IMG/VR virus record: IMGVR_UViG_3300033153_005273
Location: 1 to 45,671 of that record
Length of the DNA: 45,671 nt
From: a virus
Reading direction: 5' to 3' (one strand)
The position numbers and the translations under genes were made by a program. Shown here piece by piece: positions 1-45,671 of the stretch (positions are counted from its first letter, which is position 1; each line of letters begins with the position of its first letter). Under the pieces are notes generated by a model, which was not told where the DNA came from, searched no databases, and worked only from the letters and a program-made list of their open reading frames with translations.

Positions 1-197
1 CATTTATCTGGTCTTAATTCAATACCAACTTTTGGTTGTGTTAACCAAGCACACTTATAATCTTCACAAACTTTTGGTCTCTTACTATAAATTGTACATT
101 TACCATTTTCATATGGACATTTTTCTCGTGCTTTCTTATTCGCTTTTGTTACTTTAAAAGCCCAACAACATGCCGTGCACTCCCCGCACTCTTGCAT
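1..197 (-). CDS. Partial Cys-rich metal-cluster protein (YkgJ-like)
   Basis: The gene runs off the left edge, so only its N-terminal 65 or so residues are visible. It starts at an ATG (197-195) two bases after the stop of the upstream gene, with an AGGA ribosome site inside that gene's end. The opening residues MQECGECTACCW contain the CxxCxxCC signature of the YkgJ family of putative zinc or iron-sulfur binding proteins, and further cysteines follow (CPYENGKC, VCEDYKC). The family has no firmly known biochemical function. It is the last visible member of the leftward late operon. Confidence 0.7.
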   Translation of the reverse strand, partial: MQECGECTACCWAFKVTKANKKAREKCPYENGKCTIYSKRPKVCEDYKCAWLTQPKVGIELRPDK

Positions 198-198
198 A

Positions 199-537
199 TT
201 ACCATCCTAATCCGGTTCTGCTATTCCAAACGCCAATTAAAGTTTGTTTATTTGTCAAATCAACATCAACATCATATGTATATTTTGTTATTTTCCAATC
301 ACTCTCACTACCATCAGAACCAACATCCACATTCTTTCCTTTATATATTAGATCTTTATTGATATCATAATCGTAAATAACGTTATTGTAGATGTCAACT
401 ACAGTAATCATCATTTCCCCTGAAGCAGAAAATGCCACGTGAATAATCTGATCTGTGTCCTCATTGTAGAATATTTGGGTACGTTCGCCACCGCGATCTT
501 CAACTGCAGCAGCACCCATCTTACGTAATGCACCCAT
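199..537 (-). CDS. Hypothetical protein, 112 aa
   Basis: Unrecognised. The ATG directly abuts the stop of the upstream gene (TAA-ATG) with an AAAGGA site, so translation is probably coupled. The middle and C-terminal parts alternate hydrophobic and polar residues (MMITVVDIYNNVIYDYDIN), suggesting a beta-rich fold, and the end is rich in Asp and Tyr. Its place in a late operon next to a tail-fibre candidate suggests a minor virion or tail-associated protein, which is inference only. Confidence 0.65.
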   Translation of the reverse strand: MGALRKMGAAAVEDRGGERTQIFYNEDTDQIIHVAFSASGEMMITVVDIYNNVIYDYDINKDLIYKGKNVDVGSDGSESDWKITKYTYDVDVDLTNKQTLIGVWNSRTGLGW

Positions 538-906
538 TTAGAGATCCTTTTTTAGTGCTGTAATTTCGTCGCTAATACTTTCTTTTAGTGTCGGATCAAG
601 ATGATGTTTTGCCCTCTCAAGAAAGTTTCGAACAACACTTGACTTTTTCTCTTGAAGCATCTCACGTACAAAGAGAACAACACGCTGCTCAAGTTCAAGT
701 TTCTCGTCATCGGCCATAGAATCTCGTGTCAACAATTCAATATCAAGAGCGTCCCCACGTTCAACATCCTTATCCACTTTTGTTTTGGGGACGTTAGTTG
801 GGACGCCTATTGATTCTGGTTTTTTGTCGACACTGGCAAGCGGCACATTCTGAGTATATATGTTGATTGTTATTCCGCTTGCCGGAGTTACTTTACCTAT
901 TTCCAT
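538..906 (-). CDS. Hypothetical protein, 122 aa, helical C-terminus
   Basis: Unrecognised. The first 45 residues look beta-prone and proline-containing, and residues from about 60 to the end are highly charged and helical (KLELEQRVVLFVREMLQEKK, then ALKKDL). This may be a short coiled coil. There is an AGGA site about ten bases before the ATG. It sits 12 bp after the upstream gene and abuts the downstream one, as a tight late-operon member. Confidence 0.65.
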   Translation of the reverse strand: MEIGKVTPASGITINIYTQNVPLASVDKKPESIGVPTNVPKTKVDKDVERGDALDIELLTRDSMADDEKLELEQRVVLFVREMLQEKKSSVVRNFLERAKHHLDPTLKESISDEITALKKDL

Positions 907-918
907 AATTACGTTATC

Positions 919-1221
919 CTATTTTGTATATCCTACATATCCTACCGCAGCAGCTCCTGCAACAACAACAACTAGTCCCGTTGCAAAAACAATTGGTGAT
1001 GCTATATTACCACCACCCTGAAACCCATTCACATCAACATCAATTTTAAAAGCTATAATTTTATTAGACGATGCAATATCACCAGTATCATCAACATCAT
1101 AACATGATATTGTTGAATCTGCGGCTACTGCAATAATTGATGCTAGTGTTAATGAACCACAATTTTTTGTTATGAGGTGTGTTCCTACTGCTAATTCATA
1201 TGATGGCCGTGCTCTACCCAT
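919..1221 (-). CDS. Hypothetical protein with C-terminal hydrophobic segment, 100 aa
   Basis: Unrecognised. The ATG is preceded by a good AAGGAG site. The chain has a beta-rich, Asp-containing middle and a C-terminal hydrophobic run from about residue 75 (SPIVFATGLVVVVAGAAAVG) that could cross a membrane once, ending in a short polar tail. It lies between a lipoprotein and small unknowns in the late operon. A membrane-associated or virion role is possible, but the sequence shows no catalytic motif. Confidence 0.65.
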   Translation of the reverse strand: MGRARPSYELAVGTHLITKNCGSLTLASIIAVAADSTISCYDVDDTGDIASSNKIIAFKIDVDVNGFQGGGNIASPIVFATGLVVVVAGAAAVGYVGYTK

Positions 1222-1234
1222 TTTAAATCTCCTT

Positions 1235-1582
1235 TTAAAACTTTACTTTTGCTCCTACATAATAATTATTAGCTACAACAACAATTTTCATTCCTATTGT
1301 AATATTCTGCCAAACTGTTCTATGTTCTTCAAGATAATTTGTTACTAAAATATGAAATAAGCCTCCTGCCACAGCAAAGGTATTAAGCCTTCCTTCTGAT
1401 GGATGATCCCCGAGTAACGGGTTTAATTCTTTAAACTCATCTGGTCTTTCCATAGCATATTGAGTTTGTTTGTAATCAACAACATGAAGAACCATCCAAG
1501 TTGCTTCTCTTATTTTATCTCCCTTTGACCATGTTGCACAACCTGTAAGAAATATGCTTAATAGGATAATTAAAAGTTTCAT
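1235..1582 (-). CDS. Small lipoprotein, paralogue of the 6365-6739 protein
   Basis: The start is placed at MKLLIILLSIFLTGC (1582) rather than six codons upstream, because the upstream ATG is fused directly to its GGA site. LTGC is a lipobox, so a 16-residue signal peptide should be cut by signal peptidase II and the Cys lipidated. The mature part contains NPLLGDHPSEGR, a predicted membrane-proximal helical region, and ends VGAKVKF. The rightward gene at 6365-6739 shares lipobox, the NP-LG-HP motif and the G-K-F end (NPILGKHPNRGK, GLKLDF). The start overlaps the upstream stop (TAATAATG). The role is unknown; envelope localisation follows from the lipobox. Confidence 0.8.
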   Translation of the reverse strand: MKLLIILLSIFLTGCATWSKGDKIREATWMVLHVVDYKQTQYAMERPDEFKELNPLLGDHPSEGRLNTFAVAGGLFHILVTNYLEEHRTVWQNITIGMKIVVVANNYYVGAKVKF

Positions 1583-1584
1583 TA

Positions 1585-2712
1585 TTAAGAACCTATACAT
1601 TCCTTTATGCTTACGTTGTCTATTGAACCTATGAAATCAACGCTTTTAAACTTTATAAAATTAAGCGCTCCAGCTATAATATACAAATTAAAAGTAGTAG
1701 TACTCTCAGAAACACTTGAAGGCGTATTGCCAAGATAGGGAGTAAGATTTCCAGATGTGTACGCTGATATATCAAACTGCATCTTATATAATACACCTTC
1801 TGTAAGTGTTACTGCTAACTGCAAAGTATTGGCTTCGTCACAGTCCCAATCACAATCAATATTATCAAAAGTAATATCATTGCCCTCTTCAATAGTCCAA
1901 TTCCCCTGCCCACCACTAAAGTCTCTATCAGCAGCGACGGTGATTTTTTCAGCACTCAGATTCTCCCCACCATCTGTAATCGTCCAGCCTTTAGTAACCC
2001 AAGCAGCACGAGCTGTCATTACTGCTCCGCCTGTGGTGTACTTTGAGTTACCGCCGTGGAAGGCATATGCACCTGTTGCAGCTTGTGCTGACCAGCTTAG
2101 GATAAGGGCATCGTAGTTGGCTACGGAGAGGGTGACACCAACAAAAGCCTCGCCAAAATTTACAGAAGATGTTATATCTAAACCGCTCAAATCTTGATCG
2201 AAAGCAGTGCCATTAAGTACAAATTTATTAAAAGTTGTTACTGATCCTGTAGCCCAACTATTTATTGATGGAATTTCAGTTAGTGATGTATTATTTCTAA
2301 AAGTACTTGACAAAACCGTTGTTCCAGCTAAATCAAGAACATCGGTAGCCGTACAAGTATGATTAACACAGCCATAAAAGTAATTTCCACTATTCCCTAA
2401 TCTCAATGGCCCCCAACTCTTAGTCTCATAATACAATGCACAGTCACCACCATTATTAAAAGTCCAGCCTGTGATAGTGCCTGTGATTCTTACTTCATAG
2501 GTTCCAGCTCCGGCATAACTGTGATTAGTATCAGCATGATTATATACTGTGATGTCGCTTGAAGAACTGTCACCCCAATCTACGTGGAAGTCATACGTGC
2601 CTGTTATTTCGAGTGGGAGTTGAAAAGTATCTGCTCCGGCAGTTACAACTGTAAATACGTATGTTGGATCACCACCACCCAGGCTACTAAAAAAACCAAA
2701 ATTGTTACCCAT
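1585..2712 (-). CDS. Probable tail fibre / receptor-binding protein with PKD-like and BspA-like regions
   Basis: A 375-residue protein. Residues about 30-85 resemble a PKD-type beta sandwich (FHVDWGDSSSSD, then HSYAGAGTYEVRITGTITGW). About 85-245 resembles the BspA/DUF285 surface-protein repeat family (STFRNNTSLTEIPSINSW, AFDQDLSGLDI, AFVGVTLSVANYDALILSW). The last 120 residues form another beta-rich region with an FDIS-type carbohydrate-binding look. There are few charged residues and many Gly, Thr and Ser, as expected of an extracellular adhesin. Position in the late arm supports a host-recognition role (inference). The ribosome site is weak and purine-rich. Confidence 0.75.
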   Translation of the reverse strand: MGNNFGFFSSLGGGDPTYVFTVVTAGADTFQLPLEITGTYDFHVDWGDSSSSDITVYNHADTNHSYAGAGTYEVRITGTITGWTFNNGGDCALYYETKSWGPLRLGNSGNYFYGCVNHTCTATDVLDLAGTTVLSSTFRNNTSLTEIPSINSWATGSVTTFNKFVLNGTAFDQDLSGLDITSSVNFGEAFVGVTLSVANYDALILSWSAQAATGAYAFHGGNSKYTTGGAVMTARAAWVTKGWTITDGGENLSAEKITVAADRDFSGGQGNWTIEEGNDITFDNIDCDWDCDEANTLQLAVTLTEGVLYKMQFDISAYTSGNLTPYLGNTPSSVSESTTTFNLYIIAGALNFIKFKSVDFIGSIDNVSIKECIGS

Positions 2713-2730
2713 AATTTTCTCTTTTTCTTC

Positions 2731-3033
2731 TTAGGTTATCACTCGTTCGATACTAAGAGGCACGATACTCTTAATACAACATTTGGGAATGATAAATGGA
2801 TTGTTGACTTTGTCGCCGTCCGACATACTTACGCTCATCGCGAGCAGAATCGAGCTCGACGTTTCACATAAAATGTGCCCTACGGTAGAGACCATATACT
2901 CGCTCGTCTTGAGATCGTCCACGTGACACCACCCATAATCAGGCGCGCAACTGTCGGTCCAAGTAATATATACGAGCCTAATCTCCTCGTCTTCGTTTGC
3001 TAGCGTGCTTAATACGTCGTCTAATTCGTTCAC
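2731..3033 (-). CDS. Conserved-looking phage protein, 100 aa, GTG start
   Basis: The open frame extends upstream, but the best start is GTG at 3033-3031, preceded by GGGAGGA seven bases away. The chain starts VNELDDVLSTL. It contains VYITWTDSC and GWCHVDDL, then a hydrophobic stretch with STVGHILCE and NPFIIPKCCI. That W-D / GW / G-hydrophobic / IPK order is familiar from small uncharacterised phage proteins. Its first 56 bp overlap the end of the upstream 73-aa gene, which is longer than usual. Confidence 0.65.
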   Translation of the reverse strand: MNELDDVLSTLANEDEEIRLVYITWTDSCAPDYGWCHVDDLKTSEYMVSTVGHILCETSSSILLAMSVSMSDGDKVNNPFIIPKCCIKSIVPLSIERVIT

Positions 3034-3199
3034 TTTGTTCCTCCCTCTTTTTTGGATCCGTCTCTCTGCTGTACATTGCGCATGGTGGAAGTGGAAGATC
3101 GCGCTCCCTGTTGTAGCAACACCCACAAATCAGAGTCTCGTTCTTCTTTGGGCTTGGGTACCAGCAAAAACATTCTACTTTGCAACGTGGACATATCAT
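2978..3199 (-). CDS. Cys-rich zinc-knuckle protein, 73 aa
   Basis: The N-terminus MICPRCKVECFCW followed by LICGCC gives two CxxC-type pairs, a plausible zinc ribbon. The last 30 residues are a very basic, charged helix (KKREEQSERIRRRIKHASKR). It may bind nucleic acid, but no specific function is recognised. Only a weak GGAA site precedes the ATG. It overlaps the following gene by 56 bp. An A6 run at the overlap could hide a length error joining the two, but the separate reading is preferred because the downstream GTG has its own strong ribosome site. Confidence 0.55.
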   Translation of the reverse strand: MICPRCKVECFCWYPSPKKNETLICGCCYNRERDLPLPPCAMYSRETDPKKREEQSERIRRRIKHASKRRRGD

Positions 3200-3229
3200 G
3201 GTTTACGTTCCTAAAACAACACCACCATA

Positions 3230-3382
3230 TTATCCAAAATATAAACCCATTGAATATAGATTAACATCGTCATGTTTTGAAACCATATTGGGTCCATGTA
3301 CATAATTAATTCCCCATCTCACGTCTTCTTCGCCTGTTATTACAAACTTTTCTGCGTTTTTTAAAAAGTACCATTGACTCAT
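3230..3382 (-). CDS. Small hypothetical protein, 50 aa
   Basis: A short ORF starting MSQWYFLKNAEKFVITGEED and ending YSMGLYFG. It looks protein-like (mixed hydrophobic and charged, several Trp and Tyr) and fills the gap between two better-supported leftward genes. No clear ribosome site is visible. A competing, very basic 34-residue reading in another frame begins slightly upstream. Function unknown. Confidence 0.4.
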   Translation of the reverse strand: MSQWYFLKNAEKFVITGEEDVRWGINYVHGPNMVSKHDDVNLYSMGLYFG

Positions 3383-3419
3383 TTTTATGTCGTTTCTTAT
3401 GTATATACATTATCTGGTA

Positions 3420-3539
3420 TTAACGCCTCCCTTTTCCTCGTCCTTGACCACGTCCTTGTTTACGTCGTACCGGTTTAGGATCCCCTTTATTCCCTACTCG
3501 CGGCGTTCCGCCGCAGCTTCCTTTTTTTGACTTTGCCAT
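3420..3539 (-). CDS. Tiny basic Gly/Arg/Lys-rich protein, 39 aa
   Basis: A strong AAAGGAGG site lies eight bases before the ATG. The product begins MAKSKKGSCGG and ends in a Gly-Arg-Gln-Lys tail (RKQGRGQGRGKGRR), with no acidic residue except one Asp. Such tails commonly bind nucleic acid. In a late operon it could be a small DNA-binding or packaging-associated protein, which is inference. Longer overlapping frames here are shadows. Confidence 0.6.
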   Translation of the reverse strand: MAKSKKGSCGGTPRVGNKGDPKPVRRKQGRGQGRGKGRR

Positions 3540-3553
3540 TTGACATCCTCCTT

Positions 3554-3862
3554 TTAGTGTTTCTTTGGCTCGCTATAATAGCGCGCTCCGTGTTTAAATA
3601 TTCGGTAACCTGCTTCGCGCTCAATACGCTCAAGAGCGTCCCACGTCCTGTGTTTGCGTCCTTTAAGAAGCATGCCCGTTTTGGGGTCTCGGTTTCCGTA
3701 GTGATCGGCACGTCCAGGGCGCACACCAGAATTCAACGACGTAACATAATCGCACCCGCTTCCTTCGGGATCAAAGGGTTTCAGGAGTTGAAGACGGCTC
3801 GGAGTGATCCCGCTTGGTTTCTTTTTTGGCGTTGGTGACGTTTTTCTTTTCGGCATTATCAT
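3554..3862 (-). CDS. Hypothetical protein, 102 aa (start 3862 or 3856)
   Basis: A basic N-terminal tail (MPKRKTSPTPKKKPSG) is followed by a compact region containing DPEGSGCDY, GRADHYGNRDP, KTGMLLKGRKHRTWDALERI and an RYYSEP end. The layout resembles small conserved hypothetical proteins of tailed phages, but I cannot name a family. Neither ATG has a good ribosome site; the second (3856) fits the basic tail better. It is the second gene read after the leftward control region. Confidence 0.65.
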   Translation of the reverse strand: MIMPKRKTSPTPKKKPSGITPSRLQLLKPFDPEGSGCDYVTSLNSGVRPGRADHYGNRDPKTGMLLKGRKHRTWDALERIEREAGYRIFKHGARYYSEPKKH

Positions 3863-4008
3863 AATAGTTGATCGCGCTTGACGTTGACATTGATGTGGGT
3901 ATATTATATATTATATATTGATATTGACGTTTATTGACATGGGGGTATATACATATATATAAAAGGACGGGACTCCAGAACCATCCCTACACCCCTTCAA
4001 AGTCAATA

Positions 4009-4464
4009 CTAAACAAGCATGCTTTTTTTAAGCTTCATAATGCTCTCTTTAATTAAATTCATCTGGTCTTCATTTAGGTTGTGTAATACTTGGTGTGCTA
4101 TGTTCTCTGTTGACTTGCCTTGTTCTAATCTAACAAGAGTGTTGATATTGACAAGGCTTGACGTTAGTTGGCCTAATGACGCACCAGCTAATGACTTATG
4201 TTGGAGTGTAGTAGCTAACCTCATACCAACATGCTTAGCTTTCTTAATCAAATCAGCACTATAATTAGTTGCTGTTACCTCTATATTATCAAGGGGTTTA
4301 CCAATCTCAATAAACTCGCTATATTTACGCTTGATTCGTTGTACTGTGCTTCGGGAGTATTTAGTTTTGTCAATAACGCTGGTATCATCAAGCCCCATAT
4401 TGACATACTTAATTATATCTCTATGCCCACTATTTTTAATCACTGGTTTTATGCCTTGCAACAA
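4009..4464 (-). CDS. Helix-turn-helix DNA-binding protein, first gene of the leftward arm
   Basis: The start is TTG at 4464-4462 (or the next TTG, better spaced from AGGGGAAG); no ATG is available nearby. Residues about 16-48 form a resolvase/terminase-type HTH (DIIKYVNMGLDDTSVIDK, then YSRSTVQRIKRKYSEF). The rest is helical with a Leu-rich middle. First position after the control region fits either a late-transcription regulator or a small terminase subunit. Terminase large subunit does not follow, which weakens the second idea. About 125 nt of leader separate it from promoter 4586-4625, and a sigma-54 site lies further upstream. Confidence 0.75.
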   Translation of the reverse strand: MLQGIKPVIKNSGHRDIIKYVNMGLDDTSVIDKTKYSRSTVQRIKRKYSEFIEIGKPLDNIEVTATNYSADLIKKAKHVGMRLATTLQHKSLAGASLGQLTSSLVNINTLVRLEQGKSTENIAHQVLHNLNEDQMNLIKESIMKLKKSMLV

Positions 4465-4585
4465 TCTTCCCCTATTATAATACTATATATACTATTATAT
4501 ATATTAACCCCACTAATATCAAAGTCAATATATTAATAAACTCCATATCAAGGTCAATATTAAAAAACAAAGTTCTTTTTTCTCC

Positions 4586-4625
4586 CTCTATATATAATAT
4601 AGGAGTAAATCGCTCAAATAACAAG
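4586..4625 (-). promoter_or_regulatory. Leftward phage promoter, twin of 23225-23264
   Basis: On the minus strand a TTGTTA -35-like hexamer (4624-4619) is followed after 17 bp by TATATT (4601-4596). Around the -10 lies the block TTTACTCCTATATTATAT followed by ATAGAG. The same 40-bp layout occurs once more, rightward at 23225-23264, with 33 of 40 bases identical and identical spacing. Transcription would start near 4589 and run into the HTH gene. Confidence 0.7.
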
Positions 4626-4710
4626 TGTTTTGGGTTAACGCTCTGTGATCGTTGGATATTATCGCCCCGATTTTCCCTTTTTATAGGCCGATCTCGACCG
4701 CCGCCTCGGC

Positions 4711-4726
4711 TGCAATTTCCGTGCCA
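4711..4726 (-). promoter_or_regulatory. Leftward sigma-54 promoter, perfect consensus
   Basis: Read on the minus strand, TGGCACGGAAATTGCA matches the TGGCACG-N4-TTGCW sigma-54 consensus at every defined base. The -24 GG (4725-4724) and -12 GC (4713-4712) are exactly ten bases apart. Predicted start is near 4700, running toward the HTH gene and the late arm. A host enhancer-binding protein would be required, since no such activator is encoded in the window. Confidence 0.8.
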
Positions 4727-4788
4727 CGCTCCGAAAGTGCCGAGCCGACGAGCTGCAAGATGCCGAAATCATGCCGAAATCGGCTCGC
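4727..4788. promoter_or_regulatory. Candidate shared upstream activator site
   Basis: The 62 bp between the two -24 elements contain the direct repeat TGCCGAAATC with an 11-bp period, a related TCCGAAAGTGCCGAG half-site at 4730-4744, and the inverted repeat CGAGCCGA/TCGGCTCG. One-turn spacing and dyad symmetry suit cooperative binding of an enhancer-binding protein serving both promoters. The identity of the protein cannot be told from the sequence. Confidence 0.5.
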
Positions 4789-4804
4789 TGGCACACTTTT
4801 TGCG
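4789..4804 (+). promoter_or_regulatory. Rightward sigma-54 promoter
   Basis: TGGCACACTTTTTGC has both invariant cores (TGGCAC and TTGC), with GG (4790-4791) and GC (4802-4803) ten bases apart. Predicted start is near 4815, giving about 50 nt of leader to the first small ORF and about 220 nt to the 102-aa gene at 5035. It deviates from consensus only at the base after TGGCAC and the base after TTGC. Confidence 0.75.
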
Positions 4805-4866
4805 GCATAGATGGCAGAACAAAACAAATTTTCAACCTGTCAAAACATGAAAGGAAAACCAAAATA

Positions 4867-4947
4867 ATGTTATACTGGATAAATGCTTGGGTAATAATAC
4901 TTGGATTACTTTGTATAATTATATTATATGCTCCAATACAGTATTAA
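4867..4947 (+). CDS. Micro membrane peptide, 26 aa
   Basis: The ORF MLYWINAWVIILGLLCIII, then LYAPIQY, is almost wholly hydrophobic and would span a membrane once. An AAAGGA site lies rather far (11 bases) upstream. It is the first ORF after the rightward sigma-54 promoter and resembles in style the other tiny membrane proteins downstream. The function is unknown, and chance ORFs of this size do occur in AT-rich DNA. Confidence 0.4.
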   Translation: MLYWINAWVIILGLLCIIILYAPIQY

Positions 4948-5034
4948 AAACACGTATATCAATGGTTATAATATTGACCCGACAATAACGTCAAAGTCAA
5001 TACAAATAGCCACAAATATAAGGAGTGTGATATT

Positions 5035-5343
5035 ATGAAGGGTGAACTAACATTCGGAGAAGCAAAGAATAACGTGAGTACGTACCTTGACAAAGAGAAC
5101 GGCCTGTTTTACCTGTGTGTTGATCTTAATTCCGACCCAGTTATTAGCTCGAAAGGTAATGAGATGGCAGCCAAAGGGTTCTTTAACATGAGTTATAATG
5201 AGCGCCGAATCTTTGGTAATCTCAACCTCAACATCGGAAAGAACAAAGCCCAGATCAAAGCAGAGCTTGCTGAAAAAGACGAACTTACACGTCAGCAAAC
5301 CGAGTATATCGCTGAACTTGAAGCAAAACTCGCAAAGAAATAG
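5035..5343 (+). CDS. Hypothetical early protein with C-terminal coiled coil, 102 aa
   Basis: A good AAGGAG site precedes the ATG. The first 75 residues form a mixed fold (MKGELTFGEAKNNVSTYLDK, LFYLCVDLNSDPVIS, FFNMSYNERRIFGNLNLNIG). The last 30 are a charged heptad-like helix (IKAELAEKDELTRQQTEYIA and onward). No family is recognised. It is the first sizeable gene after the rightward sigma-54 promoter, so it is probably expressed immediately on activation of that promoter. Confidence 0.75.
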   Translation: MKGELTFGEAKNNVSTYLDKENGLFYLCVDLNSDPVISSKGNEMAAKGFFNMSYNERRIFGNLNLNIGKNKAQIKAELAEKDELTRQQTEYIAELEAKLAKK

Positions 5344-5347
5344 AGAT

Positions 5348-5413
5348 CTTACGAGTCGAAAGCCGTAAGCACCATATTGTTTCCAACCTGGGTCATGTTG
5401 TAAAACTGACCCA
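5348..5413 (+). other. Two consecutive RNA hairpins after the 5035 gene
   Basis: Right after the stop codon are two perfect inverted repeats: CTTACG (5348-5353) with CGTAAG (5364-5369), and TGGGTCA (5389-5395) with TGACCCA (5407-5413). Neither is followed by a U-run, so they are not classic intrinsic terminators. They may stabilise or process the mRNA, or form a small structured RNA. Confidence 0.45.
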
Positions 5414-5444
5414 ATACCATTAACAAACAATAGGAGTGATTATT

Positions 5445-5585
5445 ATGGACAAAGACACAATAGATGTGTTAGGATTTGGGATAGTAGGTATTTTCATATA
5501 TTTTGTTATGTTGATAATGTATGGGCTTTGTATGTTTGGCCTGATATATGCAGGGTTTTGGTGTTTTAAACACTTCTTTATGTAG
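5445..5585 (+). CDS. Small membrane protein, 46 aa
   Basis: A TAGGAG site lies eight bases before the ATG. After MDKDTIDVLG the chain is hydrophobic to near its end (two possible membrane passes, about residues 10-28 and 29-42) and closes with a short aromatic tail (CFKHFFM). It belongs to a run of tiny membrane proteins in the rightward arm. Function is unknown. Confidence 0.6.
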   Translation: MDKDTIDVLGFGIVGIFIYFVMLIMYGLCMFGLIYAGFWCFKHFFM

Positions 5586-5597
5586 GGGATCGTTCTT

Positions 5598-5726
5598 ATG
5601 TGGTATGCAATACTTGACTGGATATGTTGGGGAATATGTTGGTTTATAATATTACCCATGCTTGTGGGAGTACCAATTTATATTATATGGGACGTCTGGT
5701 TTGCAACTTGGTTTGAACGTATGTAA
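5598..5726 (+). CDS. Small Trp-rich membrane protein, 42 aa
   Basis: The ORF MWYAILDWICWGICWFIILP continues with a second hydrophobic segment and ends FATWFERM. Eight of 42 residues are Trp, and one or two membrane passes are likely. The ribosome site is weak (AGGGGATCG). It starts 12 bp after the preceding micro membrane gene, so the two may be co-translated. Function is unknown. Confidence 0.5.
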   Translation: MWYAILDWICWGICWFIILPMLVGVPIYIIWDVWFATWFERM

Positions 5727-5743
5727 CAGAGGAGCGATTATCT

Positions 5744-5968
5744 ATGATCGAACTATCAAAACGTCAAAAAGAAAATTGTCGCAAGATCGCAACGAAAGAA
5801 CGTTGTAAACATGGTATGATTTGGGAATATTGTGCGGTTTGCCAAGCTCGACCATACATTGAGGAAGTGAGGTTTCCGATTGAAATACTTGATAATGTAA
5901 CGGGGTGTAAAAAAACAATCTTCATGCGTACAGAAGTTCAGAGAGTACGTTATGAAACATACCGATAG
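5744..5968 (+). CDS. CKHG zinc-knuckle protein, 74 aa
   Basis: An AGAGGAG site precedes the ATG. A C-K-H-G-x7-C-x2-C knuckle (CKHGMIWEYCAVCQ, residues about 21-34) could bind one zinc. The remainder is a charged beta-like segment. The same knuckle occurs in the unrelated 79-aa protein at 26451-26690 (CKHGLLIGTCAICQ). Function is unknown; small zinc proteins of this kind are frequent in phage early regions. Confidence 0.7.
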   Translation: MIELSKRQKENCRKIATKERCKHGMIWEYCAVCQARPYIEEVRFPIEILDNVTGCKKTIFMRTEVQRVRYETYR

Positions 5969-6066
5969 TGTATATTGATTTTAACATTGACGTTAAATAT
6001 ACGCTTTAATGTTAATGTTAAAGTTCATATAATAATCGCACATCATAATAAAAGGGAGATAATATT

Positions 6067-6231
6067 ATGGTCGTTCACAAGATTGACGGTATAAAGTGTC
6101 TTTATGTTATTAAAAAAACTCTTGCTAAACATAATGAAAAATTGAAACGCTCTATAAGAATACAGCGTACATTATCAAAAATAAAAAATAAAATTAAAAA
6201 TAAATTAAAATTTAAATTAAAATGTAATTAA
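6067..6231 (+). CDS. Small very basic protein, 54 aa
   Basis: A clear AAAGGGAG site lies before the ATG. The product starts MVVHKIDGIKCLYVIKK and ends in a Lys/Asn/Leu-rich helix (SKIKNKIKNKLKFKLKCN), which partly reflects AT-rich low-complexity DNA. It may bind nucleic acid or membranes. Function is unknown. Confidence 0.5.
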   Translation: MVVHKIDGIKCLYVIKKTLAKHNEKLKRSIRIQRTLSKIKNKIKNKLKFKLKCN

Positions 6232-6364
6232 AATATAATATCAAAGTCAAATAAAGTCAATAAAGACTTTGTATTTTGATCTCAAAATCAAAATCAAAGT
6301 CAATATAATACTATATATAATATAATATCAAAATCAAAGTCAATATCAAAAAAGATAATTAATT

Positions 6365-6739
6365 ATGTTAAAGTCAATATCAATAATGATTGTACTTGGA
6401 TGCTTACTATCCAGTTGTGCAACATTTAAAAATGCTGACCCTTGGACAGATGAACAAGTTGTGCTCCAAAGTGTAGCGGCTGTATTAAAAGTTGCTGATT
6501 GGGGAACTACTCTTGACATTGAAAATTGTGCTAATTATTACGAAACGAATCCAATTCTTGGAAAGCACCCAAACAGAGGGAAAATAAATAAATATTTTGC
6601 ATTATCTTTGGGAAGTCAAGTTTTTATTACTCACATATTACCGTCTAAATATCGTAACTGGTGGTTGGGTACTAATATTCTAATATCAGGATATATGGTA
6701 AAAAATAACTTCGGAATTGGATTAAAACTTGATTTTTAG
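6365..6739 (+). CDS. Small lipoprotein, paralogue of the 1235-1582 protein
   Basis: A signal sequence ending CLLSSC is a lipobox, with the lipidated Cys at residue 18. The mature part contains NPILGKHPNRGKINKYFALS and ends GIGLKLDF. These match NPLLGDHPSEGRLNTFAVAG and VGAKVKF in the leftward lipoprotein. The gene lies in the rightward arm, so the phage appears to carry an early and a late version. An envelope role such as entry exclusion or lysis is possible but unproven. The start codon sits inside an AAAGTCAATATC repeat and has only a weak ribosome site. Confidence 0.8.
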   Translation: MLKSISIMIVLGCLLSSCATFKNADPWTDEQVVLQSVAAVLKVADWGTTLDIENCANYYETNPILGKHPNRGKINKYFALSLGSQVFITHILPSKYRNWWLGTNILISGYMVKNNFGIGLKLDF

Positions 6740-6830
6740 GAGGTATAACGTCAATATTAAAGTCAAATAAAGTCAATATAATATTATATATAATATTAAA
6801 GTCAATATCAAAAGGAGTTAAATTATAACT

Positions 6831-7004
6831 ATGGAAATGGTTAATATTGTAATTATAATTTGGGTATTAATATTAATACTTAGTTTTGCTATTAATAAAA
6901 TAAATACTGGCACATATATTATTGGGTTATTAATATTGACATTATATAATCAAATGGTTAATGTAAATCTTATGTTAAAAGATATATTAATAATGTTAAA
7001 ATAA
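6831..7004 (+). CDS. Small membrane protein, 57 aa
   Basis: An AAAGGAG site lies 14 bases upstream, slightly long. The chain MEMVNIVIIIWVLILILSF gives one membrane span. A second hydrophobic stretch (TYIIGLLILTLYNQMV) and a short helix follow. It sits between two AAAGTCAATAT repeat clusters. Function is unknown. Confidence 0.55.
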   Translation: MEMVNIVIIIWVLILILSFAINKINTGTYIIGLLILTLYNQMVNVNLMLKDILIMLK

Positions 7005-7025
7005 AAGGAAAAGGTAATTATAATA

Positions 7026-7295
7026 ATGTCAATATCAAAGTCAACTATACTATGTTGTGCAACAACAACAGTAAATATTGTATTGATGGTTGTTATTATA
7101 CTGTTCTTTCAATTTAAAGTCAATATCAATGATACGCGTGTGAAACAACTTCAATCAAAAGTTGCTGTGCTTCAAGAAGATCAACTTCGGCTCCATCTTC
7201 AGCTCATGAAACACATCAAAAGTCAGCAGGAAGTTAATATTGTTTATGGTGGAACTCTTGAGCAACTCTTGTTTTATGTGAAAGAGGGGGACTAA
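7026..7295 (+). CDS. Single-pass membrane protein with coiled coil, 89 aa
   Basis: An AAAGG site precedes the ATG. Residues about 8-30 are a membrane span (CCATTTVNIVLMVVIILFFQ). Residues 35-70 are a Leu/Gln heptad helix (VKQLQSKVAVLQEDQLRLHL). This N-in anchor plus periplasmic coiled coil resembles inner-membrane spanins or XhlA-like proteins in layout, but the early-arm position argues against a lysis role. The stop abuts the next ATG (TAA-ATG), so translation is coupled. Confidence 0.65.
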   Translation: MSISKSTILCCATTTVNIVLMVVIILFFQFKVNINDTRVKQLQSKVAVLQEDQLRLHLQLMKHIKSQQEVNIVYGGTLEQLLFYVKEGD

Positions 7296-7493
7296 ATGAC
7301 AGATTTACGTGATTATGAAGAGGGAATGTGTTTTTGTGGCGCACCATTTAATCTTGTGAAACAGGCGCTTTGTGCCAACTTTCTTTACAACAGCAATACC
7401 ACACACTGTGTGTTTTGTAAGTCTGACGGAACGTGTGATGCAACAACCCCTGGTTATGATAATGTTGTTTACTTTGACGAGGAAAGGAAATAA
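7296..7493 (+). CDS. Cys-rich zinc-binding protein, 65 aa
   Basis: Cysteines are arranged as CFCGAPF, then C-x, then CVFCKSDGTC, consistent with one or two zinc sites. The ribosome site is the GAGGGGG inside the end of the previous gene, giving tight coupling. The acidic tail ends YFDEERK. Function is unknown. Confidence 0.65.
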   Translation: MTDLRDYEEGMCFCGAPFNLVKQALCANFLYNSNTTHCVFCKSDGTCDATTPGYDNVVYFDEERK

Positions 7494-7495
7494 TT

Positions 7496-7801
7496 ATGGA
7501 AGAATTAAAACTCATTATGGAAACATTACAAGGATTGGGAGATAATGCAACAAATGCCTTTATTATTTGGATGTTAATTAAGTATTTAGTTAGCTATTTA
7601 ATAACAGGTGCTGTTGTATATGGAATATTATATACTATATATAAATTGTTTATTCCTTTAGTACACACAAATGTATTTATTAGTAGAATTATAAATGTTA
7701 TGGGATTTTATTGTAGCGACGAGGGTTTGTCAAGAATTGAAAAAAATCAAATAATTGATATTTTAAGCAATTACAGAAAAACTAATGACAATAAAGAATA
7801 G
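7496..7801 (+). CDS. Membrane protein, 101 aa
   Basis: A good GAGGAAAGGA site ends just before the ATG, overlapping the previous stop region. A hydrophobic core at about residues 20-60 (NAFIIWMLIKYLVSYLITGA and YGILYTIYKLFIPLV) suggests two membrane passes. The C-terminal third is soluble and charged. Function is unknown; it belongs to the early membrane-protein cluster. Confidence 0.65.
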   Translation: MEELKLIMETLQGLGDNATNAFIIWMLIKYLVSYLITGAVVYGILYTIYKLFIPLVHTNVFISRIINVMGFYCSDEGLSRIEKNQIIDILSNYRKTNDNKE

Positions 7802-7814
7802 GAGATAATATGTT

Positions 7815-8273
7815 ATGAGAAAGTCAATTCATCGTGATATAGAAGATATTCCCTCCGTTTCGATAGAGGAGAATGGTGGAAACGTCTATGATAACGAACT
7901 ACGTTTGGCTCATGAACGTGTTGATGTTCGAGCTGCTGTTAAGAACGCTCTTAAAAAGGAACGTCAACAGCGTGCCCAAATCATACATAATAACGGAAAA
8001 CACACTCACGTTGTAACGGTGTCAAGCAAACAAGCAGATTGTTATAATACTGTTAAACGTTATTTTGAAATATATCCGGAATCACAAAATATGTCATGGT
8101 CATCATTACGGGCGTTATATCTTGAAAGCACAATTAACGCTCTTGGTAGACGTGGGCTTTTAAAGATAACCAATAACGGAAATAAGATCGCTCTTGGTAC
8201 ATATGTTGAGAGTGATACCGAGATTATGGAAAAGGGTGGAGTTGGTAACATAACTATTAACATGATAACATAG
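7815..8273 (+). CDS. Hypothetical protein, possible winged-helix fold, 152 aa
   Basis: A TAGGAG site lies upstream. The N-terminal half is acidic then basic (AAVKNALKKERQQRAQIIHN). Residues about 75-130 (AVKRYF-like helix, SWSSLRALYLESTINALGRR, then GLLKITNNGNKIALGTYV) look like helix-helix-beta-hairpin of a winged helix reading an end or wing. I infer possible DNA binding; no family is recognised. Confidence 0.65.
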   Translation: MRKSIHRDIEDIPSVSIEENGGNVYDNELRLAHERVDVRAAVKNALKKERQQRAQIIHNNGKHTHVVTVSSKQADCYNTVKRYFEIYPESQNMSWSSLRALYLESTINALGRRGLLKITNNGNKIALGTYVESDTEIMEKGGVGNITINMIT

Positions 8274-8291
8274 AAAGGGAGAGAGATTATT

Positions 8292-8681
8292 ATGCCAAAT
8301 CAACAGAAAAGTGGCGGTAACAGAAAACATCCTCGAAGACCCCGACCAGCGCACATGATATTAAAACAGGAGAGGCGTCTTGAAAAGTGGTTACGAAAGT
8401 TAAAGAGTGATCCTAAAGCACAGCGCCCACGGAAACGAGCATACAACGTGCTCGATCTTTCAGTCGAGAATGTTAAACCTCTTGATCACATACGCCCAAC
8501 AACGTTTGATAATGAATATAGATCGTACCGTATTACAAAGGGACGTCGTGGACTCAATCCGAGTGCTGAACATCGTCAAGATGAAAACCCTTGGGTTATT
8601 AATAAACTTTGGGTTGGAAGGTTCCCGATAACGAGCCTTATGGAAAAACCAATACAATACACAAAACCACAAAAATATTAA
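8292..8681 (+). CDS. Basic hypothetical protein, 129 aa
   Basis: A GGGAGAGAG site precedes the ATG. The first 50 residues are strongly basic (GGNRKHPRRPRPAHMILKQE and KRAYN region). The remainder contains RITKGRRGLNPSAEHRQDEN and ends in a Pro/Tyr tail. It resembles a small nucleic-acid-associated protein, but no domain is recognised. Confidence 0.65.
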   Translation: MPNQQKSGGNRKHPRRPRPAHMILKQERRLEKWLRKLKSDPKAQRPRKRAYNVLDLSVENVKPLDHIRPTTFDNEYRSYRITKGRRGLNPSAEHRQDENPWVINKLWVGRFPITSLMEKPIQYTKPQKY

Positions 8682-8705
8682 TGTATTTATAAGGAAAAAT
8701 AAAAA

Positions 8706-9653
8706 ATGAAATCTAAAATATTTTATTTAATATTGTTTTTATTTTTGTTATTTGTTCTATTTGCTACGTTTGCAAATGGATCTAATATAACATTACGATG
8801 GGATGCAAATACAGAAACAGATCTTGCTGGATATAAATTATATTACAGAGCTGATTTATCTGGGGAACCTTATGATGGCGTGGGAGCCATAGAAGGAGCT
8901 TCCCCTGTTGATATTCCATTGGTGGATTTAGTTGATATAAATAATCCTGAATATACAATAACAGAATTAGATGCAACACATATATATTTTCTTGTTCTTA
9001 CAGCATATGATGATGCGGGAAACGAAAGCGGGTATTCAAATGAAGTAAATACATTTTATATATCTTTTCCACAAAATGATTTTTATATTAATTCTACTAA
9101 TTATACATCTTTTCCTGTATCTGGTCGTGGTGCTGCTGGATATATTGTTGAAATATACTCAGATGGTGTGTTAGTAGGAACAACTACAACAAATATAGAT
9201 GGTGTATGGTCAGCAAATTGTGATTTTACAAGTATAAATAACGGAAATGTAAACATATATGCTGAAACAACTATAATAGACACACTAACTTCAAACATTG
9301 TCAATGGAATATTAGATGTTGAAGCACCGTCGCCACCAAATGTGCCAACAGGTTTAGTAATTGATGTTATATCTTCATCTGAAACTCATCTTGAATGGGA
9401 TATAATTAATGATGCAAATGGGTATATTGTTTATAGAGATAATATTATTATTAATAATACAGAACATGCCGTTTATAATGACACAGGATTAACTCCATTA
9501 ACAACTTACGAGTATGAAATAGCGTCATATTATATAATAGAAAATCCAAGTAATAGATCAATTTTAGTTAGTGTAACTACTTTAAATAACACACAAATAC
9601 CAAGTAAAAGTAGCCCAAGTAATAGTAATTGTTTTATAAATACTTTATTATAG
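8706..9653 (+). CDS. Secreted fibronectin type III protein with CFI-type tail
   Basis: A 315-residue protein. A signal peptide (residues 1-25, KIFYLILFLFLLFVLF, cut near FANG-S) is followed by an FN3 domain (about 27-118, ITLRWDANTETDLAGYKLYY and AYDDAGNESGYSNEV). A Big-like beta domain follows (about 120-200, SGRGAAGYIVEIYSDG and DGVWSANCDF), then a second FN3 domain (about 210-297). The Ser/Pro/Asn-rich end reads NSNCFINTLL, resembling a shortened form of the GGCFIATAAYG tails of deltaproteobacterial surface proteins. Predicted location is the cell envelope or exterior during infection. An early-arm phage gene for a host-like surface protein is unusual. Function may be adhesion or exclusion (inference). 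Confidence 0.75.
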   Translation: MKSKIFYLILFLFLLFVLFATFANGSNITLRWDANTETDLAGYKLYYRADLSGEPYDGVGAIEGASPVDIPLVDLVDINNPEYTITELDATHIYFLVLTAYDDAGNESGYSNEVNTFYISFPQNDFYINSTNYTSFPVSGRGAAGYIVEIYSDGVLVGTTTTNIDGVWSANCDFTSINNGNVNIYAETTIIDTLTSNIVNGILDVEAPSPPNVPTGLVIDVISSSETHLEWDIINDANGYIVYRDNIIINNTEHAVYNDTGLTPLTTYEYEIASYYIIENPSNRSILVSVTTLNNTQIPSKSSPSNSNCFINTLL

Positions 9654-9662
9654 GAGTAAATA

Positions 9663-9857
9663 ATGAAAACAAAAAAACAAAAAGTGAATTTACCGATTAA
9701 CGTAAATAGCATTACTTGCCCAAAATGTAATTTTATATTTATTGTTTATAGTGCTTGGGCTGGTGAATTAGTTAGCCAAATTCCTAATTCTGGAAATTCA
9801 TTTTTCTGTCCTCATTGCGGAATAGATATAAACAAAGCAAAAGGTAGTTGTAGTTGA
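9663..9857 (+). CDS. Zinc-ribbon protein, 64 aa
   Basis: A TAGGAG site lies before the ATG. CPKC (residues 19-22) and CPHC (about 49-52) bracket a hydrophobic middle, giving a classic four-Cys zinc ribbon. It ends SCS-stop with TGA, one of few TGA stops seen here. The TGA overlaps an ATG (TGATG) that would begin the next gene if one G were removed from the following G-run. Confidence 0.7.
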   Translation: MKTKKQKVNLPINVNSITCPKCNFIFIVYSAWAGELVSQIPNSGNSFFCPHCGIDINKAKGSCS

Positions 9858-10028
9858 TGGGGATATAAACACGCTAACGGAACATATCACGCAAAACGTT
9901 TCTTTGGTGAACGAGATATTGAAGAAGCTTTTGAATCACCTTTTGTTAATCGTGTTGTGGGTCTATTTATGGCAACTGACCATGAAGATGCTCTTAAACA
10001 TATTGAGGAGCTTTTAAACGCCTCATAG
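9857..10028 (+). pseudogene. Small protein gene with frameshifted start, about 56 aa
   Basis: From 9858 to 10028 an open frame encodes a well-formed protein (GYKHANGTYHAKRFFGERDI, EAFESPFVNRV, EDALKHIEELLNAS) but has no usable start, because TGA lies directly upstream. An ATG at 9857-9859 overlaps that TGA and is out of frame by one base. Removing one G of the G4 run (9859-9862) gives MGYKHANGTYH and a normal TGATG-coupled gene. Either the gene is truly broken, or the extra G is a sequencing error. UGA read-through is a less simple alternative. Confidence 0.55.
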
Positions 10029-10065
10029 TATGCTCAATATATAGCGTCATTCGACTCAAGATAGC

Positions 10066-10093
10066 CCAAATTTCAATTATTTTTTGAAATTGG
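10066..10093 (+). other. AT-rich hairpin in a 127-bp gap
   Basis: The gap 10029-10155 holds no gene. Its clearest element is the inverted repeat CCAAATTTCAA (10066-10076) with TTGAAATTGG (10084-10093), a ten-pair stem with one bulged A and a seven-base loop. No U-run follows, so terminator activity is doubtful. It may mark an operon joint before the AGAGGAG site of the next gene. Confidence 0.35.
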
Positions 10094-10155
10094 TGTCAGA
10101 GTATGTCTTTTTAAAAGTAATATGCTTAAAACGTATATAAGAGGAGTTAAACATT

Positions 10156-10356
10156 ATGGTAATTGGAGTCAATATGAAATATCGTGATGATTGTAAGATT
10201 GATGATATTGTAAAAGTGGGCTCATATTTAACAGGTGAGGATCATCAAGGCGCAATCGTTAGTGGAAAGGTAACCATGATCTTTGAGAGAAAGGGTCTTC
10301 TTTGGTATGTTATTGACACACCCGATGGAACGAGAGTTATTAAAATAAATATATAG
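10156..10356 (+). CDS. Hypothetical beta-rich protein, 66 aa
   Basis: An AGAGGAG site lies ten bases before ATG 10156. Strand-like segments (DDIVKVGSYL, GAIVSGKVTMIFER, LLWYVIDTPDGTRVIKINI) suggest a small SH3/OB-like barrel. A second Met (MKYRDD, residue 7) is a possible alternative start. Function is unknown. Confidence 0.65.
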   Translation: MVIGVNMKYRDDCKIDDIVKVGSYLTGEDHQGAIVSGKVTMIFERKGLLWYVIDTPDGTRVIKINI

Positions 10357-10367
10357 GAGATTATATT

Positions 10368-10502
10368 ATGGAAATTATAATACCACGTTGGTTTGTTAAA
10401 TTTGTTTGTTGGATAAGAAATTGCAATAAAATGGAATTAGGGTTAATAATAGCAATAATACTTTGTATTTTAAGTATTATTATTCCAACAATTTATTTAT
10501 AG
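10368..10502 (+). CDS. Small membrane protein, 44 aa
   Basis: A TAGGAG site is present. The N-terminal half is polar/aromatic (MEIIIPRWFVKFVCWIRNCN) and residues 23-44 form one hydrophobic span (MELGLIIAIILCILSIIIP). This is another member of the tiny membrane-protein set in this arm. Function is unknown. Confidence 0.55.
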   Translation: MEIIIPRWFVKFVCWIRNCNKMELGLIIAIILCILSIIIPTIYL

Positions 10503-10517
10503 AGGGGATTATATATT

Positions 10518-10676
10518 ATGAAAGCATTTTGTACAATTTCAAATATACGTAGGCTTGGCGAAATCGTTAAAAAAAACAATAAAACTGTTCAAATGCGGAT
10601 TATAATTGGCGCAAAACATTTTATTGTGGTAAAACGTCATATTATTAAACATAATGTGGTAATATATGAGCACTAA
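10518..10676 (+). CDS. Small basic protein, 52 aa
   Basis: An AGAGGGG site lies before the ATG. The sequence has alternating strands (AFCTISNIRRLGEIVKKN, VQMRIIIGAKHFIVVKRHII) and is basic. It resembles a tiny beta-barrel or RNA-binding fold but cannot be assigned. Its end overlaps the start of the next gene by 11 bp. Confidence 0.5.
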   Translation: MKAFCTISNIRRLGEIVKKNNKTVQMRIIIGAKHFIVVKRHIIKHNVVIYEH

Positions 10677-10965
10677 AACAAAACCGGCATTTATTACATG
10701 TTGTCCAATTTGTGGTAAATGGATTGTTGATGATAATATTTGTGCTATACCAAATGATGCACACAACTGTGAAAAATGCCCAGATGAAAAGGCATTATGT
10801 AATGAATTTCGTGACCATGCAGACGATTGCAAATGTGCACACATAGACATAATCAGAGAATTGACCTGTAAGATTTATGATTTAGAAGGTGCATTAAATT
10901 TACGTATGCAATATATGATACGACAAGGAGTGGTTAATTATGAAAACTTGGAAACTACTGTATGA
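10666..10965 (+). CDS. Cys-rich zinc protein, 99 aa
   Basis: CCPICGKW (about residues 12-18), CEKCPDEKALC (about 35-45) and CKCAH (about 55-59) supply many cysteines for one or two zinc sites, followed by a helix ending in MQYMIRQGVV. Its last 26 bp overlap the ligase start, whose ribosome site (AAGGAG) lies within this gene, so the two are probably co-translated. Function is unknown. Confidence 0.65.
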   Translation: MSTKTKPAFITCCPICGKWIVDDNICAIPNDAHNCEKCPDEKALCNEFRDHADDCKCAHIDIIRELTCKIYDLEGALNLRMQYMIRQGVVNYENLETTV

Positions 10966-12088
10966 TAAATCATCCACTGGGAAAGTCAAAGAATGGCAAA
11001 TATCTGTTTTTGAAATGGGAAATAGTGCCGAAATTAAAATAATAAGTGGTTATGTTGACGGTAAGAAAACAGTTAGAACTCGAGTTGTAGATAAAGGAAA
11101 AAATATTGGGAAAGTAAATAGTACTACTCCCTACACTCAAGCAATCAAGGATGCCGAATCTAAATGGAAGAAGAAACAAGATAAGGGGTATGTTAGTCAA
11201 ATGAGTCAAGTTGGCAAAAAGCCTAACTATAACCCAATGTTAGCAAAAACCTATTACTCAAAAAATCATCCAAGGGTAGTCAAAGGGGAAGTAAAAGAAA
11301 CTGAGATTATACTTCCTATTTTTGTTCAACCTAAATTGAATGGTGTACGTTGTATTGCAAGAAAAGAGGAGGGAGTAGTATATATTACTTCTCGACTTGG
11401 TAAAGATTATGGGAAAGTTTGTTCTAAACTTACAAATCAACTTCGCCTCGTTATGAATAATACTGAAATTTGGGACGGAGAAATTTATGTTCATGGTTGG
11501 TCTTTTCAAAAGATAATTCGGGCCATCAAAAAGAAAAGAGCCGACACTCGAAAGCTTCAATTCCATGTTTTTGATTTCCCACATTTACATACTGAATTTA
11601 ACAAACGAATTAAATTTATGCACTTAGTTAATAAAAATAAATATGTACATCAAGTTGAAACTATATTAATTAATTATAAGAGTCAAATAAAACCATTTCA
11701 TGACGGTTGGGTATCAGATGGTTATGAAGGTCTTATTCTTCGCGATCCAGAAGGTCTTTATCAGTTCAAACATCGAGTCAAAGAACTTCTTAAATATAAA
11801 GAGTTTATTGATGAAGAGTTTTATATTACATCATTAAAATATGATATGCGACAAGATACAGATGATAATGGTAATATTATACAACGTAAATGTGTTAAAT
11901 TTAAGTGTTATACTAAAGATGGTCTTCATTTTGATGTAGTACCACAAGGAAGTCTTGAACAAAGGGAGTATTGGTGGAATAATCCTCCACTAATTAAAAA
12001 TTTAAAGTTAACGGTACGCTACCAAGAACTAAGTGAAGATGGAGTTCCGATCTTCCCAATAGGAGTGGGGGTAAGAGATTATGAGTAA
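10940..12088 (+). CDS. ATP-dependent DNA ligase with WGR-like N-terminus
   Basis: A 382-residue ligase that seals nicks during phage replication. Residues 1-90 look WGR-like (WQISVFE, GKNIGKVNSTTPYTQA, KKQDKGY). The adenylation domain follows: motif I PKLNGVR with nucleophile Lys132, motif III DGEIYVHG, motif IV YEGLILRD and motif V LLKYKEF. A short OB domain closes the chain (KLTVRYQELSEDGVPIFP). Motif I has Asn where KxDG ligases have Asp. The start is supported by AAGGAG nine bases upstream. It precedes the replication block, with its end overlapping the next ATG by 8 bp. Confidence 0.9.
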   Translation: MKTWKLLYDKSSTGKVKEWQISVFEMGNSAEIKIISGYVDGKKTVRTRVVDKGKNIGKVNSTTPYTQAIKDAESKWKKKQDKGYVSQMSQVGKKPNYNPMLAKTYYSKNHPRVVKGEVKETEIILPIFVQPKLNGVRCIARKEEGVVYITSRLGKDYGKVCSKLTNQLRLVMNNTEIWDGEIYVHGWSFQKIIRAIKKKRADTRKLQFHVFDFPHLHTEFNKRIKFMHLVNKNKYVHQVETILINYKSQIKPFHDGWVSDGYEGLILRDPEGLYQFKHRVKELLKYKEFIDEEFYITSLKYDMRQDTDDNGNIIQRKCVKFKCYTKDGLHFDVVPQGSLEQREYWWNNPPLIKNLKLTVRYQELSEDGVPIFPIGVGVRDYE

Positions 12089-12467
12089 TTATGATGACGA
12101 TGGGGATCTTATGAATAATGGTAATATTTTCGATAACCCAGAGTACATAAAAGCAAAACAATACCAACGTCGCATACGTCGAGGGGAATCAAGTGATACA
12201 GTAAAAGGTTTTAGCCCAGATATGAAAGCCATATTGGGACTTTGTGCGTCGTGTGCATATCATGAATATGCTATTAATGATTTACATCAAATTGTAGTTT
12301 CAAGATGTGAAATGTTTGAAAGTAGTCTTGGAAGACATTCTATAAAAGAGTGTTCTAATTATAAATCACGTGGAAGTTTACCATTATCTATGTTATTTGG
12401 TATGGCAAAGTTAATTGACATTGATAAGAAGAAGAAAACAGGGTTTTTAGAAAAAATTAAAAAGTAG
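12081..12467 (+). CDS. Hypothetical Cys-containing protein, 128 aa
   Basis: Starts within the last codons of the ligase, with a GGAGTGGGGG site. An acidic N-terminus (MSNYDDDGDLMNNG) is followed by a charged helix, then LGLCASCAYHEYA and SRCEMFE-KECSNY. These four cysteines resemble small phage proteins with a C-x2-C ... C ... C iron-sulfur or zinc site. The C-terminal tail is basic. No family is assigned. Confidence 0.65.
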   Translation: MSNYDDDGDLMNNGNIFDNPEYIKAKQYQRRIRRGESSDTVKGFSPDMKAILGLCASCAYHEYAINDLHQIVVSRCEMFESSLGRHSIKECSNYKSRGSLPLSMLFGMAKLIDIDKKKKTGFLEKIKK

Positions 12468-12489
12468 TTTATAACACAAAAAGGAAGAA

Positions 12490-13023
12490 ATGTATTGTAA
12501 AAAAACTTTTTGGTTTTGGTTTTTAGTTGGGCTTATAGTTTGTTTATTGTCTTTTGTTCTTGAGAATACAGCACCTGCAGCTGATATAAGTGTTTCATAT
12601 GGTAAATCTACTTCAATAGATTTTGTAAAGCACCCGAATGTTGGGGAAAGTTATTCCATAAAAACTTTGATAACACAACTTAAAGATGATTTTCCATTGT
12701 TGTTTTCAATAAGTAAACATACCTATAATATAAAGGGGTTAAAGAGTTTCTCCACCTCTTCAATAGGTCTCCAGTATGTACACACTATAACTCGCGGGAT
12801 TTTCTTTACGTCCTTTGGTATTGGTGGTAAATTTACAGAAACAGATAAAAGAAATAAGTGGTTAGCTAATTCGCACATATTAGCCGATCTTAGTGGCAGC
12901 GTAGGTATACGTTGGAAAAACCTTGAATTAGCTTATGTTTTACGTCATCTGTCAGCTCCATGGAGAGATGACCAAGGTTTGAATTATGATATAATTACAT
13001 TTGGGTTTAACTTTACTTTTTAA
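12490..13023 (+). CDS. PagL-like lipid A deacylase (outer-membrane beta-barrel)
   Basis: A 177-residue protein with a signal peptide (1-30, cut near APA-A-DIS) and alternating strands ending FGFNFTF. A terminal Phe is the usual outer-membrane barrel signature. RHLSAPWRDDQGLNYD (152-167) aligns with the H-x-S ... E catalytic stretch of PagL: His153, Ser155 and, 14 residues after the His, Asp167 where PagL has Glu. PagL removes the 3-O-acyl chain of lipid A in the outer leaflet. In an early-arm phage gene this could remodel LPS to block superinfection or favour release (inference). The Glu-to-Asp change and missing SN after the His-x-Ser leave activity uncertain. Confidence 0.65.
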   Translation: MYCKKTFWFWFLVGLIVCLLSFVLENTAPAADISVSYGKSTSIDFVKHPNVGESYSIKTLITQLKDDFPLLFSISKHTYNIKGLKSFSTSSIGLQYVHTITRGIFFTSFGIGGKFTETDKRNKWLANSHILADLSGSVGIRWKNLELAYVLRHLSAPWRDDQGLNYDIITFGFNFTF

Positions 13024-13041
13024 AAGGAGAAAGGAAATAAC

Positions 13042-14103
13042 ATGGCGACACAGAACAACGAAATGATACAAGTCAATAGCGAGCAGGCGGAAAAAATAGC
13101 AATCAAGATGCTTAAGAACAGGCGTAACTTTATGTTGGTTGGTGCTCCTGGTGTTGGGAAAACATGTATTATTGAACAATCTGCGGCTAAAGCTGAGATG
13201 AATCTTATTGTATTTCACCCTGTTATTAGTGATCCAACGGACTTTAAAGGTATGCCGGCTATTATAAAGAATGAAGACAAAGGTTCCGAAATGACATACC
13301 TTGCCCAGTTTATACCTTTTGATAACTTAAAACGTCTGTTGACTGCAGATACACCAACTGTTGCGTTTGCTGATGATCTTGGTCAAGCACCACCTATGGT
13401 TCAGGCTGCTTGGATGCAGCTTGTGTTAGCACGTAAACTTGATGATAAGATTGTCAGTGATAACATAACCTTTGTTAGTGCGTCAAACAGAAAAGAAGAT
13501 AAGGCAGGTGTCAGTGGTATTCTTGAACCTCTTAAAAGTAGGTTTCACACAATACTTGAACTTGTTGTTGACCATGAGAAATGGTTACCTTGGGCAAGAA
13601 CAAAAGAAGCTCACATTCACCCATATGTACGTGCGTTCATTCGTTGGCGAGGTAGCAAGGCTCTTTATGACTTCCAAGCGTCAAACGATATGACAAATAG
13701 TCCTAATCCACGTACTGTTGAACATGTAAGCGACATTGTTTGGGATGGTCATGATGAGGATGTAAGACCAATTGTTATTGCGGGTGCAGTTGGTGGAGCA
13801 TGGTCAGTTGAGTTTGAAACTTTCATAAAAGTTGTTCGTAATCTTCCCAAAATGAAAGCTATTGTTGAGCACCCCAAAACCTGTATAGTACCAGAAAATG
13901 ACCAAGTGTCTGCACAGTACGCAATTATTGAAGCTATGCTTGACCAAGTCAACATAAAAATAATCAAATCATTTTTAATATATATTGGTCGTTTTAAACC
14001 AGAATTTCAGCAATGGTTTACAACACAGCTTAAAGAACTAAAACCAGAATGTGTACAAACAAAAGCATTTACTGAATGGGCAATTAAATTTGGTATCAAA
14101 TAA
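13042..14103 (+). CDS. MoxR-type AAA+ ATPase
   Basis: 353 residues. Walker A GAPGVGKT (34-41), Walker B TVAFADDL (Asp111-Asp112), sensor-type SASNRKED (about 149-156), then the MoxR GILEPLKSRF segment. MoxR ATPases usually act with VWA-domain partners to remodel proteins or insert metals. Such a partner lies two genes downstream (15316-16761). AAAGGAGAAAGG precedes the ATG. The first residues MATQNN are repeated at the start of the next gene. A cobaltochelatase-like (CobS) role linked to the B12-type RNR is a conceivable alternative. Confidence 0.85.
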   Translation: MATQNNEMIQVNSEQAEKIAIKMLKNRRNFMLVGAPGVGKTCIIEQSAAKAEMNLIVFHPVISDPTDFKGMPAIIKNEDKGSEMTYLAQFIPFDNLKRLLTADTPTVAFADDLGQAPPMVQAAWMQLVLARKLDDKIVSDNITFVSASNRKEDKAGVSGILEPLKSRFHTILELVVDHEKWLPWARTKEAHIHPYVRAFIRWRGSKALYDFQASNDMTNSPNPRTVEHVSDIVWDGHDEDVRPIVIAGAVGGAWSVEFETFIKVVRNLPKMKAIVEHPKTCIVPENDQVSAQYAIIEAMLDQVNIKIIKSFLIYIGRFKPEFQQWFTTQLKELKPECVQTKAFTEWAIKFGIK

Positions 14104-14118
14104 TAGGAGGAAACAATA

Positions 14119-15024
14119 ATGGCAACACAAAATAATAGTAACAAGTTATATGATAAAAATAACAAAGTGGTTAATGCACCAAGTGATGATATGTTAATAA
14201 GACGTGATGAAGCTTTTAAAGCTATAACTAAAAAAGCAATGCTTATAAACATAACACGACGTCAAATAGCAAACATGCCATTTGATATTAAACTTGTAAA
14301 TACTATTTGTAAGACACACAAAATTGATAAAACATATCTTATTCAAATTAGAAAATGTCTTATCAATCCAAAGCATCTCATAAGTATACGTTCTCTTGTA
14401 AGTGATGCTGTTCTTATGGTGTTTAATAACACACGACCATGGGATAATTTTGGGTATCGGTTACTTCCAATGGTTGCCTATGAAGATTTTAACATTACGT
14501 TCAGTAAAATTAAAGATGAGTTTGAAGAAGCTGTTCAAGTTTTTAAAGATAACTATAAATTATATATTGACGAAGCAAAAAAGGATCTTGGAAAAGCCTT
14601 TGACAAGAATGATTACTATAAGAGTGGTGATCTTGAAAGTCTTTTTGAACTTACTGTTGAAACATCTAAATTTACAGACCAGAATGACATACGCTTTGGT
14701 CTTTCTAACGATGAATTGGTTAAAATGCAAGATGAGTTCGTTAAAAGATACACTAAGACAATTAAAGACTCTATTAAAGAGCTTTTTACGTTACTCGATA
14801 ATAATAATAAAAAGGAATCTCTTAAGTTATTCAGTATTATTGAAGCACTGAATATTGATCAAGATGCAGATACTAACCTTCAAATAGCAACATTAAAAGA
14901 AGCCCTGAAAGCTAAATTTGGAACCGATGTTCTTGAAAAGAAAGAAAAAGACATTTCAATTGATGATAGTATGTTACTTACAGATGATATTGACCTTAAT
15001 GAACTTGAAGATTTTTCATTATAA
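14119..15024 (+). CDS. Hypothetical helical protein between MoxR and VWA genes, 301 aa
   Basis: A TAGGAGG site precedes the ATG. The chain is largely helical and charged and ends in a very acidic tail (MLLTDDIDLNELEDFSL). It shares the N-terminal MATQNN with the upstream MoxR protein. No family is recognised. Placement between the ATPase and the VWA protein suggests it is an adaptor or substrate of that system (inference). Confidence 0.7.
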   Translation: MATQNNSNKLYDKNNKVVNAPSDDMLIRRDEAFKAITKKAMLINITRRQIANMPFDIKLVNTICKTHKIDKTYLIQIRKCLINPKHLISIRSLVSDAVLMVFNNTRPWDNFGYRLLPMVAYEDFNITFSKIKDEFEEAVQVFKDNYKLYIDEAKKDLGKAFDKNDYYKSGDLESLFELTVETSKFTDQNDIRFGLSNDELVKMQDEFVKRYTKTIKDSIKELFTLLDNNNKKESLKLFSIIEALNIDQDADTNLQIATLKEALKAKFGTDVLEKKEKDISIDDSMLLTDDIDLNELEDFSL

Positions 15025-15038
15025 GGAATTATAATATT

Positions 15039-15407
15039 ATGTTAGTACAAGTGGAACATACTCCGAAAAATGGCTCCCTCTGTTACTTTTGCGGGGGACA
15101 ACTTGAAATTTTAAATGTAATTCATTTTGAAGGTATGGGAGGCACAGATAGAGCTAATTTTAAAGTCCATACATGTAGATGCTTAAATCACCATATGAAC
15201 TATGTTTATATAATGTATGGTGCTAAGTTTAGTCTTGAAATGAAAATGGCTTATTATGTTGATTACATTGATTTTATAGAACACTATAATATTATGAGGG
15301 GGGAATTATTAACAAATGACGACTACACCTTCAAAGAAATTATCGAAACAACAAAAATCAGTAGCAGCAGTAGCAACAGTAAAAAGCAAGGCAAAGAAAC
15401 TCTTTAA
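15039..15407 (+). CDS. Zinc-site protein, 122 aa as read (probably ends at 15312)
   Basis: The reliable part is residues 1-88: CYFCGGQL (15-22) and HTCRCLNHH (about 48-56) supply a zinc site, followed by VDYIDFIEHYNIMRG. As read, it then continues for 35 Ser-rich residues (KISSSSSNSKKQGKETL) and overlaps the next gene by 92 bp. Removing one G of the G6 run (15298-15303) gives RGNY-stop at 15310-15312, three bases before the next ATG. The G-rich run then serves purely as that gene's ribosome site. I favour the short form. Function is unknown. Confidence 0.65.
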   Translation: MLVQVEHTPKNGSLCYFCGGQLEILNVIHFEGMGGTDRANFKVHTCRCLNHHMNYVYIMYGAKFSLEMKMAYYVDYIDFIEHYNIMRGELLTNDDYTFKEIIETTKISSSSSNSKKQGKETL

Positions 15408-16761
15408 AGATCTTCTTAAGAAAGCACAAGAACGTCAAGAAGCGTCTGAACGATGGGAAACTGATGCCGAAGAAAAGATAAGTTACGCAAAGTCAGCTCT
15501 TATGAAACTTGAACCATTCTTTGCGCAACTTCTTTTTAGATTACCAACAACACCATGTTATGATATTCCTACTATGGCTACGGATGGTAAAAGTTTAGTA
15601 TATAACCCAGAGTTTATCAGCCAAACTCTAATTAGAAAGGATGTAATCTTTGTTTTGTTTCATGAAATAGCTCATATATTTTTTAAACATAACATTCGTG
15701 GCCCAATACGTTCTGTTGATGCTAAAAAAATATTTGAAGAGTATGTTAAAAACAAAGATCGTGGGGTTAAAGATATTTTTATGGACGCACATGTTGGGGA
15801 AATGCAACATATACTGAAAGAGTGGAATTACGCTACGGATCACATAATAAACAATCATATTTTTACCAACACAAAGATAAAACCATCAAAGAAGTTAAAA
15901 GAGGGTCTTCAGTGTGATCCGAAGTTTATTGACAAAACATCTGAATATGTGTATGATAAGATAAAAACTAAATATGACCCATCAAAAGATCAAAGCCAAG
16001 AAATAGATATGGGAATTGGTGGTATACTTCCTTTTGATCTTGGTGGAACAACTAATGCTGAAATTGCAGCGTTTGAGAAAGAGTTTGAGAACAATGTTAG
16101 AGAAGCTGCTATGACCGCCAAACGTGCTGGTAAAATGCCTGGCGGACTTGAAGACATTATAGAAGATCTTTACACAACAACAACACCTTGGCAAGATATT
16201 CTTCGTACGGTCTTTACAAGCATTAACAAACAAGACTACACATTCCAGTACCCTAATAGACGCTATACTATGCACCAAGTTGAACATGGTGTCATTATGC
16301 CTTCCCTTTGGGGAGAGGAGTATGTTAACGTAGGTTTTATTATGGATACATCTGGTAGTGTGGGTTCTAAAGAAAAGAGTATTCTTGTTAGTGAGCTTAA
16401 ATCTATCCTTGAAGATTATCCAATAAAGCTTTTTGTGTTATATTGTGATACTAAAGCGTATACTAAAAATGTTGAAATTCTAACAAAAGAAGATATACAA
16501 AATGGTAAGTTAAAACTTAATGTTAAGGGTAGTGGCGGAACCGATATGCGACCAGCTTTTGATTATTTTCGTGAAAACCAAGACAAATATGAGTTTGAAA
16601 CTGTAATATGCTTGACAGATATGTACCTTAATACTTGGAAACTTGGTGTTGAACCACCGTTCAGTACATTCTGGGCACGATTACCAGATGCAGATAAAAA
16701 GGTCAAACCTCCGTTCGGAACGTGTATTGACATCGTTCTTGACAACACTAATAGGAGATAA
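15316..16761 (+). CDS. Zincin-like plus VWA-domain protein (DUF2201-like), MoxR partner
   Basis: 481 residues. A basic N-terminal tail, then a helical domain with VLFHEIAHIFFKH (His116, Glu117, His120, a metallopeptidase HExxH). The C-terminal VWA domain has MIDAS residues DTSGS (344-348), and SGGTDMRPAF plus CLTDMYLN later complete the metal site. DUF2201 proteins combine these two domains and are typically paired with MoxR ATPases, as here. Whether the HExxH site is active, and on what, is unknown. GAGGGGGG lies upstream of the ATG. Confidence 0.85.
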   Translation: MTTTPSKKLSKQQKSVAAVATVKSKAKKLFKDLLKKAQERQEASERWETDAEEKISYAKSALMKLEPFFAQLLFRLPTTPCYDIPTMATDGKSLVYNPEFISQTLIRKDVIFVLFHEIAHIFFKHNIRGPIRSVDAKKIFEEYVKNKDRGVKDIFMDAHVGEMQHILKEWNYATDHIINNHIFTNTKIKPSKKLKEGLQCDPKFIDKTSEYVYDKIKTKYDPSKDQSQEIDMGIGGILPFDLGGTTNAEIAAFEKEFENNVREAAMTAKRAGKMPGGLEDIIEDLYTTTTPWQDILRTVFTSINKQDYTFQYPNRRYTMHQVEHGVIMPSLWGEEYVNVGFIMDTSGSVGSKEKSILVSELKSILEDYPIKLFVLYCDTKAYTKNVEILTKEDIQNGKLKLNVKGSGGTDMRPAFDYFRENQDKYEFETVICLTDMYLNTWKLGVEPPFSTFWARLPDADKKVKPPFGTCIDIVLDNTNRR

Positions 16762-16762
16762 G

Positions 16763-17758
16763 ATGGCAACAAGAAAACCTTTATTAACAAATGAAGAAGT
16801 AATAAATAAATTAACAAGCGCCGGTTTGGTACCAGAGAGTAGATATTGTAATATTAATAAGAATGTTGGGAATTATTATGATAGTTATAATTACAAATAT
16901 ATACGTAATTATAGTTATAAAATACCAATTAATATTTACGAAGATGTAGTTGCTAAAAAATTTACAACACCATTCAAAGTCAATAATATCGTTCGTGTGC
17001 GTTCTAAAAGTACTCGTAGATGGAACATCAGAAATATATACGGCCAAGATGTTGGTAATATTTATGATTGGAAACACCTTGGTATAGGATCTGGTAAAGT
17101 TTATCTTACACAAGAAAATATAGATGATATATTTCCAGGTGTTATGAAAAAAGTCGGTTTTCGTTTATATAATTTTAAATATAGTATTAATAATAATTGT
17201 TTAACAATAGGTGGTAAGTATATACCTAATATTGTGGATGCAATTAGAAAATATTTATACTATGAAAACTTAGGATACACATATAAACGTGATAACCAGG
17301 TATATACTCATGATTTTTTAAGTCCAACGGCGTTTCAAGAACCATTAACTATAAGCCCAGAAGGTCTTTTTGGCCCAAAGAGATTAATTAATGGTTATAT
17401 TACAGAAGTGTACGTACATTTTATATATCCTAAATGGCGTACTAAGCGTGAAGCTCGTTATCATGTCAAGTTTGATACAGGTGCTGATGGGATGTTTACC
17501 AGTGATTATCTTGATCGTGTCTTTGACACTGATATTGACGTTGATGAGAAGTTGAGTGTGTGTGATCAAAGTCAATGTGGTCATCTTACATGCGACCACA
17601 AACAAGTACATAAACCAAATAGTGAGTGTAAACAACCATGTAATATATATACAAATCAAAAATGTGTTTCATTTTATGATTATAATTCTCTATGTGAAAC
17701 AACAATACAGCGAGGGTTAATAGATGAAGAAGAAGAAGAAAAAACCAATACAGCTTAA
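16763..17758 (+). CDS. Hypothetical protein, 331 aa, with Cys-rich tail
   Basis: The frame is open further upstream, but ATG 16763 has TAGGAGAT directly before it and lies just after the VWA stop, so it is the start. The body is Tyr/Asn-rich with an alpha-beta look (VYLTQENIDDIFPGVMKKVG, RYHVKFDTGADGMFTSDYL). About residues 270-310 carry repeated Cys/His (CDQSQCGHLTCDHKQVH, CKQPC), a likely zinc cluster. The end is poly-Glu (DEEEEEKTNTA). No family is recognised; FDTGAD resembles an aspartic-protease motif but nothing else supports that. Confidence 0.7.
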   Translation: MATRKPLLTNEEVINKLTSAGLVPESRYCNINKNVGNYYDSYNYKYIRNYSYKIPINIYEDVVAKKFTTPFKVNNIVRVRSKSTRRWNIRNIYGQDVGNIYDWKHLGIGSGKVYLTQENIDDIFPGVMKKVGFRLYNFKYSINNNCLTIGGKYIPNIVDAIRKYLYYENLGYTYKRDNQVYTHDFLSPTAFQEPLTISPEGLFGPKRLINGYITEVYVHFIYPKWRTKREARYHVKFDTGADGMFTSDYLDRVFDTDIDVDEKLSVCDQSQCGHLTCDHKQVHKPNSECKQPCNIYTNQKCVSFYDYNSLCETTIQRGLIDEEEEEKTNTA

Positions 17759-18152
17759 AGTGTGTAACCGATGTAAAAAAAAACAACCACTTAATGCTTT
17801 TAATATGCGAAATAGGGAACGCTTATCTGGAAGGTATGTTTGGACTCATCCTTGGTGTAAAACGTGCCTAAACGCTGTTAAAGAGCTTTGGGGGTTTAAT
17901 TTTAAGGAGGGTATGAAACGTGCCAAAAACAGCGAGAAAGAAACTTCAGTTGCAGTACAACGTATTTTTAGATTCTCAACAAATAAGACAGGCTATATTA
18001 AACGAACTAATAGAGGACTTTCCAAATATAACACTACAAGACGTAAGGTTATACCAAGAAATGTCAACAGGAGTACCGGAAGCAAAAGTACTGGTAAGTC
18101 GAGGTCAATTATAAGTAATCTTCGTAAAAATAAAGACTATACTGGAGAGTAA
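17724..18152 (+). CDS. Zinc-finger protein, 142 aa as read (probably ends at 17916)
   Basis: A Lys-rich start (MKKKKKKPIQLKVCNRCKKK) leads into C-x2-C ... C-x2-C (CNRC, CKTC). This matches the small phage zinc fingers that resemble the first half of HNH proteins. After residue 57 the reading turns into a basic Ser/Thr/Arg-rich stretch that fully covers the 64-aa gene at 17920. Removing one G of the G5 run (17890-17894) ends the protein at TGA 17914-17916, four bases before that gene's GTG. The short form (63 aa) is preferred. It overlaps the end of the previous gene by 35 bp. Confidence 0.6.
   Translation: MKKKKKKPIQLKVCNRCKKKQPLNAFNMRNRERLSGRYVWTHPWCKTCLNAVKELWGFNFKEGMKRAKNSEKETSVAVQRIFRFSTNKTGYIKRTNRGLSKYNTTRRKVIPRNVNRSTGSKSTGKSRSIISNLRKNKDYTGE
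17920..18114 (+). CDS. Small protein, 64 aa, GTG start
   Basis: AAGGAGG lies eight bases before GTG 17920. The product reads naturally: a basic start (PKTARKKLQLQYNVF), a helix (LDSQQIRQAILNELIEDFPN), then ITLQDVRLYQEMSTGV. As the sequence stands it is nested inside the longer zinc-finger frame; a one-base homopolymer error would separate them. Function is unknown. Confidence 0.6.
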   Translation: MPKTARKKLQLQYNVFLDSQQIRQAILNELIEDFPNITLQDVRLYQEMSTGVPEAKVLVSRGQL

Positions 18153-18157
18153 CACAT

Positions 18158-18622
18158 ATGATGCTACTTAAAGAATATGATCATTGGGCTCAAGATACTT
18201 TAACAACACAACGTTCAATATTTATAAAAAATACACATTTACGAATTAATCAACAATATTCGAGAGTATTTTTTTGTGCTGATTGTGGTATACCATTAAT
18301 ATTTCATACTAATAACTTAAATATTTATTTTTGTTACATATGTGGCACAAACTTTATTAGTAGCGGAAACGGGCATGTCTTACATAAGGTATACTTTGAT
18401 CGGGAAGATATTACAGATCCAGATGTAACAGATCTCTTACATGATTACATACGACCATGTAACTATTTTATTATTAGCCATGATCCTACTAAATTTAATA
18501 ATTCCGTAATGCACACAACAAACACAAACCTACATGATGTTTTTGAAACAAATCATGAATATGACTATACTAAATACCAGGAAAATACACTTTCTTATGC
18601 AATCAAACCCAACAGAACTTGA
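18158..18622 (+). CDS. Zinc-ribbon protein preceding primase, 154 aa
   Basis: A GGAGAG site lies upstream. CADC (about residues 40-43) and CYIC (about 59-62) form a four-Cys zinc ribbon; the rest is alpha-beta with HDPTKFNNSV. It overlaps the primase start by 26 bp. Deleting one A of GAAAAT near 18581 would fuse it in frame to the primase, so it could be an N-terminal extension of that enzyme. I keep it separate because the primase has a complete N-terminal zinc domain of its own. Confidence 0.6.
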   Translation: MMLLKEYDHWAQDTLTTQRSIFIKNTHLRINQQYSRVFFCADCGIPLIFHTNNLNIYFCYICGTNFISSGNGHVLHKVYFDREDITDPDVTDLLHDYIRPCNYFIISHDPTKFNNSVMHTTNTNLHDVFETNHEYDYTKYQENTLSYAIKPNRT

Positions 18623-19535
18623 TATACATAATTGGCAAGACCTTTCAGAAAGAGAAACACTTAGGGTGTCCTGTTCTCATTGGAAATGTCAAGGAAAAAA
18701 AGCAGCGTTTACAATAACCCGTACTTTTGATGGTTGTGTTTATAATTGTTATCGATGTGGTACAACAGGAGCGGTTCATTTTGGTAGCACACCAGCAATG
18801 GCGCAACGTAAATTAAAGGAGATAAGAGATGGCAGAAAGAATAAGGGTGATGGTGTTCATTTTCATGTGGTATTGCCTAATGATTTCTTACATATGGTAG
18901 AACACAATAAGTCCATTCCCGCTGCTGCATACGCTTGGTTATACCAGTACGAAATTAGTGACGATGATATGTATACATATAATATAGGTTATTCACCATC
19001 ATTACAGAGGGTCGTAGTGCCCATTTATGACACCATTAGGCTCATATCTGGCGATATTGGGTACAAATTGACTGGTTGGCAAGGTAGGGATATATACTAT
19101 AAAAGGAACAAGGATCTCTATAAGAAAGGCGTTATTAAAAGAGAACCTATGAAATATTATACAGAAGTAAATACAAAAATACATAATAATATATATAATA
19201 ATAATATAATAAATACTACTAAAATATATTATAAAATAATATCAAAAAATACTAAAAAAGATAAAATAATTATTGTAGAAGATATTTTAAGTGCTATTAA
19301 ATGTTATAATAATTATAAAATTGATATTGTAGGACTTCTTAATAGTACAATAACAGATCAATTAATAAATACTCTAAAAGGTTACAATAATGTAATTATT
19401 TGGTTAGATTGGGACGCACGTATTAGAAGTATTAAGGCGTCCCAACGCTGTCAAAGCCAAGGAATACGTGCAACAACAATACGTACAAAGCTGGATCCAA
19501 AGGCGGTGCCTTATAAGGAGATGCCAACACTATGA
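18597..19535 (+). CDS. DNA primase (zinc-binding plus TOPRIM)
   Basis: The start is set at MQSNPTELD (18597); the frame is open further upstream but overlaps the previous gene too far. 312 residues. A zinc-binding domain (CSHWKCQGK ... CYRCGTTG) is followed by a linker and a TOPRIM domain with IIVEDILSAIK (catalytic Glu) and IIWLDWDA (DxD). It makes RNA primers for the polymerase at 21203. It resembles the N-terminal half of T7 gp4 as a separate protein. It ends ATGA-overlapped with the helicase, so translation is coupled. The middle is Asn/Ile/Lys-rich low-complexity sequence. Confidence 0.85.
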   Translation: MQSNPTELDIHNWQDLSERETLRVSCSHWKCQGKKAAFTITRTFDGCVYNCYRCGTTGAVHFGSTPAMAQRKLKEIRDGRKNKGDGVHFHVVLPNDFLHMVEHNKSIPAAAYAWLYQYEISDDDMYTYNIGYSPSLQRVVVPIYDTIRLISGDIGYKLTGWQGRDIYYKRNKDLYKKGVIKREPMKYYTEVNTKIHNNIYNNNIINTTKIYYKIISKNTKKDKIIIVEDILSAIKCYNNYKIDIVGLLNSTITDQLINTLKGYNNVIIWLDWDARIRSIKASQRCQSQGIRATTIRTKLDPKAVPYKEMPTL

Positions 19536-20773
19536 TAAAAGAACACCTAATATTAAGAGCTTTTCTTTCAGACAGAACTACGTTTGAGAAATATGCACCA
19601 TATATAATTAATCTTGAAAATCTTGATCGTAGTATGAAGATAACACTTGGTTTTATTAAGTTATTTTACGAAACATATCGAAAGATAGATAAGGTAATAG
19701 AACCAGAGTTTAATTTGTTCTTGGAAAAGGAAGATAAGTTTAACTTTCTTAAGAACAACACAACATACATACAAGACATTTACAAGACACCAATACAAAA
19801 CAACAGTCTTACTCTTGACGTTATTGAGAGTTGTGTTGAACAGCACATAATGTCAAAAGTGCTTGATAAAGCTGCACTTGTACTCGATAATAATAAGAGT
19901 GGTATTCTGTCATCAATACAAGATGATATTGACAAGTTTCACAGTATCATACGTAATCCACCAAAAGATATGATGGAATATACTCTTGACCTTGACTCGC
20001 TCATTAAAGACGAGATAACAACCATGGGTATACCATTCTGCAACAAACGCCCAAATGATATGATTCGTGGTATGAGAGTTGGTCAACTTGGGCTAATATA
20101 CGCATATGTTGGGACTGGAAAGACAAGTTATGGAGTATCTAACTTGTGTAGTGTTGCAAGTATTCTTGAAGCTAAGAATTCAGATCGACCTGTCGTTTAT
20201 GGTGGTAATGAAGAAGCGATTAAACGTATTACTCTCCGGACTATACAGTGTATGACAAATTGGAATGACACCGAGATTGCAATAAATAAAGCTCTTGTTA
20301 CACCAATTTTAAAAAGAAAGGGATTCAACAGGATCCACTTCATAGACCATGTAACCACTACAACAATTCTTGAAAAAATACTTGACAAATACAATCCACG
20401 TGTTATGTTTATAGATCAGGGAACAAACGTGAAAATAAGTTCCTCTAAAAAAGAGGGGGTTAACGCTCTTGAAGAACTTTTTAGTCTTTACCGAGATCTT
20501 GCCAAACGTCATAATTGCACTCTAATATGTATGGCTCAAGGTGGTGAAGATTGTTTTGATAAACAATATCCAACACTTAAAGACATTTATGGTTCAAAGA
20601 GTGCCATTCAAGGAACGCTGGATTGGGCGATAAGTGTTGGACGTACATTTGATGACGTTAAATACCTTAACTGGCGTTACTTTAACATCACAAAAACTAA
20701 AGGTAAAAACGATAATCCTAAATATGAATGTAGATTTGACACTGATAGGTGTCAATTTAAACAGGTGGTGTAA
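19532..20773 (+). CDS. DnaB-like replicative helicase
   Basis: 413 residues. A helical N-terminal domain is followed by a RecA-like core: Walker A YVGTGKTSYG (in MRVGQLGLIYAYVGTGKT), Walker B PRVMFIDQG, then the MAQGGED and GSKSAIQGTLDWAISVGRT region of DnaB/gp4-type helicases. It unwinds DNA ahead of the phage polymerase as a hexamer. It starts inside the primase stop (ATGA), so primase and helicase are the split equivalent of T7 gp4. Walker B has Gln after Asp (FIDQG), slightly atypical. Confidence 0.85.
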   Translation: MIKEHLILRAFLSDRTTFEKYAPYIINLENLDRSMKITLGFIKLFYETYRKIDKVIEPEFNLFLEKEDKFNFLKNNTTYIQDIYKTPIQNNSLTLDVIESCVEQHIMSKVLDKAALVLDNNKSGILSSIQDDIDKFHSIIRNPPKDMMEYTLDLDSLIKDEITTMGIPFCNKRPNDMIRGMRVGQLGLIYAYVGTGKTSYGVSNLCSVASILEAKNSDRPVVYGGNEEAIKRITLRTIQCMTNWNDTEIAINKALVTPILKRKGFNRIHFIDHVTTTTILEKILDKYNPRVMFIDQGTNVKISSSKKEGVNALEELFSLYRDLAKRHNCTLICMAQGGEDCFDKQYPTLKDIYGSKSAIQGTLDWAISVGRTFDDVKYLNWRYFNITKTKGKNDNPKYECRFDTDRCQFKQVV

Positions 20774-20775
20774 TT

Positions 20776-21201
20776 ATGGCAGAATTTAATCGCGATGTAC
20801 CTCTTTGGATTACAAAAGAACACCAAACTTGTGAACTTTGTAAATGGTTTTATTATGGATATTCTATGAAAAATGAAAAGTGTATGACGGAAACTGATGA
20901 TGAGGGAGGTTGTGTAAATTGGGAACCAGAACCAAGTCAAGTTTGTACCACAGAAATTGATGCGCAACGTATTGAGCAGCTTGAATTTGAGGTTCTTTCG
21001 TTAATAAAGCAAATGGCTGTACTTCAGGAACAATTAGATAAGATTATGAGTTACAGTGGTGGTGGCAGAGGTAATTACACTTATGATAATAATCATTATT
21101 ATACCGCCAGTGACTCACCAAATTCAGTTTATGTTAGCACAACCAAACCAATGGCTCCCATAAGTACTGCAAATATTTTAAAGAAGAAAGGAATAACATA
21201 A
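20776..21201 (+). CDS. Hypothetical Cys-rich protein between helicase and polymerase, 141 aa
   Basis: Starts three bases after the helicase stop with a CAGGTGG site. CELCKWF (residues 20-26), KCMTET and GGCVNWE resemble the small C-x2-C ... C ... C cluster proteins of phages. A Leu/Gln coiled coil follows (EQLEFEVLSLIKQMAVLQEQ) and a disordered Gly/Tyr/Ser tail. Possibly a replisome accessory protein, by position only. Confidence 0.65.
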   Translation: MAEFNRDVPLWITKEHQTCELCKWFYYGYSMKNEKCMTETDDEGGCVNWEPEPSQVCTTEIDAQRIEQLEFEVLSLIKQMAVLQEQLDKIMSYSGGGRGNYTYDNNHYYTASDSPNSVYVSTTKPMAPISTANILKKKGIT

Positions 21202-21202
21202 T

Positions 21203-23203
21203 ATGAAAATAATTGGGGGTTTTGACACTGAAACATCAAAAATACCCAACCACTTTCCGTGGTTTGTAGATCATTACCTAAGTCTTGTAAGCATATCATA
21301 CCCAAATGATACCACTCGTACTTGGACTTTTTTTCATGACGAAAACAATATAAGTATAGCACTCTATGAAAAACAACTCCACGAAATTGAGGTCGAATTA
21401 AATAAGTTTGACATTATAGCAGCTCACAACTTAAAGTTTGATCTCAACATTTTAAGGGGGCTTAAATTAACAACCTCTTTACATTGTACAATGGTTGGGG
21501 AGTATCTTCTTACAGAACAAACAAATAAGGGATTAAAGCTTGATGATCTATCCTTGAAATATGGATTACCACTAAAGATAGATAAGGTAAAACTAATGTG
21601 GGATGGTGGTCTTGACACAGCTGAAATACCACTTTCAATACTCACGCCATATTGTGAAGGCGATGCTTGGAAAGCACGAGTTATTGCAGAGAAACAGATT
21701 ATACGTTTAAAGAAAGCTGGACTCACTAAGGTTTTTGATCTTCAAATGGAATGGCTTGACCTTCTTTCTTTGATGGAGTGTAACGGTATTCTTTGGGATA
21801 TGCCAAAAGCCCATAAAATAATAGCAAAATATAAAAAATATCAAAATACACTTTCGAAAAAAATCTTAAAACTTCTTCAACCATATCATCCAAACCTTGA
21901 TATTTCTTTAACATCAAAGGATGAATTATCTGCTTTGATTTATGGTGGACAAATAAAACGAAAAGAGAAATGTTCTGTTATAAAAACAAAGAACATAAAA
22001 ACCCAAACACCCTATATATTTACATACAAAGATGGGCGGAAAAAGATAAAACTACGCTGGCAAGACCATCCAGACACAAAGATAATACGACGTGTATGGC
22101 AAGATGTGTGGTATACTATTAAAGGGCTTGCTTTAATTCCGCTACCTAAAACAGAAGTATCAAAATCAACAGATGCTAAAAAATATTACAAAACTGGAAA
22201 AAATGTTCTTCCATTTTTAAAAACAAAAACTTTAATTCAAAAAAGAATTATTAAATTACTTCTTAAATTATCGGTTGTAAATAAGGTAATAACAACTTTT
22301 ATTAACGAAGACAAAGGAACTGGACTCGTAAAAAAGATTGGGCGTGATGGGAAATTACACACAAATTATAATCAAGCGGTTACTATTACAGGAAGGTTAA
22401 GCAGCAGTGATCCTAACAGTCAAAACCTTCCTCGTGGTAATACAAGCCCAATTAAGCAGTGTATTATTCCACGATTTGATTTTATTGTTAATGCTGATCT
22501 CAGCCAAATTGAATGGAGAGTGCCGGCATTTTTAAGTCAAGATGCAACAATGATTCGTGAAATAAAAGAAAAAATTGACCAGCATGGGTCAGCTTGTACT
22601 AAATTGATGGGGTTGACTTTAAATAAATTAAACCGTTTCTATGCGAAAACATTTAACTTTCGTATGATATATGGAGGAACTGAATGGGGATTTCATAAGG
22701 ATGCCAATATGCCAAAGTTTGGTATTAAAAAGTGGCGTCAAGTTGTAGTTGATTTCTACAGTAAATATAGGAATCTTAAATTATGGCAAGATAAAAACAT
22801 AAACACCGTTATTCAAGGAGATGGCACATTAACATCACCCACAGGACGACGGTATAGATTTAAGATCATGCCATATAATGGTAAGTATAACGAAAAACAA
22901 ATTAAAAACTATCCAGTACAGGGCATGGCTGGTGGCGATATTCTTCCACTTGCAGCAATAATTATTTGTAGAGCCATGAAAAAAGCCAACATGAAAGCTA
23001 TTCCAATACTCACTGTGCATGATAGTCTTGTTTTCGATACACCAAAAAATGAGGTTAGTGCGTTAGCAGACATCTGTATGAAAGTATTCAAAAATCTTCC
23101 GTTTTACATCAAATATTATTGGGGTATAGATTGGAATGTACCCTTAACAGGAGAAATTGAAGCTGGAAAAACATACGGAAATATGAAGCTTATTCGTAAA
23201 TAA
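21203..23203 (+). CDS. Family A DNA polymerase with 3'-5' exonuclease
   Basis: 666 residues, without a 5' nuclease domain. Exo I FDTET (Asp8, Glu10), Exo II AAHNLKFDLN and Exo III YCEGDA give an intact proofreading site. Polymerase motifs: A ADLSQIEWR (Asp432), B RFYAKTFNFRMIYGG, C TVHDSLVFD (His606-Asp607). The residue equivalent to E. coli Phe762 is Phe. It is the replicative enzyme, directly downstream of primase and helicase. The stop is followed by a 106-bp gap with a phage promoter, so it closes the first replication operon. The start is two bases after the previous stop. Confidence 0.93.
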   Translation: MKIIGGFDTETSKIPNHFPWFVDHYLSLVSISYPNDTTRTWTFFHDENNISIALYEKQLHEIEVELNKFDIIAAHNLKFDLNILRGLKLTTSLHCTMVGEYLLTEQTNKGLKLDDLSLKYGLPLKIDKVKLMWDGGLDTAEIPLSILTPYCEGDAWKARVIAEKQIIRLKKAGLTKVFDLQMEWLDLLSLMECNGILWDMPKAHKIIAKYKKYQNTLSKKILKLLQPYHPNLDISLTSKDELSALIYGGQIKRKEKCSVIKTKNIKTQTPYIFTYKDGRKKIKLRWQDHPDTKIIRRVWQDVWYTIKGLALIPLPKTEVSKSTDAKKYYKTGKNVLPFLKTKTLIQKRIIKLLLKLSVVNKVITTFINEDKGTGLVKKIGRDGKLHTNYNQAVTITGRLSSSDPNSQNLPRGNTSPIKQCIIPRFDFIVNADLSQIEWRVPAFLSQDATMIREIKEKIDQHGSACTKLMGLTLNKLNRFYAKTFNFRMIYGGTEWGFHKDANMPKFGIKKWRQVVVDFYSKYRNLKLWQDKNINTVIQGDGTLTSPTGRRYRFKIMPYNGKYNEKQIKNYPVQGMAGGDILPLAAIIICRAMKKANMKAIPILTVHDSLVFDTPKNEVSALADICMKVFKNLPFYIKYYWGIDWNVPLTGEIEAGKTYGNMKLIRK

Positions 23204-23224
23204 AACAGGTTGTTAACTCAAAAA

Positions 23225-23264
23225 CCTTGTATTTTAACCATTTTACTCCTATATTATATGTAGA
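23225..23264 (+). promoter_or_regulatory. Rightward phage promoter, twin of 4586-4625
   Basis: TTGTAT (23226-23231), 17-bp spacer, TATATT (23249-23254) within the block TTTACTCCTATATTATAT followed by GTAGAG. It matches the leftward promoter at 4625-4586 in 33 of 40 bases with identical spacing. Predicted start is near 23262, about 48 nt before the SSB-like gene, so it would drive SSB, phosphoesterase, sigma factor, nuclease and following genes. Confidence 0.7.
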
Positions 23265-23309
23265 GACAAACGAAATCAATTTTAACCTAAAAGAAAAAGG
23301 AGAACGTAA

Positions 23310-23897
23310 ATGAGAATAACGTTTAAACGATTAGAGAAAATTTTCACAAAACCAAATGCAGCAGGGAAGTCATACCCTATGATCCGCATAGTTGGAGATG
23401 CTCTTGAAGGAACACTTGTTGGACAGGAATGGAGTACCAAATTCTTTCCATCAAGTAAGGATATGGCAAGTGCTGCGTCAGCAGCAAAACCTGGAGATAT
23501 TCTTGATATTACAATGACTCAAAAGGGTAATTTCCTTAACCCGACGCATATTGAAATTGGTAATGTTGCCACTAATGTTGGCGCACCACAAGCTACACTA
23601 ACACCACCAGTGGTAGCACCAATAGTAAGTGAAACATCTTCTGAAGCTTCAATTCGTAGGGAAAATATAGATATTGCAATTGCTATTATGGGTCAAAAAA
23701 CAGCTAAACGTGATGCTGTTGATTATCTTATGGATGCTGCTGGAATTGCTGATCTTATTGATGATTACACAAATAAGAAAGGCGCATTTCAGTTTTCTGA
23801 TGAAATAGTCAAGAACGATATTCCGGAAGCTGATGATGCACCACTCGTTAAAGATGGATCGGTAGAAGAGGACATAGTAGGTGAAGTAACTATTTAA
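23310..23897 (+). CDS. Putative single-stranded DNA-binding protein
   Basis: 195 residues; AAAGGAG precedes the ATG. The N-terminal 90 residues are basic and beta-rich (MRITFKRLEKIFTKPNAAGK, YPMIRIVGDALEGTLVG, GDILDITMTQKGNF), in keeping with an OB-like fold. A Pro/Ala/Thr linker and a helical region follow. The end is strongly acidic (VEEDIVGEVTI), as in SSB protein-interaction tails. The position beside polymerase and under its own promoter supports SSB, but no family signature is certain. Confidence 0.5.
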   Translation: MRITFKRLEKIFTKPNAAGKSYPMIRIVGDALEGTLVGQEWSTKFFPSSKDMASAASAAKPGDILDITMTQKGNFLNPTHIEIGNVATNVGAPQATLTPPVVAPIVSETSSEASIRRENIDIAIAIMGQKTAKRDAVDYLMDAAGIADLIDDYTNKKGAFQFSDEIVKNDIPEADDAPLVKDGSVEEDIVGEVTI

Positions 23898-23904
23898 CAC
23901 ACTG

Positions 23905-23928
23905 GGGCGGGTAAGAAATTACTCGCCC
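23905..23928 (+). terminator. Strong GAAA-capped hairpin between SSB-like and phosphoesterase genes
   Basis: A ten-pair GC-rich stem (left arm 23905-23914, right arm 23919-23928, one G-U pair) is closed by a GAAA tetraloop and followed by ACACTTTAAC. The U-tract is weak, so it may be a partial terminator or attenuator trimming expression downstream of the abundant SSB, or an mRNA-stabilising end. Confidence 0.5.
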
Positions 23929-23952
23929 ACACTTTAACATTGGGGAGTAACT

Positions 23953-24690
23953 ATGGAAAGAGTTGGAATGATATATGATCCACATGCGCCATATCATGAT
24001 AAAAATGCCTATGAAATTGCGTTAAACTATTTAAATAATGTTAAACCTAAGATTAATAAGTTAATTTTAGGAGGAGATTTTGTTGATTTTCATCGTATTA
24101 GTTTTTGGAAAAATGACTCACAAAGAATGTCTTTTGAAGACGAAATCAAATATGATCGAGAAATGTTAAAAAATCTTAGGCATCGTTTACCAAAAATACC
24201 AATACATTATATTGAAGGTAACCACGAACTAAGGTTATTCCGACACGTAAGGGATAAAGCACCACATCTTATGTGGAACAACAAAATAGAAAATATTCTC
24301 CATCTTGATGCTCGTAACATACAATATTTCAGTAATATTGCAAGAATGTGTAAAGGGCAAGAACCTTATAAGCTCGGTAAATTGTATGTTCTCCATGGAC
24401 ACGAAAAGAAAGTAAGTTTTGGTGCTATTAATCTTGCGCGATTGTTCTATTTGAAATGTAAGGTAAATGTTATTGCTGGACATCACCACAAATCAGATTG
24501 GTCATTAGTAAAGAAACTGGATGGTACTCACGAAGGTGCTTGGTCAGTTGGCACACTCGGACAACTGGTAGAAAGTTACCAACCTGTAAATGATTGGAAC
24601 CATGGGTTTGCTATGGTTGACGTTTTTGATGATGGTGATTTTGAGGTTCACAATAAAATAATAATAAATGGAAGAGTTTTAAACGCATAA
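23953..24690 (+). CDS. Calcineurin-like metallophosphoesterase
   Basis: 245 residues with the full two-metal signature: DPH (Asp9, His11), LGGDFVDF (about 39-46), IEGNHELR (about 82-89), then LHGHEK and IAGHHHKSDW. Phage members of this family act on nucleic acids or nucleotides; the substrate here is unknown. It sits between SSB-like and sigma-factor genes, in the DNA/RNA metabolism operon. TTGGGGAG precedes the ATG. Confidence 0.85.
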   Translation: MERVGMIYDPHAPYHDKNAYEIALNYLNNVKPKINKLILGGDFVDFHRISFWKNDSQRMSFEDEIKYDREMLKNLRHRLPKIPIHYIEGNHELRLFRHVRDKAPHLMWNNKIENILHLDARNIQYFSNIARMCKGQEPYKLGKLYVLHGHEKKVSFGAINLARLFYLKCKVNVIAGHHHKSDWSLVKKLDGTHEGAWSVGTLGQLVESYQPVNDWNHGFAMVDVFDDGDFEVHNKIIINGRVLNA

Positions 24691-24716
24691 TAATTCTATC
24701 AAGGAGAATTTTAACA

Positions 24717-25562
24717 GTGGCAAAAGATAAACTACTCACAACTTACTCTAAACAAATAAAAAATGGGGCTGTGCTTTTAAAAGAAACTGAAGAAATTCTC
24801 TTGGAATTAAAAGATAGTGATGACGTTAAAACAGCCCTAATAAACATGGTTGTAATATCTAATTTACGTTTGGTTACAACAATAGCTGGGCAATATCATA
24901 GGGCGTGGCCTATGTTTGAATTGTTAGACTTAATCCAAGAGGGAAATATAGGCTTGATGATTGGTGTCAGAAAGTTTGACACAACAAAAGGAGTAAAACT
25001 TTCAACATATGTTTCATATTGGATTAAAGACAAAATATATGATTATATACGACAAAATAGTATTGGTGTAAAAATTACAAAGACAGATGCACACCGAAAG
25101 ATATTTGACAATTTAAGTCGGGAACAAAAAAGACTTGAAGCAAAGGGGCTTCCAATAACAAATGAAATCCTTGCTTCTAATCTTAATGTAAAAGAGGCCG
25201 ATATTAACGATCTTAGCCCCATATTATCTGGTAATGGAATGACCGACATCGACCTACACACCAATATATTATCAAGCAATAACGACAATCCCGAAGAAAT
25301 ACTTTTAACCAAAGAGAAAAAACAACTTCTTGAAAATAAGGTAAAAGCATTTAAGAACACCTTGCACTCAAAACAACGGTACATTTTTAATAGCAGACTG
25401 TTATGTGATGGAGCATGTTTAACACAAACCATGGCAGCAACCATACTTCTTACAACACAACAAAACATAAGTGGTATAGAAAAGGTAATCCTACGTAAAG
25501 CTCGTAAATTTTTTAACCAAGAAGAACTTAAGGACTTAATATATAATGATTACAACTACTAA
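24717..25562 (+). CDS. Phage-encoded sigma-70 family factor
   Basis: 281 residues, GTG start with AAGGAG ten bases upstream. Region 2 is at about 44-125 (LLDLIQEGNIGLMIGVRKFD, STYVSYWIKDKIYDYIRQNS), region 3-like at 125-165 (SREQKRLEAKGLPITNEILA), region 4 with HTH at about 207-266. The region 2 layout is RpoH/group 3-like. It probably redirects host RNA polymerase to phage promoters. The 23225/4586 promoter pair is a natural candidate target, linking this gene to late leftward transcription (inference). The end overlaps the nuclease start by 17 bp. Confidence 0.9.
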   Translation: MAKDKLLTTYSKQIKNGAVLLKETEEILLELKDSDDVKTALINMVVISNLRLVTTIAGQYHRAWPMFELLDLIQEGNIGLMIGVRKFDTTKGVKLSTYVSYWIKDKIYDYIRQNSIGVKITKTDAHRKIFDNLSREQKRLEAKGLPITNEILASNLNVKEADINDLSPILSGNGMTDIDLHTNILSSNNDNPEEILLTKEKKQLLENKVKAFKNTLHSKQRYIFNSRLLCDGACLTQTMAATILLTTQQNISGIEKVILRKARKFFNQEELKDLIYNDYNY

Positions 25563-26448
25563 GGCAAAAGATCCAATAATTACAGATATTCTTAAGTGGT
25601 ATAACAATAATATGTACACCAGAATTGGTTCTGATGTTAGTGTTACAGAGCTTATGGAAGCACCGCGAATTGCACATTTAAGAAGCAGACACGGTAAAAA
25701 GGTACCAAGTAAAGACCTCAGTAACGAATTACCTGCTATTATAGGCATGTCTGTTCATAGTGGACTACAACGATACCTACGAACAGAGGCCAATGTAACT
25801 GGTAAATGGTTGATAGAGCGTAAAATGATAGGGCTTGTTGATGGAATACGTATTGCTGGTAAGTTTGATGCGCTTCGCGATCTTCAACATCTATATGATA
25901 TTAAAGTTACCAGAATTTGGAAGTACATTTTTGGTGGACAACTTGACTTTGAAAAGCAACTTAACATGTATGACTACATGCTTTGGAAAGATGGGTATAA
26001 CGTAAAAAGTTTATCAATTATGATGGTTCTTTTAGATTGGTCGCCAGGAAAAATATGGGAAAAGAATTATCCCCAAGAACGTATCCAAATAATTCCAATT
26101 ACCAAATGGACTCGAAATGAACAAGATGTATACATTAAAGATCGTATCAAAAAATGGAAAGATTCCAAAGATTTAGCTGATGATAAGTTACCAGAATGTA
26201 CTTTTGATGAGCGTTGGGCTGAAAAGGAAGTTTTTAAGTTGTATCGCACACCAACAGCTAAGAGATCAACAAAGAACTTTGACACTCTTACAGGAGCAAA
26301 ATCGTACCAAGACGCTTGTATTACAAACGATGCTTCACGCTGGAAAAAGAGTCGTATTGAATCTTGTCGTGCTAATCCTTGGAAACGCTGTAAATCTTGG
26401 TGTAAAATAGCACCCTTTTGTAACCAATTTATGAATAGGATGCCATAA
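25546..26448 (+). CDS. PD-(D/E)XK nuclease of the RecB/Cas4 type
   Basis: 300 residues. Motifs in order: an early His (GMSVHSGLQRYL), IAGKFDALRD (motif II Asp), HLYDIKVTRIW (motif III D-I-K), and QLNMYDYMLW (Q-x3-Y). The C-terminus has four closely spaced Cys (CRANPWKRC, KSWCKIAPFC) that could hold an Fe-S or zinc site, as in AddB and Cas4. A recombination or end-processing exonuclease is the likely role. It begins inside the sigma gene's end and is four bases from the next gene. Confidence 0.8.
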   Translation: MITTTKAKDPIITDILKWYNNNMYTRIGSDVSVTELMEAPRIAHLRSRHGKKVPSKDLSNELPAIIGMSVHSGLQRYLRTEANVTGKWLIERKMIGLVDGIRIAGKFDALRDLQHLYDIKVTRIWKYIFGGQLDFEKQLNMYDYMLWKDGYNVKSLSIMMVLLDWSPGKIWEKNYPQERIQIIPITKWTRNEQDVYIKDRIKKWKDSKDLADDKLPECTFDERWAEKEVFKLYRTPTAKRSTKNFDTLTGAKSYQDACITNDASRWKKSRIESCRANPWKRCKSWCKIAPFCNQFMNRMP

Positions 26449-26450
26449 TA

Positions 26451-26690
26451 ATGAATAGATGTAAACATGGATTACTAATTGGAACATGTGCTATATGTCA
26501 AGGTCTTGTCAAAACAGTCGGAGATCTTCATTGTAGATGGTTATGTCTTTGTGAAGACAACTATATTCTAACGGGGAATGATGAAGATCAAACAACTTGG
26601 TATCAAAATAACAGGCAAAAACTAATACAACTTTTTTATAATGCAAATAAAACAATACCACCATATCCAAAATGGCCAGAACAGAGGTAA
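26451..26690 (+). CDS. CKHG zinc-knuckle protein, 79 aa
   Basis: MNRCKHGLLIGTCAICQG carries the same knuckle as the 5744 gene, followed by CRWLCLCED and a charged, aromatic tail ending KWPEQR. The remainder differs. A GAATAGGATG site lies within the preceding gene's end. Probably a small zinc protein of unknown role between two nuclease genes. Confidence 0.65.
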   Translation: MNRCKHGLLIGTCAICQGLVKTVGDLHCRWLCLCEDNYILTGNDEDQTTWYQNNRQKLIQLFYNANKTIPPYPKWPEQR

Positions 26691-26699
26691 ACAACAGTT

Positions 26700-27180
26700 A
26701 TGATATGTAAAAATTGTGGTAAAAAATTCAGAAAAAAACGTAATTTAAAACACCAAGAGGATTGCGGGGAAGCGTGTCTTATTGATAGGTTCGACAAGCT
26801 CGCCCACAAGAACCGTAGTATAGCTCGTATTTACGCACAAACACTTGGTTATCGTTCCATAGGTGAGGTACGCTTTAAGGCGCTGTGTAATATCCACAAG
26901 ATAAAGCTTGACTATGAGGTCAAAACCGTTTCCTACCAACACAAACCTCAAAAATATACAGCTGACTTTACACAACCCCAAAAGAAAATACACCTTGAGT
27001 ATAAAGGTAAGCTCGACGCTGCCACGCGAAAGAAATTACTTTCTGTGAAGCGTTGTAATCCTAACATGATCTTGTGGCTTGTGTTTGAAAAACCAAACAA
27101 CTTCATTGTGGGCAGAAAAGAACGGTTTTAAATGGTTTGATTGGCGTGATGTTAAAAATATAAAAAATAACCTTAAATAA
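26700..27180 (+). CDS. Endonuclease I-like Holliday junction resolvase with zinc finger, C-terminus frameshifted
   Basis: As read it stops at 27131 (143 aa). The nuclease core matches T7 endonuclease I: Glu56, Asp89 (YTADF), Glu100-x-Lys102 (HLEYKGK), at spacings close to T7 Glu20/Asp55/Glu65/Lys67. An N-terminal C-x2-C ... H ... C finger (CKNCGKK ... HQEDC) is extra. After FEKPNN the reading ends VGRKERF, but the +1 frame continues SLWAEKNGFKWFDWRDVKN to TAA 27178-27180, the expected C-terminal Trp-containing tail. Removing one A of the A5 run (27088-27092) gives VFENQTTSLWAEKNG. It would resolve branched DNA during packaging. Confidence 0.8.
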
Positions 27181-27191
27181 GGAATTTAAAA

Positions 27192-27413
27192 ATGGAATAT
27201 CCAAAAGCAGTAATAATGGGTGAAACTAAAATAAAACTTCAATTTGATAAAGATGATATTATGTCACCAATTCCCGCTAAAGAAATACCCATAAGAAATG
27301 CTGGAAATTTTACGAATATGGGATATTGGTTAGATAATGAATATGATTATATTATTGTAAAAGATGATATAAATAATCTTGTACTTTTAAAAATGCTAAA
27401 AGGAACCATTTAA
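27192..27413 (+). CDS. Hypothetical protein, 73 aa
   Basis: An AAGGAAT site precedes the ATG. A small alpha-beta protein (KIKLQFDKDDIMSPIPAKEI, YWLDNEYDYIIVKDDINNLV) ending in a Leu-rich strand. Not recognised. It abuts the next gene by one base, indicating coupling. Confidence 0.6.
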   Translation: MEYPKAVIMGETKIKLQFDKDDIMSPIPAKEIPIRNAGNFTNMGYWLDNEYDYIIVKDDINNLVLLKMLKGTI

Positions 27414-27414
27414 A

Positions 27415-27600
27415 ATGAAACGTAAAATATTTTATTGTGTTGATTGTAATAACGAATTTAATAATGTAAAGTGGAACGGTAATGAAACTGTTTGCCCGAG
27501 ATGTGATTCAAGAAGATACTATGACATTACAGAGGAGATACGAACTAAAAGGGAAGCTTTCAAACGCACATCATCAAGTAATGATAGCCCATACCCATAG
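27415..27600 (+). CDS. Zinc-ribbon protein, 61 aa
   Basis: CVDCNNEF (residues 8-15) and CPRCDSRRYY (about 27-36) form a typical rubredoxin-like or FmdB-type zinc ribbon, followed by a disordered Ser/Pro tail. The AAAGGAACC site lies in the previous gene. Possible transcription or regulatory accessory role, unproven. Confidence 0.65.
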   Translation: MKRKIFYCVDCNNEFNNVKWNGNETVCPRCDSRRYYDITEEIRTKREAFKRTSSSNDSPYP

Positions 27601-27612
27601 GGAAAATCAATA

Positions 27613-28276
27613 ATGCCATTAGAAATACCAATAAACGGTAAACTATTTTATGTACCTATGTATAACCCTAACTACAGGAAGGCAAAAATGAATGAACAGA
27701 AAACACAGTTTTTATATGCTAAATACCCAGTAATTTTTAGAGATCACGACAAACCAATGACCCAAACATGCATGTGTTGGGGTTTTGAACATGATGGTGG
27801 ATGGTTTGAACTTATTGATGAACTTTGCGATGGTCTTACATTATTAATGGATAAGTATGATTTTGAAGTTATTGCAGATCAAGTCAAAGAAAAGTTTGGC
27901 GGGCTTAGTTTTTATATTCATACAAAAGGTGGCGCTTGTATGTCTAAAAGAAATATAATCGAACGTGCTTTAAGTAACTTTATGTTTAAGCACAAGTGGG
28001 GCACCTTATATCGGAAAATAATATATTTCAGGCAAAGGTTCTATAAAACACCATACGAAAAAGTACGTGCTCTTATTGATGAGGCAGCACGAAAGTCATA
28101 CATCACATGTGAAATATGTGGTGCTGAGGGTAAAACTCGTGGTGGTTTTTGGTTAAAAACACTTTGTGATAAGTGTGATAAAAAGGAGGCGGGGGGTTTT
28201 TCATAAAAGATTTAAATTATTAAATGATGCTATTTTATCTTATAAAAATGAATTATCTAAATATATAGGAGTATAA
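27613..28276 (+). CDS. Conserved phage protein with QVKEKFGGL motif and zinc ribbon; C-terminus probably frameshifted
   Basis: As read it ends at 28206 (197 aa, KKEAGGFS). It contains CMCWGFEHDGGWFELIDELC (about 54-73) and ADQVKEKFGGLSFYI, a combination I recognise from uncharacterised phage and bacterial proteins, and a C-terminal CEICG ... CDKC zinc site. Removing one G of the G6 run (28191-28196) changes the end to EAGVFHKRFKLLNDAILSY and onward, stopping at 28274-28276, one base before the next ATG and with that gene's ribosome site (ATAGGAG) inside it. The longer form fills an otherwise empty gap and is preferred. Biochemical role is unknown. Confidence 0.7.
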
Positions 28277-28277
28277 A

Positions 28278-28694
28278 ATGAGTGAATTTAAACCGATAGT
28301 TGAGTTAATACGACTCGAAGAGAATTATATATATGGTACATTTGGTATTATTAAAATAAATAAAAAAGTTTTTTCAGTTTGTTTAGAACCACATGATGAA
28401 CTCAACAAAACGTCAAAATCATCCATACCAGCACAACAATATGATTGTTTGCGGTATTCTTCAGATAGGTATCCAGATACGTTCCAAGTAATGAATGTTC
28501 CGGATCGCCATAAAATTCTTTTTCATGCTGGTAACTTTGCGGAAAATACAGAAGGTTGTATTCTTCTTGCACGTAAATTTGGAGTGATAAAAAGTGGTCG
28601 TGCAATTCTAAATTCCGGAGAAACATTCAAACAATTTATGGAAATAATGGAAGGTGTTGAGGAGTTTCATCTTACAATTAGAGAAACTTATTAA
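28278..28694 (+). CDS. DUF5675 family protein
   Basis: 138 residues. The order IELIRLEE-type start, TYGTFGI-like strand (YGTFGIIKIN), FSVCLEPHDELN, SIPAQQYDCLRYSS, then DRHKILFHAGNFAENTEGCI is the typical DUF5675 arrangement (conserved xxxLExPxN, H-x-GN-x2-E-x-TxGCI). It resembles the fold of L,D-transpeptidase-type cell-wall enzymes, with His and Cys in HAGN and EGCI. Function is not established. TAGGAG precedes the ATG, and the gene is followed by the tRNA pair. Confidence 0.75.
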   Translation: MSEFKPIVELIRLEENYIYGTFGIIKINKKVFSVCLEPHDELNKTSKSSIPAQQYDCLRYSSDRYPDTFQVMNVPDRHKILFHAGNFAENTEGCILLARKFGVIKSGRAILNSGETFKQFMEIMEGVEEFHLTIRETY

Positions 28695-28702
28695 CAATAA
28701 TT

Positions 28703-28777
28703 AGTGGGATAGTTCAATGGTAGAACACAAGACCTTGGATCTTGTTGTTGTAGGTTCAAGTCCTACTCCCACTGCCA
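28703..28777 (+). tRNA. tRNA-Gln (anticodon TTG), with C33
   Basis: Complete cloverleaf: acceptor AGTGGGA/TCCCACT, D-arm GTTC/GAAC, anticodon stem CAAGA/TCTTG with loop CCTTGGA, five-base variable loop, T-arm GTAGG/CCTAC with TTCAAGT, and encoded CCA. Reading positions 34-36 gives TTG (Gln). Position 33 is C instead of the near-universal T. It may support CAA codons frequent in this AT-rich genome. Confidence 0.85.
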
Positions 28778-28781
28778 AACT

Positions 28782-28858
28782 GCGGGTGTAGCTCTAACTG
28801 GTAGAGCATTGGGTTTCCAACCCGAGTGTTGTCGGTTCGAGTCCGACTACCCGCTCCA
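28782..28858 (+). tRNA. tRNA-Gly (anticodon TCC)
   Basis: Cloverleaf: acceptor GCGGGTG/TACCCGC (one G-U), D-arm GCTC/GAGC, anticodon stem TTGGG/CCCGA with loop TTTCCAA, T-arm GTCGG/CCGAC with TTCGAGT, discriminator T and encoded CCA. Anticodon TCC reads GGA, a common Gly codon here. It lies four bases after the tRNA-Gln gene, so one transcript probably carries both. Confidence 0.92.
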
Positions 28859-28886
28859 CACATGGTTATCCAAGTATTGAAGTTTA

Positions 28887-28988
28887 ATTAGTTCACCCAA
28901 CTAATCGTAAATAGGGAGCGCCCTGTTCGTTTCCGCAGGGATCTTGTGGTAGGTGGCTTTAAAAGGGGAGGAACCCTATAAACGATTA
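28887..28988 (+). ncRNA. Structured RNA candidate with mutually exclusive stems
   Basis: The gap between the tRNAs and 29009 has no gene but dense pairing. A perfect hairpin (ATTAGTT 28887-28893 with AACTAAT 28899-28905) competes with a long-range stem (TAATCGT 28902-28908 with ACGATTA 28982-28988, extended by TAGGG 28912-28916 with CCCTA 28974-28978). Inside lies a third hairpin (CCCTG 28921-28925, CAGGG 28936-28940). Sharing of 28902-28905 allows a two-state switch just upstream of the RNR operon. No known riboswitch consensus is recognised. Confidence 0.45.
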
Positions 28989-29008
28989 CCAATATTAAAG
29001 GGGGAAAA

Positions 29009-29173
29009 ATGGAAGTAGCTAAATTAACTGAAAACGATGATGGTAGTGCTCTTGTTGAACTTGATATGTCAAGTGAAGAACTTCGGTTATTAGTTGAGTA
29101 TGCCGTTGTAAATATTTTAAAAGAATTTGTTGAGGAGAAAAAAAATGTGGATTTCAAAAAAGAAATTAGATAA
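29009..29173 (+). CDS. Small acidic protein, 54 aa
   Basis: AAAGGGGG lies before the ATG. MEVAKLTENDDGSALVELDM is followed by a helical ELRLLVEYAVVNILKEFVEE. This strand-then-EE-helix layout is common in small conserved phage proteins near nucleotide-metabolism genes. It overlaps the next gene by 29 bp across an A8 run. Function is unknown. Confidence 0.6.
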   Translation: MEVAKLTENDDGSALVELDMSSEELRLLVEYAVVNILKEFVEEKKNVDFKKEIR

Positions 29174-29417
29174 GTTAATTTGGGAAACAGTTCATCAAGG
29201 GATAGATGACCATAAAAGTTATGACCATTGTATACTTGAACCAGTTAAAAATAAACCCTATACTATGGCACCAGATTTTAGAAAGCACGAATTAGATGAT
29301 GTTGTTCAACATATATTAAATTATCTTGCAGTTGAATTTGAAACAACAGAACGTACCATAACACTCGTAAACAAAGGATCATATGTTAAGTCAAAACGCA
29401 CAAAAGATAGCAAATAA
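29145..29417 (+). CDS. Hypothetical protein before RNR, 90 aa
   Basis: The start is ATG 29145, eight bases after GAGGAG, rather than the in-frame ATG 18 bases upstream. It begins [20 protein letters not shown], similar in layout to [20 protein letters not shown] at 31764, so the two genes flanking RNR may be paralogues over their first 25 residues. The C-terminus differs and overlaps the RNR start by 35 bp. Function is unknown. Confidence 0.6.
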
Positions 29418-31764
29418 ACGATACCTTATGGAAGGTGAAGACTGGAAAAGCGGAACACTACGTGTTGCTGAAGGTAACGCAGCTGGTAAACCACGTTACG
29501 AATATTATAGAGATACCTTTCATAATATGATATATAATATGTATATGATACCTGGGGGACGCATACTACGCAACACACGACGCCCACGAGGATCACTATA
29601 CAACTGCTATCATCTTCCCATTAACGACAGTATTGAAGGTATTGGAGATTGCATTAAGAACGCCCTCATACTTTGGAGTGATGGTGGTGGGGTTGGTATT
29701 AACTTCAGTCAACTACGCCCAAAGGGCGCACCAATTATGGGAAAAGGTGGAACATCCAGTGGGGTAGTTTCTTTTATGATGGCACTTGATGCAGCAGCCA
29801 ATACAATAGAAAGTGGGGGACAGAGGAGGGCTGCTGCGTTAGGGGCTCTTGATGTTTCACATCCAGATATTATTGACTTTATGGATGCCAAGTTAAAGGA
29901 TGGACTACTTTCTTGTTTCAATATCAGCGTCAACATTACCAACGAATTTCTTGAAGCGGTAATCAAGAACGCCACTTGGGATTTAAAATTCAATCAACAA
30001 GTATATCGCACAGTTAAAGCACGAACAATTTGGAACAAGATCATAACAAACATGGTAAAGAATGGAGAACCTGGCCTTCTTAATATGTCAAACTTTGTTA
30101 AAAACAACAGCTATTATTATTCTCCTATTCTTGGAACCAATCCTTGCATATCGGGAGATTCTTTTGTTAAAACTACAATGGGGAGTATTCCCATTAAAAT
30201 GCTGACTAAGTATAAACAGGTAGAAGTATATTCTAAAAATCCTAATGGTGATCTTGTTATAAGACCAGCTAAATTTTTTAGAACTAAAACTAAAGCACGA
30301 ACTATTACTGTTTATACAACAAGAGGTTACCTTAAATGTACAGAAGATCATAAATTTATTACACCAAATGGGGAGATAAAAGCAAAAGATTTAAAACCAA
30401 ATCAAAAACTAATTGGTTTGTTGAGTAAAAAACGTAATGAAACACATTTAAAAGTTGGATGTACTGGTAGTATTTATTTTGACGAAGAAAAGTTTGTAGC
30501 TGGTTATTATTATGGAGATTTATACAGTAATGATGTTCATCATTTAGATGGTAATCCCCATAATAATTCTATTATGAATTTACAATTATTACCACATTAT
30601 ATTCACTCAATGGTTTCAAATAATGGGCATAAACAATGGAATAAAACAAATGAGAAAGGACAATTTGTGTCTAAAAGTGTTAAAAAAAGAAAAAAGATTC
30701 AAGAATATAGTTCTTCTGGTAAAGTATGGAAAGTATTAAAAGTAGATATGACTATTAATCATGAACCTGTATTTGATGGACAAGTTGTAGGAACAAATTG
30801 TTATTTTGCTAATGGTATTCTTGTGCATAACTGCGGAGAAACCTGCCTTTCTGCTTGGGATGTTTGTAATCTTGGTTCTCTTGTGCTTCCTAAATTTCAA
30901 GGTGCCGGCGGTAACACTAATTGGGAAAAACTAAAAGAAATCATACACCTTAGTGTACGTTTTCTTGACAACATTATTGACAACAACAGGTACTCTATTG
31001 ATAAAATACGTATGCAAGCACATAGTAGTAGACGTATAGGGCTTGGTGTTATGGGTGTAGCTGACTACCTTTTTAAAAAGAAAATACGTTATGGTTCCGC
31101 TAAAGCAGTGGAAGAAGTAGAACGTCTAATGAAGTTCATTCGGAACGAGAGTTATCTTGCTTCTGTCGAACTTGCTAAAGAGCGTGGTGCTTTTCCAGCG
31201 TTTAGCGCAGAGGAGTATTGTAAGGCGAGCTTTATACGGAAGTTACCCCCAAAGATCCGTATGGCAATACGTGAATACGGAATTAGAAACGTCACACTCA
31301 ACGCTCTTGCACCAACAGGAACGATCAGCCTCCTTGCCGATGTAACTCCTGGTATAGAACCATTGTTTGCAAAGGCATATAGACGATCTGACAGGGTTGG
31401 GGAACGTGTTTATGTGCATCCATTGTACGAACAAACTGATAATGAATGGCTTGTTGATGTTGAAGATATTACACCAGAAGAACATCTTGATATGCAAGTG
31501 GCCTTTCAAAAGTTTACGGATAGTAGCGTGAGTAAAACAATCAATCTCCCGAAGGATTTTAAGAAGGATAATCTTAATACACTTCTACTTGAGTACGCTT
31601 TTGACATTAAAGGAGTGACTGTATATCGTGATGGTTCTCGGAAAGGTCAAATACTTAACCGCCTTTCCTATGATGAAGTGAAAAAATATTTAAAGAACAA
31701 CAGAGTTTCAACAACTCAAGTTGAAGAAGACGTATCATGTTCAATAAAAGGGGGATGTGAATAA
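29383..31764 (+). CDS. Class II-like ribonucleotide reductase, interrupted by an intein
   Basis: 793 residues, of which 229 are intein, leaving a compact 564-residue enzyme. Extein landmarks: [20 protein letters not shown] (substrate-side Cys), [33 protein letters not shown], active-site [19 protein letters not shown] after splicing, [20 protein letters not shown], and a C-terminal Cys pair (VSCSIKGGC) for re-reduction. NPCGE and the lack of an adjacent small subunit point to the adenosylcobalamin-dependent class. It makes dNTPs for phage replication. The start has AAAGGA six bases upstream. Confidence 0.9.
30145..30831 (+). other. In-frame intein with HNH motif, inserted before the RNR catalytic Cys
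   Basis: Intein residues 255-483 of the precursor. It begins with Cys ([10 protein letters not shown], block A), has a block B-like [15 protein letters not shown] (T-x2-H), and ends FANGILVHN (blocks F/G) before Cys+1. [15 protein letters not shown], followed by LLPHYIHS, is an HNH_3-type homing-endonuclease motif, unusually compact. Splicing joins GTNP to CGETCL, so the +1 Cys is the thiyl-radical Cys of the reductase. The DNA is visibly more AT-rich than the exteins. Confidence 0.88.
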
Positions 31765-32027
31765 TGTGGTTATCAAAAACTGAAATACAAAAAATGGTGG
31801 ATGTAGCATTAGAGAGTAGGGATGATGATAAAATATCTAAATTGTTGTGGTCTAAAGCAAGACCGTTTATTACTGGTCGTATGGATGCTTCATTACGAGA
31901 TAGCGATTATCATAGGTGTATAGCTGGTCATGCATATAAAATAGTACGAGATGATGTGATGAGAATAGTTGAAGGGGAAGATTTTATTGATAAAATTATA
32001 GAGAGAATCAAAAGGAAACAATTGTAA
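31764..32027 (+). CDS. Hypothetical protein after RNR, 87 aa
   Basis: The ATG overlaps the end of the RNR stop (TAATG), with GGGGGATG upstream, so translation is coupled. It starts [20 protein letters not shown], resembling the gene before RNR, and ends in a charged helix (DFIDKIIERIKRKQL). Helical throughout. Function is unknown. Confidence 0.65.
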   Translation: MWLSKTEIQKMVDVALESRDDDKISKLLWSKARPFITGRMDASLRDSDYHRCIAGHAYKIVRDDVMRIVEGEDFIDKIIERIKRKQL

Positions 32028-32335
32028 TGGCTACTTTTACTTTTATTGATAAATTAACAACTAACATTTGGGCAGACAAAACAATGAAAGAAGCTCTCAA
32101 AAAATCAATGTGGACAAGGTTTCTACCACAACCAATTCGGCCAGGATTTAATAACGAAGACATTAAAAAATGGTGGGGGTATTATCATTATTTACACAAC
32201 GACTGTACGGTATATAATAACCTACGATATGAAGCTAAACAAAGACTTGGTGGTTGGATTGGTGAAGAACTTGACAGGCTTATGTATAAATCTTTAACAG
32301 AAGGAGATGAAGAAGATGTTAAAAAAATACCCTAA
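32027..32335 (+). CDS. Hypothetical protein, 102 aa
   Basis: The ATG overlaps the previous stop (TAATG). Trp- and Tyr-rich alpha-helical protein (KKSMWTRFLPQPIRPGF, KKWWGYYHYLHNDCTVYNN, GGWIGEELDRLM). No family is recognised. The end overlaps the RNA ligase start by 20 bp. Confidence 0.65.
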   Translation: MATFTFIDKLTTNIWADKTMKEALKKSMWTRFLPQPIRPGFNNEDIKKWWGYYHYLHNDCTVYNNLRYEAKQRLGGWIGEELDRLMYKSLTEGDEEDVKKIP

Positions 32336-33275
32336 AGTTCAACAACTTGGTGAACGATATACAAAAAAGATCTATGAAGATGAGGTTGAAATAACAGAGA
32401 AGCTTGACGGTTCCCAATTTAGATTTGGTTTGGTTGATGGTAATCTTGTTTGTTGTTCTAAGGGAGCTATAATTGACATTGATAAGCCAGACAAGTTGTT
32501 TGCACCAGCAGTGGAGTATTGTAAAGTTTTAAAACTTAAGGGCGCATTAGATAAACCTTTTATATATTTCGGAGAAACTCTTTCTAAACCAAAACACAAC
32601 ACACTCAAGTATGATAACGTTCCACTAAACAACATTGCACTATTTGCAATTTATGATGTAAAAAAGGATAGTTGGTATTCACATAATGGTATTGTTGGTG
32701 AAGCAACACGTTTGGATGTTGATTATGTTCCACTTCTTTTTAAGGGGGTGGTTGTTGATGAGGTAGTTTTAGATTGGATAGGTTGGTATGATAAACTTTT
32801 GGATACAGATAGCAATCTTGGTGGTACAAAGATAGAAGGATTTGTGGTTAAGAATTTGCATAGGGAAACATTGATTGGTGATGTACCTGTTCCTTTTATT
32901 CAAGGTAAGTTTGTTAGTGAGAAATTTAAAGAGAAGCACGGTGCTACTTGGAAAAACAAAGGATCATCAAACAGTTGGGGAGCTTTTAAAGAACGCTACA
33001 AAACAGAAGCACGTTGGGACAAGGCTATACAGCACCTTCGTGAGAAATGGGAAGTATGTGATTCACCTTCTGACATTGGAAAACTTATTACAGAAATCAA
33101 ACGTGATATAAAAGAAGAGTGTGAAGAGGAAATAAGAGATTTCCTTTGGAAGCATTTTGGAAGTGATCTTCTTCGACAATCAACACATGGGTTTCCGGAA
33201 TATTATAAAAAACTTTTATTAATCAACGAAGCTAATAATTGTAATGAGGAGTTCAAGAAAGGAAGGGGAAAATAA
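32316..33275 (+). CDS. RNA ligase, Rnl2-like
   Basis: The start is placed at MLKKYPKV (32316), nine bases after AAGGAG; the ATG nine bases upstream is too close to that site. 319 residues. Motif I ITEKLDGSQFRFG (Lys29), motif III IYFGETL, motif IV IEGFVVKN, motif V KFVSEKFKEKHG, then a helical C-terminal domain. Rnl2-type ligases seal 3'-OH/5'-phosphate RNA nicks, and in phages counter host tRNA cleavage. No polynucleotide kinase is visible, although two tRNA genes lie upstream. Confidence 0.85.
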   Translation: MLKKYPKVQQLGERYTKKIYEDEVEITEKLDGSQFRFGLVDGNLVCCSKGAIIDIDKPDKLFAPAVEYCKVLKLKGALDKPFIYFGETLSKPKHNTLKYDNVPLNNIALFAIYDVKKDSWYSHNGIVGEATRLDVDYVPLLFKGVVVDEVVLDWIGWYDKLLDTDSNLGGTKIEGFVVKNLHRETLIGDVPVPFIQGKFVSEKFKEKHGATWKNKGSSNSWGAFKERYKTEARWDKAIQHLREKWEVCDSPSDIGKLITEIKRDIKEECEEEIRDFLWKHFGSDLLRQSTHGFPEYYKKLLLINEANNCNEEFKKGRGK

Positions 33276-33276
33276 T

Positions 33277-33516
33277 ATGCACGAAAAAAAAGATGTAATA
33301 AAACATCCATCACATTACACATCTCATCCTTCAGGAATAGAGGTTATTCAAATAACTGAACACATGGGCTTTTGTATAGGAAATGCTATTAAATATATAA
33401 TGAGAGCAGGAATAAAAAATAAAAATTTATATGTGGAAGATTTAGAAAAAGCAATTTGGTATTTAAAAAGGGAAATACAAAGACATGGAAAATTGGAGAA
33501 ACAAATTAAAAAATAA
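33277..33516 (+). CDS. DUF3310 family protein
   Basis: The start is chosen at MHEKKDV (33277) after AAGGGGAA, not 11 codons upstream. 79 residues carrying the family signature: HPSHYTSHPSGIEVIQI, FCIGNAIKYIMRAG, LEKAIWYLKREIQRHG. DUF3310 proteins are common in phage nucleotide-metabolism clusters (MazG-like helical fold), but the reaction is unknown. It is the last rightward gene; 55 bp separate it from the convergent late operon, without an obvious terminator. Confidence 0.88.
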   Translation: MHEKKDVIKHPSHYTSHPSGIEVIQITEHMGFCIGNAIKYIMRAGIKNKNLYVEDLEKAIWYLKREIQRHGKLEKQIKK

Positions 33517-33571
33517 AATATGTAAGGGAAGTGGTTTAAAAAAGAATACAATAAAATAATATTTAAAGAAT

Positions 33572-33931
33572 TTACGAAGAATTAAACGCATCACCGCCAT
33601 GTTTTTTTACCATAGTGTAATAGAATATTGCAAGTTCAAAACGACAAGATTTAAGATGTTTCCAAGTATGTTTTGGAAAATTAACAGCAATACGCATATT
33701 AATATAGAACATCATATCTGCCCAATTTCTTTCCCATTCAGATGTACCATGTTCGTACATCCAATCATGAATATTACAACATTCCGTAATATCAATGCCC
33801 AAAAGGTTATCAGGAACAAACCAATCGTATCCTTTTGGGCCACACCCATTTACAACTTGTTTACGTTTCGCCTTACTTGCTAACTTGTAGCTTTTTGGCG
33901 AAACGAAACGTGGTTTTCGTAAAAATAACAT
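33572..33931 (-). CDS. Phospholipase A2-like protein at the end of the late operon
   Basis: 119 residues. NGCGPKGYDWFVPD (28-41) and ECCNIHDWMYEHG (50-62) reproduce the CGP...CCxxHDxxY core of secreted phospholipase A2 enzymes, with catalytic His55-Asp56 and Tyr59. Asp72 in NWADMMFY may be the supporting Asp. PLA2 hydrolyses the sn-2 ester of membrane phospholipids. No signal peptide is seen; the N-terminus is basic. It follows a holin-like gene, a lipoprotein and a small hydrophobic gene, so a role in host membrane disruption at lysis, or in entry as a virion enzyme, is plausible. Confidence 0.7.
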   Translation of the reverse strand: MLFLRKPRFVSPKSYKLASKAKRKQVVNGCGPKGYDWFVPDNLLGIDITECCNIHDWMYEHGTSEWERNWADMMFYINMRIAVNFPKHTWKHLKSCRFELAIFYYTMVKKHGGDAFNSS

Positions 33932-33935
33932 AAGT

Positions 33936-34100
33936 TTATTTTACATCTTTGCCATATTGATGTAGTTTATGTGCTACACTTAACAAAATTCCAGGATAAC
34001 CAGCAGTAAACTTATCTGGCGCAGAACCAAGAATTATGTCAAGAGCACCAAGAACAACACCTATTTTTTCTAATAGTGCTAACGCAAGAAACCATTCCAT
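33936..34100 (-). CDS. Small hydrophobic protein in lysis-like cassette, 54 aa
   Basis: An excellent TAGGAGGT site lies eight bases before the ATG. MEWFLALALLEKIGVVLGAL then DIILGSAPDKF gives one hydrophobic segment, followed by a Gly/Pro turn and an amphipathic helix (ILLSVAHKLHQYGKDVK). It could be a small holin or a membrane-associated virion protein. The location between the lipoprotein and PLA2-like genes supports a lysis-related role by inference. Confidence 0.65.
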   Translation of the reverse strand: MEWFLALALLEKIGVVLGALDIILGSAPDKFTAGYPGILLSVAHKLHQYGKDVK

Positions 34101-34115
34101 AATATTACCTCCTAT

Positions 34116-34562
34116 TTATTTAACCATCTGTGCTAATTTAAGTTGTTTATCAAGATGCCCAAGAATAAGTTTTTCATCACACTCAGTTAGAGGAATCTCC
34201 ACACCTTTAAAACTACCAAGTAAAGGACTAACAACAACATATTGAAGTGGACCAAGAAGGTCAACAATAACACTTGCAAATATATCATATGTTGTCCCAT
34301 TTTCTACAACATTTTTTGCTTCTTCCACAACTTTAATAAGTATGTCTACATCTTCTGGATGTTTATCAAGAAATGTAGCTGTACCAAGTAACAACACAAA
34401 ATCAGCCGTAGCTGGGTCAGTATATTTATATACAAGACTTGTCAATTGTTCATCAGGCGTACAAAATGGTGCTTGATTAGGAAACAAAGATATTCCAGCA
34501 CACCCGCCAAGTAAAAACAACAACCCAACTAAAACAACAATAGCATTTTTAAATTTCAACAT
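34116..34562 (-). CDS. Lipoprotein in lysis-like cassette, 148 aa
   Basis: The signal peptide ends FLLGGC, a lipobox with Cys21. The mature chain is helical with ADFVLLLGTATFLDKHPEDV and VEEAKNVVENGTTYDIFASV. It is directly downstream of a single-pass coiled-coil membrane protein. This order resembles two-component spanins, but at 148 residues the lipoprotein is long for an outer spanin. An envelope-located role is likely. Confidence 0.7.
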   Translation of the reverse strand: MLKFKNAIVVLVGLLFLLGGCAGISLFPNQAPFCTPDEQLTSLVYKYTDPATADFVLLLGTATFLDKHPEDVDILIKVVEEAKNVVENGTTYDIFASVIVDLLGPLQYVVVSPLLGSFKGVEIPLTECDEKLILGHLDKQLKLAQMVK

Positions 34563-34563
34563 T

Positions 34564-34833
34564 TTACTTCACCTCCCCTATATTTGATATTATATTGACA
34601 CGATCATTAATACACTTTGAACTGTCAAATGTATATGCGTATGCACCCATAATAAGTACAAATAGTGCACCTAAAATTGGTATTAATAATTTCCAATTAA
34701 CTTTTGTTTTAATATCTTCTTCAAGATTATGTAGATTTTTTTTTTGTTCATGGTCTTGTAAACAAAGACTTTCAATTTTAGTTTCTATTCTGCCAAGAGT
34801 TTTGAACAACTCTCGTTCACTTTTTTGATCCAT
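34564..34833 (-). CDS. XhlA-like / holin-like membrane protein, 89 aa
   Basis: Residues 1-48 form a charged coiled coil (RELFKTLGRIETKIESLCLQ, LHNLEEDIKTK). A single membrane span follows at about 50-67 (LLIPILGALFVLIMGAYAY), then a short polar tail. This matches the layout of haemolysin XhlA-like and other type III holin-associated proteins. It sits first in the lysis-like cassette. No peptidoglycan hydrolase is recognisable beside it. Confidence 0.65.
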   Translation of the reverse strand: MDQKSERELFKTLGRIETKIESLCLQDHEQKKNLHNLEEDIKTKVNWKLLIPILGALFVLIMGAYAYTFDSSKCINDRVNIISNIGEVK

Positions 34834-34838
34834 GATAA

Positions 34839-37800
34839 TTATTTTTTCCTTGATACTTTTCTAAGACGTTTATAAAATTGTTCCCCAGATTTTATTTCAG
34901 CATAATATTGATATGCTAAACCAAGAGCATATTGGTCACGTTTGTTTAGAGATGCTAAAAATAATCTACGATGCCGGCTTCCTTTAGGAAACTTAGCAAG
35001 TGGATCAAGTTTTAACCATTGTTTTCTAATTACTTCACTATAATTTATTCTACCTCCAAGTTCCCTTTGTTTAATAACCATGAACTCTTTAAAGTATTTT
35101 CGCATTGCCTTATCATCACCATATCTATATGCCATACCCATATTATAGAGTGCATTACCAGACTCGGTAACAATAAACCCACTTGTACCAGGCTTTGCTT
35201 CCTTGAGATACTCATGTACTTTTTGTTGAATTGCAATCCAACCGAAACGTTTTCTGTCCCCTTTGTATATTGGACTTAGTTTCATAGCAGCATCAACCCA
35301 ATGACTTTCTTTAGTTGGGCGACCAGTAATAGCGTCATAAACCACATCGGCTTGTAATTGCTCCGCAACATATCTGAGTCTATCTGTAATGGGTTGCCTG
35401 TTCCAAATAGAAGGGAACACCTTCTCACCCATAACCAGTTCAACAGGCATCTTAACATATGGCCCAAGACTCTGGGCAATCTTATTCATAATATCGCCAA
35501 TATTCTTCTTGCCCATATCATAACTTGCAATAACATCCTTAAAAGTTTTCTTACCAATCAGAATATCCATTGCATCCGTTGGTGCTGTATCTACACCAGC
35601 CCATTCAAGAAGATCACCAAGTATACCAATTCTTGGAAAGTATAGTATTTGATCTTTGTGATTACCATATATTATGTGAACACGTCTGTGCATCTCATCG
35701 GGCAATGCATCTTCCTCATCAGGCCAAACAAATTGGTTCCAAGCTTGTGTAGCTACATGTAACATCCCCATTTTAAAAGCAAATTTACCAAGCTTAATTG
35801 GAATAATTACACCTTTTGCCCCAAGTTTACGCCCTATGGTAGCCATGAGGTCATCATTCTTAACTGCATTTCGTGCAAACTGAAGAGTACGCTTCATATT
35901 AATCTCTTGGAAAGACCAGAAAGGAGCAAGATAAGTCCTAAAGTTTTCACCAAAAGTTGTAATACGATCATAAGCCCCAAGAAGATCGTTAGACATAAGG
36001 AAGGCTTTGTCCTTATCGTCGACAATTTGATTAACTTCTTCGGGCATTGAAGCAGCATAGTTCTTTATTTTACCACCACTCTCAAGGAGTGTAACATACC
36101 GTTTGTATGCAGCATAACGAAATAGACTCTCACGCGTATCAGTCCAAGCACGAGCTTTCTTACCATACCAAGTAGCTGGATCTGTTATCTTTTTCTTACC
36201 AGAGTAGTGCTTAACAAACATTGGGTCGGTAAGCATTTTACCCATCTCTTGACTTTGAAGTGTACTTTCCGTACCACCCCTATCAATCCAATCTTGAAGA
36301 TGTTTAGGTGCAACTCCTGTCTTCTTCCACTCTTTAAGATCCTTAGCTGCACCCCAAACATATTTAAAGGTAGCTGGATCCCCAACAAACATAGCCTCAG
36401 CATCACCTGTGAGGTTACGAAAGTTATATTTCAAAGCTCTGAATGGGTGAAGAAGTTGCCACATCTTCCACATACGCATAGTGTGTCGCACAGCGTTTAA
36501 GAATGGCCCACGTTTAGGTCTAGCAAGAGCATCATTAAGAGTCTCGGCTATACTGTCAGGTAAAAAATAACTCTCATACTTGCCACCTAATGCAACTATT
36601 TTGTTTATCTTTGACACTGGAACATTAAGTTCTTTGAGTCCCTTTTCCATTGCTTCTTGTGCCATCTTCCCTGGAATACTGTTAGCAAGATAGAATATAG
36701 AATCTTCACGTGGGTTATAAGGGGAATACCCCTTTTTTTCAGTTTTAGAACCATACTTGTCCATAATGGCTTTAAGTGTGCGCCCTATTTGAGTGTCGTG
36801 CATCATTTGTGACATTACTTCAAACTCAGCTTGAATGTAATTGAGGTTCATCTCATACGCACCACCCTTACGTTTTCGAAGTGAGGATCGTCTGGTTGGT
36901 ACAGCAAGCTTACCACCACTACCTGTTTGACTGTATTGTGCTTGTTGAGCTTTTAGGATGTCAAGTATTTGATGTCTAAAATAGAACGCTCTTGTAATTT
37001 TATTTTCAACACTAAACCCAACATCATTCATAGCAGAAATATATTCTACACGAAGTTGTCTCCACATGTCAAGTCTATTATACCAAGCCCGCAATACTTT
37101 AGCGTTACCTTGCACTGCTGCCCATACTCGTGGGGTTTCAGTAAGTATTTGTTTTTCTGTCCACCCATATGGAAACTCCTTGACAACTACTTTTTCACCA
37201 GCTGTGCGTAACTTTTGATTCATTTTGACTTGTTCATAGAAATCCATCATGTAACTTACTTTTGTTAGAAGACTGATTTCGTTTTTTGAGAGACCATCAA
37301 GATTCTTTGCAAGTAACTTTGCTGTTTTAGCCATTGATATGCTTTGACTTTTTTTGAGACTACGCAATTTATATTGCACATCGCTATATGTTTTTCTTGC
37401 AAGATGTTTAAATTCACGAAAGTTCTTTTTAAAATCGTTACGCATATGATTAAGAAATCGTGTGAAATAATTTGGAGCTATGAACCCTGCCTCGCCTTTA
37501 ACAGAATCCTTATGCATCTTATCATCTCCAAACTTGAACGGAGTGTCATCAAGTTTTTGAGTTTCATAGTTGACAAGCGGATCGTAGTTTGGCATATCGT
37601 CAGAGATAAGTTTATTGTTTTCAAAACTATCCCATAACTCATTCTCTACTTTTTGACTAATAGGATTAGTAATAATAAAATTAGGGTCACCATCAATAGG
37701 TCTTTTTATTTTTAGTTTCCAACCAAGATGTTTTGCAAGTCTTTGCGCAAATCCCTTGTAGATTTTATTTTTCTTTTCATCATATGTGCTACCAGTAAAG

Positions 37801-40800
37801 ACAATTTGTCGTGGAACTTTAGCATTATATTGGTTATTAAGTAGATCAAAAAGCATTCGTTGAATAGCACGTATTGTTTGGATGCCTTTCTTGGCTTTAT
37901 CTTTTATTTTTGTGTCATAAAAACTATATCGCTCATATGTCGGAGTGATACCCTTTTCTTCAAGGAGAAAACTAATTGTTGTTTGATTATCTTCGCTATA
38001 CGGATCTATCTTACGATGATCAAACTCAATGAGAATACGACTATCTGGGCCGAAGTTACTACGTGCTTTAGTTACACCCTCCCCATCCATAGTAATTTCA
38101 AACTCATAATTATGAATCTTAGTCCGGAGATCTTCAGCTTCTTTTATTTTAGCAACCAACGTTTTCTTATCTAGTTTATCAACAGCAAGCGAACTACCAT
38201 ACGCAGAACTATCACGATCTATTACTGTAAACATATATCCAGAGGGAACATAGCCATCATTTGGAGCACAGTATGTTTCGAACTTAACTTTACGTGGACA
38301 ATTTTTGTCGAGGATACGTTGTATTGGAACTTTAGCTGCGGTATTTTCTCTGGTAATGGTGAGGTTCTCATAACTGGTATTTTGCCCTGTTATTGCTTGT
38401 GCAAGTTCAGTAACCAATTCTTTTGCTTCAATATCATCAATAATACCATACACTTCTCGGGCTTGTTTTATTGATGGTATTATTTGATCTACTACTTTCT
38501 TTGGCATTGCCTTACCAGTTATAATATATTTCTCGCGAACATATTTCATTTGTTTGGCAAGTACACGACGAGACTCTCCCGCAGTTTTGGCTCCGGTTTG
38601 TACCATAGTCTTCTCACGTTTTGTAGAATCCTCTTCTGTAAACGCTTTGACTTTTGTTATGGCACTTGGAGTTCCAAGTTTTTGAAGGTCGGTTTTTAAT
38701 ATTGGGGGAGCATCTTCACCAGACCAATCATAAAATTCCTTTGGCCCAACGAGATCAATGAGACTATTCTTTGCAAACTGTACAGAACTATGTGGTGCAT
38801 CAAGATGTACTAATCGTTTGTATTCCGCTTTGAAGAATTTAGTCTGCTTTGCTTCAGTAGCTCCAGCATCTTTCGTAAGTTTTTCCTCCGCTGCTCTTTG
38901 TTTTGCCAAGTCGTTACGCAGCGCCTTTTCTTGAAGAAGTGATATAGCTTGGAGTCGTGTTTCATAATATCTTATCTGTCCCTGAAAATTAGTTAATCCT
39001 TTATCAACCGCTTCTTTAAGTTTGGCTCTAACTTTTGATGCTTCATTTTCAAGAGTAGTGGGTTGCATAGTGCTGAGACCAGCTGTTGGATTAAGCTTAT
39101 CCCATCTACTTTCAACACCATGTTTTTTTACGTAGGCTTCCCTTACCTTTTGATTGTCGGCACGTTCATCGGCCCAATGTTGAGTTAATGTTTTATTGCC
39201 ACGTCCTTTTCTACGAGCATCAAGAAGCATCTTATCTTTCTCAGAGAGTCTTTTCTTTGCTTCTTTAACTACCGTTGGTTCAGTCTCAAAATTAGAATAA
39301 CGTATATCTTCACCAGTCAAAGCTCCACTATCCGGATCAATTACCTTTCGGTGTGGGTCAACCATACGACCAGCTTCTTCCCGAGTGTAATAGTCAAGAA
39401 TCTTACCACTCTTATCTACTGCTGCAAACCCATCAAGCGATCCTATAGGAGCACCTTTAATATCCCAGTGCCCAAGAGGGCTTACCCACGTCTTGCCACT
39501 TTCACTATCAATGAGAGCCGGCTGAAGAGATGTGGCTCCCTTTGGAAACCCATGGAACTTCTTTATGTCAAGTTCATAACTATGGTACTCACCCTTTTTA
39601 AATTCCTCACCAGCAATTTCTTGTGCTTGTTGGGACACACGGGTTAACCATTTATTCTCAACGGCAAGAAGATCATCAAGTATTGTTTGACTTTTAACAC
39701 CCTTCAATGGAATATTTTTAAAGAGCGCCCGAATAATCCGTTGCCAAATACTTTCTGGGGCTTTTGTTCTTGGGTTAATTGACTTTATGCTGGCGAGTAC
39801 ACGAGATATTTCAACACGACTAAACGCATTTGCCATAATCTCTTCCCAATATTCAGAACGTTCCTCCTTGTTACCGTACTTTGGGTCTCCAGTTTTCTTG
39901 GCAGCATTTACTATTGTTGACCAAGCCTTACGAAAGTTACGTTGCTTAACAGTATAGGATTCCCATTGTGCTTTATACGGAGAACCTATTACGTTCTTCA
40001 TGTCATATTCAGTAGCCCAGCCATGCATACGATCTAAATATTTTTTTGGTATACTAAACCAAATATCTTCTACATCTTTAAGAAAGCCTTTCATTTCAGT
40101 TGTTTTTGCAGAACCAAGCTCAGCACGATAGATAGCATGGATAAGTTCATGAACAAGAGTGCCTTCCGCATACTCTTGATTAAGATCCCTTGCTAACGCA
40201 TCGGGGTTTAATCCAACATGAATCTCACCAACCTGCCCAGTATATTGATTCGATACCCACGATGTTGTTAGTCCACGAGTAACGGAATCTGGGGTTGTTT
40301 GGTCATTAAGATCACCAACATAAAATTCAACTTTCTTTCCAGAAGAGATTAGTTTATCAATGAGAAACTGATACTCAAACTCCCCATTAAATATCTTCTC
40401 TTCAAGTCTTTCAATTATTTGCAAACCAACTTCACGTTCAATAACACGCGAATTATTTGAACCAAGGTATGCATCTTTAACTTCTTCGGCCCTACCACTC
40501 TGTTCTACATAACTATCTCTCCGTGTAAAAACTTTACCAAGATGCGGAGAATCCTTTATCGGACGTTGCCCAGTTGGTTCCACAACATTAGCAGACTTTA
40601 AAGATACTGCGCTAGGTGCAATAGGTTGTTCATCTAATTCTGCTTGACTTACTCCTTGATACTGTTCTAATTGACTTTGAAGCGCGGCTTTATATTCTTT
40701 AGAAGTTGTTTTAGATTCAAGAGCTTTGTCAACAAGTTTTTTAGTGGGTGGAACAAGTATTCCCTTATCAAAAATATAACCCTTAAGTATTTGCGATTGT

Positions 40801-42596
40801 TCGGTTTTCGAAAATCCACTTTTAATTTCCTTTTCTGTAAATCCAATTTCTTGTGCAATGAGATTTACACGAGTTTCTTTGGCAGCTTTAAGACGTGCAC
40901 TGTCGTTTTTCTTTAGGGTTATTTCGTCAAGTTTTGTGTATGTTTCTATTATGTTATCAAGTGTAGCTGGGTCCGTTATGTTCTTTATGTCAGTTACTTT
41001 AATGGAACGTGTTTGTGCATCAACAAGTTTCTCTTTATCGGATACTTCCGTAGGTTTCTTACCGGCTTTTATATTGTTGACTTCTTTCTCGTGTTCTTTT
41101 ATTATTTGACTTTGATCTTCTGGGGTTTTCTTTTCCTCAACAATCCCCATAGCTTCTTTTGTCTTTTCAATTTCAGCACCAGTCATCTCATCAACGTCAA
41201 CAGGATCAAGAACTTCGGTTGCATCATCTACCATCTTCTTAACTGCAACTTTCTTTTCCTCTGAAAGATCAGATTCATCAATAGTATTTTTAATATTTTC
41301 TTTTACATTACCAGGCTTTCGTTCTGGAGAAACTATTTGATTACCTATACTTAAAACACCACCACTACCAGGTAATACAATAGCAACAGCACCCTCATAC
41401 ATACCTTGTTTTGTTATTTCCCAGGCGTTATTTAACCACTGGTTTAATAATTCAAGAGTCTTACGATCAGGATTTGTAGCAAATAATTCTCCCAAATATT
41501 CTGGATGTGCTTGTGCAGTTTCAGTAATAAATTCTGCTAATAGTGTTTCACCAAGACCTTTTAATTTTTTATATATTGGAGCTTTTAATTTGAAAAATTT
41601 TGTAAATCTTGTTATACCAAAAGCTTCCATTGGTGCTGAAACCATAGCAACAGCAAGGGCATGATTTAAAGCACGTCGAGGAGCAACACCTTTATCAATA
41701 TAATCATTATAATTAGCACCAGTTATCATTGTCCCTATTGAAACTGTGGCCCCAAAACCTCCTGTTGCAGCAGCTATTAATAATTGACCCATAACTTGGG
41801 GAGCCATTGCAATAACATCCTCCCAAAAACTTTCTGTTTGCAAGTATTCTGGATTAAGTTTTATTTGTTCCTGGACATATTTAAAACTTTCATCATAAGC
41901 TTTAAGAAAAGTGGGATCTTTTTTACGAGCAAAAGAATTTAATATATTTTCTCGCTCTTGAGAAGTAAGTTTTTCTCCCTTTAATTGTTCTGCCTTTTTA
42001 TATTCCTTATCTAAATCAATAAGGTGGGATGGATTCATCATAATACGTCCAACAGCAGATTTTTCACCAATTAAAAGCATCCCAGTAGAAACATCTTTAA
42101 AAGTTTTTTTAATATATGTTTTAAGTATCTTACCTGGACGATCTGATTGTTCCTCAATAAGATCGCCCTCTAATGTTAAATAATCTAATACGGGATCAGT
42201 AGTAAAAACTTTATCAATTTTACTCATTTTTACTGCTTGATTTTGAAGTGCTTGATTTACTACGATGTTTTCTTTGAGAGATCTATTTGCAGCATATGCA
42301 AGACCTGGCTCGCCGACATCCCCACGATAAGTGTTTCCATGTTTGTCAGCGAATTTTTGTTCTGGAGTATTTCGTGCAGCAATAAAAGCCTTACCAGCAG
42401 TTACTTGTTTATCTTCCGTGGTAAGGTCTTTTGTTGTTATTGAATCGTCTGTAGCACCAGCAGCACTGATGTTTCGTGCATAATCGGTATAACTTTCCCC
42501 ATCCCTGCCATATTTTTTATAGAGGGCTTCCGTTAAATCTTTATCAGTATATTGTGCATATTCAGGAAAATCGACCACAAATTGTTTAAGACTCAT
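34839..42596 (-). CDS. Giant virion protein (polyvalent / ejection type), 2585 aa
   Basis: TAGGAG precedes the ATG. The N-terminus FPEYAQYTDKDLTEALYKKY is typical of long phage polyvalent or internal proteins. Hydrophobic helices lie at about 262-330 (AMAPQVMGQLLIAAATGGFG). VHELIHAIY (His816, Glu817, His820) is a zincin motif. About 1595-1620 (RQIVFTGSTYD, KIYKGFAQRLAKHLGW) resembles the acetyltransferase-like piece of such proteins. About 2050-2240 (ALKYNFRNLTGDAEAM, YLAPFWSFQEINMKRT) resembles the LPD38-type helical region. Likely packaged in the capsid and ejected with DNA, carrying peptidase and other host-modifying activities (family knowledge plus inference). Confidence 0.8.
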   Translation of the reverse strand: MSLKQFVVDFPEYAQYTDKDLTEALYKKYGRDGESYTDYARNISAAGATDDSITTKDLTTEDKQVTAGKAFIAARNTPEQKFADKHGNTYRGDVGEPGLAYAANRSLKENIVVNQALQNQAVKMSKIDKVFTTDPVLDYLTLEGDLIEEQSDRPGKILKTYIKKTFKDVSTGMLLIGEKSAVGRIMMNPSHLIDLDKEYKKAEQLKGEKLTSQERENILNSFARKKDPTFLKAYDESFKYVQEQIKLNPEYLQTESFWEDVIAMAPQVMGQLLIAAATGGFGATVSIGTMITGANYNDYIDKGVAPRRALNHALAVAMVSAPMEAFGITRFTKFFKLKAPIYKKLKGLGETLLAEFITETAQAHPEYLGELFATNPDRKTLELLNQWLNNAWEITKQGMYEGAVAIVLPGSGGVLSIGNQIVSPERKPGNVKENIKNTIDESDLSEEKKVAVKKMVDDATEVLDPVDVDEMTGAEIEKTKEAMGIVEEKKTPEDQSQIIKEHEKEVNNIKAGKKPTEVSDKEKLVDAQTRSIKVTDIKNITDPATLDNIIETYTKLDEITLKKNDSARLKAAKETRVNLIAQEIGFTEKEIKSGFSKTEQSQILKGYIFDKGILVPPTKKLVDKALESKTTSKEYKAALQSQLEQYQGVSQAELDEQPIAPSAVSLKSANVVEPTGQRPIKDSPHLGKVFTRRDSYVEQSGRAEEVKDAYLGSNNSRVIEREVGLQIIERLEEKIFNGEFEYQFLIDKLISSGKKVEFYVGDLNDQTTPDSVTRGLTTSWVSNQYTGQVGEIHVGLNPDALARDLNQEYAEGTLVHELIHAIYRAELGSAKTTEMKGFLKDVEDIWFSIPKKYLDRMHGWATEYDMKNVIGSPYKAQWESYTVKQRNFRKAWSTIVNAAKKTGDPKYGNKEERSEYWEEIMANAFSRVEISRVLASIKSINPRTKAPESIWQRIIRALFKNIPLKGVKSQTILDDLLAVENKWLTRVSQQAQEIAGEEFKKGEYHSYELDIKKFHGFPKGATSLQPALIDSESGKTWVSPLGHWDIKGAPIGSLDGFAAVDKSGKILDYYTREEAGRMVDPHRKVIDPDSGALTGEDIRYSNFETEPTVVKEAKKRLSEKDKMLLDARRKGRGNKTLTQHWADERADNQKVREAYVKKHGVESRWDKLNPTAGLSTMQPTTLENEASKVRAKLKEAVDKGLTNFQGQIRYYETRLQAISLLQEKALRNDLAKQRAAEEKLTKDAGATEAKQTKFFKAEYKRLVHLDAPHSSVQFAKNSLIDLVGPKEFYDWSGEDAPPILKTDLQKLGTPSAITKVKAFTEEDSTKREKTMVQTGAKTAGESRRVLAKQMKYVREKYIITGKAMPKKVVDQIIPSIKQAREVYGIIDDIEAKELVTELAQAITGQNTSYENLTITRENTAAKVPIQRILDKNCPRKVKFETYCAPNDGYVPSGYMFTVIDRDSSAYGSSLAVDKLDKKTLVAKIKEAEDLRTKIHNYEFEITMDGEGVTKARSNFGPDSRILIEFDHRKIDPYSEDNQTTISFLLEEKGITPTYERYSFYDTKIKDKAKKGIQTIRAIQRMLFDLLNNQYNAKVPRQIVFTGSTYDEKKNKIYKGFAQRLAKHLGWKLKIKRPIDGDPNFIITNPISQKVENELWDSFENNKLISDDMPNYDPLVNYETQKLDDTPFKFGDDKMHKDSVKGEAGFIAPNYFTRFLNHMRNDFKKNFREFKHLARKTYSDVQYKLRSLKKSQSISMAKTAKLLAKNLDGLSKNEISLLTKVSYMMDFYEQVKMNQKLRTAGEKVVVKEFPYGWTEKQILTETPRVWAAVQGNAKVLRAWYNRLDMWRQLRVEYISAMNDVGFSVENKITRAFYFRHQILDILKAQQAQYSQTGSGGKLAVPTRRSSLRKRKGGAYEMNLNYIQAEFEVMSQMMHDTQIGRTLKAIMDKYGSKTEKKGYSPYNPREDSIFYLANSIPGKMAQEAMEKGLKELNVPVSKINKIVALGGKYESYFLPDSIAETLNDALARPKRGPFLNAVRHTMRMWKMWQLLHPFRALKYNFRNLTGDAEAMFVGDPATFKYVWGAAKDLKEWKKTGVAPKHLQDWIDRGGTESTLQSQEMGKMLTDPMFVKHYSGKKKITDPATWYGKKARAWTDTRESLFRYAAYKRYVTLLESGGKIKNYAASMPEEVNQIVDDKDKAFLMSNDLLGAYDRITTFGENFRTYLAPFWSFQEINMKRTLQFARNAVKNDDLMATIGRKLGAKGVIIPIKLGKFAFKMGMLHVATQAWNQFVWPDEEDALPDEMHRRVHIIYGNHKDQILYFPRIGILGDLLEWAGVDTAPTDAMDILIGKKTFKDVIASYDMGKKNIGDIMNKIAQSLGPYVKMPVELVMGEKVFPSIWNRQPITDRLRYVAEQLQADVVYDAITGRPTKESHWVDAAMKLSPIYKGDRKRFGWIAIQQKVHEYLKEAKPGTSGFIVTESGNALYNMGMAYRYGDDKAMRKYFKEFMVIKQRELGGRINYSEVIRKQWLKLDPLAKFPKGSRHRRLFLASLNKRDQYALGLAYQYYAEIKSGEQFYKRLRKVSRKK

Positions 42597-42609
42597 CTAT
42601 TTGATTCTC

Positions 42610-43863
42610 CTAATGGGTTGTTGATTTTGGTAAACCTAAACGAAGAGTATCATCTACCTCTTTATATTGTTCTGATACTAATCTCTTCTTATCACTTCCT
42701 TTGTACCCAACAAATTCTTTATATTCCCCAAACTTATTATCCATATGATCTTTTAATGTGTTCCAAATTTTTATGGTATCTTTGGTATTTGTTGCTAGCA
42801 TATTTAACCACATATTTGCTTCTTCAGTACCTTTAGCACCAACATCCATCATATCCATTTCAGTCATTTCATGTATGTCATTGACTTTTGCTTTACTGAG
42901 GAAGAGTTTTAATTTTGTGTAACGATCGTTTTGTGTTCCCCATTGTGTTGGAGTCATTGCCGATGGTTTTGTTTTATCAAGTCTACCACCAGTCTTTGGA
43001 ATTGGAGTTGTCCCAAGAAAATGCGGAATCCCATGAACCACTTTAATAGCTTGAGGTTCTTGACCTTTTGGTGTATAACCTGTTATAACATTATGTTTTC
43101 CATCTCGACTGGTATATTTATATAATGACATTCCCTTTGTGCCGGCACTCCCAAGATTTTGTATTGTCTTTTGTGTTCTATTTAACATACCATCAATAAG
43201 TTTGGTAAGACTATTATTTTTTGAAAGAACAGCTTTACCCATGGCTTTATTCAATAATTGCATTCTACTATTTAAATTTTGGCGTTGTTTTGTTGGATTA
43301 ACTAAATCTTTTTCGAGAATATTACGTTCGTCTATAAGTTTACCATAATTATGTTGCGAAAATTTATCTTTTGCTTTACCACCAACTTTTTTATCAAGAT
43401 TACTTATTTGTTGATTGAGTTCTGAAAGATGTTGTTTTTGTGTATACCCAAGTTTACGGACAGTCATAAGAGTGTCAATATCTTGTTGGAGACCACTCAT
43501 TATGTGTTTTGGTTTCATACCATCTTGTCTAGTTTCAATATCAATAACACGTTGTGGATTATCAGGATCAATACTAAGACCATGTTCACCCCATATTTTA
43601 TTTGCCATTGCAGTTGTTTCTTGATTATATCTTGAACTTGCATTTGATGTTGACATAGGTATAGGACTTGATACTTTAACAGGACGCAACTGTTCTTGTG
43701 CTTGATCCTGTAATAGTTTACGACGTGGATCATTAATTTCAGTTTCAAGACGCAACATCTTTTCTTGATGTTGTTGCGTTGCTTGATCTCGAAGTCGACG
43801 AGAATCTGATATGTAACGTAAACTTCTGTTTAAATTTTCAAATGCTCTCGTTATATCTGCCAT
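42610..43863 (-). CDS. Internal virion / ejection protein candidate, 417 aa
   Basis: TAGGAG precedes the ATG. Mostly charged coiled coil (NRSLRYISDSRRLRDQATQQ, then heptad-rich 150-240), with a beta-like patch around 245-290 (SLYKYTSRDGKHNVITGYTP). Its position directly before the giant protein mirrors T7-type gp15/gp16 gene order. No enzymatic motif is seen. Confidence 0.65.
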   Translation of the reverse strand: MADITRAFENLNRSLRYISDSRRLRDQATQQHQEKMLRLETEINDPRRKLLQDQAQEQLRPVKVSSPIPMSTSNASSRYNQETTAMANKIWGEHGLSIDPDNPQRVIDIETRQDGMKPKHIMSGLQQDIDTLMTVRKLGYTQKQHLSELNQQISNLDKKVGGKAKDKFSQHNYGKLIDERNILEKDLVNPTKQRQNLNSRMQLLNKAMGKAVLSKNNSLTKLIDGMLNRTQKTIQNLGSAGTKGMSLYKYTSRDGKHNVITGYTPKGQEPQAIKVVHGIPHFLGTTPIPKTGGRLDKTKPSAMTPTQWGTQNDRYTKLKLFLSKAKVNDIHEMTEMDMMDVGAKGTEEANMWLNMLATNTKDTIKIWNTLKDHMDNKFGEYKEFVGYKGSDKKRLVSEQYKEVDDTLRLGLPKSTTH

Positions 43864-43875
43864 TATTTTCTCCTA

Positions 43876-44925
43876 TTAACCTAAACCAGATGTACCGTAA
43901 CCACCTTCCATACCACCACCACCATAATCGTCATCGTCATCATATCCATAACCACTAAATTCACTATATGATTCTGGACTTTCCATACCAGATGGGGCAG
44001 CTTGTTCATCACTTAATTGTCTATCAAGAAGTTGAGATTCTTCAACTGACATACCACGAGCTGTGGCTATATCTTGTTGTTGACCAGCAGCAAATTGATC
44101 TTGAAGTCCTGGATCGTCTCTGAATGCCAAATCTTTTAATTTACTAAAAAATGGTTTTTGTTCAGCCGTTTGTAAAACACCCATATCTTCCCTTATATTT
44201 TGTGATTCTGGACCACCAACAACAGTATCTAAACCCAAATCTCGTGCTTGTCGTGCTCTTGTAGCTCTACCAATAGCAATATCACCATATGGATCAATAC
44301 CTTGTCCACTATAATGTTCTGCTAAGGAAGTTTTCATGTGCCCACGAGAAATTCCCTTCCCAAGTTGACCTATGGCAAACTTCAATGCAGGCAAACCCAT
44401 AGTAGTTGTTAAACCAAGTTTTGCAGCTTGGCTAACAGATAACCCCAAAAGTTTACCAAGCCCACCGGCTAATATACCAGGTCCAAGTAAATTTTGTAAA
44501 TCAGACATCGACACACCACCAAGAGTAGCACCGAGTTTATCACCAAATGTGCCAGCATCAACATCACCACCCTCTGTTTGACTTCCTGGACCAGCAGCAG
44601 CACGATCTTCTTCTATTGTATCTGCAATTGATGTTTCGGTAGTATCTTTAAATTCGTCAGCACTTGTACCACGAAAACGAAATACATTTTGACGTTGAAC
44701 ATTTTCTTCTCTTGCGCCAGGACTAAGTTGAGATGCTGCTTGTGCAAGTGCCTCATTCATTTCAACATTACGAAAACCCACCGGTGATGGTTGTAAACTT
44801 TCTTGTCTTGTTTGACTTGCAAGTTTCATACGTTCTTGTTCATTGAGTTGATTGATATCAAATTGTTCTTCATCACTTGTTGATATGTCATCATCAACTT
44901 CTCTATAAAAATTTAAAAGTCCCAT
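43876..44925 (-). CDS. Virion protein candidate with Gly-rich core and Asp/Gly/Tyr tail, 349 aa
   Basis: TAGGAG precedes the ATG. Acidic N-terminus, Gln/Ser/Glu-rich linkers, then a Gly/Leu/Ala hydrophobic core at about 135-195 (GPGILAGGLGKLLGLSVSQA, TTTMGLPALKFAIGQLGKG) that could insert in a membrane. The C-terminus is a disordered Gly/Asp/Tyr string. Membrane-active, packaged ejection proteins often look like this. No family is assigned. Confidence 0.65.
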   Translation of the reverse strand: MGLLNFYREVDDDISTSDEEQFDINQLNEQERMKLASQTRQESLQPSPVGFRNVEMNEALAQAASQLSPGAREENVQRQNVFRFRGTSADEFKDTTETSIADTIEEDRAAAGPGSQTEGGDVDAGTFGDKLGATLGGVSMSDLQNLLGPGILAGGLGKLLGLSVSQAAKLGLTTTMGLPALKFAIGQLGKGISRGHMKTSLAEHYSGQGIDPYGDIAIGRATRARQARDLGLDTVVGGPESQNIREDMGVLQTAEQKPFFSKLKDLAFRDDPGLQDQFAAGQQQDIATARGMSVEESQLLDRQLSDEQAAPSGMESPESYSEFSGYGYDDDDDYGGGGMEGGYGTSGLG

Positions 44926-44934
44926 ACATAACTC

Positions 44935-45234
44935 CTACGAAAAAAATCCCATTATAGTATTTAAAAGATTTATACCTGTGTTTGCGACACCAAGTTTTTT
45001 TTGTCGACTATAATTTTTTTTGTCTTGTTTATATTTTGCTTGTTGCATAGAAAGATCTTCTTGTGCCATTTTCCTATCGAATGCTGTTTCTTCGTCTTGT
45101 TGTTGACGTGCCTTACCAGCTATAACTTGTTGTGTTGCCATGCCATGTTGACTTCGCATTACATCAAGATGCCTGGGTTTCTTTCTAAAACCTGAAGGAC
45201 GTACAGCACCCCATTGTGCATTAGTTGTTATCAT
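44935..45234 (-). CDS. Small virion-operon protein, 99 aa
   Basis: AAAGGAG precedes the ATG. A basic start (MITTNAQWGAVRPSGFRKKP), a long Gln/Lys/Asp-rich helix (ARQQQDEETAFDRKMAQEDL, MQQAKYKQDKKNYS) and a short hydrophobic end (TGINLLNTIMGFF). It shares helical, Gln-rich character with the neighbouring ejection-type proteins. Function is unknown. Confidence 0.65.
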   Translation of the reverse strand: MITTNAQWGAVRPSGFRKKPRHLDVMRSQHGMATQQVIAGKARQQQDEETAFDRKMAQEDLSMQQAKYKQDKKNYSRQKKLGVANTGINLLNTIMGFFS

Positions 45235-45245
45235 GTTGGTCTCCT

Positions 45246-45671
45246 TTATTCTTCTGCTTCTCGTGGGTCATATCCATAACCTGGATGATAAAATTGTCTA
45301 TATTTATAATCACGATCATATTTTGACATAAGTTCTTTATGACGATTACTTGCAGTATTACGATCACGCCAACCACTATATGCTCCAAAACCAGATGCAA
45401 CCGTACTTGCACCACCAAGAATGTAAGCTAGTTTATCTGACTTTTTTTGCATTTTCATTTTATCAAGAGCCATTGCATATTTCTTTGCTCTAATTTGTTT
45501 TGCAAAACCAAGTTTAGATTTTCTATCAGCAAGTTCATAACCAGTTTGGTCAAGACCCTCAAGACGTTCTCGTTCACCACGAACCATTTGACCAAGCATT
45601 TTATTACTTGCACCAACGGCCCTCTTATCTTGACCAACATTGCGATTATTGAGGAGGGCCTGTTGATATAG
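45246..45671 (-). CDS. Partial internal virion protein (gp14-like layout)
   Basis: The frame stays open to the right edge, so the start lies outside the window; the internal ATG at 45599 is probably not the start because the upstream residues (YQQALLNNRNVGQDKRAVGA) read as natural protein. Helical and Gln/Arg/Lys-rich, then a Gly/Ala hydrophobic hairpin (LAYILGGASTVASGFGAYSG), then an acidic tail. This layout and the position two to four genes before the giant protein recall T7 gp14-type internal core proteins. Confidence 0.65.
   Translation of the reverse strand, partial: LYQQALLNNRNVGQDKRAVGASNKMLGQMVRGERERLEGLDQTGYELADRKSKLGFAKQIRAKKYAMALDKMKMQKKSDKLAYILGGASTVASGFGAYSGWRDRNTASNRHKELMSKYDRDYKYRQFYHPGYGYDPREAEE

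Follow-up and report, generated by a model that had tools for sequence, protein, structure and literature searches.

Paired sigma-54-type elements at the divergent junction of a phage genome from IMG/VR and recurrent sites of this type upstream of phage terminase genes

Gene organization around the divergent junction

The window, i.e., the whole analyzed stretch of 45,671 bp of viral DNA (IMG/VR record IMGVR_UViG_3300033153_005273), is organized into three gene blocks: one on the minus strand (from position 4464 to 199), one on the plus strand (5035–33516), and a second minus-strand block (45599–33572). The intergenic stretch 4465–5034 parts the minus-strand genes, lying to the left, from the plus-strand genes, lying to the right, and constitutes the sole divergent junction of the window. 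Both sigma-54-type elements described below are intergenic and located within this junction, and each of them faces a gene of its own direction, i.e., the terminase-small-subunit-like (TerS-like) gene or the first rightward open reading frame (ORF) longer than 60 codons (Table 1). This gene order agrees with an earlier note on the same DNA, which had placed the two elements at the divergence of two genome arms.

Table 1. Features identified at the junction, together with the gene of the phage-encoded sigma factor.
Feature	Position	Strand	Remarks
TerS-like gene, first of the leftward arm	4009..4464	−	relatives in loci L105 and L106
Sigma-70-like promoter, TTGATA-17-TATAAT	4494..4522	−	11/12 match; between the leftward sigma-54-type site and the TerS-like gene
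G+C-rich island holding both sigma-54-type sites	4685..4830		57% G+C vs. 35% in the genome
Leftward sigma-54-type −24/−12 element, TGGCACGGAAATTGCA	4711..4726	−	predicted start at about 4700
Tandem direct repeat, ATGCCGAAATC x2	4760..4781	+	11 bp period; between the two sites
Rightward sigma-54-type −24/−12 element, TGGCACACTTTTTGC	4789..4803	+	predicted start at about 4815
26-codon ORF downstream of the rightward site	4868..4948	+	putative AAGGAAAA-like ribosome site; from the sequence
First rightward ORF of more than 60 codons	5035..5343	+	no assigned function
Phage sigma-70-family factor	24717..25562	+	phrog_351, 5e-34; Sigma70_r2, 4e-14

The rightward arm encodes a DNA ligase, an HNH family protein, an ATPase found in N4-like phages, a primase, a DnaB-like helicase, a DNA polymerase, an exonuclease, a sigma-70-family factor (for which RpoH and SigA are the closest likenesses in PDB), a ribonucleotide reductase, and an RNA ligase. 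The large subunit of the reductase (29383–31764) appears to contain an intein; an insert between NPC-ISGDSF and GILVHN-C breaks the reductase match, and HNH endonuclease matches fall at residues ~369–436 of this protein. It is also worth mentioning that two mutually similar, small lipoprotein-like proteins are encoded, one per arm (1235–1600 and 6365–6739).

The TerS-like gene lies 247 bp from the leftward site. The C-terminal LEQGKSTEN of its product is common to small ORFs of L105 and L106 (two unrelated IMG/VR contigs), in which these ORFs are localized directly upstream of the TerL and portal genes. With moderate confidence, the N-terminus of the TerS-like protein is predicted to form a helix-turn-helix (helices 12–47), and the fold prediction for this protein is weak (pLDDT 53). 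The earlier note had named an early and a late arm. Replication genes are indeed found in the rightward arm and the TerS-like gene in the leftward one, although the label "late" depends mainly on this single gene, because no recognizable relatives were found for the remaining leftward proteins. The size and location of a 2585-aa protein (34839–42596) make it a candidate for an internal virion protein. Its assignment as a virion RNA polymerase or any named virion protein was rejected, as there was no PHROG, Pfam, or PDB match, and its C-terminal third had no match in phage records.

TerL, portal, and capsid genes were not found in the window, and the record is linear, without terminal repeats; therefore, the window is probably a partial genome. 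Comparison of the G+C-rich island with phage records gave no match, and with plasmids only a trivial one of 32 bases. No IMG/VR relatives were found for the first rightward protein, the DNA polymerase, or the 2585-aa protein; the DNA polymerase, the ATPase, and the reductase have distant relatives only.

Sigma-54-type and sigma-70-type elements of the junction

Exact matches to TGGCAC-N5-TTGC occur twice in the whole window (both strands searched), and a single 92-bp stretch contains both of them, whereas the only site with one mismatch (position 20266) lies within the replication region. The two elements are divergent and outward-facing, with 62 bp between them, and both contain the −24/−12 cores in the GG-N10-GC arrangement, so the back-to-back pair described in the earlier note was located in the sequence; the transcription starts predicted there also agree with counting from the −12 base. 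Within the window, the leftward element is the sole match without mismatches to TGGCACG-N4-TTGC and has the top weighted score, and the rightward element is second-best in both the motif scan and the weighted scoring. The extended consensus of sigma-54 promoters has Y before TGG, G/A after CAC, and W after TTGC. At these positions, the leftward site carries G, G, and A, and the rightward one C, A, and G; thus, the extended consensus is imperfect in both, with G preceding TGG in the former and G following TTGC in the latter. The leftward element, previously called consensus-perfect, has an exact core but deviates at the extended base before TGG.

In 300 dinucleotide shuffles of the window, the mean number of matches was 0.067 and the maximum was 1, while shuffling the island (4685–4830) 20,000 times never produced two matches. 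Because neither the window nor the island shuffles ever gave two matches, the two-site match is real and beyond chance, as the earlier note had expected.

The island was also considered as a hairpin or another structured element, and this was rejected, since its DNA fold was no better than that of shuffled sequences. The Rfam search revealed two tRNAs and no other structured RNA; genes for tRNA-Gln (TTG) and tRNA-Gly (TCC) lie at 28703–28858. Near the two sites, no recognizable enhancer for an activator ATPase was seen, and only the tandem repeat ATGCCGAAATC, a possible activator or repressor site, is present there.

Sigma-70-like matches are abundant in this part of the genome (17 in 1.6 kb vs. 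6.3 ± 2.8 in shuffles). Moreover, TTGACTTTGATAT and AAAGTCAATAT elements, possibly phage early promoters or operators, are repeated in several intergenic stretches between 3997 and 7130. The sigma-70-family factor encoded by the phage is a possible alternative driver of late transcription.

Divergent pairs and crowded arrays in other viruses and in bacteria

Since the collections contain no close relative of the phage, recurrence was sought in other viruses, and IMG/VR was scanned for a divergent pair with the pattern GCAA-N5-GTGCCA-N45..75-TGGCAC-N5-TTGC. The pair was present in 103 stretches, compared with 2 for the pattern with one extra base per spacer. Fifty of these records, taken whole, contained 247 TGGCAC-N5-TTGC sites (at least two per record are present by selection, and the other ~147 are unselected) vs. 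5 with the longer spacer and 3 of the reversed pattern. At the bases left unfixed by the search, a pyrimidine precedes TGG in 72% of viral and 73% of bacterial sites, a purine follows CAC in 97% and 84%, and A/T follows TTGC in 84% and 73%, respectively; preferences for T and C directly before TTGC are additional in the viral sites. On these frequencies, the unselected bases of the viral sites match the sigma-54 pattern as they do in bacterial pairs.

Using the phrog_2 family and three TerL proteins from the PHROG scans for detection, the pair was found up to 3 kb upstream of TerL in 38 of 44 records. Of the 19 records measuring 20 kb or more, 14 showed this arrangement, with 1.2 expected, and random placement in the same records gave 7 at most in 10,000 trials. 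When profiles were built from 34 TerL proteins, a TerL gene within 3 kb and pointing away from the pair was recognized in 77 of the 103 viral loci, while TerL was absent from all 119 bacterial (GTDB) loci with the same divergent pair; because some of these loci also supplied the profiles, the finding of TerL as such is in part built into the comparison, but its position is not. Grouping the 34 sampled TerL proteins by identity gives 14 clusters at 40% and 22 clusters at 60%, and the sharing of one motif by 14 TerL clusters therefore points to a conserved host factor. Divergent genes flank the pair in 49 loci, and convergent genes do so in 10. In L004, a primase-helicase and a DNA polymerase are transcribed away on the other side, which is a mirror of the window. 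Among seven annotated isolate regions, to which the TerL proteins of L004 and L101 or the array of L047 led, six contain no exact site and one has a lone site; these isolate relatives of the array-phage TerL genes are distant, and the sites are mostly absent there. No TerS motif linking the window to the array phages was found.

Most viral loci differ from the window in the number of sites. Two-site clusters were present in 9 of the 103 loci (five of these nine, L028, L035, L050, L071, and L078, with TerL within 3 kb), and the others contain 3–12 sites in mixed orientation. There is no strand bias (317 vs. 310 sites), and the outermost sites face outward in only 41 of the 103 clusters. Back-to-back sites are preferentially separated by 10 or 20 bp and facing sites by 3–7 bp, most often 6–7 bp; given the polymerase footprint, such gaps leave no room for two polymerases. 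By contrast, exactly two outward-facing sites were found in 113 of the 119 GTDB pairs, and the three-site array, present in 70 viral stretches, was found in none of the GTDB genomes. The crowded, mixed-orientation clusters are thus unlike simple promoter pairs and, because they comprise 3–12 sites and such arrays are absent from GTDB, most of these phages hold something that bacteria lack. The window, with its two outward-facing sites, resembles the bacterial form. Crowded arrays upstream of terminase genes were noted in IMG/VR loci L002–L104 and L116–L144. An attempt to name a host through an array-bearing prophage failed, as GTDB contains no such array.

Possible functions of the sites and related systems

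Both sites have the appearance of genuine sigma-54 sites, and their position is one at which such sites recur among phages. Our preferred explanation, to which we give roughly even chances, is that the pair would act as a divergent promoter pair dependent on the host RpoN, at the switch between replication and packaging. Host RNA polymerase with RpoN would occupy both sites as closed complexes until a host signal activates an enhancer-binding protein of the host, which would then open one or both of them; this opening would gate transcription, including that of the terminase operon. Because the sites lie at the junction of the arms here and beside packaging genes elsewhere, infection may depend on a host signal. 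Two exact outward-facing sites, the sole divergent junction, and recurrence upstream of terminase speak for such a promoter pair, together with the dependence of the viral matches on the exact spacer, their sigma-54-like unselected bases, the diversity of the TerL clusters, and the TerS-like gene headed by the pair of the window. Against it are the lack of an activator or enhancer among the features found, the sigma-70-like promoters located nearer to the TerS-like gene, and the phage sigma factor, as well as the crowded clusters of most other phages and the distant isolate relatives without sites. A motif scan of the window in six frames indicated no sigma-54 activator, and in the 50 comparison records, among which the window is not included, no activator (PF00158) was found above the cut-off. 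Accordingly, from the earlier proposal of control by RpoN and an enhancer-binding protein, the part concerning the sites gains support (they are beyond chance, located at the junction, and recurrent near terminase), while for the other part no activator was seen.

The same sites may be considered in terms of binding without transcription. Host sigma-54 or its holoenzyme could be held mainly in silent complexes, as a sponge for the RpoN polymerase or as a roadblock or boundary beside the start of packaging. The packing of 3–12 sites in both orientations without strand bias, gaps too narrow for two polymerases according to general knowledge of their footprint, triple-site arrays that are present in 70 viral stretches but missing from the GTDB genomes, and the lack of an activator gene in the 50 records are all consistent with this explanation. 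We regard it as rather unlikely, and the window itself has only two outward-facing sites, an arrangement of 113 of the 119 bacterial pairs that fits promoters better than it fits a sponge. It is likewise unlikely, in our estimation slightly more so, that the motif serves as a pac/cos-like site, recognized by a packaging protein (TerS or another phage factor), and only resembles a sigma-54 site. The tight linkage of the sites to the region upstream of terminase, the adjoining TerS-like gene of the window, the direct and inverted copies in the arrays, which recall packaging sites, and the absence of arrays from bacterial genomes would fit such a role. Nevertheless, packaging sites are expected to vary by lineage, and here the same motif with the same spacing stands beside TerL of at least 14 clusters, its unselected positions match the bacterial sigma-54 pattern, and the array phages do not share the TerS-like motif seen in the window.

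There is a still smaller probability that the pair is idle or of minor importance in this phage, and that sigma-70-type promoters or the phage sigma factor drive both arms. The excess of sigma-70-like matches, one of which (11/12) is placed directly upstream of the TerS-like gene, the sigma-70-family factor encoded by the phage, and the TTGACTTTGATAT-like elements repeated in intergenic stretches are in line with this, but it would leave unexplained both the two exact back-to-back sites at the junction and the recurrence beside terminase genes. Finally, the G+C-rich composition of the island favors TGGCAC, but the result of the island shuffles makes a chance similarity highly improbable.

The RpoN promoter pair that we favor can be compared with several known systems. 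Bacterial divergent RpoN pairs have the same −24/−12 core, the same spacing, and two outward-facing sites, but the pair of the window is found in a phage, at a replication/packaging junction, without an adjacent activator gene or a known enhancer. In the CtrA "lytic deferment" system, unrelated phages have the sites for a host master regulator gathered within a single large intergenic region, and a link to the host state was proposed (PMC9437464). Similarly, the exact sites of the window lie within one intergenic region, and those of the other records mostly cluster upstream of TerL. The CtrA system differs in concerning Alphaproteobacteria and in being supported by binding and reporter data (PMC9437464), whereas the sites of the window are sequence matches of the sigma-54 type. 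Phages annotated as encoding sigma-54-type regulators or factors are phi1422 (PMC3391216) and Pectobacterium phage Q19 (PMC7693777); they share with the window a link between phage and sigma-54, although through an encoded protein, whereas the window offers DNA sites, and a protein of this kind was not found in it. phiEco32-like phages, e.g., 7-11 (PMC8948821), encode a sigma-70-family factor, as the window does, and are not known to have sigma-54-type sites at the junction. A literature search, with subscription papers and preprints largely outside its range, returned no publication describing sites of the sigma-54 type next to the terminase genes of phages. Among published ideas, the CtrA system comes closest.

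The usual view is that sigma-70 polymerase, phage polymerases, or phage sigma factors switch the late genes of phages. We propose, with confidence and doubt evenly balanced, that the sigma-54-type clusters immediately preceding the terminase operon represent a convergent element, present in many unrelated uncultured phage lineages, through which late expression or packaging would be tied to the host RpoN; the arrays are absent from bacterial genomes, and the window would be a minimal, two-site member. Sigma-54 promoters are silent until a signal-driven activator acts; therefore, if the junction is under RpoN, the phage could hold or release its packaging program according to the nutrition, motility, or envelope state of the host. 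With sigma-54-type sites accompanying terminase in many lineages, one isolated finding becomes a general, testable question, i.e., whether the RpoN system is read by phages or titrated by them, or whether the motif is used for packaging.

Follow-up and report, generated by a model that had tools for sequence, protein, structure and literature searches.

Can a phage carry an enzyme that edits the lipid A of its host? This question is raised by a small gene in the IMG/VR virus record IMGVR_UViG_3300033153_005273, which was analysed over its entire length of 45,671 nucleotides (hereafter the window). PagL is a lipid A 3-O-deacylase, which trims fatty chains off lipid A, and a preliminary description of the gene, made from the letters alone, had proposed a PagL-like lipid A deacylase encoded by the phage. 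A reading-frame check confirmed an open frame of 177 residues, here called P0001, spanning precisely 12490-13023 on the plus strand. Inspected by eye, its N-terminus shows a Lys-Lys n-region, then a long hydrophobic stretch and then APAA/D, its strands alternate, its final residue is Phe, and His153 is followed by Ser155 and, at +14, by Asp167; the signal peptide, the barrel pattern with terminal Phe and the spacing of His, Ser and acid are thus all present as first described. The best reading is that of a predicted, divergent phage-borne PagL-like outer-membrane esterase. Because P0001 resembles a distant cousin of PagL, the virus may, through this predicted enzyme, remodel the outer coat of its host during infection.

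Features of the P0001 gene and its product in the window, with the basis of each assignment
Feature	Position	Strand	Basis
PagL-like outer-membrane barrel gene, 177 aa (P0001)	12490..13023	+	open frame, homologue at E 8.8e-25, predicted fold
Shine-Dalgarno-like AAGGAAG	12481..12487	+	read from sequence; ends 2 bases before the ATG
Signal peptide, residues 1-31, APAA/DIS	12490..12582	+	sequence; helix 3-26 in the model
Mature barrel, eight strands	12583..13020	+	AlphaFold2, two-sequence alignment
Conserved block 1, residues 114-135, KxTExDxRNxWLAxSxxLADxS	12829..12894	+	14/22 identical with homologue
His153, proposed as catalytic; on strand 7 with lipid-facing parity	12946..12948	+	invariant; aligns to PagL His126
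Ser155, proposed nucleophile	12952..12954	+	invariant; aligns to PagL Ser128
Asn165, candidate for the third residue in place of Asp167 when GLN is matched to PagL GIE/GIN	12982..12984	+	invariant
Asp167, proposed catalytic acid	12988..12990	+	invariant; opposite PagL Glu140 without a gap in the profile alignment

A relative of the gene was reached by way of the ribonucleotide reductase, which led to the phage contig IMGVR_UViG_3300025669_000052. This contig and the window have in common a primase, a DnaB helicase, PolA, an exonuclease, a DUF5675 protein and the ribonucleotide reductase, and at 20634-21149 the contig encodes a homologue of P0001 with about 32% identity. The homologue lies directly upstream of the ribonucleotide reductase gene; P0001 is flanked on one side by an ORF of unknown function, itself located after the DNA ligase (10940-12088), and on the other by a MoxR-like AAA ATPase (13042-14103), amid replication and nucleotide genes. 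The position of the gene therefore differs between the two phages, yet the gene was kept. Other contigs related by their ribonucleotide reductase were searched for the P0001 gene and do not carry it. Between the two proteins H153, S155 and D167 are invariant within HLSxPWRxDxGLNxD. Identity amounts to 48/143 overall and rises in block 1, which covers the third extracellular loop together with the ends of strands 5 and 6 next to it, and in residues 153-167 (11/15), with hypergeometric P values of about 0.002 and about 0.001, respectively, that are descriptive, as the blocks were picked after the alignment had been seen. Conservation thus centres on the third and fourth extracellular loops; ordinary barrels are usually variable in their extracellular loops. 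Among 682 open frames of three phages, only P0001 and its homologue have an H-x-S at 25 residues from the C-terminus together with Asp/Glu at +14, which is more than chance.

Several other loci of the window were recorded. The ribonucleotide reductase large subunit (29383-31764, plus strand) is interrupted by an intein (Pfam Intein_splicing at residues 296-483), inside which lies an HNH domain (HNH_3); the insert is larger in 3300025669_000052 at about the same site and absent from a third relative. DNA polymerase A is a single ORF here (21203-23203, plus strand) and is encoded in 3300025669_000052 by two adjacent ORFs (10713-11924 and 11924-12649), split near residue 422/428. The MoxR-like ATPase opens a segment (13042-16761, plus strand) in which a phrog_1314 protein follows two genes on, a pair that we take to be associated with N4-like phages; the ATPase shares only about 28% identity with its nearest phage records. 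A phrog_1501/DUF5675-type gene (28278-28694) is directly followed by two tRNA genes, for Gln (ttg) and Gly (tcc), at 28703-28858 (plus strand). An ORF at 8706-9653 (plus strand) combines a signal-like N-terminus with a fibronectin type III domain and has homologues in both related phage contigs. On the minus strand, an ORF of 2585 residues (34839-42596) has no PHROG or Pfam match and is adjoined by two further unmatched ORFs (42610-44925), possibly forming a structural region, and an ORF of 375 residues (1585-2712) matches DUF285, a Mycoplasma-type repeat, barely above the cut-off.

Judged by sequence, the family to which P0001 belongs is tiny. P0001 alone retrieved nothing from viral contigs, genome contigs, plasmids, phages, Pfam, PHROGs or PDB sequences and could be placed in no family. 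When 50,697 phage records were compared with P0001, its homologue and three different PagL proteins, only weak unrelated matches and no relative appeared. Scans of IMG/VR with the two-member profile, with its C-terminal part and with the HLSxPW DNA motif returned only 3300025669_000052, and a scan with the PagL alignment returned none; these scans require exact matches to short patterns, and distant relatives escape them. The two-row phage profile gave chance-level matches and nothing convincing in 398 Pseudomonadota genomes. A paper describing a phage PagL was not found in the open-access literature, such absence being weak evidence.

The fold was predicted with AlphaFold2 from an alignment of the two phage sequences only, which contained no PagL sequence. 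The model has eight strands (residues 32-40, 54-65, 68-80, 87-99, 105-115, 130-142, 145-155 and 164-176) at pLDDT 68 and pTM 0.59; a model of P0001 alone (pLDDT 38) was useless and was discarded. Together with the signal peptide this gives, at medium confidence, the architecture of PagL (PF09411). In Foldseek, PagL of Pseudomonas aeruginosa (2ERV) was the top solved structure and the sole match below 0.001 (E 9.4e-4), and in VIA-align it again ranked first (Z 15.8, rmsd 2.4, 131 residues aligned). A fold other than an eight-stranded barrel, which had been named in advance as the result that would speak against the proposal, was therefore not what the prediction returned. A designed barrel, OmpA, NspA and OmpW follow closely at Z 14 to 15.6, so that the fold alone is not decisive. 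By parity, L145, L147, Y149, L151, H153 and S155 share one face of strand 7, and N165, D167, I169, F171, F173, F175 and F177 share one face of strand 8. As these residues are largely hydrophobic, both faces are presumably turned toward the lipid, the side to which the active site of PagL is also exposed.

Independently of the fold, the sequence profiles support PagL as the family singled out. The best Pfam model for the homologue is PagL (PF09411; E 0.0026, 18.3 bits, profile positions 41-134 of 136), ahead of OMP_b-brl (PF13505; 14.5 bits, cut-off 28.7). The curated PF09411 cut-off of 23 bits is reached by neither protein, P0001 giving no match at all. With an HMM built from 32 diverse PagL-family proteins, the homologue (22 bits) and P0001 (10.8 bits) ranked first and second among 451 ORFs of the three phages. 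Shuffles of the mature sequence reached the score of the homologue in 0/1865 cases and that of P0001 in 15/1935, and P0001 therefore needs its homologue for the PagL claim. In profile-profile comparison, the phage pair aligned with PagL end to end over 142 columns (score 29.5, E 1.5e-5), with H153, S155 and D167 placed without a gap under PagL His126, Ser128 and Glu140; column shuffles yielded at most 11.3, and 0/200 reached 29.5. The OMP_b-brl and OmpW (PF03922) profiles, in a control set that still contains a few odd rows, did not match the phage pair (scores 5.5 and 6.4; probabilities 0.15-0.53% and 0.19-0.29%, respectively). Two further matches were rejected: a PF09411 match elsewhere in the window (16529-16660, minus strand; 14.2 bits, one stop) is spurious, and an NCBIfam 'LpxF' match of P0001 (E 0.02) reaches 14.8 bits, the cut-off being 400, and begins inside the signal peptide.

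These comparisons bear on the strongest rival explanation, in which P0001 is a phage outer-membrane barrel of the Lom/Ail/OmpX sort without enzymatic activity that obstructs a receptor or, by binding, modifies the surface, its H, S and D residues serving binding or structure. The fold matches to OmpA, NspA, OmpX and OmpW close behind PagL would suit such a protein, as would the viral fold search, in which small barrels occur in many phage genomes. This explanation is nevertheless rather unlikely, as the PagL profile beats OMP_b-brl and OmpW by a wide margin, conservation clusters at H-x-S...D and at the third and fourth loops, and lipid-facing polar His, Ser and Asp residues would be hard to explain in an inert barrel.

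The catalytic residues of P. aeruginosa PagL are His126, Ser128 and Glu140. The invariant H153 and S155 of the phage proteins form an H-x-S on strand 7, aligned to the first two of these, and the distance of 25 residues from His to the C-terminus is the same in P. aeruginosa PagL and in 24/32 diverse PagL-family proteins. The preliminary description had pointed out that the acid is Asp and not Glu, and Asp indeed stands at +14 from His in both phage proteins. In the 32 family members this position is held by Asn (16), Glu (11), Asp (4) or Gln (1), so that Asp for Glu is not unusual and N165 and D167 are both acceptable. The ungapped alignment and the count from the C-terminus let D167 correspond to Glu140; aligning G163-L164-N165 with the family G-x-(E/N/D) places N165 at the acid position instead, a register that would also fit the end of the structural alignment, where model residue 175 meets PagL residue 150. 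The third catalytic residue is accordingly proposed to be D167 or N165. The segment after the His differs: the S-N-(A/G) of PagL, whose Asn is found in 32/32 family proteins of a set selected for HxSN, is replaced by SAP in P0001 and SVP in the homologue, each followed by Trp. The Ala/Val-Pro-Trp in place of Asn-Ala-Gly is unusual; weaker members of the PagL family carry His, Gln, Ser or Gly in place of this Asn, and none was seen with Pro-Trp. Since the curated cut-off is missed and the SNAG segment is absent, P0001 is not filed as a PagL (PF09411) member. The original proposal of a PagL-like lipid A deacylase hence stands as regards the eight-stranded model and PagL as top structure and top profile, and falls short at the Pfam cut-off and at SAPW versus SNAG.

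The segment after the Ser also bears on a second rival, an esterase of PagL shape that acts on a phospholipid or another acylated molecule instead of lipid A and weakens the envelope for lysis. OMPLA, which is thought to serve in colicin release, combines His142 and Ser144 with Asn156, i.e., His-x-Ser with Asn at +14, an arrangement that N165/D167 would suit as well as that of PagL, and the phage proteins depart from PagL in the loop that follows the Ser. However, OMPLA is a 12-stranded barrel of about 270 residues, compared with 8 strands and 146 mature residues in the phage protein, the profile match is to PagL, and the gene lies among replication genes in both phages and not beside recognisable lysis genes, which leaves this rival distinctly improbable. 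A resemblance that arose by chance in a small and hydrophobic phage protein, as the lack of significant similarity of P0001 by itself might suggest, is hardly credible given a conserved homologue with the same motif and length, the barrel model and a profile-profile match beyond all shuffles.

The reading preferred here, at a probability of about 0.58, is that P0001 is a secreted eight-stranded outer-membrane barrel, a descendant or close likeness of PagL, that hydrolyses an outer-leaflet lipid ester, most likely of lipid A; P0001 is thus probably a lipid A deacylase by prediction. The gene, its conservation and its PagL-specific similarity are established, as is the barrel as a prediction; that the protein works like a PagL is a supported, predictive claim, for which the name divergent PagL-like variant in phages is suggested. 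Mechanistically, the signal peptide suggests that P0001 is exported, and it is predicted to fold into the outer membrane, where His153 and Ser155 would face the lipid from strand 7, close to its outer-leaflet end, and, with Asp167 (or Asn165) of strand 8, could hydrolyse a lipid ester of the outer leaflet, most likely at a primary acyl chain of lipid A. From its location among replication and nucleotide genes one may guess that P0001 is made during DNA replication, and a changed lipid A might, equally as a guess, affect how phages adsorb (superinfection exclusion) or make the envelope looser ahead of lysis. The bolder proposal that a small phage deacylase family, marked by HLSxPW, strips acyl chains from lipid A during the replication phase and thereby causes superinfection exclusion is unlikely. 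Phages are known to alter the O-antigen and to block receptor proteins; if the proposal were true, neither of these would be the target of exclusion, which would instead edit the lipid anchor. Were a phage enzyme to act on the acylation of lipid A, the outer membrane would have a new point of attack; P0001 is predicted to widen the sequence space of PagL-like catalysis.

Among known systems, the phage outer-membrane barrels of the Lom/OmpX/opacity-like type are likewise small barrels in phage genomes, but they are not known to carry the His-x-Ser...Asp arrangement of P0001. LpxR, a lipid A 3'-O-deacylase, is 12-stranded and Ca-dependent with different active-site residues (PMC6863877); it is likewise an outer-membrane lipid A deacylase, and its structure 3FID is only a weak fold match to the model. 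OMPLA, also 12-stranded (PMC7383365), resembles P0001 in its His-x-Ser with the third residue at +14 and differs in strand number and in its larger size; it was absent among the matches found in the searches. PagL (PF09411; 2ERV) is the best structural and profile match, and it shares with the phage protein the signal peptide, eight strands, a mature size of 146 (phage) versus 150 residues, His-x-Ser on strand 7, an acid or amide on strand 8 at +14 from the His, and 25 residues from the His to the C-terminus. It differs in that P0001 is phage-encoded, only about 12% identical and below the Pfam cut-off, in S-N-A-G versus S-A/V-P-W, in Glu140 versus Asp167/Asn165, and in the TExDxRNxWLAxS block of the third extracellular loop of the phage proteins, which does not characterise the PagL sequences compared.
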